This document shows, piece by piece, positions 1 to 64,000 of a stretch of DNA of 64,000 nt; positions within the stretch are counted from its first letter, which is position 1, and each line of letters starts with the position of its first letter. Source of the stretch: Asterella californica (taxonomy: Eukaryota; Streptophyta; Marchantiopsida; Marchantiales; Aytoniaceae); NCBI GenBank assembly GCA_036924285.1, contig JAYKYS010000001.1, forward strand, positions 26,225,501-26,289,500, read 5' to 3'. The position numbers were made by a program, and so were the translations under genes. The notes below the pieces were generated by a model, which saw nothing but the letters and a program-made list of their open reading frames with translations, had not been told where the DNA came from and did not search any database.

Positions 1-2349
1 TTTGGACTTGGGTTTGGATCGCATGATACTGTTGTGGCTCTGGTTGTTAGCAAAGAGAAGTTCCTCTTGCTTTGAGCTGCGTTTTGGCGATTTCAGACTA
101 GGGTTACGTTTCAGGGGTTTGTTTTAGGGCTTCTGAAGTAGGTTACAGACCGCTCTGGTCTTTTCCTCAGTTTTGTGCTGTTTGGAGAAAGAATCGACAG
201 TGTACATACTTTCAGAGTGGTATATATCGCAGCATTCCTTTTCGTGGTTGTTCTTCTCTGTCTTGTCTCTGTTTGGCACACAGCATCTCCACAGCCAGGA
301 ACCTCGCGTTTTCCTGGACATCCTTCACGCACAAACGGTGCATACAACGAGATTTGTGTTCTAGCTGCATACTCTGCTGAGGTATTTGGATATTTCAGTG
401 TACACATGTCATCACTTATAGATGTGTTATATGTGTGCTCAAGGTCTTCTTATGCGGGTTGATTGAAGAGCTTCCGGCATTATGTATCTGTAAAACAGCT
501 GTATTTCTCAAGTATGTATATATTTCATTTTTCCGCACTAGAGAACATCAGGCTTCTAGGCTTCGCTACTTGGGAGTACCATCTCAAGCATTGTTTCTTT
601 TATGAAACTCTTTTTGGACGTAGACCGTTTGGTTACAGATCTTAGACCTGAAGATAAGCTATCCACACCCACCTTTACTACTCAATACGTATACGTATTA
701 CGTTTGAGGATTGTTTTTAGTGTCTAGGCGTGGTCTGATCTGCCATTCTTATATACAGTTATATACCTTATTATGCCCAAACCCCTGCTGATTTACAAAA
801 GTTCTCAATTTTGTTTGATCGTTTCTCCTCTTTCCCCTATAGACCTAACCCTCTCTATTGAGTGCAGATGAAGTCAGAGACTAAGTCGAGGTGCATGGCT
901 ACATATATTATCAAGATAGCAGGTTGAGGTGCATGCAGCGGGATGTGTGTTTTATCTGCATACTCTGTTGAGGTAATTGGATATTTCATTGCACACCTGC
1001 TCATCACTTATAGATGTGTCTGACACCTTGTGCTCGTTAATTTAATCACTTCCGAAAAAATACTGTATAATGAATAGGTTTGCACTTACCCTCTTAACCC
1101 CAAGTTGTTATTTCTCTGGGTCCTCTTATGCAGTTTGGTTCAAGAGCTTCTGGCATTGTGTATCCCTAGAACAGCTGTATTTCTCAAGTATATATGATAT
1201 ATACTCATATTTCTGCATTAGATCAGAACACTAGAGAACAACTGACTTCTAGAGTGAACTTCAAACTGAGGTGTCATGACTTGTGACTCGTGATTCGTGA
1301 GCAATGTTCGGGGAGTTCTGGCTGATAGAGTAGTGAGAACCGGTTGAGAATGTGAATTTCCGAAAGTTTAGAAAAAAGAGTCGAAAAGTTACCGAGTACA
1401 AGATGAAGATACTACTCTCAATACTCGAAAAGTGAAGCACTTTCTGGTATCCTTTAGAAAATTGCCGATTGATGCTAGGTCGTGCCAGAAAATCCATGGT
1501 TCTCCCAAAAGTCCTCCCCGAACACTGCTTGTGAGGGCTCGCACGGAGCTACGCTTGTTATACTTCTCGTCATTATTGTCCAAGACTGTGAACTTCAAGC
1601 TGAGGTGTTGTGACTCAAGAGGGCTTAGGTTCTAGAGTAATTTCTCGCATGGGGTTCCACTTGTTGTACTTCTCGTCATTACTGTCCAAGATTCGCTTCA
1701 TGTCAGGATGCTGCTGGAGCTGAAGCCCAATGCCAAATAGAGGTAGAGTTGCTGGGCATCGACGATCAGGACAGTAGAGATTAGCTTCCATAATCTGAAA
1801 TCCGACTGTGCGTGTACCTGAACTCCAACTGTGGGTGTACCTTCAAGAGGTGGGTGTATCTTCAAGGAGACTTCAGTTATGTGGTTTAGTGATGTGGATA
1901 GTCTGTCTAATGCTACTCTTGTACACTGTATCGAATCTATGATGGATGAGGCGCCACAACTTATAGTCCTGTTTGATGTAACTTTATTATAACCATTGCC
2001 GCTATTTTCTTCTGTGATACATTCAACTACTCTAACTACATTTTGCGGGGAAAGATGGATGTCATAGTCTCTTCGTCAGAGCGTTGGATTCTAATCCTAC
2101 GGCAATGCCTAAACTCTGCTCCATGTTCAAATTTACCGCTAAACTTTAGCACTCAATAGTGCTTAGATTTTGTCTAACTTTTCATTTGGCACGTGGAAAT
2201 GGTAGTTATTATATAGCATACGCAGTCAGTACTTTCCACTATATGTTCTGACAATATTACTGACTTTTGTCAGACAAGATGAGAGTTAGGCAACTTAGGT
2301 TCATGAGTCGTGAGGTCAATGTCTAAGTCTCTTTTTGCAGTGAGATTTT
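1..2349. other. Host-like flank without a confident gene
   Basis: I see no confident gene here. A 95-codon plus-strand reading frame at 175-462 has a hydrophobic stretch near residues 15-32, but it has no recognisable domain and lies partly in the duplicated segment, so I do not call it. A candidate 3' splice site (pyrimidine run then CAG, about 2331-2340) precedes the SAM-domain exon. This stretch could therefore hold upstream introns, untranslated exons or the promoter of that gene. It also holds a short internal duplication of about 50 bp near 1541-1590 and 1640-1690. Confidence 0.5.
340..1250 (+). repeat. Diverged direct duplication (340-640 and 940-1250)
   Basis: Two segments about 600-670 bp apart share order and wording. 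Both read CTGCATACTCTG, then TTGAGG or CTGAGG, then TTGGATATTTCA, then TCATCACTTATAGATGTGT. Later both have TCTTATGC, AGAGCTTC and AACAGCTGTATTTCTCAAGT. The copies differ by many substitutions and small indels, so the duplication is old. No open frame is shared, so I read it as non-coding. Confidence 0.7.
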
Positions 2350-3141
2350 ATGCAGTTGGACGTTGCTGCTGCCCTTGCACTGACTGAACCGACCTGCAGA
2401 GTTGTCTTACTCTTTGTTGCATTGATCATCTACATAAGAGCAGATGACTTTGATAGTTCTTGGGTCACTTTAATTCCGATGGATCAGCCTCATTCCATAG
2501 AACTTGATACTTCACTGTTCACCACCACATCGTCTATGTTAGAGACACGAGGTCCAAATGTTGCAGATATTGATACAACAGTGAAGTGGTTGAGTAAGTT
2601 TCTTAGCACATCAGAGTATTCTGAGTTGGTTCAAAGTCAAACAATTGACGGTGAGAGCTTACGGCTCCTAGCCAACTCGAAAGATGAGTTGATGCATTTT
2701 GGCATAACAAAGCTTGGCCATGTGCTAAAACTGTACAACTACTTTCAAACGTCTGATCTAGATACGACGCAACTACAAGTCCATGTTCCTGTGAGAGGAG
2801 TCCCTGTTCCTGTGAGAGGAGAAGTACGAGTCAAAACTTGTCTTTTTGGAAAGGAGTCGTGCACTATCAAGACAGAACCAAACGTTAGAGTAGATAGGAA
2901 AGGTTCACCGGACGAGCTTACTTCTCTATATCCGAAATATGATTTAGAGCAGCTAACGTCATCTGTTCCCGCGTTATTAGGTGCTCCATTTTTCACATCT
3001 AGGCTGAACTTCAACCTGTGCTCGAAAGATAGTCATCCATACACTGATAAGGCATGTATTGATTTCTCGAGAAGAGAGGAGCTCGATGGGTCCTCCCTGG
3101 ACCGCCCAGATCCCAACTCAATAATAAAAAAATTTATTTAA
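2350..3141 (+). CDS. SAM-domain protein, first recognisable exon
   Basis: A 263-codon open frame. Residues about 78-135 look like a sterile alpha motif, a five-helix protein-interaction domain: V-K-W-L-S-K-F-L near its start, then YSELVQSQTIDGESLRLLA, and a final helix ITKLGHVLKLYNYF. The SAM call comes from this pattern, not from a search. The N-terminal hydrophobic stretch (about residues 18-30) may be artefactual, because an acceptor-like AGAGCAG at about 2436-2442 could start the exon later. After the domain comes a low-complexity linker with the short repeat VPVRG-VPVRG. The phrase around DRKGSPDELTSLYPKYD recurs, altered, at about 3250-3330, which suggests a duplicated exon. Downstream exons at 3650-5902 probably belong to the same gene. 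SAM proteins act in signalling or RNA regulation; nothing here decides which. Confidence 0.6.
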   Translation: MQLDVAAALALTEPTCRVVLLFVALIIYIRADDFDSSWVTLIPMDQPHSIELDTSLFTTTSSMLETRGPNVADIDTTVKWLSKFLSTSEYSELVQSQTIDGESLRLLANSKDELMHFGITKLGHVLKLYNYFQTSDLDTTQLQVHVPVRGVPVPVRGEVRVKTCLFGKESCTIKTEPNVRVDRKGSPDELTSLYPKYDLEQLTSSVPALLGAPFFTSRLNFNLCSKDSHPYTDKACIDFSRREELDGSSLDRPDPNSIIKKFI

Positions 3142-3384
3142 AACATGACTTGAGTCCTGAGTAGAGATTTTGTTGTTAAAATATTTTCACTATTTAATAT
3201 AAAAAGCAAAAATTATTAACTTAAAAATAATCACTATTTGAGCCGGATGATACGAGATAGGAAATCTTCACCAAACGATTGTAATTCTCTGTATTCAAAG
3301 CATGATTCTGAAGAGCTCACATCATCAGTCCATATGTCAACTACGAGAGATGTAAGTAACTCATTCTTACTTTTGGATAATGAG

Positions 3385-3666
3385 TTTACTGTCATTTACT
3401 TCAGTTTACTTATCGTTTGATTGGGACAGGTTTTTCACAGTACGCAGTGACCTTCTTACTGTCATTTACTTTCGTTTACTTATGGTTTGATTGGGACAGG
3501 TTTTTCACAGTACGCAGTGGTCTTCTTACTGTCATTTACTTTCGTTTACTTATGGTTTGATTGGGACAGGTTTTCACAGTACGCAGTGGCCTTCTTACTG
3601 TCATTTACTTCCATTTACTTATGGTTTGATTGGGACAGATTTTTCACAGTACGCAGTGGTCTTCTT
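3385..3666 (+). repeat. 70-bp tandem repeat containing a 3' splice acceptor
   Basis: About four units start at TTGATTGGGACAG (3417, 3487, 3557, 3626), giving periods of 70, 70 and 69 bp. Each unit holds a pyrimidine-rich run ending in TTTTCACAG followed by TACGCAGTG, which is the acceptor and first bases of the exon at 3650. The array therefore carries four potential 3' splice sites in a row, and only the last leads into the long open exon. Confidence 0.85.
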
Positions 3667-4026
3667 ACGATGATATTTTCAAGCATCGTGCAGCTGGAAA
3701 ACGATTGTTGAAAACTCAGTTCCCAAACGCATTGCGAGATCTCAACAGAGGTCATGCTGTAATCCGCTCATGGTTTAAAGATTATGAGAAGGAGAGTTTG
3801 TTACATGACATTCTGCATTTAGATTTTAAAATTCAACCTGATATGAAAGCTCTTCTGAACGATTTCATACAGAGTAAGTTACAGGAGTTGCCACCGTTGG
3901 TGTTTGGTAATGAGACAGATACCTATACTATGAGATGGAAGCATCATACAGTATATGTGCACATTATTACTCACAGACAGGAGTTCAAGAAAAGTTTGAA
4001 ATGCAAACAAGTTTCCTTATCATCAG
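3650..4026 (+). CDS. Host-like gene, internal exon (unknown domain)
   Basis: The exon follows the acceptor TTTTCACAG and ends at a donor AG|GTATTG at 4027. It encodes about 125 residues, beginning TQWSSYDDIFKHRAAGKRLL and rich in charged helices (RDLNRGHAVIRSWFKDYEKE). The trailing G joins in phase to AT at 4260, making the next exon continue in the same frame. I do not recognise the domain. The phase-compatible splice and lack of stops support real coding sequence. The gene is probably the same one as the SAM-domain exon upstream, though the connecting splice is not resolved. Confidence 0.55.
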
Positions 4027-4259
4027 GTATTGATTCTATTCTTCTTCTGGTAATATTGATTATATCCTTCTTGTAAAAGTGCATGCAGGTTGCCTCAAAC
4101 AGCACAGATAAGAGTGATATGTGATAATGATGAAGTTTCAGTTTTACGGAGTTTCAGTTTTATTATCGGTATGGTAGATTCCAAGTAGACCGTTATTTAT
4201 AAGTACCTGTCAGTTTCAGTGTTCGTTGTTACTTATTTGAATTTTTGTATCATTATCAG

Positions 4260-4631
4260 ATAAGATACACAAGGAAGTGAAAGTGCAGAAACAGTGTGAT
4301 CCTTTGGTGCGATTGATGAATAAACAACCAGAGCTGATGGCTGAGGTATTTAAAGGAGGAAAGATTTCCTTTTTTGGTCTTAAAGATAGACCTACCTCAG
4401 AGCAATTGATCGGTCGTGAGTCTGATCTGGCCGGACAGAAAAATGACAAAGTCAAAACTTATTGGAATGGGGGTTCTTGAAGGTTTGGGACAAGAATTTC
4501 CATACTTTACTTTTCTTATTCGAGTGACCCATTTGGAACGGGACTATTCCAAATCTCCGATAGCTGCATATTTTCTACCCCACTGTGTTACAACGAGAAA
4601 TAATCCTTCTCAAGTACATGATCTACAACTG
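4260..4631 (+). pseudogene. Host-like gene, next exon, with one-base frameshift
   Basis: An acceptor TTATCAG ends at 4259 and a donor CTG|GTACGTG follows 4631. The first part reads KIHKEVKVQKQCDPLVRLM and onward, to a stop just after the G run at 4468-4472. The second part, from that run to the donor, is open in a different frame (EGLGQEFPYFTFLIRVTHL and onward). A single G more or fewer in this five-base run would make the exon open throughout, so this is either a recent loss-of-function indel or a sequencing homopolymer error. No known domain is recognised. I call it broken as it stands. Confidence 0.5.
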
Positions 4632-4744
4632 GTACGTGTGTTTATTTTCGTTCATGACAATTTTGCTCTGTAACTTAATGGATGGTTGATATCATATCCA
4701 TGTAATGTTTTGAAATCGTCATACGGTGCTACTGTACTGTGCAG

Positions 4745-5308
4745 AATGTTGTGATCGAAATAGCACGGTCCTATGTGCGACTAGTGACGCAGTCAAATGA
4801 TTTTGAACTGTTCCATTCTACAACATGGATTACTAAACAGTCTGAGATTTCAGAATCTCCAACTGAAGCAAACATGTGCAGTAATGAGGGTGTTCAGAAA
4901 TCATCGTTTAGAACAGACTGTATAGAGAAAATCTTACACGCAGAAGGGAGTAGAAACCTTCATATGGAACTTCCTACCAGTGACAATAAAGAGATTTTTG
5001 ACCATGGGGAGGTTAACGTCTTCCTTCATAGAAGGAAAAAGATTGGAAGTGAATACTTTGCTCCTGATACATATGATCAAGAGAGCAAAGATTGCAGTGA
5101 GAATACGTCTCCCACTGTAAATTTGGAAGTTAACTTATCAATCGATCCAACTTCTGAAGTTTCACTGAGGAGCGCAGATACTGAGTTGGACATCATGAGT
5201 CGACCAAAAAGAAGTAAACCATTGGCAGAGATAAGTTTGTTTACGACTGTATCATTGTTATTCTGTTACTACTGTATTCTAGTTGACAAGATTCTAGCAA
5301 GTTCATGA
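4745..5308 (+). CDS. Host-like gene, later exon
   Basis: Starts after the acceptor TACTGTGCAG, in phase zero with the end of the previous exon, and reads NVVIEIARSYVRLVTQSNDF. It is hydrophilic, Ser/Glu-rich and probably disordered, with a basic patch MSRPKRSKPLAE near codon 158. The frame runs to a stop at 5306-5308, but the true exon may end earlier at a donor I could not fix. One candidate is the GTATCA near 5249, after which the frame turns hydrophobic and looks intronic. No recognised domain. Confidence 0.45.
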   Translation, partial: NVVIEIARSYVRLVTQSNDFELFHSTTWITKQSEISESPTEANMCSNEGVQKSSFRTDCIEKILHAEGSRNLHMELPTSDNKEIFDHGEVNVFLHRRKKIGSEYFAPDTYDQESKDCSENTSPTVNLEVNLSIDPTSEVSLRSADTELDIMSRPKRSKPLAEISLFTTVSLLFCYYCILVDKILASS

Positions 5309-5629
5309 TCTTGTACTTGACTGTTGTTCATCTGACTTGTTGTCTTGTCTGTTCGGACACAAGCTGTTACAAGCAAAGCAAAGGGTACTAGTTAATACTC
5401 TGCTTATTTATTATGAATTCTTTTTAAAGTTCCAGTACTTATTGTATTTTGGGAAAATCTGCAGATTACCAATCGCATTAACTTACAGTGTGACACTGTA
5501 TTTGAGCTTGAGCTTCTCGAGGTATGTCGTTAGTCATGATAGTGATGATGAATAATTTCTCATGACCAGTTGTGTGTAAACATCATTTAGTTATCTAAGC
5601 ACGGCCGCACTTCTTGTTTTGTCTTGCAG

Positions 5630-5902
5630 AACATCGTGGACAAACTTTCTTCAGATGCATTGAAAATTGCAGCGTTGGTTCTTGTGGATGTGAAAACAAT
5701 TGATCAACTCGTCATGAATGTAAACAGTTTTATTGCTCGTCAGAACAAACGCAATACGAGTAAAAAGGTCTTCATGGGTCATGCCAAGCATAATCTAGAA
5801 AAAAAACTCGAAATGATTGTGAGATGGGCGTTAGATGAGAAATATCTTACTTTCATCGGAAAAGTAAGAATGATAGATCAAAGATTACAGATAGAAAGAT
5901 AG
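5630..5902 (+). CDS. Host-like gene, probable last exon
   Basis: A strong acceptor TTGTCTTGCAG precedes an open frame NIVDKLSSDALKIAALVLV that runs to a stop at 5900-5902, about 90 residues. It is predicted mostly helical and ends in basic, charged sequence (KVRMIDQRLQIER). It is the last coding-looking segment before gene-poor DNA, so I take it as the 3' end of the SAM-domain gene. The donor that pairs with this acceptor is not certain: 5522 (GAG|GTATGT) is a good consensus donor but lies beyond a stop in the previous frame. Confidence 0.45.
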   Translation, partial: NIVDKLSSDALKIAALVLVDVKTIDQLVMNVNSFIARQNKRNTSKKVFMGHAKHNLEKKLEMIVRWALDEKYLTFIGKVRMIDQRLQIER

Positions 5903-7080
5903 AACATTGAACTTCTCAAAAAGCTTTTGTAAACATCGTTCTCTGTAATCTGATACTAGATCTCTGGCGTTTGACTTGTGAATTCAGGTGAATAGTCTTG
6001 CAGATCTAAATTATGCATCCATAATCTTGTCAGTACATATGCATATCTGGTGAACAGTTGTTTTGATCATGTGACAGTGAACTGTATTTGAATTTGAAAG
6101 TTCTCTGACCGGATGCATGGACCTGAAGGGAACAATTTTTATCGAGTAAAGACTCTGGGGGTATGACTTCTAATTCCGTTTTTTGTGTGGTCATTCTGAT
6201 TCCGTACTTCCCATTCAACTTCTTCTCCTTGGGTAGATAATAAACCTTATTCACGCTTCCTTTGGACACACATCAACTTAATTAACTTTTTCTTGGAAAA
6301 CCATGAAAGACTGGATCTCGATCGAGTTTCCACAACCTGCTATATGCTTTGTTGGCTAGCCTGTAAACCTTACATAAGCTCACAGATATGGAGGTCTTTG
6401 GAGGTCTACCTTGCTGAACTTTCGAACTCTCTTGAACATTCTATGCACTCCAACCTTCTTGTAAACTGCGGTTTACGTTACAACTTGAATCCTAGATTGC
6501 ATTTCAACTGAGACCGACTAATATATTCCATGAATCGAGTCCAGATCTGATGTGCAAAAAATACTTCCAGGGAGATTAACCTACATGAAAAGCTGTCATT
6601 TCTCTGAAGAGATCTAGAAATATCGAATGCGTCACAACGTTATTTACTAGAGAATGCACCAGAACTCGCGTGGCTAGCATTAATCACCTTCCGCTTGCAC
6701 CATCGACCGAACTGCACTCCACCGACGAGAGACTGCATACACGCCATCTAGATATTTAATTCTCTAGTTTATATACACATATATGCTCTCTGTTTCTAGT
6801 AATTCCCTACTTTTTCACAGGAGATGTATAGAATGATAATTACCATGTGTGTTTATATGCAGGAAAAATGTACTTAACACTTTTTTAACTAGGGAACTTA
6901 TATATCACAGGGAAGATTTTCTTTTACCTATATCGATGTGGTGATTGTATCTAGTGTTTTGTATAAAACCTCCTAGTGAAATCTCCCGAACCGTCCGTTG
7001 ACAGGTCGCAAGTGCAAGCTAGCCTCTTAAGCTGCCCCCTTACATCAGTCTTTGTAGGTACAAGGTTTCTGTGATAATGA
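5903..7080. other. Gene-poor interval
   Basis: Nothing here supports a gene. Frames are short, composition is AT-rich, and no repeat of other parts of the window was recognised until the 157-bp array begins. The far end of the decayed LTR whose other terminus is at 8025 may lie somewhere in this stretch. Confidence 0.5.
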
Positions 7081-7084
7081 GGAA

Positions 7085-7970
7085 GTTGGCCCCTTGCGTC
7101 TTTAATATAACGCCTGGAGCCGCTAATACCCAATCAGCAAGTAAACTAAGGTCTAGCTTGATTTTTCCTTCTTTCGAGTCGCATAACTTCTTCATTAGAC
7201 GTCCAAACGAAGTAAACAAGGTGCCTATATGAAAAGCTGACAATGAGCTCTACCCATTGATGCGATGAAAGGGAAGATCCGAAGTTGTGTCAAAAGCTTG
7301 TAAGCTAGGGCCTAGCTTGTTTTCCCTATCTTTTGAGTCTTGTAACTTCTCCACTAGCCGTCCAAACGAAATAGACAAAGTGCCTATGAAAAGCTGGCAA
7401 GGAGCTCTACCCACTGATGCAATGAAAGTGGAGATCCCAAATTGTACCAAAAGCTCGTAAGCTGAGGCCTAGCTTGCTTTCTCCATCTTTCGAGTCCTGT
7501 AACTTCTCCACTAGGCGTCCAAACGAAGTAGACGAAGTGCCTATGGAGTGCTGACAAGGAGCTCTATCCACTGATGCGATGAAAGTAGAGATCCCGAATT
7601 GTACCAAAAGTCCATAAGCTGAGGCCTAGCTTGCTTTCTCCATCTTCCGAGTCTTGTAACTTCTCCACTAGGCGTCCAAACGAAATCGACAAAATGCTTA
7701 TGAAAAGCCGACAAGGAACTCTACCCACTGATGCAATGAAAGTGGAGATCCCGAATTGTACCAAAAGCCCGTAAGTTGAGGTCTAGCTTGCTTTCTCCAT
7801 CTTTCGAGTCCTATAACTTCTCCACTATGCGTCCAAACGCGTAGTATACGAAGTGCCTATGGAGTGCTACCAAGGAGCTCTATTCACTGATGCGATGAAA
7901 GTGAAGATCCAAAATTGTACCAAAAGCTTGTAAGCTGAGGAGTAGCTTGCTTTTCCCATGAGTGTCTTTT
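7085..7970 (-). repeat. 157-bp tandem array, about five and a half units
   Basis: Full units begin with GAGCTCTACCCACTGATGC or close variants near 7245, 7402, 7559, 7716 and 7875, with a partial, more diverged unit on the left. Each contains TAGCTTG, TTCTCCACTA and GTCCAAACGAA. Because 157 is not a multiple of three, the frame shifts at each unit, and the overlapping 66-codon minus-strand frames are by-products of the repeat. On the minus strand the array lies inside the LTR that starts at 8025. Confidence 0.85.
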
Positions 7971-8037
7971 GAACGACAAGCATCGAAGTCTGAATTTCAA
8001 GTAAGAGTCGGTCCACGACACGACATCCACCCCCTCT
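7971..8037 (-). mobile_element. Decayed G2-like LTR start with polypurine tract
   Basis: On the minus strand, a purine tract AGAGGGGGTGGA (8026-8037) is followed at once by TGTCGTGTCGTGG and then GACTCTTACTTGAAATTC. This matches the junction of the intact G2 element at 37763/37764 (AGAAGGGGTGGA, then TGTCGTGTTGTGG, then GGCTCTTGTGTGAAATTC). Immediately upstream, both also share a stretch around AGAGGATGC. This is the 3' LTR boundary of an old G2 relative. The 157-bp array lies within this LTR, and its other end was not found. Confidence 0.65.
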
Positions 8038-8714
8038 AAACTTGTGCATCCTCTGGTATGCACCAGAGATACCAACCAAGGAGTGGACCGGCACGCACAC
8101 TTGTTCTCATCTTGTCATCCTCCCACCCATCTCAATCAACCTCAACCTCAAGTCTGCAACCCGATCGCCATCTTGAAGTTGCAACTCGGCCATGATCCAC
8201 TCTAGATCCATGCTCATCGCATCTCTTCTTCAATCTCTGATCCAATCACCCCTTTTAAATATCTACATCTTTCAATATGAGTTCGAAGACGTAGAAGCAA
8301 TAAACCATCATAGAATAGAAACGTCTTCCATTCGTCTTGTAGAACCTCACCGTCGAGGTTTGTGACCCAAGTGTCGTAGTAGACATCCCCGTCATCCCAA
8401 TCATCACCATATATCTTAACTGTAACTCTCAACCTCAAGCCTATAAGTATCAATCTCTTCTTTTTTGTTTTCTGAAAAAAACCACGCTGCTACAACTAAA
8501 ATCCTCAACCGCAACCATCATTGTCTCGCTGTACAATGGTATCCTCCTCAACCATCATCCTCCTTGATCTCTTCTTCTGAAAACCTTTACAACCTCCCAA
8601 GCCTCATCCTCCCGACCTTAATCACGTGTAAATTTTCACAACCTCTCAAGCATAATCACCTTCAGCAATGGCTTCTCCCCTGTAAGTCATCCTTACCCAT
8701 CATCCTATATTCGT
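8038..8714 (-). other. Remnant 3' internal region of a G2-like element
   Basis: No recognisable gene. A 79-codon minus-strand frame at 8214-8453 (rich in Asp, Tyr and Leu) sits where the C-terminal end of a G2-type pol would be. It shows no motif I recognise, so I do not call it coding. The last 20-30 bases before 8037 resemble the G2 tail. Confidence 0.35.
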
Positions 8715-9295
8715 TGTAGTGTTGTGAGACGCCTCACATGTGAATTCAGTACAAAATGTGTGTTGTGTTTTCTTTGTGTCCCCGAACCTTTCGTGTAGTT
8801 CGCATGAGAGCGTATTAGGTGTCGCGTTCACAGAGATCTAGATGTGAGATCGCACGATAACAAGATGTGCCGATTCAGTGATCCATGAACATTCGCGTGA
8901 ATGGCTCTTGTTGTCAAACTTAGGTATAAGATAGTGGGTCGACGGTTCGTGAGGCATTCTTCTTTGAGTAGATTTCATGAGTGTGTCTTAGTGTCTTACA
9001 TGATAAGTGAGAAACTGCAAGAGTGGTATTTATGGATGGAGGACTAAATCGAGTTCCGGATCTTTCACTTCCAAACCCGTTTCATATCAAGCTTCACTGC
9101 ATCCACCGCGATCATTTTCGACAGTGGTTCGTTGCCTACTTTGGAGAAGAGTTCATGGGGAGGATGATGGACTCGCCTACTTCGGTGGTCTTATCAATTG
9201 TCACGTACGGAGAGAACTAGGACTTGACAGTGTAAATCTTACTTTGACGAGGGGCGAATGGACCTCAATTATCCAGCCAACATCCCTTTCAACGT
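8715..9295 (+). mobile_element. 5' part of a diverged G2-like LTR, truncated
   Basis: Begins TGTAGTGTTGTGAGACGCCTC, matching the G2 LTR start TGTCGTGTTGTGGTTCGGCTC with scattered substitutions. It keeps a TATA element (GTATAAGATAGTGGGTC, about 8925) and the leader ORF-a, and breaks off inside ORF-b, where an S-family LTR appears to start at 9296 (TGTCGTGATG, preceded by ACGT). It is much more diverged than the other G2 LTRs. Confidence 0.65.
9032..9247 (+). pseudogene. Leader ORF-a, decayed copy in the 8715 LTR
   Basis: Counting from ATG at 9032 to the homologous stop at 9245-9247 gives exactly 216 nt, the same as every other ORF-a copy here, although this copy has two earlier in-frame stops (TAG at 9218 and a TAA a few codons later). 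It keeps PNPFHIKLHCIHRDHFRQW and FVAYFGEEFMGR almost unchanged. The ORF-b start follows ten bases later at 9258 (MDLNYPANIPFN) and is cut by the LTR insertion at 9296. Function unknown. Confidence 0.6.
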
Positions 9296-9657
9296 TGTCG
9301 TGATGTGAATCATTTCACATAGTAAATGATTCACTTCTCTGTCAGGCGTTAGTCTCTCTGAGTGAAGTTAAGACCTCAGAGAAGTCCATTTTTGGAAGAT
9401 GTTATATATTTTAAGTCTTAGTAGGTTGATTATCATGTTGATAGGGTTCAAGCTCATGGGTTGTATTTGCGTGTCGTCCATGCACGCTTTCTAGCTGATT
9501 TAAGTTATTTTTCGGGGCTGCGTGTCGTTTTAGGTAGTTTAAGTTTTACACTGGCACTCTAGGGGGCTTGACGTGGTAGCCTATGAGTGTAGATAAGTCA
9601 CCATGTAGTTTAAGGCATAAAAGGACAATCAAGTGGAGCTATGAACTCCCATTGGTC
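9296..9657 (-). mobile_element. S-family LTR, left part (split by G1a)
   Basis: From about 9420 this is the reverse complement of 10722-10970 in the solo S LTR, including the phrases around CACTCTAGGGGGCTTGACGTGG and GGAGCTATGAACTCCCATTGG. It stops at GGTC, where G1a is inserted, and resumes at 20619. The first 100 bases are not clearly alignable, so the 9296 terminus (TGTCGTGATG) is tentative. Confidence 0.7.
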
Positions 9658-11835
9658 TGTAAGCCGGCCTGTCTCTCACCCAGGGGTACCTCAGATGAGT
9701 AGGATTACTAGTGCACCTTAATTACAAAGATTCTATCATACCCATGCTCACTTCACTCAACACTCTGACCCGTATGGTCACATCGGTCCCTCTAATAGCG
9801 TTCCTGCAAACAAGTTCTAACCCCGCTGTCGGAGTGTGATCCGTCTACCTAGGAAAGCGCCGGGCTTCTGGCTGTGGTTGTTTACTCAAGAGGTTGGCTT
9901 TCAGGTCACAACAGGAGCTATAAACACTCACACAGGAGTGTAGGATCCTCTGATATGCTCAAAAAGCGAAATTTAGGTCTCACTGGTAGTAATAGGCTTA
10001 AGCGGTGAACTTTGACACTCAAAGAGAGGAAAACTATGAAGGTTTAGACCTCTAAACTTCCCCTACATGCAAATGAGGTACTACTGAACTCACAGACGAA
10101 GTTTCAACCTGAGATCAAATTCTGACACGGAGATATGAACAGAAAAGTTCTGAATAAGAGAATTATGGCAATTTCTGGTACCTAGACAGCTATTCAGACA
10201 TAGAACAGAGAATTGGCTCGATGAATTTCAAATCTTCTCACAGTATTTGAAGTCTACAGGATGCTGAACATCCCTGTGAAGTTGGGACTCCTGAATGTTT
10301 GTAGAACTCCAGATCTCCTTCTCTAAAGTCGCTGCTCTAGATTAAGAGCTTTTCAGACCCCCTCTGCTTCAGCGGCCGCCCTGAATTACTCAGTTACTCA
10401 AATGATTCGAAACTTTTTGGACAGTCGTAGCCCTCCTGACAGTGAACACAACCTCGAAGTTTTGAAGCAATTTCCTCAAATCTGCTGCGAGTGGCACCGA
10501 AAACCCCAAAATCAACAAAAATGACGCAGTTTTGGCACAATCCGAACTTCAATTGGGCATAACTCCTTGTTTATTGATCCAAATCGAGCAAAAATTTCAC
10601 TGACAGTGCTTGGCACAACGAGCTCTCTCTTCCTGTGCTCTCAGATTTCGAAGATACCTCACCAATTGCTCAAACTCTCCTCTAGAGCTCTGTTTCTAAA
10701 CTTAGAGTTTTACAAAAGACAAAAATGGACCAATGGGAGTTCATAGCTCCACTTGACTGTCCTTTTGTGCCTTAAACTACCTGGTAACTTATCTACACTC
10801 ATAAGCTACCACGTCAAGCCCCCTAGAGTGCCAGCGTAAAACTTAAACTACCTAAAATGACACATAGCCCTGAAAAATAACTTAAATTAGCTAGAAAGCG
10901 TGCATGGGCGACAAGTAAGTACAACCCATGAGCTCAAACCACTATCAGCATGGAAACCCTAAGTTATGTACATTGAACGTCATAGACTAGTAAGAAGTCA
11001 CTTGCACAAGCGCACAAATGCTTGAACAAGATAACTAACATACTATCAGCCTACTAGGACTCAAAATAGTGCTAACACCGTATGCAAAGGTGTCAAACAT
11101 ATACATAAAAGACTAGAAGTAATATGAGCTAACTTCTAGAACTACCAAACCTAAGCGTCGGAGTAGAAGTCAAGCATGTAGCCGCCAAATGGTGCGACAC
11201 CGCCCTCCACATTGCATCACATAGTACTCAAGGACCTCCAAGGTCTCCAATGCTCACTTTACTTATAGACAGGAAAATGAGAGTGTCTTCCACCTTCTCA
11301 ACTCCTCCTTATATACTCTACAACTTCTTACCGTGGTAACTTTCACTAAGTTACGTTACCTCATGGTAAGTGCGCAATCCAAAATAGTAAAACTTCTAAA
11401 GGCTACTAAGCCTTTAAGAATAGCACACACATTACTTGTTCTACTTTACAAAAGTAAGAGATTTCTCCTACTTTAGCTTTTGTAAAGTGTTAACTTTCCA
11501 CCCTATCCAATCGAGAGGCGACAACAAACTAATACGTCTTTTGAGGAGCATCTTTAGATCTTTGTGCATGACTTTTCATCATGCATCCAATCAGTGATGG
11601 TCAACAAAGTTACATACTTTTGAGAAGCATATTTAGAGCTCCGCACTTGTCACATAGTGCCATAGTGAACCCTCTAATAGTTTCCCTAACTTAGTTATAA
11701 CTATCTCCGCTAGTTATGACTAGTTTTGATCATTCTAGATTTAGATCTTCGAACTAGAGTAACCTATAAGATAGTCATACCTAATGAAATTTATATAAGC
11801 ACGCACACAAATAATGGGATACTTGTGGTGTGACA
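9658..11835 (-). repeat. G1a 3' LTR, interrupted by a solo S LTR
   Basis: The LTR runs 9658-9826 and 11200-11835, matching the uninterrupted G1 LTRs at 19819, 31354, 32688 and 50334. The minus-strand polypurine tract (CTGGGGGTAAA) lies just outside at 11836-11846. Confidence 0.9.
9827..11199. mobile_element. Solo LTR of family S (1373 bp)
   Basis: Begins TGTCGGAGTG and ends GGTGCGACA, with 5-bp terminal inversion TGTCG/CGACA. It is flanked by CCGC at 9823-9826 and 11200-11203. The empty site is visible in the sister LTR at 31519-31522 (CCCCGCCCTCC). No protein frame of note is present. The sequence is repeated in inverted orientation at 9420-9657 and 20619-20808. Confidence 0.85.
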
Positions 11836-11848
11836 TTTACCCCCAGAC

Positions 11849-12631
11849 TTAATTTTCACTCCGTCCTCGGAGTGAAGTATCACGTTGATAAAACTTCTTC
11901 AGCTTGTCGTGGTTCACTCGGTCGAAGAACGTACCACTCCTTTCTTGAAGATCATAGGTGTCATTACTCCACACTTTGGAGATGATGAAAGGCCTAAAAT
12001 ATCGACGTAAGAACTTCTTTTGAACTCGCTTGTGCCTAATAGCATCCCATAACATCACCCACTCACCCTTTTGAAATGGCTGTAACTTCGTTTTGTTCTT
12101 CGCCAAGCGCTTGTCATAGCTCTTCTTTTGTTGGAGCTGAGCCATCTCAATGCGTTGAGCTGCGTCGTCTCTATTCTCCTCCATCTCCAACAAGGTTTCT
12201 CTCTGCTCTTTCTCAGCTATTGGACCACCCTTTCTCTTCAATCCAGCTTGCAAGGTCTGAAAGGTGGTTAGGTCGAACTGGATTGATAATTTGGATTCCA
12301 ACCCATACACCATCTTGAAAGATGAATATCCCATAGACGTCTTCAATGTTGTACGATACTCCCATAGCACCGCATGAAGACGCTTGTCCCAATTGTGTTT
12401 GGCCCCTTCCATGTCAGCATCCTTTGCTAACATTTGACACAAGGTAAAGTTTGTCCTCTCTACCAAACCGTTTGAACTAGGTTTATATGATGTAGTAACC
12501 CTCTGAGAAATGGAGAAGTGTGTGCACATAGCAGTAGTCATACCGCTCACAAATTCTCGACCCCTATCAGAAACTAACTCCAAGGGACATCCAAACCGAG
12601 TAGTGATCCGTTCGTACATAAATCTACCCAC
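11849..12631 (-). pseudogene. G1a integrase, truncated
   Basis: A 260-codon frame covers the distal DDE integrase core and C-terminal tail. It holds the second Asp in LVSDRGREFVSG and the Glu in SSNGLVERTNF, then a basic C-terminal region ending KLKKFYQRDTSLRGRSEN, with no chromodomain. Compared with 33501-34788 of G1b, about 460 bp are missing here between RNase H and the integrase. The loss removed the HHCC zinc finger and the first catalytic Asp. The junction near 12665 shows a short shared CCCA, consistent with microhomology-mediated deletion. It cannot encode an active integrase. Confidence 0.85.
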
Positions 12632-12659
12632 CTCAACTTCTCCAATAGTTACAAGAGGT

Positions 12660-13667
12660 CTAGCTTCTAGCCCAAATTTCTTGATATTCTATTGGGATAA
12701 TAGAGTTGCTCATCAAGACCATCAAATCTTCATCAGGAAAGGTGTCATCCACAGGCTCCTCTCCATCCCCATCGTAAGCTCTAGATAGCAAATCTGCATT
12801 CGCGTGTTTCTTTCCTGGTCGATCGCAAATCTCATAATCGTACTCTGACAATAAGAGCTTCCACCTTGTTAATCGTCCTTCGACCATAGGTTTATTGAAG
12901 ATGTACTTCAATGCCTTATGATCTGTAACGATAGTGAACTTGCCTCCTATGAGATAATGTCGAAATTTTCTCAGAGCATAGATCACTGCTAATCCTTCTC
13001 TCTCTGTCACAGAATAATTTCTCTCTGCCTTGACCATTTGCCGACTAGCATATGCAATAGGATGATCTCTACCTTCAACATCATACTGACTTAGAGTACA
13101 TCCTACTGCTATATTTGAAGCATCCGTATATAGAATAAACTGTTTATTCCAATCGGGCTTAACCAAGATCGGAGCTGAAATAAGAGCTTTCTTCAGTTCC
13201 TCAAAGGCGGCTAGAGCTTCTTCATCTCCTAAAATCAACACGTAATCTACTCCCTTCTTCAGATATACAGTCAAAGCATATGCTTTATGTGAGAACAAGA
13301 GTATAAACCTTCGATAATACCCCACCATACCTAAAAACTGTCGTAGCTTAGTGAGAGTACTAGGAAAAGGGAGCTCTAAGATCTTCTGCACCTTCTGTGG
13401 ATCAACGGCAATGCCGTCCTTGGATATGATATGACCCAAGAGTAACCCTTCCTCACATCCAAAAATACATTTCTCCGGATTGAGAGATGCATTTGCTACA
13501 TCTAAACATTCTAAGACCTTCACAAGGTGCTCAAAATGCTTCTCCTTACTCCCGTAAACACAAAAGTCATCTATAAAATCTCTCACAAACTTTCCTAAGA
13601 AAGGTTCGAACACTTTGTTCATAAACCTTTGAAACGTCGCAGGGGCATTACACAGACCAAATGGCAT
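12660..13667 (-). pseudogene. G1a reverse transcriptase (distal part) and RNase H
   Basis: The frame starts at MPFGLCNAPATFQRFMNKVF, passes the RT catalytic motif FIDDFCVYGS, the GHIISKDGI block and LRQFLGMVGYYRRF, and then RNase H with ILYTDASNIAVG, ending in a connection near DLLSRA. RT copies element RNA to DNA and RNase H removes the RNA strand. A stop (TGA, CGTGAGG in place of GTGGGG at about 13688) splits it from the RT N-terminus, a G-to-A-type change against the G1b copy. It also runs into the deletion described for the integrase. Confidence 0.85.
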
Positions 13668-13688
13668 GACTCGAAATGCAAACGTACC

Positions 13689-14184
13689 TCACGGAGTAGT
13701 GAAAGTGGTCAGGTGTTGATGTTCTGGTGCAATTTTGATCTGGTTATATCCGCTATAACCATCTCCAAAGCTGTACCATTCGTTTCCCGCCACTTCTTCC
13801 AAGATCTCGTCGATGAAAGGTAGAGGATAATAATCCTTCTTTGTGACCGCATTGAGCTTCTTGTAATCAACACACACCCTCAATTTGCCATTTTTCTTCT
13901 TTACGATCACAATGGGTGATACCAATTCAGAATGCTCCACCTCGTAAATGAACCCAGCAGTGTGCAGCTTCTCGATCTCTTCTTTCACCAGATCCGCAAC
14001 TGGAGGACTCACTCTTCGTTGCTTCTGCCGCACCGGTTTGACTTCCTTCTCTAACTCGATATGGTGTTGCTCCAGTGTGACCTCCCTCAGATCCTTGTAA
14101 CTAAATGCAAATACATGAATGTATTTGCGAAAGATCTCTTCGAAACAACTCTTTTCCTCTTTAGTAACCTTCGATCCATAACGC
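13689..14184 (-). pseudogene. G1a reverse transcriptase, N-terminal part
   Basis: Covers the RT fingers and palm start: VSPIVIVKKKNGKLRVCVDY, then YPLPFIDEILEEVAGNEWYS and GYSGYNQIKIAPEHQHLTTF. The open frame begins at 14033, and homology to G1b continues to 14184, where the solo G2 LTR interrupts the gene. The coding sequence resumes at 16590. In the intact order this joins to the protease region at 16902-17984. Confidence 0.85.
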
Positions 14185-14398
14185 TGTCGTGTTGTGGTTC
14201 GGCTCTTGTGTGAAATTCCTGTGTAACCTATGTTGTGTTTCTTTTCCGTGTTTCGTGAACCGTATCGCGTAACTCGTCGAACGGTGTGATGAGTGCCACG
14301 TTTGTGATTATCTGTTTAAGTGATCGCACGGTAGAAGAACGTGCTAAGTCATCGATCTGTGCGCGTTCACTTTAGTGGTCCTTGTCGCCGCATTTGTG

Positions 14399-14405
14399 TA
14401 TAAAA
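14399..14405 (+). promoter_or_regulatory. TATA box of G2 LTR
   Basis: GTATAAAATGG, about 215 bp into the LTR and about 100 bp before leader ORF-a. It is conserved in the other G2 LTRs (minus strand at 45950-45956) and, altered, near 8925. It implies a U3 of only about 240 bp and a very long R-U5 region, so both leader ORFs should be on the transcript. A three-codon upstream frame (ATG at 14473) precedes ORF-a. Confidence 0.65.
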
Positions 14406-14506
14406 TGGTGGGTCGAAGGTTCATACGGCATTCTCTCTCAGCGGGTGATTCGTAAGGGTTCTCGGTGATCTGCATGGAGGAGTGAGGAACTACAGGAGTG
14501 GTGGTT

Positions 14507-14722
14507 ATGGACGGAGGTGTGTTACCGGCTCCGGATCTTCCTTTCCCGAATCCGTTTCACATCAAGCTTCATTGCATCCACCGCGATCACTTTCGACAGT
14601 GGTTAGTTGCGTACTTTGGTGATGAGTTCATGGGGAGGGTGATGGAGTTACAGCTTCCGGTGATCCTTCCAATCGTAACATACGGAGAGACTTGGGATAT
14701 GACGGTGTACATTTTGTTGTGA
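14507..14722 (+). CDS. Leader ORF-a in G2 solo LTR (71 aa, unknown function)
   Basis: Seventy-one codons from ATG 14507 (MDGGVLPAPDLPFPNPFHIK) to TGA. The second half carries WLVAYFGDEFMGRVM and PVILPIVTYGETWDMTVYIL. Copies in three other lineages (9032-9247, 52787-53002, 55639-55854) keep exactly 216 nt and the same motifs despite strong nucleotide divergence. The pattern suggests a small beta-rich domain. No signal peptide or known fold is recognised. It is the first sizeable ORF after the TATA box and is followed after six bases by ORF-b. The GTG codons just upstream (14498) extend the frame but are not needed. Coding is inferred from conservation, not demonstrated. Confidence 0.6.
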   Translation: MDGGVLPAPDLPFPNPFHIKLHCIHRDHFRQWLVAYFGDEFMGRVMELQLPVILPIVTYGETWDMTVYILL

Positions 14723-14728
14723 GGAACA

Positions 14729-14932
14729 ATGGATCTCAACTATCCATCGAACGTTCCTTTCAATCTTTGGGTCGATGTCCGGTGCCATTGCAGACCGAAG
14801 ATCAATCATGGGGCTTGGATCGTGAGAAACTTCGGGCAAGAATATTACAATCGAGTGATAGCTTCACCGTTTCCTTTTGTCATACCTTTTATTGTAGAAC
14901 GTTTCCAAGTTGTAATATTGACGTTGTATTAG
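14729..14932 (+). CDS. Leader ORF-b in G2 solo LTR (67 aa, unknown function)
   Basis: Starts six bases after the ORF-a stop (MDLNYPSNVPFNLWVDVRCH) and ends ...VVILTLY. Its core WIVRNFGQEYYNRVI plus PFVIPFI aligns without gaps to WLVAYFGDEFMGRVM plus PVILPIV of ORF-a, so the two look like tandem-duplicated paralogues. Homologues at 52565-52780 and 55430-55633 keep the same start context and end. The short intercistronic gap (5-10 nt in all lineages) suggests reinitiation after ORF-a, which is an inference. Confidence 0.6.
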   Translation: MDLNYPSNVPFNLWVDVRCHCRPKINHGAWIVRNFGQEYYNRVIASPFPFVIPFIVERFQVVILTLY

Positions 14933-16589
14933 TCTGCGGCTCACTGGTTTCATTCTGGTTGAGCGCTTCTGTGTAGTTACGGACCGCGAAGAATCCATCG
15001 ACATATCTGAAGGATTTTGTGAAGTCTTAGAGTGTTGTTGATGTCTTGTGTCTCCTTGGAGAGTAAAAATTCGTTCTAAGGGAAAAGTTAAGAAGAGAAA
15101 AGACAAAAAGTAAAGTTCTTTTTGCTCTTATTGGTCCACTTTTGGACCAATGGTGTTCTAGCTGATCCTCGCGACGTTTCTGTGGTTTCTGGAGGCTTCA
15201 GAGGGCCATTCGCGAAACGGAGGGGATGGTTGGAGAGCTCTCGACCGGGGCTACAATCTGGGCTGAAGAATCGATCGATTTGATGAAAGTATGAGCGCGT
15301 TATGATCGATTGAGTGGAGGGGGGTGAAATTTGTACCTACTGCTACGTTTCTGGTTGTTCCGAGAGACTCGCGAGGAGTTTTGAGGAGCTGTCTGTTGGG
15401 TTGGAGAGCTGACAACGTGCTGGTCGTTTTGATATCAATTTCATCAGTTTCTTGATCGATTTGGATTCTGAACCGACCGATTGAAGTTGAGAAGTGCAGA
15501 TGGGATAAGGCGGGACAGCGAACTGTGATAGCCATGGATAGTTTGCTATTGCTTAAGATCTGAGTCGAATTTCTGAGTGAAACTTTCCAGGATTGAAGAA
15601 TGTCTTATCAGTAAGATACTTGGGAAGTTTCACCTCAAATGGTCGAGTAGTTTGTTCAGAATCTTGGATCAAATGTACCTGGGTCTGTAAAGCTCTGAAG
15701 TTAGCACAGATTACGGTTTGATCCATATCTGAGAATTGGTTTGAGATTTCGACCTGAAAATTGTTCAGGGTAGGAGTGAAGGGTCCAATCAAGCTTCCTG
15801 TGAAGTTTGATCATCATTGGTCGAGTGGTTTGGAAGGACTGAGGTCTCAAAGTTCGAAAATACTTCTGTTATTAGCTATTTCGGGTTTTTCGATATCATC
15901 TATGATCATTTTGGTCATTTTCGATCAATTTGGAGAGGAGTTTGTTGCTGAAACTTCCATGCCTGCATGCAATTCGACATTGGAGGGTATGGGGCTGATT
16001 TCAGCTCTTGGTGATGAAGGAGAACGGAGTCGCCATGAGTCTTAAGCCGCTGTTTGGGTTCTCGGAGCTGCCAGGTACTACCGCCGTTGGTGCTATATTG
16101 AGATCTGAATAGTGTTTTGGAGTATGCATGCTTTACCTTGCTGGAATGCTTGGTAGACCAGGGTGTACAACAAGTTGTATCGATACTCTATCAAGTTGAT
16201 TGAGTGATCTTATAGCGTCTTCTGGTTGTACTATGAAGTTGTGATAGTTGGATTGATGGGCAGTTAGCGTCGCTGGAGAGCTATTCAGAAGTCAGGCTTC
16301 CAGTGATATAGAGGAATAACTTCAGTTAGATAATACAGATCTGAGTATTTTTAGTTAGAATACAAAAGATCTGTTTGTAACACAAGTTTATGCAACCTAT
16401 ACGTAACCTTGGATCGTAGCAAGCTTTAAACTTGAGACGAGCGGATACAAGGTCACTCAGGCTAGAAGAGTAGATAGTGAAACATTTGAGTGGAAACATC
16501 CAGATCTAGATCCAACCTTGTCAATCCACATACCTCTGCACAGCCATATACCCCGTGTATTCCTAGACAGAAAAACACGTTATACGATA

Positions 16590-16957
16590 ACGTAAGGTGA
16601 CAATTCTTCTCTCCACCTCCTCGGGAGTCAATGGTTCTTTGTCTTGATCTCTTTGCACTTCCGGAGAAGGGAAAAGATCCACATTCACAACCACATTTCG
16701 TTCTTCTCTCTCCTCTTCTGACGATGTATTTTCAGATTCTGAATCTGAAGAATTGGTACCTACATCAGAAGTAGTATCGACAACTTTTGACTCCCAGTAG
16801 TCCGATGTGGGTCGATCCGATTCCGACGTCCCAACTTGATCTCCAAGCAATGGAACTTTGATCCGGTGGTGATTCGATCCGATGCGTAGATAACCTTTGT
16901 GTCAGTTATCCATTGCATGTACTGCTCGAAGCCAAGGTCTTCCGAGTAACATTTCAT
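16590..16957 (-). pseudogene. G1a protease-RT linker, frameshifted
   Basis: Two overlapping frames (16563-16850 and 16760-16957) together match the G1b segment of about residues 95-230 of its 564-codon frame: an acidic Ser/Glu-rich linker (SDSESENTSSEEERE) leading to the start of RT. The frame changes near 16850, and another stop follows the protease at about 16902. The right part beyond 16590 was cut by the solo G2 LTR. Confidence 0.75.
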
Positions 16958-17984
16958 AACTTGACTCTTTCAAGATTTGAAATGTCATGTTTACTTGCAC
17001 TCCCATTACTGACACACAAACTCTCTCCAACACTCCCAATGGTCTAACTCGCTGTCTGTTAGCCATGCCCACCGTGATACTAGAAGGACGAGTTGGTACT
17101 AGATCCAACTTCCTCATGAGTCGTTCTGAGATGGCATTTACTGCCGATCCTCCATCGACAAGAACATCTGAGACATCTCTCCTATTGATACGAGCCTCTA
17201 CTTTTGATGCCTTGTTGCACACCTCTCCTTCACTAGCATCTAAAGCACTCACATCGATAGTAGAAGGATTTACCTTCTTCTTCTGACCTCGTCGGGAGCT
17301 TAGACCGCTACGAAGTTCTTTCCTCACCGAAGGATTCAGAGCAATCAACTGTCCCACAGTAATGTTTGCTCGTTGCTTACCCACGTCTTCCACCACATTG
17401 TATTTTGATTGCTCCATCGAAATTGTGAAATCAGTATTTCCCAATTTCTTCCGCCGTTCTTTGGTTTTTGAAGAAGATTTGCTACTCCGAGTATTTTGAC
17501 TTGGAGAATCTTCCATCACGATTGGTTCTCCTTCGTCGAAATGCGTCCTCATCCTCTTCCTCTCTTGAGCCAACAGCTCTACAGATTGAAAACCTTCTCG
17601 TACATCTCGTGGTTCCAAGATGTCAATGCATGCTACACCCTTGTCCTTGCTTTGTGAAGTTGAAGCTCCATCCGCCGTTCCACCATTACGACTTGGACAA
17701 TTACGTTGGAAATGTGATCCTCCACACGTAAAACATCCTTGGTTCGTGTAGTTACTTGGTGATTCTTGCGGTGGTCCACCTCTAGACTGATAGTTCCCAT
17801 AACCTCGTGAGCCTCCTCCAACATTTGGATTACGGTGTTGCAACAAATTCACCATATTGATCTTCAAATCTGCCAGAGACTCTGTCAAACTTTTCAACTC
17901 ATCACGAAAGTCGGGAGTAACAGATCTAGATGGTACAGTGACTGTAACCGCACTCGTAGGAGCTACCAGAGTCAGATTCTGCAA
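16902..17984 (-). pseudogene. G1a gag C-terminus (zinc knuckle) and protease
   Basis: Contains a CCHC zinc knuckle CFTCGGSHFQRNC (nucleocapsid), then a long Ser/Lys-rich linker, then a retropepsin-like domain with VDGGSAVNAISERLMRKLDL as active-site region and MLLGRPWL as the distal motif. The catalytic triplet is D-G-G, where D-S-G or D-T-G is usual; the G1b copy has the same triplet, so it is a family trait. The frame ends early after the protease (MDN then stop) compared with G1b, which runs on into RT. Confidence 0.85.
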
Positions 17985-17996
17985 TCGAACAGTCGC

Positions 17997-18635
17997 CTAT
18001 CGAACAGTTGGAACACTCGCAGGCGTCAGAGTTGGCATGATCGGCCCTTGCACATCTCCACATGCTGCCCCAACAGTCATTGGTTGCAAGTCGTCTCCAT
18101 CCAGACTCTCTTCCATCCTGGTTGCGATCTTCACTGCATCAGCCTTCGAAGTTGGTCTCTCATACCGCACTTGCGTTCGAATCTCCGGCCTCAATCCTCC
18201 AATAAAATTCTTTGTGAGCATTGCTCCAATGCCCACCATTGTTGGTTCTACTACATCTCCACTCTTTCGTAAAACCACCCGAAACTTCTGTTCTAATTTC
18301 TCCACCCTCTCGACGTAAGTCCTTACTTTCTCTTTCTCTCCTTGTTTGAGGTAAGTTACCTCTACTATTAACTTCTCGTAACTTTCATCAGGAAGAAAAG
18401 TTTCAATTAAGGCCTCCGTCAATACTTCCCAAGTATCAACTGGAGTCCGCACTACGCTTCTCTTCTTCCTATCCTCATACCATGTCAATGCAGAATTCTC
18501 AAGAAATTCAGGTATCAACTCTACCCACTCGCTCTTCTTTCGATCTCCATTGCCAATGCATGCTCGTTTGAAGTCCCTCACAAATCCTTCCACGTCTTCT
18601 CCATCCTTTTCGTAAAACACCAGAAGTTTCTCCAT
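17997..18635 (-). pseudogene. G1a gag (capsid region)
   Basis: A 212-codon frame with a retrotransposon gag capsid pattern: FYEKDGEDVEGFVRDFKRAC, NSALTWYEDRKK, and YLKQGEKEKVRTYVERVEKL, then GGLRPEIRTQVRYERP. Gag proteins form the particle around element RNA. The frame ends at a stop just before the zinc-knuckle segment. G1b also has a stop at this place, so either the break is old or readthrough or frameshifting was used. G1a keeps an intact junction (FIGGLRPE) where G1b has lost one base. Confidence 0.8.
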
Positions 18636-18770
18636 TCTTCTCTTCTTTTCATCTTCTTACTCAAGGTACTGCTTGCAGATGTGAAGATCGCACTTCACCG
18701 CAATCCACAATTTCCCCGTTGAGCTCTCTCCTCTCCAAAGGTTGGAATAAGTTTGACCCTCATGGTCATC

Positions 18771-19235
18771 TTATCTCTCGTGTGATAGACTATCTCCATC
18801 CTCGCTAGAGGTCTTCACTCGTTCCGTTTCTACACTCAACCTTCTCTCAAGACCTTCGGCTATAGTTTCTAGCAAAGCAACCACTGCGCTACACTCGTGC
18901 TCAACTGGAATCTCGTCCACTCCACATCTAAGACAAAAGGTTGTAGGGTCAATGACGCCTTGTCTAGGGGAAGAGGGACCTATGTGTAAGCTTAAGTCGA
19001 CCAACCCTCTTCGCTCACACAAAAGTCTATTCTTCGTAGGACACTTGCTCACTTTATGTCCTTCTTCTCCACACAAAAAGCACCTCGAGTTCTTCTCCTG
19101 GTTCTTACGACTACTCTCTGCTTCTTCCTCAAATTCTAGTCAAAATTCTCCTTTCGTCAGATCAGCGATAACTATCACCGCATAGCCTTGAGGGATCTTG
19201 CTCAACCTCAATTTCCACTCTTGCTGTCCTTCCAT
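18771..19235 (-). pseudogene. G1a ORF1: zinc-knuckle protein upstream of gag, nonsense mutant
   Basis: Homologous over 155 codons to the intact ORF1 of G1b (49279-49743). Codon 32 is TGA (19140-19142), where G1b has CGA (Arg), a single C-to-T change. Downstream the frame keeps CFLCGEEGHKVSKC-type knuckle residues (here MCGEEGHKVSKCPTKN after the visible restart) and a C-terminal Cys pair. Confidence 0.75.
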
Positions 19236-19796
19236 GACGATGATCCGTCATACATCTCTCTCGCTCTATAGTTTGTTTGACATTTTTTTATCACTCGACT
19301 ATCTTCTCGCTTAGCAATCTCTCACATTACTAAGTAGAAGCTTGTCAACCCTGAGCCTCAGAGATCGAACATAACCCTCTCAAGAATTCTGAAATTCTTT
19401 CACTCTTTTACTTCAGCAAGCGATATAACAGATTTGACCCCCCTTCTCTTCGAATGCCATAACTCCAGTTCTACTCGATCAATTCACGCATGATTTGGGT
19501 GCCTAGATAGCTTATCTTGCAAGCTATCAGCATGGATTTCAAGGTCTAACTCTAAAAACTGAAAATATGAAAATGACTGTAAACTCCTTCCCGAGAGCTC
19601 ACTATTTGATACCGAAAAACCTCCTTAACTTCCGGAAGACATAACTCTCTCCTCACAATTGATCTCTCGGAGATATCAAGCTTATTGGAAAGCTTATCTT
19701 GCCCTCTATAACATGGTGTATGTACAAAGATTCTGAACTCATGCTCAAAAACAAACATGAACTGTACTAACGACTAAATACGAATCTTTGTATCGA

Positions 19797-19815
19797 GGTC
19801 CCGGCAACGGAACCA
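19797..19815 (-). other. G1a primer-binding site
   Basis: Minus strand TGGTTCCGTTGCCGGGACC, three bases inside the 5' LTR end. It resembles the tRNA-Asp-type site (TGGCGCCGTTGCC) common in plant Gypsy elements, with two changes in the acceptor part. Confidence 0.75.
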
Positions 19816-19818
19816 AAA

Positions 19819-20618
19819 TGTAAGCCGGCCTGTCTCTCACCCAGGGGTACCTCAGATGACTAGGATTACTAGTGCACCTTAATTATAAAGATTCTATCAT
19901 ACCCATGCTCACTTCACTCAACACTCTGACCCGTATGGTCACATCGGTTCCTCTAATAGCGTTCCTGCAAACAAGTTCTAACCCTGCCCTCCACATTGCA
20001 TCACATAGTACTCAAGGACTCCCAAGGTCTCGAATGCTCACTTTACTTATAGACAGGAAAATGAGAGTGTCTTCCACCTTCTCAACTCCTCCTTATATAC
20101 TCTACAACTTCTTACCTTGGTAACTTTCACTAAGTTACGTTACCTCATGATAAGTGCGCAATCCAAAATAGTAAAACTTCTAAAGGCTACTAAGCCTTTA
20201 AGAATAGCACACACATTACTTGTTCTACTTTACAAAAGTAAGAGATTCTCCTACTTTAGCTTTTGTAAAGTGTTAACTTTCCACCCTATCTAATCGGGAG
20301 GCGACAACAAACTAATACGTCTTTTGAGGAGCATCTTTAGATCTTTGTGCATGACTTTTCATCATGCATCCAATCAGCGATGGTCAACAAAGTTACATAC
20401 TTTTGAGAAGCATATTTAGAGCTCCGCACTTGTCACATAGTGCCATAGTGAACCCTCTAATAGTTTCCCTAACTTAGTTATAACTATCTCCGCTAGTTAT
20501 GACTAGTTTTGATCATTCTAGATTTAGATCTTCGAACTAGAGTAACCTATAAGATAGTCATACCTAATGAAATTTATATAAGCACGCACACAAATAATGG
20601 GATACTTGTGGTGTGACA
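19819..20618 (-). repeat. G1a 5' LTR (800 bp)
   Basis: Full-length G1 LTR, minus strand TGTCACACCACAAG ... CCGGCTTACA-type ends. A TATA element (GTATATAAGGAGG, minus strand, 20091-20100) probably drives transcription leftward. A second TATATAA lies near the LTR start. The TSD GGTC lies just outside at 20619-20622. Confidence 0.9.
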
Positions 20619-20808
20619 GGTCCATTTTTGTCTTTTGTAAAACTCTAAGTTTAGAAACAGAGCTCTAAAGAGGATTTCGAGCAATTTGTGAAGACACTGC
20701 GAAATCTGAGAGCATAGGGAGATAGAGCTCGTCGAGCCAAGCACTGTCAGCAAAAAGTTTGATCGATTTGGAGCAATAAACAAGGAGTTATGGCTGATTG
20801 AAGTCAAG
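20619..20808 (-). mobile_element. S-family LTR, right part (split by G1a), fused to element T
   Basis: Continues the S LTR interrupted at 9657: it is the reverse complement of about 10540-10725. Similarity ends near 20808 (ATTGAAGT), where the pol gene of element T begins in mid-domain. This is a truncation breakpoint, not an LTR terminus. Confidence 0.7.
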
Positions 20809-22832
20809 TTAGCAGGTGGGTGGAGCTTCATGATGACTTCCACCTTAGCACAGTCGACTTCTATACCTCTTCCGGAAATCCTATGTCCTAGCAAGATCCC
20901 CTCTGACATACCAAAGAAGCACTTCTCAAGGTGAAGAGCCAAACGATGTTCTCTACATTTCAGAAAACACTTCCTTACAAATATCAAGTGGTCTTCTCTC
21001 GATCCAAACACGCAAAAATCATCCACGAAGATCTCCATGAAAGTGCGAAGATACTCCTTGAAGATTGTGATCATCAATCTCTGGAATGTGGCGGGTGCGT
21101 TGCATAAACCAAACGGCATTTGATTGTACGCGTACGTGCCCCAATCAGTAGTGAAAGTGGTTTTCGACTTGTCTTCTTCTCTGATTGAAACTTGGTTGTA
21201 CCCAGAATACCCATCCAGGAAGCTGTAGAACTCATGTCCTGCTACCTGGTCTAACACAGAGTCGGTGAATGATAAAGGATGGTGATCCTTCTTCGTGACC
21301 AAGTTCAGCTTCCGGAAGTCCTGACATACTCGGATCTTCCCTGTCTGCTTCTTCGGCACGACGACAATAGGAGCTACCCACTCGCTGCTAAGCACTGAGA
21401 AGATGACTCCTGTCTTCAAGTATTGGTCGATCTGGTCCTTCACCAGAAGCGAGTACTTGGGGTTGAGCCGATACTGCCTCTGCCGTGCAGGAACAACGCC
21501 CTTCAGCAAGTCAATGCGATGCTCTCCCAACTCTCGAGGTATGCCCTTCATGTCTTCTATGGTCCATGCGAAGACATCCTGGAACTCCGTTAGAAGTTCT
21601 CGAATGTCTTCCAACTGCTGGCCCTCGATCACCTTGGAAAGCTTCAGCTTCTTCCCAGGAGCAACCTCCATCTCTTGAAGATCATCCGAGTTTACCATTC
21701 CTTCAGTGTGACTGTACTCACTGGCACCAAAGTATTCCGGTTTGGGAGCTTCTTCTGGTTCGGATTCGTCTTCTGGAAGACCAACGGTCAGATCTTCCGA
21801 AGGGAAGACGATACTCTCGTCTTCTGGAAGACCAACTGTCGGATCTTCCGAAGGGAAGACGGTACTCTCGTCTTCTGGAAGCTCTTCTTCCGCAATCTCG
21901 TAGCACTCAATGTATCCACAGATCACATCTTCTGCTATCTCTGATACTTCTGTAGTACACAAGTTATTCACCACAAACTCATTATATTGTTCATCACTGT
22001 CAGAAGACGCAGCTGAGTCTTCTGAAGTGTACTCCTCTGTTGTAGACGGAGTTTCACCTTGGTGTCCAATCTTCTTCCAAGGAAGCGAGACCTTAGTCTT
22101 CTCACCTAGCTTGGGTGTAGGATTGAGAAATCTCAAACGATGCCTTCTCCAGTCTGTATTTACATTTGCAGCATACAGCCATGGTCTTCCTATCAACACC
22201 TGATATCCAACCTTAGCTACAGGTCGCAAAATGATGTAAGTGAGGTAAAAAGATACTCCACCAATTACCGTCAAGACATCCTTCAGTTGCCCCAAAGGTC
22301 TTCTTTTGGTCTGGTCCGCCATTCTGAGGATTCTCGGAGTAGGCTGGAACTCAGTGAAGCCTAGGGCATGCGCCGTCTCTTCAGTCATGATGTTAACTCC
22401 GGAGCCGGAATCAATGGGTACTTTCTTCAGAAGACAGCCATGGATCTCCATATCAAGTTCTGGGGCTCCCAAGTCCTCATGCTCTACCCTTAGGATCAGG
22501 ATGCTCTCGGGAAGTCTAGCGATTCTCCTCTTCCTCGATCCTCGAAGCACAGATTGTAACAACTTCCTGTAATCAGCGTTGTCATCCAATAGTTGTTGGA
22601 AGGTCACATCCGACTTCTGATTCCACAAGTCTCGCAAGAAGTCGTAAGGAGATCTTTTCAGAAGAGTGACTGGTGTTTCCAACAGAGAAGATGTAGTAGC
22701 TGCTTCCTTGGGTGGAAGACCAGAAGAGTGTCTTCTCTCGACTGGGAGTTGTTCTCGTGAGACAAGGGCTGCCATAGTCGGTGTGGAAAGCTGCTGTACT
22801 ATCTTTCGTCTCTTCTCCATCTCTTCTTGCAT
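20809..22832 (-). pseudogene. Element T protease and reverse transcriptase, truncated
   Basis: A Tat-lineage-like pol. The retropepsin domain has VPIDSGSGVNIMTEETAHAL (D-S-G) and VLIGRPWLYAANV. A long acidic linker follows, with two near-identical repeats (LPEDES.VFPSED.TVG). RT then reads KTGVIFSVLSSEWVAPIVVV, LDGYSGYNQVSIREED, MPFGLCNAPATFQRL, catalytic FVDDFCVFGS and the Tat-like GHRISGRGIEVD. It stops at KLHPPAN, where the S LTR breakpoint has removed the RT end, RNase H and integrase. The frame overlaps the preceding gag frame end (stop at 22858), so the two were probably joined by a frameshift. Confidence 0.85.
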
Positions 22833-22857
22833 GATCGCTTCAACTTCTTGTCTAATG

Positions 22858-24225
22858 TCAGGAGTTCGGATCTTCTCGATCGTAAGTAGGAGAAGAAGGC
22901 CGCTCCGGGGAAGATGATCTTTCTTTTCGCTGCTTCTTCTTCTTGATCTCCTTCTGACGAAATTCTAACTTCCCTTTGCTTCTGGTACTTACCTTGAACA
23001 CAGCTTCATCCAAGACTTCTTCGGGAGGCCAACTGTCGGAATCCGGGCTAGGACTCCAAACAGTGCCATCCGCCAAAGTGAAAGAAGAAGCTGCCTCAAG
23101 TAACTTCGTCTTCTGGGCTGCAGTCGTCTTCTGCAGCTGAGGTTCCTTTCCTTTGCGCTTCTCGGGGTCTGGTTCGTCTTTCTCGATATGGAGACAATCC
23201 GTACAATCCCCAGGATCTTCTTCTTCTACCGTGATGTGCTGTACCACTGCTAACTCAAGTTTAGAAGCCGATGCAGCTTCTGCAGGAGGCGTGGTGTCTG
23301 CAAATCTCACCATTTGTCGTGGCCGTAAGGTCTGAGGACAATTCTCTGTGAAATGACCGACTTCCTTACAGTTCCCACACAAGGGCACTTGCCCAATCTG
23401 TCTTCTCGGGTGAGGACAGATGGACCACCAGTGTCCTGTCTCTCCACAATTATTGCACGCTCCAGGAAGAGGGTTGAGAGGTCGTTGTGATGAAGAAGGT
23501 TGCCAGGGCGTCCTGGTCTGTACATTGCTAGCTCTATCCCTAGGTACATAACGATTATATTGGGCGGGAGGCGTAAGAATGAAGGGTTGTATCGTCTCAA
23601 TCCTATAGCAGGTTTCCCCACTAAGATCGTGTAGATATCCTTCGTCGTCTTCTTCCCATCCTGCCCAGTTGACAGCTTGATCTTGCGTACACTGATCTCT
23701 GGTGTGTCCGGAAGAGTTACAAAGATTGCACCAAAGGTTTGGCCGGGAAGCCGTAGGTTGCTTCCGCTTGTCCTTCTGGTTCAGAAGATGAACTTTCAGG
23801 TCGGCAAACTGCTTCAGGACTTCATCGATACGGGGGTCAGGTGCAGACTGTATGATCTGAGTTTGAGGCATCTTCTGCACAACTTCCTCCCTTGCTCGCG
23901 TCTTCTCCTTCTTCTTCCGCGTCTTCTTCTCTTGTTCAGATTCCGATTCTGAACTTTCGACAGTAGACTCTTCAGAAGTAGAGGATGCTTCCGAATCGCT
24001 GTTATCAGTTTCAGTGGACTTAGACTTCCTCTTGGACTTCCGAGAAGACTTCTTCGACTTCTTGGACTTCTTCGAGGTCTTCCCTCTGTCCTTCGTCATA
24101 TTCCGAGTGATGCTCGAGGTTTCATACTGCTCGGCATGCTTCTGTACTTCTACTAAATCATCATCTCTTCCTCTTCTGCAATACAATTCCATATCCTGAG
24201 ACAATCCTCCCAAGTACCAGTCCAC
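22858..24225 (-). CDS. Element T gag, nucleocapsid part
   Basis: A 455-codon frame. The N-terminal part has a basic/Ser repeat (KKSKKSKKSSRKSKRKSKS) and a Glu/Ser-rich stretch. Three Cys-rich motifs follow: CNLCNSSGHTRDQC, CNNCGETGHWWSIC and CGNCKEVGHFTENC, each CX2CX4HX4C. Three knuckles is many for a plant Gypsy gag. The C-terminus (DPGDCTDCLHIEK) has a further Cys pair. It continues the capsid frame from 24620 with a frame change around 24153-24225. Confidence 0.75.
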   Translation of the reverse strand: MDWYLGGLSQDMELYCRRGRDDDLVEVQKHAEQYETSSITRNMTKDRGKTSKKSKKSKKSSRKSKRKSKSTETDNSDSEASSTSEESTVESSESESEQEKKTRKKKEKTRAREEVVQKMPQTQIIQSAPDPRIDEVLKQFADLKVHLLNQKDKRKQPTASRPNLWCNLCNSSGHTRDQCTQDQAVNWAGWEEDDEGYLHDLSGETCYRIETIQPFILTPPAQYNRYVPRDRASNVQTRTPWQPSSSQRPLNPLPGACNNCGETGHWWSICPHPRRQIGQVPLCGNCKEVGHFTENCPQTLRPRQMVRFADTTPPAEAASASKLELAVVQHITVEEEDPGDCTDCLHIEKDEPDPEKRKGKEPQLQKTTAAQKTKLLEAASSFTLADGTVWSPSPDSDSWPPEEVLDEAVFKVSTRSKGKLEFRQKEIKKKKQRKERSSSPERPSSPTYDREDPNS

Positions 24226-24620
24226 GGCTTGCTGAGCAGGTAACCGGGTCTTCCTTGGTTCTGAGGGATGTGATCCAGGAGATCTTCAAACCTCTCGGTG
24301 TAATCCCGCAGTATCTCTTTCTTCTTTCGTTCGAGCCTCTGAAGTTCTATGAGGGTCATCCGATCATAGCCCACTCCTCTGGACCTCTTCAGAAAAGCTG
24401 CCTTCAGAGTAGCCCAAGCGGCCATTACTACACCATCATCCAACATCTTACTCATCCATTTCCTCCCCTTCCCTACGATCAAACTAAGAAATACCCGGAG
24501 TCTGTCAACATCAGCGTCTTCCTTGTTGGATCGAGAGATGGTCTCAAACATCATGATGAAGTCGTCCGCGTCAGCATCATCGTCGTACGGATGGTACTTC
24601 TGCCGAGTGTGGGAAGCCAT
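24153..24620 (-). pseudogene. Element T gag, capsid part
   Basis: Reads DADDFIMMFETISRSNKEDA, WMSKMLDDGVVMAAWATLKA, and LIELQRLERKKKEILRDYTE, the usual helical gag order: particle-forming domain followed by a region rich in R/K/E. It ends at a stop overlapping the nucleocapsid frame, so a one-base shift separates the two gag parts. Confidence 0.75.
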
Positions 24621-25054
24621 GTCGACTGCCGGCTGGTGCGACTGCCAACTTCTTTCTTCCTCAGGTCCAGGTGGTGGAGATGGTCTTCTCGAAGGTCGTC
24701 TTCTGAGTCAGAACTACTGTCACTGCTATCTTCCAAGACGTCCGGAACAATCTCCTCTAGTCTTCCCTCACCTTGGGAAGCTTCTTCCGTACTTGGGAAG
24801 ACGTCTTCCGAGTAACCAGTACCAAAATCTACTTTATACACGTGATCACCCGGTTGGTTTCTGTCTTCGCCAAAGATTATGCTCGAGATGGAAGGCTCTT
24901 CCAACTCTACCGATCGGATCTTCTTGAGCTCTTCTTCTTTCTTTTGGTGTCTCAGGGATATCCGCTGCTCTCTAGAAGCGGTTCGCTGGGGCGAATTTAC
25001 CCACTCAGGATCTTTACCCGTGCGTATTCTGCTTCTACCTCTGGTCGGAGGCAT
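24551..25054 (-). pseudogene. Element T gag N-terminal region, frame-shifted
   Basis: A frame beginning MPPTRGRSRIRTGKDPEWVN, followed by charged coiled-coil-like sequence and an acidic stretch (EDSSDSSSDSEDD). It changes frame relative to the capsid ORF near 24680, where both frames encode Pro/Glu-rich linker. The start, 344 bp inside the primer site, is plausible as the real gag start. The further upstream frame 25035-25304 shows no motif. Confidence 0.55.
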
Positions 25055-25397
25055 CCACTAGAGTACTGAGAAGAGATGTCCCTCTTCTTCTACCACTAGA
25101 TCCGGAAGACCAAATGACTGGACAACCGATCACAGGTTCAGAACGTCTTCTTCTCCTGCTTCTTGTTGCACTCACTGCAATCTTCCAAGATCGAGTCTTC
25201 CAAGAAGTTCTTGGAAGCAGGGAAGCAGCTTCTTCCAACTCTCCCTGATGTATCTTATCAACTTCTGGTTGCGGTTCCTGTCTTCTGGCAAGATAGAATC
25301 CCACAACACATTCAACTACAATCGAAGTTAGTTCAAGATGAAACTAACTACTGGCACACAGATCCAGGAAGCTTAGAACAGAAGTTACTAAGTTGAA

Positions 25398-25416
25398 ATT
25401 TCCGGCAGCGGTGCCA
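25398..25416 (-). other. Element T primer-binding site
   Basis: Minus strand TGGCACCGCTGCCGGAAAT, four bases (TTTT) inside the LTR end. It is close to the tRNA-Asp-type site used by Tat/Athila elements. Confidence 0.75.
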
Positions 25417-25420
25417 AAAA

Positions 25421-26998
25421 TGATGCTCACTATATGTAGTGACGCAGGATTACTCCTTTTGTCCATTTAGTATACAAGATATCGTTCTCATAGAGGATTT
25501 ACGCAAGTAATCGCTGCTCTAAGTTCTAGGATCTGTTCAAACACACAAACACACGGGTTTTGCCTAAAAATCTCGTCTTCTCACAAAACCACACAAAACC
25601 ACACGTCTTCCAGACACGCCAAATGGTGCTCTAGAACTAAACAAACAACTACTAACTAAAATATCACACAACTATTCACAGAGAAGCTCGGGAAGACGAT
25701 CTTCCTGCTTCCAGGTAACTTCTTCCGATCTTCTCGATGTCGTCTTCCCGAAGCGATTCTCGTCTTCTGGAGGTTCAGCTCGTCTTCTCATACATCCAGA
25801 AGATTGCCCTGCTCCACAGAAGTCGACTAGCAACGGTCGTTACACATTATTCTCACACTCACATTCCAACTGGTTAGATCAATCACAGGGTGTATGCCCC
25901 CTGTAGCCTTCCCAAGCTTCTGCCTACGAAAGTTGTCTTCCTGCAGCACTACAACAACATTCACCTTCACGGAAGCTCAATGGAAGTCTCGGAAGCTCAC
26001 TAGAAGAAGGTAAGAAGATGGGAAAGATGAGAGAAGATGGGGGAGAAGAAGAAATCCAAACAAGAGAAAACAAGATGAAAAGAGACAATTAAGATTCCGA
26101 CAGGCTTCTAGTCCGGATCTTGACTAACAAGCCATCCTTGCTTGTAATAGTTTGAGGAGGAAGACAACAAACGTGAGTGTTGCACCGTCTTCCACTCGAG
26201 GATGTCGTCTTTTGTTGCGGGAAGAAGGCTTCTTTCTTCTTCACTTCGCTGCTCTGACTGCTCTGTCTTCTGGGATCCCTTACCCAGAAGACCGTTCGTA
26301 CGCAGATCCCAAGTGCTCTACTGAACAAGTCAAGCTACACTCCACAACTGTTGACATTCACCGCCACTCAAGAAGAACACTTCCCATGCACAATTGAGAG
26401 CGAATTCAATACAATCCACCACCCAGAAGACATGAACAAAGCTGCTGCACTCAAATCCACAATCCATTCCCCGAGAAGAAGTCACAATGACATTGGGAAG
26501 CTCACTCCCTCTACTTCCTGCGTCTACTCCTCGACACACCAGTCTAGCTAACAGGTCTGCACAAGGATGTCGTTCCCTGTTCCTAGACTGTCCACTACTT
26601 CTATCTACATCTTCGAACCACTGCTGGTACGAGCATGCAGACCCCCTCCTGTGTATTCCCAGACTATTCGTATGTTTCCAACAACAGGAGTAGTGTGCGA
26701 AGAACTGTCTATTCTGTGTCTCTGCTCTAATGTGTCTCGTCTGCCTACACCATAGAATCGATGGGTGTGTGCAGTAGCTACAGAACTGGCAGAATTCTAT
26801 CTCCTACTCTGCGATCCTACTTATGTCGCTGCCATGCGAACCAGGGGAGACGACCACCAGGGAGAGAGAGACGCTGACAGGAGGTTGCTACCTCACATGC
26901 AAGCGGTTCCCCTTCCTAATTAGCCATCCACCTCGTTGTTCCTACGCTACCTATGCTACCACATGGTATCCTAACTATTTTTACATGGAAAACTGCCA
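25421..26998 (-). repeat. Element T LTR (about 1.58 kb)
   Basis: Minus-strand start TGGCAGTTTTCCATG directly after a purine-rich CTTAAGGG (27000-27006), and end ...GAGCATCA before TTTT and the primer site. A second copy lies at 56703-58138. Both are packed with GTCTTC/GAAGAC hexamers. The LTR has gag-pol on its left and the 3' accessory ORF on its right, so it serves both as a 5' and a 3' LTR, implying a tandem or recombined element. Confidence 0.8.
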
Positions 26999-27057
26999 CC
27001 CTTAAGATAGCATGTTCGATCCTACTAACTCTGGAAGTGTGTTACTTCGGTTGCTGT

Positions 27058-28094
27058 CTACTCTGATTGCTCCGTGACAATCTCTACCTGATCTGCTCTT
27101 ATCGGAGCCACTACCTCGGCTTCTGATGGGCTGGGAAGCCCTGCACTTACCTCGGGTGTCACTGAGGTAGCTTCCCTCTCCTCGCTCTTCGCTGGCCCTG
27201 CTGTTTCTGCGGCTGCGTCTTCCTCGGCTTCGACTTCTGCTTCGGAAGACGGAATCGTCTTCTGGGAAGCAGAGTTGAGTGGTGCCTCTTCGGTCTTCTG
27301 AGGCACGGGTGTGGTACTGGGGACCATGGCGACCTCATAGGGGTCCGGAGAAGTCGCTTCCTCCACGCGGAATACCTGGGAAGACGGCTCGTCTTCCTGT
27401 CTTCCGGGGCATCTTCCGGTGTCTTCTCGGCTTCCAACGCTGTCACTACCAAGTGCACAGCGAGGTCGAACTCCTCCTTCTCCATTCCGGATTCAGTCGA
27501 TGGTGCTGGAGCGTGGGAAGATGCGGTTGCAGGTGTCGGAAGCGAGGGAAGACCATAAAGTGTCTTCACTCCTTCGATCTGTCGATCCAAGTACCTGAAC
27601 ATGCTCTCCCGGCATTCCACCAACATTGCTTTGGACTCGCTGTCCCATCCCCTAACTAAGGTAAGTAACTTCTTACCCGCGGTGAAGTTGAACTTCTTCC
27701 GAAGCGCTTCCACCGATTGTGCTAGCATCTTCTGTGCACGAGCCTCCGCTGCTTCCCGCTGCATCTTCTCAACTGCGACTCGCGCTTCTGCGGCTTCTAG
27801 CTGCGTCTTCCAAGTGGTCTGCTCGTCTGCGAGGGTGGTGATCTTCTCCCGCACTCGGAGGACTTCCTGATCGCGCTGCTGTACACGCGCCTGCAACTCC
27901 TGGTTGCTCTTCCGAAGTTGCACCGACTCCTTGGCAGAAGCGGCTGCTTCCGCCTTGTATCGGGCTGCGAGCTTCTCCGTGGTGCGGAGACTAGCTTCCA
28001 GCGACTCCGTCTTCTTCAGATCTTCTCCCTGTCGCAGCAAGGTGCGCAGGCCAAATCCAGGTTGCAAGGGCCTCTCCTGAGCCTTCGCTCTCTT
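27058..28094 (-). pseudogene. Element T 3' accessory ORF, coiled-coil part and acidic tail
   Basis: The frame 27159-28124 gives a long heptad-like coiled coil (SLEASLRTTEKLAARYKAEA through about 120 residues), followed by FNFTAGKKLLTLVRGW and a Pro/Ala linker. Near 27390 the coding frame shifts to 27058-27366, an acidic Ala/Glu tail (EVEAEEDAAAETAGPA) ending just before the polypurine tract. Coiled-coil ORFs downstream of a mobile-domain-like ORF are known from Tat/Athila-type plant elements; their role is unknown. The frame change and the AT-rich insertion upstream make this copy defective. Confidence 0.6.
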
Positions 28095-28660
<566 letters not shown>

Positions 28661-29593
28661 CTACGCCGATCGGATACTCAGCAGCTCTTCCTCCGAGTCC
28701 GACTCTGATCCTGAATGAATGAGAGAGATGGGTGTCCTCGGTACACTTCTGGGACCCATCTTCCTCGGTGACGTGGCGTCTTCCGACCCACTAGACTCGT
28801 CTTCTTTCACCAGGAGCGTCTTCTGGTGAGAACCGGGTCTCAGCTGTGGCATCAGGGTGGGAGGGGGCGTCGCGGCTGCCGCTCGGTCATCGTCTTTCGA
28901 GGTCTCCTCCTTCACCTCCTGTCGCTCCGTTGGCCCATACGCTGCCAGCTGATCTTCCTTAAGATCCCCCATGGCTACATACAAGTAGCAGAGGAAGGGT
29001 GTCAAGTGTCCTCCCGCCGGGGTACCCAAGTACGCTAGCTCCGTCTGTACATAGTTGTGGATGTACGCGCCCCAGTAGATGGGTACTCTGTCATCCCACA
29101 CTGATTCCAAGAACTCCACGTCTTGATCTCCCAAGTACCTTGTCTTCTGCGCTTTCCCCTTGGGAAAGAGATGCAGAAACAACTTCGCCAGAAGTCGCTT
29201 CTTCGGCTCCCGGTAAGACTCTATCTTGCAACTGTTCCTCGCCTGTCTGTCTTCCACGAAAAGGCAAGTGGTGCTCCCAGGCACATGCCACGAACTCACG
29301 ATCCTAGGCAAAACCTTCTTCTCAAACCAAAATCCTCGGTTCTCGGATTCCGACCTGTGAAAAGCCTTGCGCCACCAATCTTCAGTCCAGGAAGATGGTC
29401 TTCCTCGAGCTACTCCTGCCTTCGCAGGTACACGGTTACGAGGTGGCAACGCTGCCAACACCTCCTCCAGAAGTCCTTGATCGGCGAGGTTCCAATCCCA
29501 CAGGAAGAAGTCGAGACCCAACTCCTTGAGGAAAGGAGTGGCCTCAGCCAATTCTGCCGCTGGTAACACCAAGCCTCGCGGATGCATCGTCAT
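28661..29593 (-). CDS. Element T accessory ORF, plant-transposon-protein-like domain
   Basis: A 310-codon frame. Residues about 50-200 read WTEDWWRKAFHRSESENRGF, FVEDRQARNSCKIESYREPK, and VPIYWGAYIHNYVQTELAYL followed by GGHLTPFLCYLYVAMGD. The order of aromatic and Gly/Pro-rich motifs recalls the 'putative plant transposon protein' or mobile-domain-like ORFs that accompany Tat/Athila elements; this is a resemblance only. The C-terminus is Ser/Glu-rich. It reads in the same direction as gag-pol, whereas in several known Tat elements the extra ORF is antisense. Its role in the element is unknown. Confidence 0.5.
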   Translation of the reverse strand: MTMHPRGLVLPAAELAEATPFLKELGLDFFLWDWNLADQGLLEEVLAALPPRNRVPAKAGVARGRPSSWTEDWWRKAFHRSESENRGFWFEKKVLPRIVSSWHVPGSTTCLFVEDRQARNSCKIESYREPKKRLLAKLFLHLFPKGKAQKTRYLGDQDVEFLESVWDDRVPIYWGAYIHNYVQTELAYLGTPAGGHLTPFLCYLYVAMGDLKEDQLAAYGPTERQEVKEETSKDDDRAAAATPPPTLMPQLRPGSHQKTLLVKEDESSGSEDATSPRKMGPRSVPRTPISLIHSGSESDSEEELLSIRSA

Positions 29594-30620
29594 CCTGGAA
29601 GATCTGTTGCACTAAGCCACAAGCACTCACTATGAGCAGAAGGCTCAGTCCTTCCCAAGTGCCCACAGTCTAGCTTCTACTTCTCAGAAGACGAAACTAG
29701 TCTTCCGCAAGACAACTACTTCGTCTTTCGGGATTCTAACAGTACTTCCTAGATAGCTCTCGTCTTCCGAGCTATATCTAAACAATCCTATCCAAGCAAG
29801 GCCTCGCATGGATCACCCAGAAGACAACCCACCTTGCATTATATCTTACTTCCTATCAGAAGATACAAGATTCGTGAAACATCAAGTGCATAACAAGTTT
29901 GGAAGATGGTTGCGGGCTCCTGCGGTGACAGTGGCCTCTGAGAAGACACTCGGGACAGCTTCTGATTCGATGTCTTTCTTGGAAGACCTCTCGAAGTCAG
30001 ACTTCCCTTCACTGGTCTCACATGTCTTCGTCTTCTTACGCGCAATCTATCCTTACAACAGACTCAAGACAATTGCACTTTGTTCTTCTGACTTCTCACC
30101 TCTCATACGCACTCAGAAGAAGCTTGCTGCTCGGTGGGAAGACATGACCCTCGACCATTCTCTCCAGATTCTGCCAGCAAGTCTTCTCACGACTCTCTTC
30201 TAAGTTTGGGAAGAAGAAGGAATGTCTGCTATGGGTCGGACAGAAGAGACCCGAAATAGACCCTCACATCTTCTCGCTCATTTTGCCAGCCTTTCAGTCT
30301 TCTAGTCTCTCTAGGAAGATGTGGAGTTAAGAAGTTTGGAAGACCGAGAGGCGCAGGCCTAGTTCCCGACTTCCAACTTCTCGAAATAACAAAACGACTC
30401 ATCACACCACTCGGGATTCGTACCAAGCTTCTCTTAACACAAAAGCAAAGCAAATCCACTCTTGATACGAATTGTGTACAGTCAACTTCCGAAGATAGTC
30501 TTCCGAAGACCGTCTTCCGAAGACAATCAAGTTCAAGAAGCGTCTTCTGAAGATGTTCCCATCTTCCGAAGTGTCTTCTGAAGATGTTCCCATCTTCCGA
30601 AGTGTCTTCTGTTTCAGGTT
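29594..30620. other. Non-coding 3' region of element T, rich in GTCTTC/GAAGAC
   Basis: No gene is supported. The stretch is dense in GTCTTC and GAAGAC, with short direct repeats such as GATGTTCCCATCTTCCGAAG (twice near 30550-30600). It should hold the region between integrase and the accessory ORF; no integrase motif of T was found. The junction to element G3 is near 30620. Confidence 0.55.
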
Positions 30621-31155
30621 TTGAGGGTAGAGAGGTAGTAGGGTAAGGTTGGTTGTGGATAACCAAACTTGATCACCAATCGTGAATTCTTCATACCGAC
30701 GGTGTCCATCGGCATATTGCTTTTGTCAATTATGAGCAACTTGTAATTTCACCTTAGCTTTTTTCACTCCTTGTTTAATTCGTGCAACAAATTCATTGAC
30801 AACATCCAATTTGGTGTTGATTGACGACGCCGTGTCGAACCGTGTCAAACTTGCTGGTGTGAGAGGATGTTCGCCGTACATGAGATAAAAAGACATTCCA
30901 CGGGTAGATGCATTAAGGGAGTTATTGTAAGCAAATTCTACCAAAGAGAGTAAGGTGTCTCACTTCGCTTGCTCCTCCAAAGTAAAGGCTCGTAGCATGT
31001 CTTCAATGGTGCGATTGGCTCTTTCAATTTGTCCATCGGTTTGTGAGTGATAAGCAGTAGAGATGGCAAGTTTGGTCTTGAACAGACCAAATAGGGTTCT
31101 CCAAAACAGGCTAGTAAACTGAGGACCTCTATCCGTTATAAGCACCCGCGATAGA
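30620..31155 (-). pseudogene. G3 integrase, C-terminal half
   Basis: Reads VLITDRGPQFTSLFWRTLFG (second catalytic Asp), YHSQTDGQIERANRTIEDML (catalytic Glu) and then VEFAYNNSLNASTRGMSFYL, GEHPLTPASL and RYEEFTIGDQVWLSTTNL. The frame is broken near 30950 and around 30720. It continues the integrase that stops at 53301: joining across the G2d insertion restores the order QHG then LSRVLITDRG. It ends near 30620 against element T. Confidence 0.85.
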
Positions 31156-31159
31156 CCGT

Positions 31160-31353
31160 TGTCGTGTGACGTGCTTTCTTATCTGAGAATACACCTGATA
31201 TCTGACTATGGAGAATATGCGACGCTCTCTGTAACTCAGAACAAGCGGCCACCCAATCTCTTTCTGACCTTTAAGTACACTCTGAACCTAACCCGCTACG
31301 ATATCCTCACGTCCTCTCTGCAATTCTCTCTCTCACTTAACTAGAGATAGAAC
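31160..31353 (-). mobile_element. G2d LTR, distal end (split by G1b)
   Basis: Plus strand TGTCGTGTGACGTGC, the reverse complement of the LTR end CACGTCACACGACA. CCGT flanks it at 31156-31159 and again at 53297-53300. It continues at 51138 after the G1b insertion. Confidence 0.8.
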
Positions 31354-32152
31354 TGTAAGCCGGCCTGTCTCTCACCCAGGGGTACCTCAGATGACTAGGA
31401 TTACTAGTGCACCTTAATTACAAAGATTCTATCATACCCATGCTCACTTCACTCAACACTCTCACCCGTATGGTCACATCTGTCCCTCTAATAGCGTTCC
31501 TGCAAACAAGTTCTAACCCCGCCCTCCACATTGCATCACAAGGACTCAAGGACTCCCAAGGTCTCCAATGCTCACTTTACTTATAGACAGGAAAATGAGA
31601 GTGTCTTCCACCTTCTCAACTCCTCCTTATATACTCTACAACTTCTTACCGTGGTAACTTTCACTAAGTTACGTTACCTCATGGTAAGTGCGCAATCCAA
31701 AATAGTAAAACTTCTAAAGGCTACTAAGCCTTTAAGAATAGCACACAGATTACTTGTTCTACTTTACAAAAGTAAGAGTTTCCCCTACTTTAGCTTTTGT
31801 AAAGTGTTAACTTTCCACCCTATCCAATCGGAAGACGACAACAAACTAATACGTCTTTTGAGGAGCATCTTTAGATCTTTGTGCATGACTTTTCATCATG
31901 CATCCAATCAGGGATGGTCAACAAAGTTACATACTTTTGAGAAGCATATTTAGAGCTCCGCACTTGTCACATAGTGCCATAGTGGAACCTCTAATAGTTT
32001 CCTCAACTTAGTTATAACTATCTCCGCTAGTTATGGCTAGTTTTGATCACTCTAGATTTAGATCTTCGAACTAGAGTCACCTATAAGATAGTCATATCTA
32101 ATGAAACTTATATAAACACGCACACAAATAATGGGATACTTGTGACGTGACA
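31354..32152 (-). repeat. G1b outer 3' LTR
   Basis: Full-length G1 LTR with termini TGTAAGCC and GTGACGTGACA on the plus strand. It pairs with 50334-51133 by shared variants. The purine tract (minus strand CTGGGGGTAAA) follows at 32153-32163. It holds the empty CCGC site that S entered in G1a. Confidence 0.9.
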
Positions 32153-32165
32153 TTTACCCCCAGAC

Positions 32166-32687
32166 TTAATTTTCACTCTGTCCTCGGAGTGAAGTATCAC
32201 GTTGATGAAACTTCTTCAGCTTGTCGTGGTTCACTCGATCGAAGAACGTACCACTTCTCTCTTGAAGATCATAGGTGTTATTACTCCACACTTTGGAGAT
32301 GATGAAAGACCCAAAATATCGATGTAAGAACTTCTTTTGAACTCGCTTGTGTCTAATAGCATCCCATAGCATCACCCACTTACCCTTTTGAAATGGCTGT
32401 AACTTCGTTCTGTTCTTCGCCAAGCGCTTGTCGTAGCTCTTCTTCTGTTGTAGTTGGGCCATCTCAATTCGTTGAGCTGCATCGTCTCTATTCTCCTCCA
32501 GCTCAAACAAAGTTTCTCTCCTCTCTTTCTCAGCTATTTGACCACCCTTTCTCTTTAATCCAGCTTGTAAGGTCTGAAAGGTGGTTAGGTCGAACTGGAT
32601 TGGTAATCTGGATTCCAACCCATACACCATCTTGAAAGATGAATATCCCGTAGACGTCTTCACTGTTTTTCGATACTCCCATAGAAC
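32166..32687 (-). pseudogene. G1b integrase C-terminal fragment (extra copy)
   Basis: A 165-codon frame identical in layout to the end of the integrase at 33501-34385 (KTSTGYSSFKMVYGLESRLP to RDTSLRGQSEN). It is cut at CCCATAGAAC by the middle LTR at 32688. Variants such as HQRDTSLRGQ mark it as a separate copy. It lacks all catalytic residues. Confidence 0.85.
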
Positions 32688-33487
32688 TGTAAGCCGGCCT
32701 ATCTCTCACCCAGGGGTACCTCAGATGACTAGGATTACTAGTGCACCTTAATTACAAAGATTCTATCATACCCATGCTCACTTCACTCAACACTCTCACC
32801 CGTATGGTCACATCGGTCCCTCTAATAGCGTTCCTGCAAACAAATTCTAACCCTGCCCTCCACATTGCATCACATAGTACTCAAGGACTCCCAAGGTCTC
32901 CAATGCTCACTTTACTTATAGACAGGAAAATGAGAGTGTCTTCCACCCTCTCAACTCCTCCTTATATACTCTACAACTTCTTACCGTGGTAACTTTCACT
33001 AAGTTACGTTACCTCATGGTAAGTGCGCAATCCAAAATAGTAAAACTTCTAAAGGCTACTAACACTTTAAGAACAGCACACACATTACTTGTTCTACTTT
33101 ACAAAAGTAAGAGATTCTCCTACTTTAGCTTTTGTAAAGTGTTAACTTTCCACGCTATCCAATCGGAAGACGACAACAAACTAATACGTCTTTTGAGGAG
33201 CATCTTTAGATCTTTGTGCATGACTTTCCATCATGCATCCAATCAGCGATGGTCAACAAAGTTACATAATTTTGAGAAGCATATTTAGAGCTCCGCACTT
33301 GTCACATAGTGCCATAGTGGAACCTCTAATAGTTTCCTCAACTTAGTTATAACTATCTCAACTAGTTATGACTACTTTTGATCACTCTAGATTTAGATCT
33401 TCGAACTAGAGTAACCTATAAGATAGTCATACCTAATGAAATTTATATAAGCACGCACACAAATAATGGGATACTTGTGGTGTGACA
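32688..33487 (-). repeat. Third G1 LTR inside G1b
   Basis: A complete 800-bp LTR, preceded by ATAGAAC just as the outer 3' LTR is (31347-31353), and followed by its own polypurine tract (33488-33498). Its variants (CACATCGGTCCC, TGGTGTGACA) fit the G1a LTRs better than the outer pair of G1b. Confidence 0.9.
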
Positions 33488-33500
33488 TTTACCCCCAGAC

Positions 33501-34385
33501 TTAATTTTCACTCCGTCCTCGGAGTGAAGTATCACGTTGATAAAACTTCTTCAGCTTGTCGTGGTTCACTCGGTCGAAGAACGTACCACTCCTTTCTTGA
33601 AGATCATAGGTGTCATTACTCCGCACTTTGGAGATGATGAAAGGCTCAAAATATCGACGTAAGAACTTCTTTTGAACTCGCTTGTGCCTAATAGCATCCC
33701 ATAACATCACCCACTCACCCTTTCGAAATGGCTGTAACTTCGTTTTGTTCTTCGCCAAGCGCTTGTCATAGCTCTTCTTCTGTTGTAGCTGAGCCATCTC
33801 AATGCGTTGAGCTGCGTTGTCTCTATTCTCCTCCAGCTCCAACAAGGTTTCTCCCCGCTCTTTCTCTGCTATTGGACCACCCTTTCTCTTCAATCCAGCT
33901 TGCAAGGTCTGAAATGTGATTAGGTAGAACTGGATTGGTAATTTGGATTCCAACCCATACACCATCTTGAAAGGTGAATATCCCGTAGACGTCTTCACTG
34001 TCGTACGATACTCCCATAGCACTGCATGAAGACGCTTGTCCCAGTTGTGTTTGGCCCCTTCCATGTCAGCATCCTTTGCTAACATTTGACACAAGGTAAA
34101 GTTTGTCCTCTCTACCAAACCGTTTGAACTAGGTTTATACGATGTAGTAACCCTCTGAGAAATGGAGAAGTGTGTGCACATAGCAGTAGTCATACCGCTC
34201 ACAAATTCTCGACCCCTATCAGAAACTAACTCCAAGGGACATCCAAACTGAGTAATGATCCGTTCGTACAGAAATCTACCCACCTCAACTTCTCCAATAG
34301 TTACAAGAGGTTTGGCTTCTACCCACTTTGTAAGATAATCTGTGGCTACAACAATATACTTATTGTTGCGAGAGGTGCGATTCAA
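33501..34385 (-). CDS. G1b integrase, catalytic core and C-terminus
   Basis: The 294-codon frame starts at NRTSRNNKYIVVATDYLTKW (first catalytic Asp in ATDY), continues with SDRGREFVSG (second Asp) and SSNGLVERTNF (Glu), and ends in a basic tail RDTSLRGRSEN. Integrase inserts element DNA into the genome. A single stop just upstream (near 34400, FEK then stop) separates it from the zinc-finger part at 34407. All three DDE residues are present, so this is close to a functional sequence. No chromodomain is seen. Confidence 0.85.
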   Translation of the reverse strand: MNRTSRNNKYIVVATDYLTKWVEAKPLVTIGEVEVGRFLYERIITQFGCPLELVSDRGREFVSGMTTAMCTHFSISQRVTTSYKPSSNGLVERTNFTLCQMLAKDADMEGAKHNWDKRLHAVLWEYRTTVKTSTGYSPFKMVYGLESKLPIQFYLITFQTLQAGLKRKGGPIAEKERGETLLELEENRDNAAQRIEMAQLQQKKSYDKRLAKNKTKLQPFRKGEWVMLWDAIRHKRVQKKFLRRYFEPFIISKVRSNDTYDLQERSGTFFDRVNHDKLKKFYQRDTSLRGRSEN

Positions 34386-34406
34386 AGGCCCAACAAAATC
34401 TATTCC

Positions 34407-35359
34407 TCATTTCTCGAAAGGTCCAAGAACCGGAATAGATCTAAGAGGAGTAGAAACACTAGATTTGATAGCGAAAGCTTGACAAACATCACAGGTTTTA
34501 CAATATGTCAGGCAATCTCTAAACATCCCCCTCCAATGGTATCCTGCGTCAAGTATCTTGAGGGCCATCAACTTACCTGCGAAATGTCCTCCACATACTG
34601 GACCGTCATGGAATTCTTCCATGAGTCGTAGAGACTCCTCCTTGCTCGCAGCTCTTCTCAGGACCCCATCAACTCCTTCACGAAATAACACACCTTTCAC
34701 CACCGAGTAAGGTTGACTTCGTTTCACCAACGCCTTCTTCTCTCTGATCCGCATCCCATCTGGATAAACACCTTCCGTAACAAAATCCCAAATTTCTTGA
34801 TATTCTATTGGGATAAAAGAGTTGCTCATCAAGACCATCAAATCTTCATCAGGAAAGGTGTCATCCACCGGCTCCTCTCCATCCTCATCGTAAGCTCTAG
34901 ATAGCAAATCTGCATTCGCGTGTTTCTTTCCTGGTCGATCGCAGATCTCATAGTCGTACTCTGACAATAAGAGCTTCCACCTTGCTAATCGTCCTTCGAC
35001 CATAGGTTTATTGAAGATGTACTTCAATGCCTTATGATCTGTAACGATAGTGAACTTGCCTCCTATGAGATAATGTCGAAATTTTCTCAGAGCATAGATC
35101 ACTGCTAATCCTTCTCTCTCTGTCACAGAATAATTTCTCTCTGCCTTGACCATTTGCCGACTAGCATATGCAATAGGATGATCTCTACCTTCAACATCAT
35201 ACTGACTTAGAGTACATCCTACTGCTATATTTGAAGCATCCGTATATAGAATAAACTGTTTATTCCAATCGAGCTTAACCAAGATCGGAGCTGAAATAAG
35301 AGCTTTCTTCAGTTCCTCAAAGGCGGCTAGAGCTTCTTCATCTCCTAAAATCAACACGT
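34407..35359 (-). pseudogene. G1b RNase H and integrase zinc finger
   Basis: From 35359 the frame reads NVLILGDEEALAAFEELKKA, ILYTDASNIAVGCTLSQYDV (RNase H start), TDHKALKYIFNKPMVEGRLA and DLLSRAYDEDGEEPVDD. The integrase HHCC finger follows, with HDGPVCGGHFAGKLMALKIL and CLTYCKTCDVCQAF. The frame is open to the stop at 34407. The sequence right of 35359 is the nested G2 element, so the apparent N-terminal codons from 35459 belong to the G2 LTR. The rest of RT resumes at 46171. Confidence 0.85.
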
Positions 35360-37015
35360 TATCGTATAACGTGTTTTTCTGTCTAGGAATACACGGGGTA
35401 TATGGCTGTGCAGAGGTATGTGGATTGACAAGGTTGGATCTAGATCTGGATGTTTCCACTCAAATGTTTCACTATCTACTCTTCTAGCCTGAGTGACCTT
35501 GTATCCGCTCGTCTCAAGTTTAAAGCTTGCTACGATCCAAGGTTACGTATAGGTTGCATAAACTTGTGTTACAAACAGATCTTTTGTATTCTAACTAAAA
35601 ATACTCAGATCTGTATTATCTAACTGAAGTTATTCCTCTATATCACTGGAAGCCTGACTTCTGAATAGCTCTCCAGCGACGCTAACTGCCCATCAATCCA
35701 ACTATCACAACTTCATAGTACAACCAGAAGACGCTATAAGATCACTCAATCAACTTGATAGAGTATCGATACAACTTGTTGTACACCCTGGTCTACCAAG
35801 CATTCCAGCAAGGTAAAGCATGCATACTCCAAAACACTATTCAGATCTCAATATAGCACCAACGGCGGTAGTACCTGGCAGCTCCGAGAACCCAAACAGC
35901 GGCTTAAGACTCATGGCGACTCCGTTCTCCTTCATCACCAAGAGCTGAAATCAGCCCCATACCCTCCAATGTCGAATTGCATGCAGGCATGGCAGTTTCA
36001 GCAACAAACTCCTCTCCAAATTGATCGAAAATGACCAAAATGATCATAGATGATATCGAAAAACCCGAAATAGCTAATAATAGAAGTATTTTCGAACTTT
36101 GAGACCTCAGTCCTTCCAAACCACTCGACCAATGATGATCAAACTTCACAGGAAGCTTGATTGGACCCTTCACTCCTACCCTGAACAATTTTCAGGTCGA
36201 AATCTCAAACCAATTCTTAGATATGGATCAAACCGTAATCTGTGCTAACTTCAGAGCTTTACAGACCCAGGTACATTTGATCCAAGATTCTGAACAAACT
36301 ACTCGACCATTTGAGGTGAAACTTCCCAAGTATCTTACTGATAAGACATTCTTCAATCCTGGAAAGTTTCACTCAGAAATTCGACTCAGATCTTAAGCAA
36401 TAGCAAACTATCCATGGCTATCACAGTTCGCTGTCCCGCCTTATCCCATCTGCACTTCTCAACTTCAATCGGTCGGTTCAGAATCCAAATCGATCAAGAA
36501 ACTGATGAAATTGATATCAAAACGACCAGCACGTCGTCAGCTCTCCAACCCAACAGACAGCTCCTCAAAACTCCTCGCGAGTCTCTCGGAACAACCAGAA
36601 ACGTAGCAGTAGGTACAAATTTCACCCCCTCCACTCAATCGATCATAACGCGCTCATACTTTCATCAAATCGATCGATTCTTCAGCCCAGATTGTAGCCC
36701 CGGTCAAGAGCTCTCCAACCATACCCTCCGTTTCGCGAATGGCCCTCTGAAGCCTCCAGAAACCACAGAAACGTCGCGAGGATCAGCTAGAACACCATTG
36801 GTCCAAAAGTGGACCAATAAGAGCAAAAAGAACTTTACTTTTTGTCTTTTCTCTTCTTAACTTTTCCCTTAGAACGAATTTTTACTCTCCAAGGAGACAC
36901 AAGACATCAACAACACTCTAAGACTTCACAAAATCCTTCAGATATGTCGATGGATTCTTCGCGGTCCGTAACTACACAGAAGCGCTCAACCAGAATGAAA
37001 CCAGTGAGCCGCAGA

Positions 37016-37219
37016 CTAATACAACGTCAATATTACAACTTGGAAACGTTCTACAATAAAAGGTATGACAAAAGGAAACGGTGAAGCTATCACTCGATTG
37101 TAATATTCTTGCTCGAAGTTTCTCACGATCCAAGCCCCATGATTGATCTTCGGTCTGCAATGGCACCGGACATCGACCCAAAGATTGAAAGGAATGTTCG
37201 ATGGATAGTTGAGATCCAT
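37016..37219 (-). CDS. Leader ORF-b in G2 3' LTR
   Basis: Sixty-seven codons, as in the solo LTR copy but with two substitutions (NIPFN for NVPFN, NFEQEYYN for NFGQEYYN), each from a transition that distinguishes this LTR from the 5' one. The Gly it changes is conserved in most other copies. In a 3' LTR this frame would not be in the leader of the element transcript. Confidence 0.5.
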   Translation of the reverse strand: MDLNYPSNIPFNLWVDVRCHCRPKINHGAWIVRNFEQEYYNRVIASPFPFVIPFIVERFQVVILTLY

Positions 37220-37225
37220 TGTTCC

Positions 37226-37441
37226 TCACAACAAAATGTACACCGTCATATCCCAAGTCTCTCCGTATGTTACGATTGGAAGGATCACCGGAAGCTGTAA
37301 CTCCATCACCCTCCCCATGAACTCATCACCAAAGTACGCAACTAACCACTGTCGAAAGTGATCGCGGTGGATGCAATGAAGCTTGATGTGAAACGGATTC
37401 GGGAAAGGAAGATCCGGAGCCGGTAACACACCTCCGTCCAT
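37226..37441 (-). CDS. Leader ORF-a in G2 3' LTR
   Basis: Seventy-one codons from ATG at 37441 (MDGGVLPAPDLPFPNPFHIK), identical in length and apparently in sequence to the solo-LTR copy at 14507-14722. It stops six bases before ORF-b. Unknown function. Confidence 0.5.
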   Translation of the reverse strand: MDGGVLPAPDLPFPNPFHIKLHCIHRDHFRQWLVAYFGDEFMGRVMELQLPVILPIVTYGETWDMTVYILL

Positions 37442-37763
37442 AACCACCACTCCTGTAGTTCCTCACTCCTCCATGCAGATCACCGAGAACCCTTACGAAT
37501 CACCCGCTGAGAGAGAATGCCGTATGAACCTTCGACCCACCATTTTATACACAAATGCGGCGACAAGGACCACTAAAGTGAACGCGCACAGATCGATGAC
37601 TTAGCACATTCTTCTACCGTGCGATCACTTAAACAGATAATCACAAACGTGGCACTCATCACACCGTTCGACGAGTTACGCGATACGGTTCACGAAACAC
37701 GGAAAAGAAACACAACATAGGTTACACAGGAATTTCACACAGGAGCCGAACCACAACACGACA

Positions 37764-37776
37764 TCCACCCCTTCTA
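37764..37776 (-). other. G2 polypurine tract
   Basis: Minus strand TAGAAGGGGTGGA directly before the LTR start TGTCGTG. This is the usual plus-strand primer for reverse transcription. The old relative at 8026-8037 keeps the same layout. Confidence 0.8.
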
Positions 37777-37826
37777 AACCTGCGCATCCTCTGGTATGCG
37801 CCAACACTCACAAGTTGTGGTCGGCA

Positions 37827-40800
37827 TCACACTATATCTTCATCTTCTTCACTGATGTTGTCGTTAGCAATATCTTCGTCATCCAAATCTTCTCCGTCAT
37901 CATCCAAGATATCAAACTCAACTTCGACTTCCTCCATGCTTATCCCTTCATCTCGCTTCTTGAAGAGTTTCACACGCTTGCCTGCAATTGGAACCTTGAG
38001 CTCTGCCCCATCAAGCTCTCTTAGTGAATATGTGGCATTGTCAAGCACGACAAGAACCACATACTGGCCAAACCATCGCTTAGAGAATTTTCTAAGCGCA
38101 CTGTGTTGGTTGTCCAAGCTACTATCGTAGACCAACACCCAATCTCCTTCTTTAATCTCCTTCGGCCTTAATCGATGACGCTTATCAAATCTGTCTTTGT
38201 TTCTCAAGCGCGCCTCTTTCAGCTTCTCCAATGCAATCTCTACATCTTCAGGTCTTCTCTCTAGTTGACGGATTCGGACAGCAAGAAGATCTTCTGTAGA
38301 CATACCATCCTCCCAAGGTAGAACACTCCAAGTAGGTATGTGCTCCTCAATGGGCATGATAGGTTTCTGCCCCTGCATCAACTCCGCCGGCATATATCCC
38401 GTAACTGAACTATGAGTCGAACGATCTGCCCATAATGCAAACGGAAGAAATCTTGGCCATTCTCTTGCCCTCCCCTTGCAAGCTTTCACAATAGCTTTCA
38501 CAATAGGAGGATGACCACGTTCACTCTTCGCATTACCTTCCGGATTGTAGGCTGTGGTGAGAGCTAACTTCACACCACACCTCTTGAAGAACGCTTTAGC
38601 CTCATCATTGTTCAGCTCCCCTCGATCAGCCGTGATCTTCCCAACACAACCATATCTACAAATCACATCTTCCAACAAGAATTTGCAGACTCCCTCTGTG
38701 GATTTTGTCCGTAAGGCTCGCCCTTCCACTTGGTTGGACAAATCCTCACGTGCCAAAACTAAGTATCGCATCTGCCATATACCAACTGGCATAATAACAA
38801 GATCTACTACCCACTTATAATGCATTGCAAGTGGATAAGTAGGATGTAATCCATCTCGATGCCGAATTCCTGAATACTCTTGACAAGTTTGGCATGTCTC
38901 CACAAATTGAACTACATCTCTGTACATGTTACGCCACCAATATCTCTCCTTCAGCTTTGTAAAGGTGGCATAAATACCTCTATGTCCTGCCCACAAGCTC
39001 TCATGAAACTCCTGCATGAGTAACTTCTGCATGTCAACCTTGCACACAACCCTTTGTGGCATCTTACCACCTTGCTTAGCATGTTTCCACAAATAACCAC
39101 CTTGTAGCAAGTAGTTATAAGCCTTCCTCCTGATTTGTTTAAAGTGGGCATCACTCCATCCTGGCTGTCTAGTCAACAGACTTAGATAGCGTCCTATGTC
39201 TATCCATTCTCCTTCATATAGCTCCTCCATGAACGGTTTCGAATGCTCACTCTCACCTCCTTGAGCTCTACAGAAAACAGTAGTACCAACATCTTCTGTA
39301 TCTTCTATCATCTCCTCCTCATCCTCATACCTCGCACGAGATAACATATCAGCTACTAGATTGTTCTTCCCCGCTATGTGTCGGAACTCAGGATTTAAGG
39401 ACTTGATGTAAGCAATCCAACGTAGCATAGCAATATCAGGAGTGTTACAGTTTGTAATCATCCCTAATAGTGGTAAACAATCTGTTTCTACTATTACTGG
39501 CGCTCCAATCAAATAATCCTTTTCAGCTTTCATAGCTGTAACTACTCCCCATAACTCTCTCTTCACTTGAGGATAGTTTCTATGTCGCTCACTCAACACC
39601 TTTGCTCCAAATCTGACTGCAAACCGATTCTCTTCTTCATCATCTTGTCCTACTGCCCATCCAATGGCTATCGGACTAGTATCAACAGTAAGTATCACTG
39701 GTTTGCTATCCTCGTAGCTCACACGACGAAGTACAGGTGGAGAAGATAACAACTGCTTCAATCTCTGAATCGCCTCGGTATGTCTCTCCTCCCATGCAAA
39801 CCTCTTGTGCTTTCTCAACAGATCGTAAAGAGGATCAGCCACATGTGCAAAATGTGGAATCCACACATGATAGAAGACACAAGCTCCAAGAAACCTTCTC
39901 ACCTCTGTTGTTGAACTACAAGTATCCTTCATCCGCCGTATAGCATCCACTTTACCAGGATCAGGCTTGCGTCCAAACCATCCACATAAGTGCCCCACAA
40001 TCACAACCTCTCGCACTCCAAATGAAGACTTGGCACCTGATAGTGTCAAGTGCGCCTCTTCAAGTCGTGATAAGATTTTATCACAATCTGAAATGTGATC
40101 AGCAACAAAGTTTCTACACCCCTTCTGATCCATTGTCTCATCTTTCTCCTCCTCAACGCATCCCTTAATTGGAATGTCATCCAAGAAAGGCATGGTCTTC
40201 TCAGGAATGAACTCACGGAGAACCTTGTTCATCCCGTTCATCATGTGCGCTACCGAGTTTGTTGCTCCTTGTGGTAGTGTGCACATTCTGACCAACCCCA
40301 ACGGTGTCCTCATGGTGGTGATATCTCTACTCTGTTCAGCAAGTTGAAACTGATCGTATCCAGAGTAAAGATCTCCTATAGAGTAAATAGCCCTCCCAGC
40401 AAACGCTTCAGCAAACTCTCCGACGATAGGTCCTATGCCTGTATTTCTGATGGTCACTTGGTTCACAGGTTGCATATCTTGGATGAACCGTAATGCACCA
40501 CTCTTCTTTGGTACTGTAAACCAACGACTAGAGTACGGTGCAAACGATGGTTCCAAGATCTTCATCTGCATCTTCTCCTTCAAGAGCTCTATGAGTTTCG
40601 GTAGATGCGCTCTAGGTACAGGAATTGGCCTCAAATCCCAAGGAGCATGTGGAACTGTGAATATGATCATTGGCGCCACAATGCTAGGATCTACACATCC
40701 GATTTCTGAGGCTTCAAAAGCAAAAGCTTTCCCGTGCCTAGTTAACATCTCCCTAAACCTATTCTCCTCCACAGACAAAAGAAAATCTGCTGAACCAACC

Positions 40801-41330
40801 TTCAACTCCTTGAGCGTAGCTTCAGTGAACTTGTGACCGACCCGGCTAAGATCTCTCAAGCTTTTCTCCTTCGAAGATTGTTGGACTCGTTGGTTAGAAT
40901 CACTAGGTAATGGCTGAGCAACAGGTTTTACCTTCTTGTCTACCGTTTTGTACCTAGTATCAACTCTAACTTCAGGATCTACGAATGACTCTATAGCTGT
41001 ATAGAGCTCCCTAGAGTGTACTTCCACCACATGATCCTCATCTTCTTGCTCATGCATAGCAAGTTCATCGATGAAATCTCCCAATCCTAACTCCAAATAA
41101 ACACCTTCTATCTTATCATCCTCTTCAAGCACACCAACTCTCTTTAGATCTTTTTCAGTTTTTCGCACAACTTTCTGCTCCCACTTCTGCAAGTCAGCAA
41201 GTCGTGTATGTGTAGCAAATCCACTCCCAGAAAATCTCACAACTCCTGTACAAAAAGCACTTTCTTTCTCTAGCGAGAGTACCTTCTCAAGTGTACCACT
41301 ATGTCCTCGCTCTATAGCAGTACTTGTCAA
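37827..41330 (-). CDS. G2 pol: reverse transcriptase, RNase H, integrase
   Basis: An intact frame of 1167 codons. RT (about residues 190-480) has LPKLIELLKEKMQMKILEPS, IGDLYSGYDQFQLAEQSRDI, LPQGATNSVAHMMNGMNKVL and the catalytic box MPFLDDIPIKG, with F-L-D-D where Y-x-D-D is usual. RNase H has LTVDTSPIAIGWAVGQDDEE and ends near ADMLSRARYEDEEE. The integrase zinc finger is HESLWAGHRGIY with CQTCQEY. The core has WVVDLVIMPVG, ITADRGELNN and NPEGNAKSERGH (D, D, E). A basic tail with an SH3-like region (EGDWVLVYDSS) and an acidic end follow. Protease is not here but in gag. The frame overlaps gag by four bases in the -1 frame. The RT type resembles Gypsy elements with FLDD known from charophytes and basidiomycetes (from memory). 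Confidence 0.95.
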   Translation of the reverse strand: MTSTAIERGHSGTLEKVLSLEKESAFCTGVVRFSGSGFATHTRLADLQKWEQKVVRKTEKDLKRVGVLEEDDKIEGVYLELGLGDFIDELAMHEQEDEDHVVEVHSRELYTAIESFVDPEVRVDTRYKTVDKKVKPVAQPLPSDSNQRVQQSSKEKSLRDLSRVGHKFTEATLKELKVGSADFLLSVEENRFREMLTRHGKAFAFEASEIGCVDPSIVAPMIIFTVPHAPWDLRPIPVPRAHLPKLIELLKEKMQMKILEPSFAPYSSRWFTVPKKSGALRFIQDMQPVNQVTIRNTGIGPIVGEFAEAFAGRAIYSIGDLYSGYDQFQLAEQSRDITTMRTPLGLVRMCTLPQGATNSVAHMMNGMNKVLREFIPEKTMPFLDDIPIKGCVEEEKDETMDQKGCRNFVADHISDCDKILSRLEEAHLTLSGAKSSFGVREVVIVGHLCGWFGRKPDPGKVDAIRRMKDTCSSTTEVRRFLGACVFYHVWIPHFAHVADPLYDLLRKHKRFAWEERHTEAIQRLKQLLSSPPVLRRVSYEDSKPVILTVDTSPIAIGWAVGQDDEEENRFAVRFGAKVLSERHRNYPQVKRELWGVVTAMKAEKDYLIGAPVIVETDCLPLLGMITNCNTPDIAMLRWIAYIKSLNPEFRHIAGKNNLVADMLSRARYEDEEEMIEDTEDVGTTVFCRAQGGESEHSKPFMEELYEGEWIDIGRYLSLLTRQPGWSDAHFKQIRRKAYNYLLQGGYLWKHAKQGGKMPQRVVCKVDMQKLLMQEFHESLWAGHRGIYATFTKLKERYWWRNMYRDVVQFVETCQTCQEYSGIRHRDGLHPTYPLAMHYKWVVDLVIMPVGIWQMRYLVLAREDLSNQVEGRALRTKSTEGVCKFLLEDVICRYGCVGKITADRGELNNDEAKAFFKRCGVKLALTTAYNPEGNAKSERGHPPIVKAIVKACKGRAREWPRFLPFALWADRSTHSSVTGYMPAELMQGQKPIMPIEEHIPTWSVLPWEDGMSTEDLLAVRIRQLERRPEDVEIALEKLKEARLRNKDRFDKRHRLRPKEIKEGDWVLVYDSSLDNQHSALRKFSKRWFGQYVVLVVLDNATYSLRELDGAELKVPIAGKRVKLFKKRDEGISMEEVEVEFDILDDDGEDLDDEDIANDNISEEDEDIV

Positions 41331-43726
41331 AAATCCTTGAACTCCTCCGTGACCTTAGGCAAGGAGCCACCCCTCAGATAATCTCTGTTCCGCTCGTGGT
41401 TTGCTGATACAGTTAGAAATTGTACCGCTCTCTTGCCATCCTGACTTCTGATCCGCGCATAAGCAGATCCATCATCCAAAACCTTGGTCTCCATCCTCAC
41501 AGCTGTAATGTAAGGTTGACCGAGTATCACCGGGTATGACGTACTATCTTGAACAAAGAAGTTTTGTTCAATAGTTACATCTCTCACCTTTACTTTCACA
41601 TCAGGACAAGCTCCATAGAGTTCTCCTCGTGTGTTGTTCGCTGTTCTGATCATCCAACCATGATCTATATCAACAGGCCATCCACCTTGCTTGTAGATGT
41701 CCTTAGAGACAATATTGATCTCTGATCCATGATCAATGAGAGCAACCACTGGATCTGTCATCTCTCCTACCTTCACTAAGGCTTCGGTAGTAGCTCTAGC
41801 CCAATGTCCTCTAGTGTAATGACTAGGGACCTTGTCATCGTTATCATCCTCAAACCGAACCTTGCGGTTGATGCAGCATTGAGCTAGTTCTAACTCTTCC
41901 TCTCTTGATATCCTTGTGTCTAATGCATTAGACACAGCGGTTTCTCCTGCCAATTGCCTTTTTCGTTTGATGGTGTCAATAATGACATCATGAAACTCCC
42001 TCTTGGCAATCCCAAGAATCTCTCGCAAGGTAAACTCGATCTTGGCATTGAGTACTCTCTCTTCTAGTACTCCTTTCAGATCCGTAGCAGCTTCAATATC
42101 AGACTGAAGCTTGTATGAAGGAGATTTACCTTTCTCCTTACCTCTGCTCTTCTCTGACTTCTCAGGAGTAGAGGATATGACCTCTTCCATAGTCTCCTCT
42201 GGTAGAGACATAATCTCCGGTCTGAACTTTTCTCCTCTTGTTTGCCTCTTGAGAGTTGTTCTCTCTTCGCTAGGGCCTGCTTCATCTCGTTTGCGCTTCT
42301 CCTCCATGAGAGCCTCATGTTGACTCTTCGCCAAATAAGCGTGAACAGACATTGTATCCACGGGATCATCCCATCCAGTAGCACCCCTGATTGCCGTGGC
42401 TGTTCTGAGCAACTCCTCCCTTGCCATTTTCCCCCTTTTGTTCGTGCTTACCGCATGGCTCCACATATCAAGAGTATCTCCATCCTTCTTAGAAGCTATT
42501 CTTTCTCGTACTACCTCAACTCCATAAGTAGCAGCTTCTACCGACGCAGTAGCATGTTGAGATAGATACTCCTCCAGTACTTGCTTCATTCCTCCTTTCC
42601 CGAAGTTGGTTCTAAGAATCTCTCCATTATCCTTCAGAGCAATCTTTCCTTCCTTCCAATAGACTACTCCATCTCGTAGAGTTTTGGCAAAATCACCACA
42701 CTCTCTTCGAGCATGATCAGAACTATCACACCAAATGCATCTCTGTACATAATCTTGCTTAGGAGCAAGTTTGGTATCATGTGCTCCTCCCTTCTCTTCC
42801 AACCTTGCTAACTTGATCTGCAAGTCCCTCATCCCTTTTACCAACTCTTCCATAGCATCTCTTTGCGGTGCAACTTTCGGGACAGGAATAGTAGGAAGTG
42901 GAACTTGAGGTACATGCACAATAGGTGCTTGCACATTGGGTACCATTGGTTGCCTACGAGGTACTATGATCGGCGGTGGTCTCTCTTCTTGTCTTACCAC
43001 CACCTTCCCTCTCCGGTACTCTCGTTTGGCAAGTACACTCACTGCTTCAGAGACTTTTCTCCAGTCAGTCGTGAGTCCGTTGTCTTCCATCCTATCTTCT
43101 AGAAGCAGCTCCAACTCCCTTTGTAATTCATTGTTGGCTGCTTGTAGAAACAACTCCACCTTGTCATTCTCCAATGTGAGCTTCTCCATCCGAGACAACT
43201 GAAGGAATTGTCTCTCATACTCCCGAAATAGCTCTGTGGCAACAAGCCCTTTGTTGGGTTTGTTTACCCACTCCATGAATGACTTCTTAGTCACTCGGTC
43301 TGCATCTTCTAAAGAATACTCTTCTTTCAGCTGAAGAGTAAATCCTTCCCACGTAGCACCATGAGATCGGATGATGTCCTTCATGTGCTCTCGTAGTTCA
43401 GGTACGACAGCAAGCGCAAATGTACTCACCATCTCTCTTTCAGGCACCTTGCTCAACTCCATCTCTCGGGAATAGTACTTTAGGTACTTGGATATGTTCT
43501 TCCCGTCAAACTGATCTAGCAACCCCACAACAGATTGCAAGGCTTTAGTAGCCATTGCTTCTTTCCGTTCAGTGGCTTGCTGTTGTTGCATTACCAACGC
43601 GAATGCCTCAAGCAATCGCATATCAGACCGTGAAAGCTTGGTCACCTTTGGTGCCTCTCCAGATGTAGAAGCCTCATCTACGTAATGACCCAACCCTTCA
43701 ATGTCCATGGTGGCAAAACCACGCAC
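41327..43726 (-). CDS. G2 gag-protease polyprotein
   Basis: An intact frame of 799 codons. Capsid region about 70-230: VVGLLDQFDGKNISKYLKYY, VPELREHMKDIIRSHGATWE, and LVATELFREYERQFLQLSRM. One zinc knuckle CIWCDSSDHARREC at about 333-346. The C-terminal retropepsin-like domain (about 650-760) has VVALIDHGSEINIVSKDIYK and YPVILGQPYITAVRM. The catalytic triplet is D-H-G, not D-S/T-G. It ends EEFKDF then TGA. Starts MRGFATMDIEGLGHYVDEAS about 40 bp from the LTR; a second Met (residue 7) is also possible. Gag would package the RNA and the protease process both polyproteins. Confidence 0.95.
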   Translation of the reverse strand: MRGFATMDIEGLGHYVDEASTSGEAPKVTKLSRSDMRLLEAFALVMQQQQATERKEAMATKALQSVVGLLDQFDGKNISKYLKYYSREMELSKVPEREMVSTFALAVVPELREHMKDIIRSHGATWEGFTLQLKEEYSLEDADRVTKKSFMEWVNKPNKGLVATELFREYERQFLQLSRMEKLTLENDKVELFLQAANNELQRELELLLEDRMEDNGLTTDWRKVSEAVSVLAKREYRRGKVVVRQEERPPPIIVPRRQPMVPNVQAPIVHVPQVPLPTIPVPKVAPQRDAMEELVKGMRDLQIKLARLEEKGGAHDTKLAPKQDYVQRCIWCDSSDHARRECGDFAKTLRDGVVYWKEGKIALKDNGEILRTNFGKGGMKQVLEEYLSQHATASVEAATYGVEVVRERIASKKDGDTLDMWSHAVSTNKRGKMAREELLRTATAIRGATGWDDPVDTMSVHAYLAKSQHEALMEEKRKRDEAGPSEERTTLKRQTRGEKFRPEIMSLPEETMEEVISSTPEKSEKSRGKEKGKSPSYKLQSDIEAATDLKGVLEERVLNAKIEFTLREILGIAKREFHDVIIDTIKRKRQLAGETAVSNALDTRISREEELELAQCCINRKVRFEDDNDDKVPSHYTRGHWARATTEALVKVGEMTDPVVALIDHGSEINIVSKDIYKQGGWPVDIDHGWMIRTANNTRGELYGACPDVKVKVRDVTIEQNFFVQDSTSYPVILGQPYITAVRMETKVLDDGSAYARIRSQDGKRAVQFLTVSANHERNRDYLRGGSLPKVTEEFKDF

Positions 43727-43746
43727 GTACCTCTCACCCTAGACTT

Positions 43747-43764
43747 TTCACGTCGAGTTCACCA
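43747..43764 (-). other. G2 primer-binding site
   Basis: Minus strand TGGTGAACTCGACGTGAA, two bases (GC) inside the 5' LTR end. It begins with TGG as expected for pairing to a tRNA 3' CCA. I do not recognise which tRNA; it is not the tRNA-Asp or initiator-Met type used by G1, T and G3. Confidence 0.65.
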
Positions 43765-45422
43765 GCTATCGTATAACGTGTTTTTCTGTCTAGGAATACA
43801 CGGGGTATATGGCTGTGCAGAGGTATGTGGATTGACAAGGTTGGATCTAGATCTGGATGTTTCCACTCAAATGTTTCACTATCTACTCTTCTAGCCTGAG
43901 TGACCTTGTATCCGCTCGTCTCAAGTTTAAAGCTTGCTACGATCCAAGGTTACGTATAGGTTGCATAAACTTGTGTTACAAACAGATCTTTTGTATTCTA
44001 ACTAAAAATACTCAGATCTGTATTATCTAACTGAAGTTATTCCTCTATATCACTGGAAGCCTGACTTCTGAATAGCTCTCCAGCGACGCTAACTGCCCAT
44101 CAATCCAACTATCACAACTTCATAGTACAACCAGAAGACGCTATAAGATCACTCAATCAACTTGATAGAGTATCGATACAACTTGTTGTACACCCTGGTC
44201 TACCAAGCATTCCAGCAAGGTAAAGCATGCATACTCCAAAACACTATTCAGATCTCAATATAGCACCAACGGCGGTAGTACCTGGCAGCTCCGAGAACCC
44301 AAACAGCGGCTTAAGACTCATGGCGACTCCGTTCTCCTTCATCACCAAGAGCTGAAATCAGCCCCATACCCTCCAATGTCGAATTGCATGCAGGCATGGC
44401 AGTTTCAGCAACAAACTCCTCTCCAAATTGATCGAAAATGACCAAAATGATCATAGATGATATCGAAAAACCCGAAATAGCTAATAACAGAAGTATTTTC
44501 GAACTTTGAGACCTCAGTCCTTCCAAACCACTCGACCAATGATGATCAAACTTCACAGGAAGCTTGATTGGACCCTTCACTCCTACCCTGAACAATTTTC
44601 AGGTCGAAATCTCAAACCAATTCTTAGATATGGATCAAACCGTAATCTGTGCTAACTTCAGAGCTTTACAGACCCAGGTACATTTGATCCAAGATTCTGA
44701 ACAAACTACTCGACCATTTGAGGTGAAACTTCCCAAGTATCTTACTGATAAGACATTCTTCAATCCTGGAAAGTTTCACTCAGAAATTCGACTCAGATCT
44801 TAAGCAATAGCAAACTATCCATGGCTATCACAGTTCGCTGTCCCGCCTTATCCCATCTGCACTTCTCAACTTCAATCGGTCGGTTCAGAATCCAAATCGA
44901 TCAAGAAACTGATGAAATTGATATCAAAACGACCAGCACGTCGTCAGCTCTCCAACCCAACAGACAGCTCCTCAAAACTCCTCGCGAGTCTCTCGGAACA
45001 ACCAGAAACGTAGCAGTAGGTACAAATTTCACCCCCTCCACTCAATCGATCATAACGCGCTCATACTTTCATCAAATCGATCGATTCTTCAGCCCAGATT
45101 GTAGCCCCGGTCAAGAGCTCTCCAACCATACCCTCCGTTTCGCGAATGGCCCTCTGAAGCCTCCAGAAACCACAGAAACGTCGCGAGGATCAGCTAGAAC
45201 ACCATTGGTCCAAAAGTGGACCAATAAGAGCAAAAAGAACTTTACTTTTTGTCTTTTCTCTTCTTAACTTTTCCCTTAGAACGAATTTTTACTCTCCAAG
45301 GAGACACAAGACATCAACAACACTCTAAGACTTCACAAAATCCTTCAGATATGTCGATGGATTCTTCGCGGTCCGTAACTACACAGAAGCGCTTAACCAG
45401 AATGAAACCAGTGAGCCGCAGA

Positions 45423-45626
45423 CTAATACAACGTCAATATTACAACTTGGAAACGTTCTACAATAAAAGGTATGACAAAAGGAAACGGTGAAGCTATCAC
45501 TCGATTGTAATATTCTTGCCCGAAGTTTCTCACGATCCAAGCCCCATGATTGATCTTCGGTCTGCAATGGCACCGGACATCGACCCAAAGATTGAAAGGA
45601 ACGTTCGATGGATAGTTGAGATCCAT
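45423..45626 (-). CDS. Leader ORF-b in G2 5' LTR
   Basis: Sixty-seven codons, matching the solo-LTR copy (MDLNYPSNVPFNLWVDVRCH to ILTLY). It starts six bases after the ORF-a stop. The core WIVRNFGQEYYNRVI and PFVIPFIVERFQVVI mirrors ORF-a. As part of the 5' leader of an apparently active element, this is the copy most likely to be translated. Confidence 0.6.
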   Translation of the reverse strand: MDLNYPSNVPFNLWVDVRCHCRPKINHGAWIVRNFGQEYYNRVIASPFPFVIPFIVERFQVVILTLY

Positions 45627-45632
45627 TGTTCC

Positions 45633-45848
45633 TCACAACAAAATGTACACCGTCATATCCCAAGTCTCTCCGTATGTTACGATTGGAAGGATCACCGGAA
45701 GCTGTAACTCCATCACCCTCCCCATGAACTCATCACCAAAGTACGCAACTAACCACTGTCGAAAGTGATCGCGGTGGATGCAATGAAGCTTGATGTGAAA
45801 CGGATTCGGGAAAGGAAGATCCGGAGCCGGTAACACACCTCCGTCCAT
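45633..45848 (-). CDS. Leader ORF-a in G2 5' LTR
   Basis: Seventy-one codons from ATG 45848 to TGA 45633-45635, about 100 bp after the TATA box. Motifs as at 14507-14722: FHIKLHCIHRDHFRQWLVAY, FGDEFMGRVM and PVILPIVTY. A three-codon upstream frame (ATG GAG GAG TGA) lies about 25 bases before it. Confidence 0.6.
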   Translation of the reverse strand: MDGGVLPAPDLPFPNPFHIKLHCIHRDHFRQWLVAYFGDEFMGRVMELQLPVILPIVTYGETWDMTVYILL

Positions 45849-46170
45849 AACCACCACTCCTGTAGTTCCTCACTCCTCCATGCAGATCACCGAGAACCCT
45901 TACGAATCACCCGCTGAGAGAGAATGCCGTATGAACCTTCGACCCACCATTTTATACACAAATGCGGCGACAAGGACCACTAAAGTGAACGCGCACAGAT
46001 CGATGACTTAGCACGTTCTTCTACCGTGCGATCACTTAAACAGATAATCACAAACGTGGCACTCATCACACCGTTCGACGAGTTACGCGATACGGTTCAC
46101 GAAACACGGAAAAGAAACACAACATAGGTTACACAGGAATTTCACACAGGAGCCGAACCACAACACGACA

Positions 46171-47777
46171 ACGTAATCTACTCCCTTCTTCAAATATACA
46201 GTCAAAGCGTATGCTTTATGTGAGAACGAGAGTATAAACCTTGAATAATACCCCACCATACCTAAAAACTGTCGTAGCTTAGTGAGAGTACTAGGAAAAG
46301 GGAGCTCTAAGATCTTCTGCACCTTCTCTGGATCAACGGCAATGCCGTCCTTGGATATGATATGACCCAAGAGTAACCCTTCTCCACACCCAAAAATACA
46401 TTTCTCCGGATTGAGAGATGCATTTGCTACATCTAAACACTCTAAGACCTTCACAAGGTGCTCAAAATGCTTCTCCTTACTCCCGTAAACACAAAAGTCA
46501 TCTATAAAATCTCTCACAAACTTTCCTAAGAAAGGTTCGAACACTTTGTTCATAAACCTTTGAAATGTCGCAGGAGCATTACACAGACCAAATGGCATGA
46601 CTCGAAATGCAAACGTACCCCACGGAGTAGTGAAAGTGGTCAGGTGTTGATGTTTTGGTGCAATTTTGATCTGGTTATATCCGCTATAACCATCTCCAAA
46701 GCTGTACCATTCGTTTCCCGCCACTTCTTCCAAGATCTCGTCGATGAAAGGTAGAGGATAATAATCCTTCTTTGTGACCGCATTGAGCTTCTTGTAATCA
46801 ACACACACTCTCAATTTGCCATTTTTCTTCTTTACGGTCACAATGGGTGATACCCATTCAGAATGCTCCACCTCGTAAATGAACCTAGCAGTGTGCAGCT
46901 TCTCGATCTCTTCTTTCACCAGATCCGCAATTGGAGGACTCACTCTTCGTTGCTTCTGTTGCACCGGTTTGACTTCCTTCTCTAACTCAATACGGTGTTG
47001 TTCCAGTGTGACCTCCCTCAGATCCTTGTAACTAAATGCAAATATATGAATGTATTTGCGAAAGATCTCTTCGAAACAACTCTTCTCCTCTTTAGTAACC
47101 TTCGATCCATAACGTAAGGTGACAATTCTTCTCTCCACCTCCTCGGGAGTCAATGGTTCTTTGTCTCGATCTCTTTGCACTTCCGGAGAAGGGAAAAGAT
47201 CCACTACATTCACACCCACATTTCGTTCTTCTCTCTCCTCCTCTGACGATGTATTTTCAGATTTTGAATCTGAAGAATTGGTACCTACATCAGAAGTAGT
47301 ATCGACAACTTCTGACTCCCAGTAGTCCGATGTGGGTCGATCCGATTCCGACGTCCCAACTTGATCTCCGAGCAATGGAACTTTGATCCGGTGGTGATTT
47401 GGTCCGATGCGTAAATAACCTTTGTGCCAGTTATCTGTTGCATGTACTGCTCGAAGCCAAGGTCTTCCGAGTAACATTTCATAACTTGACTCTTTCAAGA
47501 TTTGAAATGTCATGTTCACTTGCACTCCCATTACTGACACACAAACTCTCTCCAGCACTCCCAATGGCCTAACTCGCTGTCTGTTAGCCATGCCAACCGT
47601 GATACTAGAAGGACACGTTGGTACTAGATCCAACTTCCTCATGAGTCGTTCCGAGATGACATTTACTGCCGATCCTCCATCCACAAGAACATCTGAGACA
47701 TCTCTCTCATTGATACGAGCCTCTACTTTTGATGCCTTGTTGCACACCTCTCCTTCACTAGCATCTAAAGCACTCAC
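46171..47777 (-). CDS. G1b protease and reverse transcriptase (cut by G2)
   Basis: From 47777: KASKVEARINERDVSDVLVD then DGGSAVNVISERLMRKLDLV (protease, D-G-G), SYEMLLGRPWLRAVHATDNW, and an acidic linker. RT follows, with KKNGKLRVCVDYKKLNAVTK, SFGDGYSGYNQIKIAPKHQH, PFGLCNAPATFQRFMNKVFE and the catalytic FIDDFCVYGS, then LRQFLGMVGYYSRFILSFSH. The true element sequence stops at 46171 after KKGVDYV; codons beyond it are read from the G2 LTR. Joined to 35359 the frame would continue into RNase H, so this pol was open before the G2 insertion. The upstream part, KPSTVGV, is split from gag at about 47780-47830 by a frameshift. Confidence 0.9.
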
Positions 47778-47824
47778 GCCGACAGTAGAAGGATTTACCT
47801 TCTTCTTCCGACCTCGTCGAGAGC

Positions 47825-48421
47825 TTAGACCGCTACGAAGTTCTTTCCTCTCGAAGGATTCAGAGCAATCAACTGTCCCACAGTAATGTTTGCTCGTTGC
47901 TTTCCCACGTCTTCCATCACATTGTATTTTGATTGTTCCATTGAAATTGTGAAATCAGTATTTCCCAATTTCTTCCGCCGCTCTTTGGTTTTTGAAGAAG
48001 ATTTGCTACTCCGAGTATTTTGACTTGGAGAATCTTCCATCACGACAGGTTCTCCCTCGTCGAAATGCGTCCTCATCCTCTTCCTCTCTTGAACCAACAG
48101 CTCTACAGATTGAAACCCGTCTCGTACATCTCGTGGCTCCAAGATGTCAATGCATGCCACACCCTTGTCCTTGCTTTGTGAAGTTGAAGCTCCATCCGCC
48201 GTTCCACCATTACGACTTGGACAATTACGTTGGAAGTGTGATCCTCCACACGTAAAACATCCTTGGCTCGTGTAATTACTTGGTGATCCTTGCGGTGGTC
48301 CACCTCTAGACTGATAGTTCCCATAACCTCGTGAGCCTCCTCCAACATTTGGACTCCGGTGTTGCAACAAATTCACCATATTGATCTTCAAATCTGCCAG
48401 AGACTCTGTCAAACTTTTCAA
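47825..48421 (-). pseudogene. G1b gag, nucleocapsid segment
   Basis: A 198-codon frame from KSLTESLADLKINMVNLLQH through a Gly-rich stretch and the zinc knuckle CFTCGGSHFQRNC, to DILEPRDVRDGFQSVELLVQ and a Ser/Lys linker. The frame ends in ALNPSRGKNFVAV, where G1a reads LNPSVRKELRSG, so a small deletion near 47848 shifts it. Confidence 0.8.
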
Positions 48422-48502
48422 CTCATCACGAAAGTCAGGAGTAACAGATCGAGATGGTACAGTGACTGTAACCGCACTAGTAGGAGTTATCGGAGTCAGA
48501 TT

Positions 48503-49143
48503 TTAAAATCGAACAGTTGGAACGCTCACAGGCGTCAGAGTTGGCATGTTCGGCTGTTGCACATCTCCACATGCTGCCCCAACAGTCATTGGTTGCAAGT
48601 TGTCTCCATCCAGACTCTCCTCCATCCTGGTTGCGATCTTCACTGCATCAGCCTTCGAAGTTGGTCTCTCATACCGCACTTGTGTTCGAATCTCTGGCCT
48701 CAATCCCCAATGAAATTCTTTGTGAGCATTGCTCCAATGCCCACCATCGTTGGTTCTACTACATCTCCACTCTTTCGTAAAACCACCCGAAACTTTTGTT
48801 CTAATTTCTCCACCCTCTCGGCATAAGTCCTTACTTTCTCTTTCTCTCCTTGTTTGAGGTAAGTTACCTCTACCATTAACTTCTCGTAACTTTCATCAGG
48901 AAGAAAAGTTTCGATTAAGGCCTCCGTCAATACTTCCCAAGTATCAACTGGAGTCCCCACTACGCTTCTCTTCTTCCTATCCTCATACCATGTCAATGCA
49001 GAATTCTCAAGAAATTCAGGTATCAACCCTACCCACTCGCTCTTCTTTCGATCTCTATTGCCAATGCATGCTCGTTTGAAGTCCCTCACAAATCCTTCCA
49101 CGTCTTCTCCATCCTTTCCGTAAAACACCGGAAGTTTCCCCAT
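48503..49143 (-). pseudogene. G1b gag, capsid segment
   Basis: Two frames (48700-49143 and 48503-48703) together equal the 212-codon capsid frame of G1a. One base is missing near 48705 (AATCCCCAATG against AATCCTCCAATA in G1a), turning FIGGLRPEI into FIGD plus a stop. Capsid motifs as in G1a: DVEGFVRDFKRACIGNRDRK, LTWYEDRKKRS and ERVEKLEQKFRV. Confidence 0.8.
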
Positions 49144-49278
49144 TCTTCTCTTTTTTTCTTCTTCTTACTCAAGGTACTGCTTGCGGATGTGAAGATCGTA
49201 CTTCACCGCAATCCACAATTTCCCCGTTGAGCTCTCTCCTCTCCAAAGGTTGGAATAAGCTTGACCCTCATGGTCATC

Positions 49279-49743
49279 TTATTTCTCGTGTGACAGACTA
49301 TCTCCATCCTCGCTAGAGGTCTTCACTCGTTCCGTTTCTACACTCAATCTTCTCTCGAGACCTTCGGCTACGGTTTCCAGCAAAGCAACCACTGCGCTAC
49401 ACTCATGCTCAACTGGAATCCCGTCCACTCCACATGTAGGACAAAAGGTTGCAGGGTTAATGACGCCTTGTCTAGGGGAAGAAGGACCTATGTGTAAGCT
49501 TAAGTCGACCAACCCTCTTCGCTCACGCAAAAGTCTATTCTTCGTAGGACACTTGCTCACTTTATGTCCTTCTTCTCCACACAAAAAGCACCTCGAGTTC
49601 TTCTCCTGGTTCTTACGACTACTCTCTGCTTCTTCCTCAAATTCTAGTCGAAATTCTCCTTTCGTCATATCAGCGGTAACTATCACCGCATAGCCTTGAG
49701 GGATCTTGCTCAACCTCAATTTCCACTCTTGTTGTCCTTCCAT
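49279..49743 (-). CDS. G1b ORF1: small zinc-knuckle protein upstream of gag
   Basis: A 154-residue frame between the primer site and gag. The N-terminus (EWKLRLSKIPQGYAVIVTAD) looks beta-rich. The middle has one CX2CX4HX4C knuckle, CFLCGEEGHKVSKC. Then come RLLRERRGLVDLSLHIGPSS, a second Cys pair CPTCGVDGIPVEHEC and an acidic/Glu-rich end. Gag in this element has its own knuckle, so this is a separate nucleic-acid-binding protein, not a misplaced nucleocapsid. It is conserved in G1a apart from one nonsense change. Extra ORFs ahead of gag are known in Ogre-type elements, but I do not recognise this one. Confidence 0.75.
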   Translation of the reverse strand: MEGQQEWKLRLSKIPQGYAVIVTADMTKGEFRLEFEEEAESSRKNQEKNSRCFLCGEEGHKVSKCPTKNRLLRERRGLVDLSLHIGPSSPRQGVINPATFCPTCGVDGIPVEHECSAVVALLETVAEGLERRLSVETERVKTSSEDGDSLSHEK

Positions 49744-50311
49744 GACGATGATTCGTCATACATCTCTCTCACTATATAGCTTATTTAACACTTTTGATCA
49801 CTCGACTATCTTCTTGCTTAGCAATCTCTCACATTACTAAGTAGAAGCTTAACTTGTCAACTCTGAGCCTCAGAGATCGAACATAACCCTCTCAAGAATT
49901 CTGAAATTCTTTCACTCTTTTACTTCAGCATGCGATATAACAGATTTGACCCCCCTTCGCTTAGAATGTCATAACTCCAGTTCTACTCGATCAATTCACG
50001 CATGATTTGGGTGCCTAGATAGCTTATCTTGCAAGCTATCAGCATGGAAGATTTCAAGGTCTAACTCTAAAAACTGAAAATATGAAAATGACTGTAAACT
50101 CTTTCCCAAGAGCTCACTATTTGATACCGAAAAACCCCCTTAACTTCCGAAAGACATAACTCTCTCATCACAATTGATCTCTCGGAGATATCAAGCTTAT
50201 TGGAAAGCTTATCTTGCCCTCTATAACATGGTGTATGTACAAAGGTTCTGAACTCATGCTCAAAAACAGACATGAACTTCTCTAACAACTCAATACGAAT
50301 CTTTGTATCGA

Positions 50312-50330
50312 GGTCCCGGCAACGGAACCA
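50312..50330 (-). other. G1b primer-binding site
   Basis: Minus strand TGGTTCCGTTGCCGGGACC, identical to the G1a site and three bases inside the LTR. Confidence 0.75.
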
Positions 50331-50333
50331 AAA

Positions 50334-51133
50334 TGTAAGCCGGCTTGTCTCTCACCCAAGGGTACCTCAGATGACTAGGATTACTAGTGCACCTTAATTA
50401 CAAAGATTCTATCATACCCATGCTCACTTCACTCAACACTCTGACCCGTATGGTCACATCTGTCCCTCTAATAGCGTTCCTGCAAACAAGTTCTAACCCC
50501 GCCCTCCACATTGCATCACATAGTACTCAAGGACTCCCAAGGTCTCCAATGCTCACTTTACTTATAGACAGGAAAATGAGAGTGTCTTCCACCTTCTCAA
50601 CTCCTCCTTATATACTCTACAACTTCTTACCGTGGTAACTTTCACTAAGTTACGTTACCTCATGGTAAGTGCGCAATCCAAAATAGTAAAACTTCTAAAG
50701 GCTACTAAGCCTTTAAGAATAACACACACATTACTTGTTCTACTTTACAAAAGTAAGAGTTTCCCTTACTTTAGCTTTTGTAAAGTGTTAACTTTCCACC
50801 CTATCCAATCGGAAGACGACAACCAACTAATACGTCTTTTGAGGAGCATCTTTAGATCTTTGTGCATGACTTTTCATCATGCATCCAATCAGCGATGGTC
50901 AACAAAGTTACATACTTTTGAGAAGCATATTTAGAGCTCCGCACTTGTCACATAGTGCCATAGTGGAACCTCTAATAGTTTCCTCAACTTAGTTATAACT
51001 ATCTCCGCTAGTTATGGCTAGTTTTGATCACTCTAGATTTAGATCTTCGAACTAGAGTAACCTATAAGATAGTCATATCTAATGAAACTTATATAAACAC
51101 GCACACAAATAATGGGATACTTGTGACGTGACA
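50334..51133 (-). repeat. G1b 5' LTR (800 bp)
   Basis: Pairs with 31354-32152 by shared variants. The minus-strand TATA element GTATATAAGG lies at about 50608-50617. TSD GAAC at 51134-51137. Confidence 0.9.
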
Positions 51134-52564
51134 GAACCGGAATAACAACATGGATAACCTGTTCTTGCCATCACCGCAAGCACTCTTGGGTCTGCTAGTC
51201 ATCACTCTAGCCTCACCACAAGAGAAATACCAGCACTCCTAACGGAAAAGAAACTAAGCGCAACGTCTGCACACAAATCCAAACCAAACCAACTGGGCGT
51301 ACAAACAGGCATGCAAGTATGGAGAGGATCCAAACACAGATAATACTATCAACAACTCTCCATATTCATGATCAAGTGCTCTGAAGCACTAGCAAAAATC
51401 TCCAGGTCGACTTATTCTTCAAAGAATCTTAAATCTTATGTCTTTTTTGGAGCAAAATCTCTCAACTTCACCTCGCTGTCACTCCTCAACCATAACTCAG
51501 AATGAGATGAAACCAAGGCCAGTAGGTAGCCTCTAGAATAATCTCTCTATTAAGGTATTACATATAGAGAGATCATCTCTGAGTTGGCATCTATGCTCTG
51601 TCAAAGTTCACTAATCGAAACGTTCCTAACATCCATGATACTATTTTGACAGAACTTTGCTGTTCGATTCTTCACAAACCACTTGACCAAAACAGCTCAA
51701 ACTTCTCAGGAAGCTAATGTGTCATTATCACTACCACTCTGTAAAATTTCACTAGCAGATCCTCAACCAAACTCTCGGAATGATCCAAGCCCTTACTGTC
51801 AATGACACAAGACGATATGCAGACCCTTGTGCACAAAACCAGTGATACCCTTATACCCAATAACTCAAATGGTCTGAAACTTCACAAGTAGGTAGCTTAC
51901 TGTACCTTCTCAGACCCTAGAAGGTTTCATAGTGAAATTTGACCCCTAACTCTCCATATCGCTCTCAATGTCTGCTGTTTACAGTCGCTTATTCTCATAA
52001 CCTCTGATTTGAGACACTCAACTTCAGCCGGCCATAACTTTTTCATTCCGGCTTGGAATTGATTGATCTCGGGGTTCATCAGCAACCCCATCTCAAGAGC
52101 TTTCCAACAACAGTAAATTCGTCTCCAGCAACCTCACAGAATTCCCAGAAAGTGAGAAAGACCTCACGGAAACAAAATGGATCACGAATTTGGACCCCTC
52201 AGCTTCATTTGATCGAAACGTTCTCATTCGTGCTTCAAATCGAGCAACCACTGAGTCCACGGGCATCCTCGTCTCCCAAGCTTGCCAACCATATTCTCAC
52301 ACTCCGCAAATGGACCATGGGAAGTGCCTCTAACCTTCGAAAACATGAAAGAAACTTGATAGAAGGTGATTGGTCAAACTTACGATCAATAAGAAACAAG
52401 TTGACAAAAAGGTTTTGTCTTTACTCACATGACAAACACAAGGAACAAATTTTTATTCAAGAGTACCATTTGGGCCTCAAAGCTTAAATTGAACAAACTA
52501 CAAACATGTGTCGTTGACGATATCGTTGGTCAAGAAGCACGTAGACATGAATAACAAACTACGC

Positions 52565-52780
52565 TCAATATAGAGTCAGAATCTTGACTCTAAAACGGTT
52601 GACAATAAACGGAACTACAAAAGGAACGGATGAAGCTATTATCTGGTTGTAATAATCCTCTCCGAAATTCCTCACCAAAGACTCTCCTTGCGCCACCTTT
52701 GGTCGATTGTAACAACGTATTTCGACCCAAATGTTAAACGGAACTCTCGCTGGAAAGTTCAGATCCAATGGAGGATCCAT
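52565..52780 (-). CDS. Leader ORF-b in G2d LTR (71 aa)
   Basis: Starts MDPPLDLNFPARVPFNIWVE, four residues longer at the N-terminus than the G2 form, and keeps VRNFGEDYYNQIIAS and VPFVVPFIVNRFRVKILTLY. It is fully open although ORF-a just upstream has stops and the LTR is old and non-coding elsewhere. Starts six bases after the ORF-a stop. Confidence 0.5.
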   Translation of the reverse strand: MDPPLDLNFPARVPFNIWVEIRCYNRPKVAQGESLVRNFGEDYYNQIIASSVPFVVPFIVNRFRVKILTLY

Positions 52781-52786
52781 ACCACA

Positions 52787-53002
52787 TCATAGCAAGATGT
52801 AGACAGTAAGATCTCAAACAGCGTCGTAAGTGACAATGAGAAGAATGATAGGATCCGGAGTAGCCATCACCGCAGTCATAAATGACTCTCTTCAATGAGC
52901 TACCATAAATACTTGAAAGTGATCCCGCGACAGACAATGGATCTTAATGACAAATGGATGCACAAGTGGAAGATCAAGAGCACGAAAGGGCTTTCCGTTC
53001 AT
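52787..53002 (-). pseudogene. Leader ORF-a in G2d LTR, two stops
   Basis: Read from ATG 53002 the frame keeps 72 codons in register: DLPLVHPFVIKIHCLSRDHF, then a stop where others have Phe, FMTAVMA, PIILLIVTY, a second stop where others have Trp (TGG to TGA type), and DLTVYILL. No indel has accumulated. Substitutions are mostly conservative. Confidence 0.55.
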
Positions 53003-53300
53003 GCCTACCACTCGCACTGTCGCTTACTTCATCCGATGATACTGATCACACTCACACTAGACTTAGATACTCTACACTCTCTATATCCCAAGCTCCGCGC
53101 ACCTCTCTTCTTATACATCAACCTCGCATATGAGGACAAGAGTACTACCTTTATCTCCACTCAGCAGAGAGTACACAGATCGTCCACGTGGGGCCTTATC
53201 TTTTGACACGATAAGGTCCCAGTGGCTCCTCAACACCAAACACGTACGATAAGGATATGTGGTGGTTTCACACCCTAGCCAATTCACAACACGACACCGT

Positions 53301-53928
53301 GCTGAACAAAAATGATGTTCAAATATAACTGAGCAAGTTGCGGTGTTGAGACGTCTTTCGTGGTTGGTCGGAGGTGGATCATCTTGTTGAGCTTATCGAC
53401 GAAGACGACTATGGAGTCAAAACTTGAGCTGATCATGGGTAGTTCACACACTAAGTCTATACTAACATGTTCCCAACTTTTGGAAGGGATCGGGAGGGGT
53501 TGAAGAAGACCGGAGGGTGCTTGATTTGTAGCCTTATTTTGTTGACACATTGCACAATCCCGAGTGTATACTGCAACATCCTCTACCATCTTGGGTCAAT
53601 AGAACACTCGTTGGACTGCTTCTAATGTCTTTTCTGCCCCCATGTGTCCTGCAATGGCTGAATCGTGACATTCAGCTAATATGGTGGTACGTAGTTCTGG
53701 ATCATCTAGGATCCATAACTTCTCTTCATGGAATATTAAACTATGGTTGCGGGTGATGGTTCTTGAAGGTTTTGCTGCTACAATCTGTGCATCCGATCTT
53801 GTGCCCTCGATCAATTTTATCCAGAAGTCAGAATTCACCTTGACTTCAAAGACCATGTTATGCACGATAGACATGCGTGTTAATGCATCAACAATTTGGT
53901 TCTTGTCCTCAACGTACGTGATGGTCAT
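53301..53928 (-). pseudogene. G3 RNase H end and integrase N-terminal half
   Basis: Two frames: 53596-53928 (MTITYVEDKNQIVDALTRMS, then ILDDPELRTTILAECHDSAI and GHMGAEKTLEAVQRVF, the HH half of the zinc finger) and 53284-53589 (YTRDCAMCQQNKAT, the CC half, then WEHVSIDLVCELP with the first catalytic Asp and FVDKLNKMIHLRPTTK). A stop at about 53592 separates them. It breaks at QHG where G2d is inserted; the rest is at 30620-31155. Confidence 0.85.
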
Positions 53929-53982
53929 GTTGAATCGCTGCCTCCATTCTGCCCAACGGATTTGTCTCTTTGAGAGATCCTT

Positions 53983-54354
53983 CTACGTCTCCAAATAGAC
54001 TAAAGGTTTGTGATCTGTCGCGACCACAAAAGTCTTCTCTCCTAGATAATGCTTCCAATGCTTCGTGACGAGGTCTATCGTCAATTCTTCTCTTTCAGTG
54101 GTGTGGTAGTTTTCTGCTGGTAATAATTTCTGAGAGAAATATGCAATTGGATGCCAACCATCCTTCCATTCTTGCTGCAACACCGCCCTTACTGTCGTGC
54201 CTGATGCGTCCGTTGCTAACTTGATAGGTTTTTCCAAGTCGTATCACTTGAAGATCTGAGCATGTAGTAGTGCGGTCTTCAGTGCTTGAAAACCTACTTC
54301 TTGCGCTGTTCCCCACATCCATTTCTTTCCTTTGTCTAATAGAGCAGTTAGTGG
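53983..54354 (-). pseudogene. G3 RNase H, N-terminal part
   Basis: Reads KPIKLATDASGTTVRAVLQQ, WHPIAYFSQKLLPAENYHTT and KTFVVATDHKPLVYLET before a stop at 53983. Upstream (54240-54354) is the RT-RNase H connection, frame-shifted relative to it. Confidence 0.8.
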
Positions 54355-54795
54355 TTATGCAAGCTTGGCAAAATGCTTAACAAATCTACGATAAAATCCT
54401 ATCAATCCCAGGAAGCTCTTAAGTTGAGTCTGATCTTCTAGAGCCCTCCATGGTTGGATGACAGCTATTTTATCTGCCATTACTTGTATGCCTTCTGCAC
54501 TCACTATGTGTCTTAAGTAATCCACCTCCGTCTTGTCAAATTCACATTTTGAAATTTTGAAACGTTCCATGAGTGTCGGACCGTTTGCATACAAGATTTC
54601 AGATCGATTCTGATGATTTGGAGGAATCATCACTTCTCCTCCTAATGCTCCAGTAATTCTTTGAGTGCAAGCGATGGCCTCAAAAACCGTGAGTGGATTT
54701 TGCACCATTATTTCTTGTCGGATTCTTTCCTTCAACCTCCTCTTGAAATTATCAAGAGCCTCCACTGGACTCATATCAGTGATTGCAACTTGCAA
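54355..54795 (-). pseudogene. G3 gag fused to RT thumb by internal deletion
   Basis: A 146-codon frame whose first half is gag (DMSPVEALDNFKRRLKERIR, TVFEAIACTQRITGAL) and whose second half, from about residue 80, is the end of RT (ISKCEFDKTEVDYLRHIVSA, LKSFLGLIGFYRRFVKHFAK). The zinc knuckle, protease and the RT catalytic core are missing, yet the frame is continuous across the join. It cannot be catalytically active. It is a deletion product, possibly mobilised in trans before it was broken. Confidence 0.8.
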
Positions 54796-54986
54796 GTCGA
54801 GGAAGGCTTCTACATACTCTTTGAAGGTTTCCCTTCTGTTTCAATCTCCACATCCTCGTTCGAGCCATTTGCACAGACTCCACAGATTGGAAATTCTTCA
54901 ACATGGATTGCATTGCAATCCATGTTACTGTTCTCCCTTTCGTCAACATCGATCTTTCTCATGCATCACACCACATGAGAGCTTTA

Positions 54987-55382
54987 TCATTCAAGTATCC
55001 ACAGGCAAACACTCTCGCTATGTGATCCGTGATTTGCGTACTGAAAAGTCGCAAAGAAATCTAATTCTCGACTACAGATGCGTTGATCTTTGTACGGTTC
55101 AATGTTATATGTCTTCTTCATCCGTAGTAACAGGGCACTTTCATCATCGATTGGAGTTCTAACGATTTGTACCAAGGGTTCCATTGGTGCAGCTTGCTCT
55201 CCCATCATTGATACTCCTTGAGACGATCCTCTCCTTCCAACGTCTGTCATACTCTGACCTTCGAGGTTCAACATTTTATTTTGTAGTGCTTCAACCGTCA
55301 TCTTCACCTCTCGAAATTCAATCACCATGCCCTGCATCAATTCCTGCATCACCAACTCTAGGTTTGGATGTTGTGGCTCCAT
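54987..55382 (-). pseudogene. G3 gag N-terminal part
   Basis: Starts MEPQHPNLELVMQELMQGMV with a predicted helical coiled coil (VKMTVEALQNKMLNLEGQSM), then LVQIVRTPIDDESALLLRMK and FATFQYANHGSHSESVC before a stop. Continuation to the capsid at 54795 is frame-shifted. The ATG is preceded by a GA-rich microsatellite (AGAGAGAGAGAGC). Confidence 0.65.
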
Positions 55383-55429
55383 GATTGCTCTCTCTCTCTC
55401 TCCAACAACACGAAAGTTTCAAAGCTTTC

Positions 55430-55633
55430 CTAGTATAGAGTTTTGACGACCACTCGGAAGCGTTCGTACACTACAAGTACTACAAAAGAGACAAGAGAAT
55501 CGATTATCTTGTGGTAGAAATCCTCATCAAAATTTCTAATCACAAACTCTCTATGTAACAATTTCGGTCTACAGATATAGCGGATCTCCACCCACGTGTT
55601 GAAGGGAACAGCAGCGGGTAGGTTTAGATCCAT
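55430..55633 (-). CDS. Leader ORF-b in G3 leader (67 aa)
   Basis: Reads MDLNLPAAVPFNTWVEIRYI, then FVIRNFDEDFYHKIID and VVYERFRVVVKTLY. Same length as in G2 (67 residues) and open, although G3 belongs to a different Gypsy family with an unrelated LTR and primer site. It lies between primer site and gag. It starts five bases after the ORF-a stop. Confidence 0.6.
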   Translation of the reverse strand: MDLNLPAAVPFNTWVEIRYICRPKLLHREFVIRNFDEDFYHKIIDSLVSFVVLVVYERFRVVVKTLY

Positions 55634-55638
55634 GCTCA

Positions 55639-55854
55639 CTAAATCAAGATGTAGACGGTCCAATCCCAACTGGTTGCATATGTCACTACTGGAAGCATCA
55701 CCGGGACTGACGAATTCATCACTTGATCCATGAAATCCCCATCGAAATGATAAACAAGATACACTCAAAAATACTCACGACGTAAATACATAAGCTTGAT
55801 GTGGAAAGGATTCAAGAATGGTAATTCTGGAGCTGGAAATCTACCCCCATCCAT
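55639..55854 (-). pseudogene. Leader ORF-a in G3 leader, one stop
   Basis: From ATG 55854: MDGGRFPAPELPFLNPFHIK, LMYLRREYF, an in-frame TGA where G2 has CGA (Arg), then VYLVYHFDGDFMDQVM, PVMLPVVTY and WDWTVYILI. Exactly 216 nt, as in all other lineages. A minimal start-stop ATGTGA overlaps the initiating ATG. Confidence 0.6.
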
Positions 55855-55955
55855 CACATAACTCTCTTGATCCTTTCGACGCGCTCAAAGTTTCAATTGC
55901 CCGGTACCTCGATCAAAGGTCCTTCTAAGAGGAGTAATCCGCTCTCTTAGAGTAA

Positions 55956-55971
55956 CCTCGCTTTGATATCA
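55956..55971 (-). other. G3 primer-binding site, decayed
   Basis: Minus strand TGATATCAAAGCGAGG, one base inside the LTR end. It resembles the initiator-tRNA-Met site TGGTATCAGAGC with two G-to-A changes. Confidence 0.65.
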
Positions 55972-55972
55972 T

Positions 55973-56328
55973 TGTAAGATGGGCTCTAGAGTGAACTCAA
56001 AACCCGAATGCCCGTGGTGGTGCATTCGCAGCCTTTATATAGTGAGAGGAATAGTACATGATAAGCTTCCGGTCAATGCTGATCTCTCACACGGATCGCT
56101 GATGTGGCTTACATGCAGCTTTAGATCTAGAACAACATCTAGAGCATTCAGAATGAGCCACGTAAGAGGTTCGCTGGAAAGTTCAGAAAGTTTCTTTCTA
56201 GAAACTTCCTTCTGGAAGTTTCCCGGCAAACTTTTGGCGCACCCGCCTATTGGTAGAAGTACTTTTTGTTGCATGTATTCTCCTGCCAACTTAGCCGTAA
56301 TTAATTCTTATACCAAAGACTTCTATCA
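55973..56328 (-). repeat. G3 5' LTR (about 356 bp)
   Basis: Plus strand TGTAAGATGGGCTC to TTCTATCA, with a TATA element (minus strand CTATATAAAGGC, near 56030-56041). To its right a purine tract (minus strand AGAGGGGAAATTG, 56332-56344) lies where one expects the tract of a preceding element, so this LTR is also flanked by both PBS and PPT. Confidence 0.65.
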
Positions 56329-56364
56329 AATCAATTTCCCCTCTAGTTGATAAGTAGGGCTCTA

Positions 56365-56712
56365 CTTATTACAGTTTGTCTTTATTGGGTATGATAGCAA
56401 ATTGCAATACTCCAGACATAGCAATGCTGCGATGGATTGCTTATGTCTGGAGTCTAAATCTTTAGCTAAAGCATATAGCAGGAAAGGACAATCCAGTTGC
56501 TGATATGTTGTCTAGGGTTCGTTATACAGATGAGGATGAGATGTTTGCAGAGGTGGAGAATGAAGAGAAGAAAGACGTTTGGTGCCAAGTTGGTCAACAA
56601 ACTTCACACTTGGAACCACTGTCATTCAATGAGGAGTTCTACACAGAAAAGTTCTGTGATATTGGATTCTATCTGAGTTTATTCTGCAGACGGTAGGGAT
56701 GGTGTAGTGACG
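56365..56712 (+). pseudogene. Fragment of a G2-type pol (RNase H end)
   Basis: Plus-strand, opposite to the rest of the nest. It reads IANCNTPDIAMLRWIAYVWS, a stop, LKHIAGKDNPVADMLSRVRY, then EPLSFNEEFYTEKFCDIGFY, aligning to G2 pol around SLNPEFRHIAGKNNLVADML. Two internal stops. It runs directly into the T LTR at 56703, where a few bases (TGGTGTAGTGACG) fit both sequences. Confidence 0.75.
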
Positions 56713-58138
56713 AAGGATTTCTCCTTTTGCCCATTTAGTATACAAGATATCGTTCCCACAGAGGATTTGCACAAGTAACGTTGCTCTAAGTTCTAAGATC
56801 TGTTCAAACACACAAACACACGGGTTTTGCCTAGAAATCCCGTCTTCTCACAAAATCACACAAAACCACACGTCTTCCAGACACGCCAAATAGTGCTCTG
56901 GAACTAAACAAACAACTACCAATTACAATATCACACAACTATTCACAGAGAAGCTCGGGAAGACGATCTTCCTGCTTCCAGGTTGCTTCTTCCGGTCTTC
57001 TCGATACCGTCTTCCCGAAGCGATTCTCGTCTTCTGGGGGTTTAGCTCGTCTTCTCACACCTCCAGAAGGCTGTCCTGCTTCGCAGAAGTCGACTAGTAA
57101 TAGTCGTTACACCTTATTCTCACACTCACATTCCATCGGGTTAGATCAATCACATGGTGTATGCCCCCTGTAGCCTTCCCAGGCTTCTGCCTACGGAAGT
57201 CGTCTTCCTGCAGCACTACAACGACATTCACCTTCACGGAAGCTCAATAGAAGTCTCGGAAGCTCACTAGAGAAGATAAGGAGATGGGGAAGATGAGAGA
57301 AGATGGGAAGAAGAAGAAATCCAAACAAGAGAAAACAGGATGAAAAAGGGCAATTAAGATTCCGACAGGCTTCTAGTCCTGATCCTGACTAACAAGCCAT
57401 CCCTGCTTGTAATAGTTTGGGGAGGAAGACAACAAACGTGAGTACTGTAGCACCGTCTTCTACTCGAGGATGTCGTCTTCTGTTGCGGGAAGAAGTCTTC
57501 TTTCTTCTTCACTTCGCTGCTCTGACTGCTCTGTCTTCTGGGATCACTTACCCAGAAGACCGTTCGTACGTAGATCCCAAGTGCTCTACTGAACGAGTCA
57601 AGCTACACTCCACAACTGTTGACATTCACCGCCACTTCCCATGCACAATTGGGAGCGAATTCAATGAACCCACCATCCAGAAGACATGGACAAAGCTTCT
57701 GCACTCAAATCCACAATCTATTCCCCGAGAAGAAGTCACAATGGCATTGGGAAGCTCACTCCCTCTACTTCCTGCGTCTACTCCTTGACACACCAGTCTA
57801 GCTAACAGGACTGCACGAGGATGCCGTTCCCTGTTCCTGGACTGTCCCTGCTCTAATGTGTCTCTCCTGCCTGCATGTAGAATCGATGTGTATGTTCAGT
57901 TACTGCCGAATTCTACAGAACTGGCAGAGCTCTCAGAGAGCTTTTCTCCTACCATGCTATCCTACTTAACCATCTGCCTTGGGAGGCGACCACCAGGGAG
58001 AGAGAGAGAGGCGCTGACAAGAGGTTGTCACCTCACATGCATGCGGTCCCTCTTCCCAATTAGCCCTCCACTGTATTACTCCTACGCTATCTATGCTGCC
58101 ACATGGGGTCCTAACTATTTTTACATGGAAAACTGCCA
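56703..58138 (-). repeat. Second copy of the element T LTR
   Basis: Matches 25435-26998 along its length with small indels (for example a missing CAAGAAGAACACTT-type segment near 57640). It keeps about 12 bases of purine-tract side sequence (CCCTTAAGATAG, 58139-58150) but lacks the last 14 bases of the LTR at its left end. No target duplication is visible, so it is a truncated LTR, not a clean solo LTR. Confidence 0.8.
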
Positions 58139-58512
58139 CCCTTAAGATAGGACATGGAATATAAATTTTTATTCACAAGATACTTTATTTTAGAGGTTCA
58201 GAGTCTTAGATTAATTTTCATAAGAAAGTGACATTGGCTTCTTAATTATTTTAGTGATAATAGATATAGTTAGTTCACCATGTGAATGTGTTCAACTCAG
58301 AATCAACTGTAATCACTTTTGAGAGGTTCAGAGTCTTAGATCAATTTTCATCAGAAACTGACTTTGGCTTCTACATTATATTAGTTGCAGTTGAATAAAC
58401 AATGGATAGTACGGTATGTTGTTAAGCTGTCACTTGCAATCTATATTTGATATCAAATATAGATCAAATCCCGCTGTCCTTACCCTGCTGTTCGTTGAAT
58501 AAAGAAAGATAC
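58139..58512. other. Spacer between T LTR and foldback element
   Basis: Nothing recognised. A short duplication (GAGGTTCAGAGTCTTAGATC, near 58193 and 58324) and a small palindrome TTTGATATCAAA at about 58446 are the only structure seen. Confidence 0.5.
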
Positions 58513-61500
58513 CAAAATTGTCACAATAGCGATAACGAGATACTTCAGTTTGTGCCTTCAGTGATATCAATGCCATTTGGCATACTAAAGCCAAGAGAAA
58601 TCCTCACTTTGATGATCCGGAGCAACGCGCGACACTTAAAGAAGATTGCAAAAGTCAATGAAAATCTGGACTCCGAGAAACGAAACCACAACTTGACGAG
58701 GTATATTTCCTAAGAATGAAGGAACTTCGTTGTGAGAAGGGGAGTCTCATTTACCCTCGAGAAACGCGAGATGTTCTAACAAGTTCAAATTGGATGATGA
58801 TGGGCACACTTGGTAAGAAAAGGGTGATTCTCTGAGGTCCGTGAGGAAAACTTAAACACCAAATCGTCACACATAGAACGTGCGTTCACATGGACACCCG
58901 GTAACACTGCTCGCATGGCACATAACGGTAGCCCGCTGGATGGTCAGTGGCTGTTTTGTCTGGTCTCCGATTGGCAGACTGGGTGCTCAGATTTAGTTTT
59001 CTCATGTGAATTAACAAGCCACGAGGTCCACTGAATTTCAAATCTTTTATACTAAGTACATAGGGTCTTCAAAAAATCGATATTTGTTTATTGACTATTA
59101 TTCTTTTAATTTTATATTACTATTCATTTCCTTTTAAGGTATATGGATACCTAGTTTTCCAAGTGAATTAAGAAACCATGAGGTCCACTGATTTCAGATC
59201 TTATACTAAATGCATAGGGTCTTAACAAAATCGATATTTGTTTATTGGTATATTATTTTTTTAATTTACTATTACTACCGCTTTCCTTTTAAGGTATTTG
59301 GACATTTAGCTTTCTCAAGTGAATTAACAAGCCATGAGGTCACTGAATTTCAGGGTTTATACAAAATGCATAGGGTCTTCGACCTCGAGTATGAGTATAA
59401 AACCATGAAAGAGAATAGCCTCTTTTCCTCTTAGTGTATTTTCAATATGAAGAAATGATTGCTTTTGTTCCAAGAAACCCAGAAATCTACATCTTAACAT
59501 TTCTCTATTAGTACTCAATGGCTTGTTTTTGGATGAATCATAACATGTAAAGCTGATGAATAACTTTAAGTTTATTTTTTGTTTCCAAGTTGGGATGAAG
59601 ATTGTGGTTCACCCGGAGCACTTGTAGTCATACTCTAGCTTTCAGATAACTGATATTTTTATTACTCTATTACTTTTTAGTTTAACAATTTATAGATATT
59701 CAAGAATTATTGATCTCTTTTTAAAATGAAGCACTTGTATTTTATAAACAAATTATTCGTCGTTCAAAATCCCAGAAAACGTTTAGTGCTACTATCACTT
59801 TATAGGAGACACTTGAGTTCTTCACGGTTCAAACCTTGAGTACGACTACAAGTGCTCAAGGTCACCGAGTATTATTTCACTGAACCCTAAACTACAGAAA
59901 CGACTGAAAGGCAAGTAAAAAACGGCAGCAGATCCTGGCTGAACTAAAAACTCCCCCCTCCAAGCAGGAATATTCGAGTAAGGTTAGTGTCTTTGACACC
60001 TCCTAATATCTTTATGGTGCATCTCTTTTCCATCTTCAGATGGAAGCGACGAATATGCATCCAAAGTCACGTTTTGACAGAGGAAAAGAAAACAAACTTT
60101 GGCTGAGATGAGAAAACGATCAAAAATCATTGGCTGTCAACTGGTAGTTTTTTCGATTATTTTTGTTCCTGGAAAATAAATCCTGCAGACTACAGGTAAG
60201 TATCTGGAATGACAATCTATGTTTGAATGAAATTCTTGGACTATATCTTTACGTATTTATGTATTTATGTATATTATGTATATAATATATGTATCATATA
60301 TAGACTATATGTAAACACCAAACTGTTTAAAACTGAATCATTTAGAAAAAATCTTAACCAAAATTTTTTTGGAGTACTCAATATTAACTCAAAGTATTTT
60401 GTTTTGAAACGAATCATCAATTCTAAAGCTCGTGAATAGCTCTAATTTGATTTCTTAGATTCCAAGTTGGGACGAGTACGTAATATTAATCACCAAAGTA
60501 TTTTTTGCATAACGGTTAATGAGATATTCTAGGTGACCATGAGCACTTGTAATCGTACTCAAGGTTTAAAGTGTGAAGAACTCAAGTGTCTCATATAAAG
60601 TGATAGTAGCCCTAACGTTTTTCTGGGATTCTGAATGAAGAATAATTTAGTTATAGTATACAAATGCAGTAATTTAAAAACAATTCAATAATAAATGAAT
60701 ATTTATAAATTATTAAACTAAAAAATAATAGACTAATAAAAATATCAGTTTTCTTAAAGACAGAGTATGACTACATGTGCTCCGAAGGACCCACAAAGAC
60801 ATTATTTTGCGGATTTGCTTTTATAAAATTGAGAAATTTAATCGTTATGCAGAAAGTGGTTTTGGTGACTACGTCTTCATCATAACTTGGAATCTCTGAA
60901 TAAGCTATTCCCCAACTTAACACGTTATGATTCATCTGAAAACAAACTATTGAGTACTTATAGAGAAATGTTGAAATGAAGATTTCTGGGTTCGTGGAAA
61001 CAAAAATAATCATTTCTTCATACTCAAAATACACTAAGAGGAAAAGAGGCTATTCTCTTTCATGATTTTATACTCATACTCAAGGTCGAAGACCCTATGC
61101 ATTTTATATAAAACCTGAAATTCAGTGACCTCGTGGCTTGTTAATTCACTTGAGAAAGCTAAATGTCCAAATACCTTAAAAGGAAAGCGGTAGTAATAAT
61201 AAATGAAAAGAATAATATACCAATAAACAAATATCTATTTTGTTAAGACCCTATGCATTTGGTATAAGATCTGAAAATCAGTGGACCTAGTGGCTTCAAA
61301 ATTCACTTGGAAAACTAGGTATCCATATACCTTAAAAGGAAATGTACAGCAATATCAAATTAAAAGAACAATTAACAAGTATCGATTATCTTAAGACCCT
61401 AAGTACTTAGTATAAAAAACTTGAAATTCAGTGGACCTTGTGGCTTGTTAATTCACATGAGAAAACTAAACGTGAGCACCCAGCCGGCCAATCGGAGACC

Positions 61501-62015
61501 AGACAAAACAACCACTGAACATCCTACGGACTGCCGTTATGTACGAGTAAAGTTGTCCGGTGTCCATGTGAGCGCGCGTTCCTTGTGTAACGATTGGTTT
61601 TAAGTTTGCCTCACGACCTACCCACATGTCACCGTTTCGAAAGAAAGCCAAGTCTGTTGTTGAATGTTTATGAACCTCCTGCAAGGACGACTATGATCAA
61701 ATCAGGCTGCCAATTACAACTAGCTAATAATCATTTTTTGGGTGTCCACTTCTTACGAAACCTTACGTTCCTCGAGGATCTGAATGAGACTGCGATCCTT
61801 CTGACGACGAAGTTCCTTCGTTCTTGCAGGAAATATACCTTGCCAAGTTCCGGTTTTGTTTCTCGAAGTGGGGATTTTCATTGGCTTATGCAGTGTTCCG
61901 TTCAGGATCAAATCATCAAAGTGAAGATTTCTCTTGGCTTTAGTACGCCAAATGGCATTGATATCATTGGAAGCACAAACTGAAATATCTCGTTATCGCT
62001 ATTGTGACAATTTTG
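58513..62015. mobile_element. Large foldback-like element with 1.4-kb inverted arms
   Basis: The left arm (58513-59865) and right arm (60532-62015) are imperfect reverse complements around a 0.67-kb AT-rich centre. Ends are CAAAATTGTCACAATAGCGA and its complement. Both arms carry the same internal direct repeats of about 155 bp, each with AATTAACAAGCCATGAGGTC, CATAGGGTCTT, AAATCGATATTTGTTTATTG and CCTTTTAAGGTAT. AGAT occurs just outside both ends (58507-58510 and 62016-62019) as a possible target duplication. No transposase is seen; broken frames in the arms (58555-58713 and the antisense of 61594-61983) share MPFGILKPREI-type wording. Confidence 0.75.
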
Positions 62016-63449
62016 AGATCCGGGCATGACATTAACTCTCTGTTTATGACTTTGTTCTGTTCTGACTCCAGTTTCCGTGCTACCATTTACTCCGTCATTT
62101 TTGTGTAATCTGCTTTGGATTCCTACCTATACACAAAGACAGGAGTTAAGGTTAGCGCACCTCGCCTTCGGAACTAAATGTGAACTCTGGAAAGACGAGG
62201 TCCTGGTGAGTTGGAAATATCCAAAAGCTTTAACTTTTCTTGTGCATCTATAGCCTAACCTCTCACTCCTGCGTGCTGATGAAGTTTGACTGAGACTGTT
62301 TTTCCCTAGAGTGGGACAAAAACTTGGGACAAAAATTCAACAGGAGATCCTATAAGAGCTAGGATCGAAGACCAAAGATGTAATTAGGTTGTATTCAGAC
62401 TTCTATTGACGAAATTATTCAAACTTTATCGTGAGTTTACGCGAGCTGATGCATTGAGGCACCGCATGTGGTTGTATCGAGGTTCAGGATGGACGAAGCC
62501 CACGCAAGGTTGTTTTCATTTTCTTGGATAAGTGTAAGTTTTTCATTCACACCTAGCCGTCGCTTTCTTTTCTTTTCACTTCTTGAGATAGTTCTCTAGC
62601 TTGTAGTTTTAATTTTCCACCAGCCTCTACCGTAGAAATGAACTGACTGAAACAAGGGAGTCCAAAGCAAGATGTCTTGTGGTGGTGTATGACATGCTTG
62701 TCTGAAGAGAAGGTTAGACCTTTCATTTTTTGCGCTATGCAGTCTTTTGATTATTTTATGTCTTTTGATGCATGATATCAGGTCTAGGCACTAGATTATT
62801 GAGCATATATATAAGTGGAAGGAGCTACAGTTAGGAGCTGTGCGGTTTGTCTCATGACTTCTGAACTGATGTTCACGTCCACGACCTCCATCCGATAAGC
62901 TACAGGGCAGAAGTAGGTATGTACAAGCATCTTCATCAGATCATCTGTCATGCTGACTCGGAAGTTGTTGCGCAGGCTTGTTCCAATTTAATGACCGATC
63001 TAAGCGTCGAAAGTACAGCTAGATCTAGAGTTAACACGTACTTAATCTTCCATGATGGAGAAAAGCAGATGAATTGGTTTGAAAACTTGCGACTACGGTG
63101 TAGTATCAAAAGTCCTAGATCTGAGGTTAGTTCAGGTTTGGAAGCCTGAGTGGTATCACTTACCTTAGTCCTCGCAGTCCTCGAGAGGGAACTTAATCTC
63201 ATGTTCTTGTGATCATGAAGGTCCGCCAGAGACAGGTGAGGGATCTAGCAGAGAGACTCCTGGAGGAAGGATCAAGTCACAATTCAGTTTCATTCGACAC
63301 TCTTCACGTTACAATTAGAGGTAGTTCATTTGCAGCTAGAGAGCATTACTGGTGTAGATGTGTCATAGAATACAGATTACGACTTCGCTCTGTGGTACCC
63401 TCAGTTCACTCGATGCACTGAGTAATTTGGACCTTTCTGTGATCGACCA
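62016..63449. other. Host-like DNA with weak coding hints
   Basis: No confident gene. Plus-strand frames at 62919-63149 (76 codons, ARSRVNTYLIFHDGEKQMNW) and 63209-63421 (70 codons, TIRGSSFAAREHYWCRCVIE) have amino-acid composition of real exons and could precede the ORF at 63450, but no convincing splice chain was found. Confidence 0.4.
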
Positions 63450-64000
63450 TGTACTTGAGAGAGTCCAGAGAGAAATACGATTGTGAGTATATGTGTAGGA
63501 GAGCTCGTCCCGACAAGGGATATCAATTCGTCAGCAGTCGTACTTTACGTCGACATAAACAGAAAGATCGTTCAGGAGAACTGGCCTCCGAGATTGCAGT
63601 GGAAAGAGAGAGAGTCAAAAGTCATGCAGAGAACGTTATCATAAGGGATGGTTCAAGACCATCAGAAGTTCAAGCAAGACTTCAATCCTACCACTCAACG
63701 TTATGGAGGTATTCTCAAATGAGGTCTGTGATGAGAAGTTTTTATCCAAACTTTTTTGAGAGCCAACAAGATGAAGTTACAAATCCAGTGAGCTTAGACG
63801 TGAGCTTGGACGAGATCCCGCATCCCATAAGTTTTCCCATAGTTAGGTCTGTTTCGGAAGCTGTGTCCTTGTCTGTGTACACTCCTACTTTCGATGATTC
63901 TATCTATAAGGAGACATGGAAACTTCAGTATACGTTGGACAAATGTAAGATTGCTATTGAGGTGCAGGATGAGATCTTCCAAACTTTGTTTGGGAAATGT
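63450..64000 (+). CDS. Unknown protein with Cys/His N-terminal motif, cut by window end
   Basis: Open from ATG 63450 (MYLRESREKYDCEYMCRRAR) for 183 codons with no stop before the window ends. The N-terminus has C-x3-C, then GYQFVSSRTLRRHKQK. The Cys pair followed by R-T-x-x-R-H recalls a small zinc-binding motif found ahead of transposase-like domains in several eukaryotic proteins; this is a resemblance only. A charged helix follows (EIAVERERVKSHAENVIIRD), then YHSTLWRYSQMRSVMRSFYP and acidic linker. It may be an internal exon of a longer gene, in which case the Met is not the start. Confidence 0.5.

What the first reader, a model, noticed from the sequence alone, without database searches (positions are those of the whole stretch)
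14507..14932. A bicistronic pair of small leader ORFs conserved across unrelated Gypsy families
ORF-a (216 nt) and ORF-b (204-216 nt) occur in the G2 LTRs (14507-14932, 37016-37441, 45423-45848), in a decayed G2-like LTR (9032-9303), in the diverged G2d LTR (52565-53002) and in the leader of G3 (55430-55854), a different family. Nucleotides diverge widely, yet ORF-a is exactly 216 nt in every lineage. Motifs FGxEFxxxVM, PVxLPxVTY and TVYIL persist, and ORF-b always starts 5-10 nt after the ORF-a stop. In G2 the pair lies about 100 bp after the TATA box inside the LTR; in G3 it lies between primer site and gag. In both cases it would be the first sizeable ORF on the RNA. No known retroelement protein fits. 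Possible roles are a leader or accessory protein, translational control by reinitiation, or a captured host domain.
Basis: partly seen in the sequence, partly recalled or inferred. Interest (0 to 1): 0.88.

Follow-up and report, generated by a model that had tools for sequence, protein, structure and literature searches.

The report
Paired small genes shared between retrotransposons
Several families of jumping genes in this genome carry the same pair of tiny, related genes at the front of their RNA; the pair looks like real protein-coding cargo that passed between unrelated families, and what the two proteins do is still unknown.

Summary
Two adjacent small ORFs (216 and 204 nt) lie inside the ~2.4-kb LTR of three related Gypsy families (G2, G2d, and G2e, the family of the decayed window copy) and between primer site and gag in an unrelated chromodomain family (G3). 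Intact copies of all four were found. Substitutions concentrate at third codon positions; finite dN/dS values are 0.12-0.16; lengths agree. ORF-a and ORF-b are paralogs (profile E 1e-7). G2 and G3 pol are 27-28% identical (dN ~0.95) but the cassettes are 57-62% identical (dN ~0.3), although between G2 and G2e the cassette diverges about as fast as pol. So the cassette probably moved laterally between families; the G2d cassette is misplaced relative to pol too. New detail: the three LTR families keep an AUG exactly 33 nt before ORF-a, closed by a stop within 1-3 codons. AlphaFold suggests a beta-alpha-alpha-beta-beta fold for both, at modest confidence, with no known match. A prohibitin-like resemblance of ORF-b is inconclusive. 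Best reading: a translated accessory pair that works like, but is not shown to belong to, the sORF1/sORF2 pair of insect MDG1 elements. Expression, function and host identity were not tested.

The parts
14185..16589 (+). G2 solo LTR
   Evidence: aligned to the LTR pair of the full G2 element, one 1-nt indel
14399..14405 (+). TATA-like motif TATAAAA, 108 nt before ORF-a
   Evidence: read from the sequence; function not tested
14474..14485 (+). mini-uORF (ATG GAG GAG TGA), ATG 33 nt before ORF-a
   Evidence: an ATG at -33 with a stop within 1-3 codons also in G2d and G2e
14507..14722 (+). ORF-a, 71 aa (G2 solo LTR)
   Evidence: codon-position and dN/dS tests
14729..14932 (+). ORF-b, 67 aa (G2 solo LTR), paralog of ORF-a, same frame
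35360..37763 (-). 3' LTR of the full G2 element
37226..37441 (-). ORF-a in the 3' LTR
37016..37219 (-). ORF-b in the 3' LTR
37827..41330 (-). G2 pol (RT, RNase H, integrase zinc-binding domain)
   Evidence: Pfam
41327..43726 (-). G2 gag-type ORF with DUF4100; ATG in GCCACCATGG, LTR position 2463
   Evidence: Pfam PF13352 E 9.6e-7
43767..46170 (-). 5' LTR of the full G2 element
45633..45848 (-). ORF-a in the 5' LTR (first of the pair on the presumed genomic RNA)
45423..45626 (-). ORF-b in the 5' LTR
8694..9306 (+). decayed LTR fragment of family G2e, alignable to the G2 LTR
9032..9247 (+). ORF-a of the G2e fragment, 2 internal stops
52790..53002 (-). ORF-a of the G2d copy, 2 internal stops
52565..52780 (-). 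ORF-b of the G2d copy, open, 71 aa
55639..55854 (-). ORF-a of the G3 copy, 1 internal stop
55430..55633 (-). ORF-b of the G3 copy, open, 67 aa
53293..55400 (-). G3 gag and part of pol behind the pair, broken
   Evidence: tblastn with an unbroken G3 copy

Best explanation
ORF-a and ORF-b are two paralogous small accessory proteins, made by duplication of one roughly 50-residue domain, and form a cassette at the 5' end of the RNA of several Gypsy retrotransposon families. Shown by sequence: coding constraint, paralogy, fixed order and spacing, presence in four families, and far smaller divergence than pol between G2 and G3. Inferred: the cassette moved laterally between lineages (most simply by template switching between co-packaged RNAs, or by separate capture from one source), landing in the R-U5 part of the LTR in G2-type elements and between primer site and gag in G3. 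Inferred: ribosomes meet a 1-3 codon uORF, translate ORF-a, and reach ORF-b 5-9 nt later by termination-reinitiation or leaky scanning. The products probably assist the element's own RNA or Gag, or counter a host factor, as homo- or heterodimers of the same fold; this last step is conjecture.
For: Third-position excess in 12 of 12 comparisons; finite dN/dS 0.12-0.16 and pN/pS 0.26-0.40 between intact copies. Identical lengths in four families. G2-G3 nucleotide similarity over about 430 nt covering the pair, flanks not above shuffles. Paralogy: hhalign probability 94.3, E 1e-7 over 41 columns; tblastn E 4e-6. Lateral spread: pol dN 0.95 against cassette dN 0.32 for G2-G3, while G2-G2e gives 0.10 and 0.12; the cassette supports (G2,G2e)|(G2d,G3) with alternatives rejected at AU p 0.001-0.015 (protein) and 0.03-0.04 (nucleotide), while pol leaves G2, G2d and G2e unresolved and puts G3 on a branch of 3.2. 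Mini-uORF at -33 in 3 of 3 LTR families and at -5 in G3; chance 0.13-0.17 each.
Against: No RNA, ribosome or peptide data. dS is near saturation, so dN/dS is rough. Within G3, ORF-a indels are as dense as in the leader and not frame-preserving. G2-G2d flanks are also alignable at 58-65%. Only four families were compared, three of them related. In G2 about 1.7 kb with 23 ATGs separates ORF-b from gag, so translation of gag is unexplained. G3 has a 23-codon uORF beginning in the primer site ahead of the mini-uORF. ORF-b of G2d has an extra upstream ATG.
Confidence: 0.7

Rival explanations
1. The region is a translational control leader: the act of translating uORFs matters (ribosome gating of gag, or keeping RNA free for packaging), not the peptides.
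For: Mini-uORFs, tandem ORFs 5-9 nt apart, and in most G3 copies gag begins about 45 nt after ORF-b.
Against: Amino-acid sequence is conserved over the whole of both ORFs, well beyond what ORF length or start and stop need. In G2-type elements gag is about 1.7 kb further on.
Confidence: 0.12
2. The pair derives from a host SPFH/prohibitin domain, captured and duplicated, perhaps more than once.
For: All 4 PDB sequences matched by the ORF-b profile at E up to 10 are prohibitins (best E 0.24; 44-49 ungapped residues); hhalign score 24.5 against a maximum of 20.5 in 300 column shuffles.
Against: The prohibitin segment was picked as the best of 177635 sequences and the four hits are one family. 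ORF-a scores within the null (45 of 300 shuffles as high). No Pfam match for either ORF. The predicted C-terminal strands do not fit a helical prohibitin segment (the helix is recalled, not tested). Two host Band_7 ORFs fetched show no similarity beyond noise.
Confidence: 0.1
3. The cassette descended vertically from a common Gypsy ancestor and was lost in other families, evolving slowly.
For: Position at the 5' end of the RNA in all four families; no transfer was observed directly.
Against: Between G2 and G2e the cassette changes about as fast as pol (dN 0.12 and 0.10), yet G2-G3 cassette dN is a third of pol dN; LTR placement against internal placement would need relocation.
Confidence: 0.06
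4. Chance ORFs kept in shape by shared non-coding sequence.
For: Flanks of close relatives are conserved as well.
Against: Codon-position bias, low dN/dS, identical lengths, conservation across families whose flanks are not alignable.
Confidence: 0.02

Closest known systems
sORF1/sORF2 of the Drosophila MDG1 group (412, Mdg1, Stalker; PMC11952523; abstract and 12 passages seen)
   Same: Two small ORFs (about 110 and 70 aa there) upstream of gag, same strand, low nonsynonymous rate, in Gypsy-type elements without env.
   Different: There sORF2 is a transmembrane, FAST-like fusogen and sORF1 a predicted helix-turn-helix protein. Here the two ORFs are paralogs, predicted mixed alpha/beta, lie inside the LTR in three families, and are shared by families with 27% identical pol.
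Extra ORFs (eORFs) of plant Ogre/Tat/Athila elements (PMC6317226; passages seen)
   Same: Accessory ORFs outside gag-pol in Gypsy elements.
   Different: The passages describe eORFs with large non-coding regions in the non-chromovirus OTA superclade; no tandem paralogous pair inside LTRs is described in what I saw. No sequence comparison was possible.
Additional ORF of unknown function in some Tcn1-type elements (PMC2864245; a figure legend passage seen)
   Same: Chromodomain Gypsy element with an extra ORF.
   Different: Position and sequence were not compared.
MMTV sag, an ORF inside a retroviral LTR (recalled, no call)
   Same: A protein encoded within an LTR.
   Different: Recalled as lying in U3 and read from the 3' LTR; here the pair lies after the TATA-like motif, presumably in R-U5.

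Membership tests
Genuine protein-coding accessory ORFs | purifying selection on the protein between families | tested here: met
   third-position excess 12 of 12 pairs; finite dN/dS 0.12-0.16
Genuine protein-coding accessory ORFs | frame-preserving indels among copies | tested here: not met
   within G3, 1 of 11 distinct ORF-a indels is a multiple of three; copies decay after insertion, so this is weak evidence. ORF-b had 0 indels but copies were chosen by ORF-b
Genuine protein-coding accessory ORFs | translated product detected | not testable with these tools
   no expression data on hand
MDG1-type sORF1/sORF2 pair | two small sense ORFs upstream of gag | tested here: met
   G3: 8 of 8 fetched copies; G2-type: inside the LTR, upstream of gag on the presumed RNA
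MDG1-type sORF1/sORF2 pair | central transmembrane segment with adjacent basic patch in one ORF | tested here: inconclusive
   maximum 19-residue hydropathy 1.18-1.77, broken by charged residues; predicted as strands
MDG1-type sORF1/sORF2 pair | N-terminal myristoylation motif MGxxxS/T (4 of 6 there) | tested here: not met
   the six sequences tested (three families) start MDGG, MNGE, MDGG, MDLN, LDLN and MDLN
SPFH/prohibitin domain | match to Pfam Band_7 | tested here: not met
   no Pfam family at E up to 1 for G2 ORF-a and ORF-b, nor at E up to 5 for 6 of 6 members of A3
SPFH/prohibitin domain | sequence similarity of both ORFs | tested here: inconclusive
   ORF-b E 0.24 and above 300 shuffles; ORF-a within the null
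SPFH/prohibitin domain | SPFH fold | tested here: inconclusive
   no such match listed for the ORF-b model by Foldseek or for the ORF-a model by VIA-align; models are of modest confidence
Ty3/Gypsy LTR retrotransposon (host element) | LTR pair, gag, RT, RNase H, integrase | tested here: met
   G2: LTR pair, RVT_1, RNase H and Integrase_H2C2; G3: LTR pair and long frames, pol alignable to G2 over 864 aa

The most novel reading that the evidence does not exclude
An exchangeable two-gene accessory cassette of a new small protein fold, built from a duplicated domain and read through a mini-uORF and coupled reinitiation, moves between deeply diverged Gypsy lineages and can sit either inside the LTR or in the leader, so that one host's retrotransposons share a common helper or anti-host module.
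Probability: 0.35. Interest if true: 0.82.

Novelty: new variant of a known kind. Interest (0 to 1): 0.62.

Why it matters
Accessory genes explain how some retroelements spread or evade their hosts, as sORF2 does in insects. Here a duplicated small gene pair lies inside the LTR itself and appears in families with hardly similar pol. If translated, it would be a shared accessory module, a handle on how retrotransposon families exchange functions, and a clean case for testing coupled translation of several small ORFs on one eukaryotic RNA.

Tried and rejected
Scans of viral contigs (64 and 20 pattern matches) and of prokaryotic genome contigs (71) gave no confirmed relative. Eukaryotic genomes other than this one were not searchable.

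Stop readthrough to join ORF-a and ORF-b: the two are in one frame with a TGA between them in G2, G2d and G2e, but in G3 the stop is TAG in most copies and ORF-b is in another frame, so it cannot be general.

G2d cassette replacement against fast evolution: synonymous divergence does not decide it (G2-G2d pS 0.70 [0.59-0.78] for the cassette, 0.57 [0.53-0.64] for pol; windows of pol range 0.33-0.79). With G3 as reference the G2d branch is not longer than the others, which speaks against acceleration.

Not reached: total copy number (each listing is capped at 150 scored of 5472-7112 candidates), further families by a degenerate pattern, and host identity by a light-harvesting family search; these requests found the machine busy each time. 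Host identity is open; the iMet-like primer site and flotillin-like ORFs (both recalled resemblances) fit a plant or a fungus.

Papers: searches showed no description of this pair; that covers open-licence papers only.

Full report
What is there. The window lies in an unnamed eukaryotic assembly of 517 Mb. A full-length G2 element runs on the minus strand from 46170 to 35360 with 2404-bp LTRs; a solo LTR lies at 14185-16589. The internal part encodes a gag-type protein with DUF4100 and a pol with RT, RNase H and an integrase zinc-binding domain. ORF-a starts at LTR position 323, ORF-b at 545 and gag at 2463. A TATA-like motif lies 108 nt before ORF-a, so if transcription starts just after it the pair is in R-U5; that boundary is inferred.

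Four families. G3 copies (8 of 8 fetched) have the pair about 100-120 nt after a 401-509 bp terminal repeat; an iMet-like primer site (recalled motif) follows the LTR in the copy printed. In the G3 loci the gag ATG was recognised 44-49 nt after ORF-b in 22 of 30; in 8 of 30 my fixed motif was not found. G2d and G2e are relatives of G2 by pol (83-86% aa identity) and their matches recur about 8.50 and 8.29 kb apart, as expected of an LTR location; for G2d the 5' LTR start and the stretch up to gag were also aligned to G2. G2e is the intact family behind the decayed window copy.

Coding constraint. Between intact copies of four families, changes fall mostly at third positions in 12 of 12 comparisons. 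Finite JC-corrected dN/dS values are 0.12-0.16 and the other pairs are saturated at synonymous sites; pN/pS among G2, G2d and G3 is 0.26-0.40. In the window itself, decayed copies included, finite values are 0.12-0.19. G2 and G3 flanks beyond the pair are not above shuffled sequence, save for one 100-nt window that reaches into the start of the pair and barely exceeds it. Against this, copies inside G3 decay like other dead insertions: ORF-a holds 11 distinct indels in 30 copies, one of them a multiple of three, at 52 per kb against 52 in the leader, 64 in the LTR and 39 in gag; 17 of 30 ORF-a, 28 of 30 ORF-b (the search query, so favoured) and 7 of 30 gag stretches are full length and stop-free. 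Pooled within-G3 pN/pS on 21 of the 30 copies (chosen for an aligned ORF-a) is 0.58 for ORF-a and 0.31 for ORF-b.

Paralogy. ORF-a and ORF-b align with each other (tblastn E 4e-6; profile comparison probability 94.3, E 1e-7, 41 columns, 27% identity), so the pair arose by duplication of one domain.

Lateral spread. Pol of G2, G2d and G2e is 84-86% identical over 612 codons; G3 pol is 27-28% identical to them. The cassette is 80% identical between G2 and G2e but only 57-62% in every pair that includes G2d or G3. The cassette groups G2 with G2e and G2d with G3, alternatives rejected (AU 0.001 and 0.015 by protein, 0.039 and 0.030 by nucleotide); pol does not resolve the three G2-type families and gives G3 a branch of 3.2 substitutions per site against 0.35 in the cassette. 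A cassette that changes as fast as pol between G2 and G2e cannot easily have been inherited with pol since the G2-G3 split. Direction, donor and number of transfers are open. Four taxa and 138 codons are a small base.

Translation. In G2, G2d and G2e an ATG lies exactly 33 nt before ORF-a and is closed after 3, 2 and 1 codons by different stops; in G3 an ATG-TGA lies 5 nt before. Shuffled leaders give such a mini-uORF in 13-17% of cases each; the three LTR families are related, so the joint chance is not a plain product. Other uORFs exist: 16 codons at -102 in G2, 14 codons at -116 and one codon at -127 in G2d, 4 codons at -54 in G2e, 23 codons at -117 in G3, the last beginning in the primer site. 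ORF-b follows the ORF-a stop by 5-9 nt. This is the layout expected of reinitiation or leaky scanning; nothing here shows that it happens. How gag is reached in G2, past 23 ATGs in 1714 nt, is unexplained; splicing or internal entry would be needed.

Structure and origin. AlphaFold gives beta-alpha-alpha-beta-beta for both ORFs at modest confidence, with no convincing match among solved or viral structures. The ORF-b profile's only PDB hits up to E 10 are four prohibitin sequences and the match exceeds 300 column shuffles, but it was selected as the best of the library and ORF-a does not share it. I treat host capture from a prohibitin as unproven.

Comparison. A pair of small accessory ORFs upstream of gag is known in the insect MDG1 group, where both are transcribed and translated and sORF2 acts as a fusogen (PMC11952523, abstract and passages). 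The present pair works like that in position and constraint; sequence membership was not tested, and its paralogy, LTR placement, lack of the myristoylation start and spread over unrelated families set it apart. Hence 'new variant of a known kind'.

Verdict. A real, conserved, very probably protein-coding accessory pair that has crossed between retrotransposon families; function unknown, with translation of both ORFs and help to the element's own RNA, Gag or host interaction as the working hypothesis.

Noticed in passing
G000:C114 2543270, 2589028, 2634800, 2680580, 2726363: Five G2d ORF-b matches spaced 45.76-45.78 kb apart, suggesting a large tandem array of about 45.8-kb units that carries the element.
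   Followed up: no
G000:C145 98074-154182; C21 7290568-7307576; C52 11385326-11402576; C11 12605414-12622626: Matches at regular spacing (about 14 kb, 8.4 kb and 8.5 kb) suggest tandem LTR-internal-LTR arrays sharing LTRs.
   Followed up: no
window 13240-20619 and 46171-51134: Two copies of another Gypsy element (about 95-97% alike) each carry a G2 insertion nearby: a solo LTR in one and the full element in the other.
   Followed up: partly
window 58508-62020: Large imperfect inverted repeat (arms about 74-91% alike) around a 0.65-kb centre, perhaps a foldback element.
   Followed up: no
window 7127-7972: Tandem repeat of about 157 bp.
   Followed up: no
window 2350-3141: ORF of 263 aa with a SAM domain (Pfam E 2e-6), probably part of a host gene.
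   Followed up: partly
L060, L061 (G000:C81 5595890-5596426, 5619304-5619837): Two Band_7 ORFs of 260 and 255 aa about 23 kb apart that look flotillin-like (recalled resemblance), each on one open frame.
   Followed up: partly
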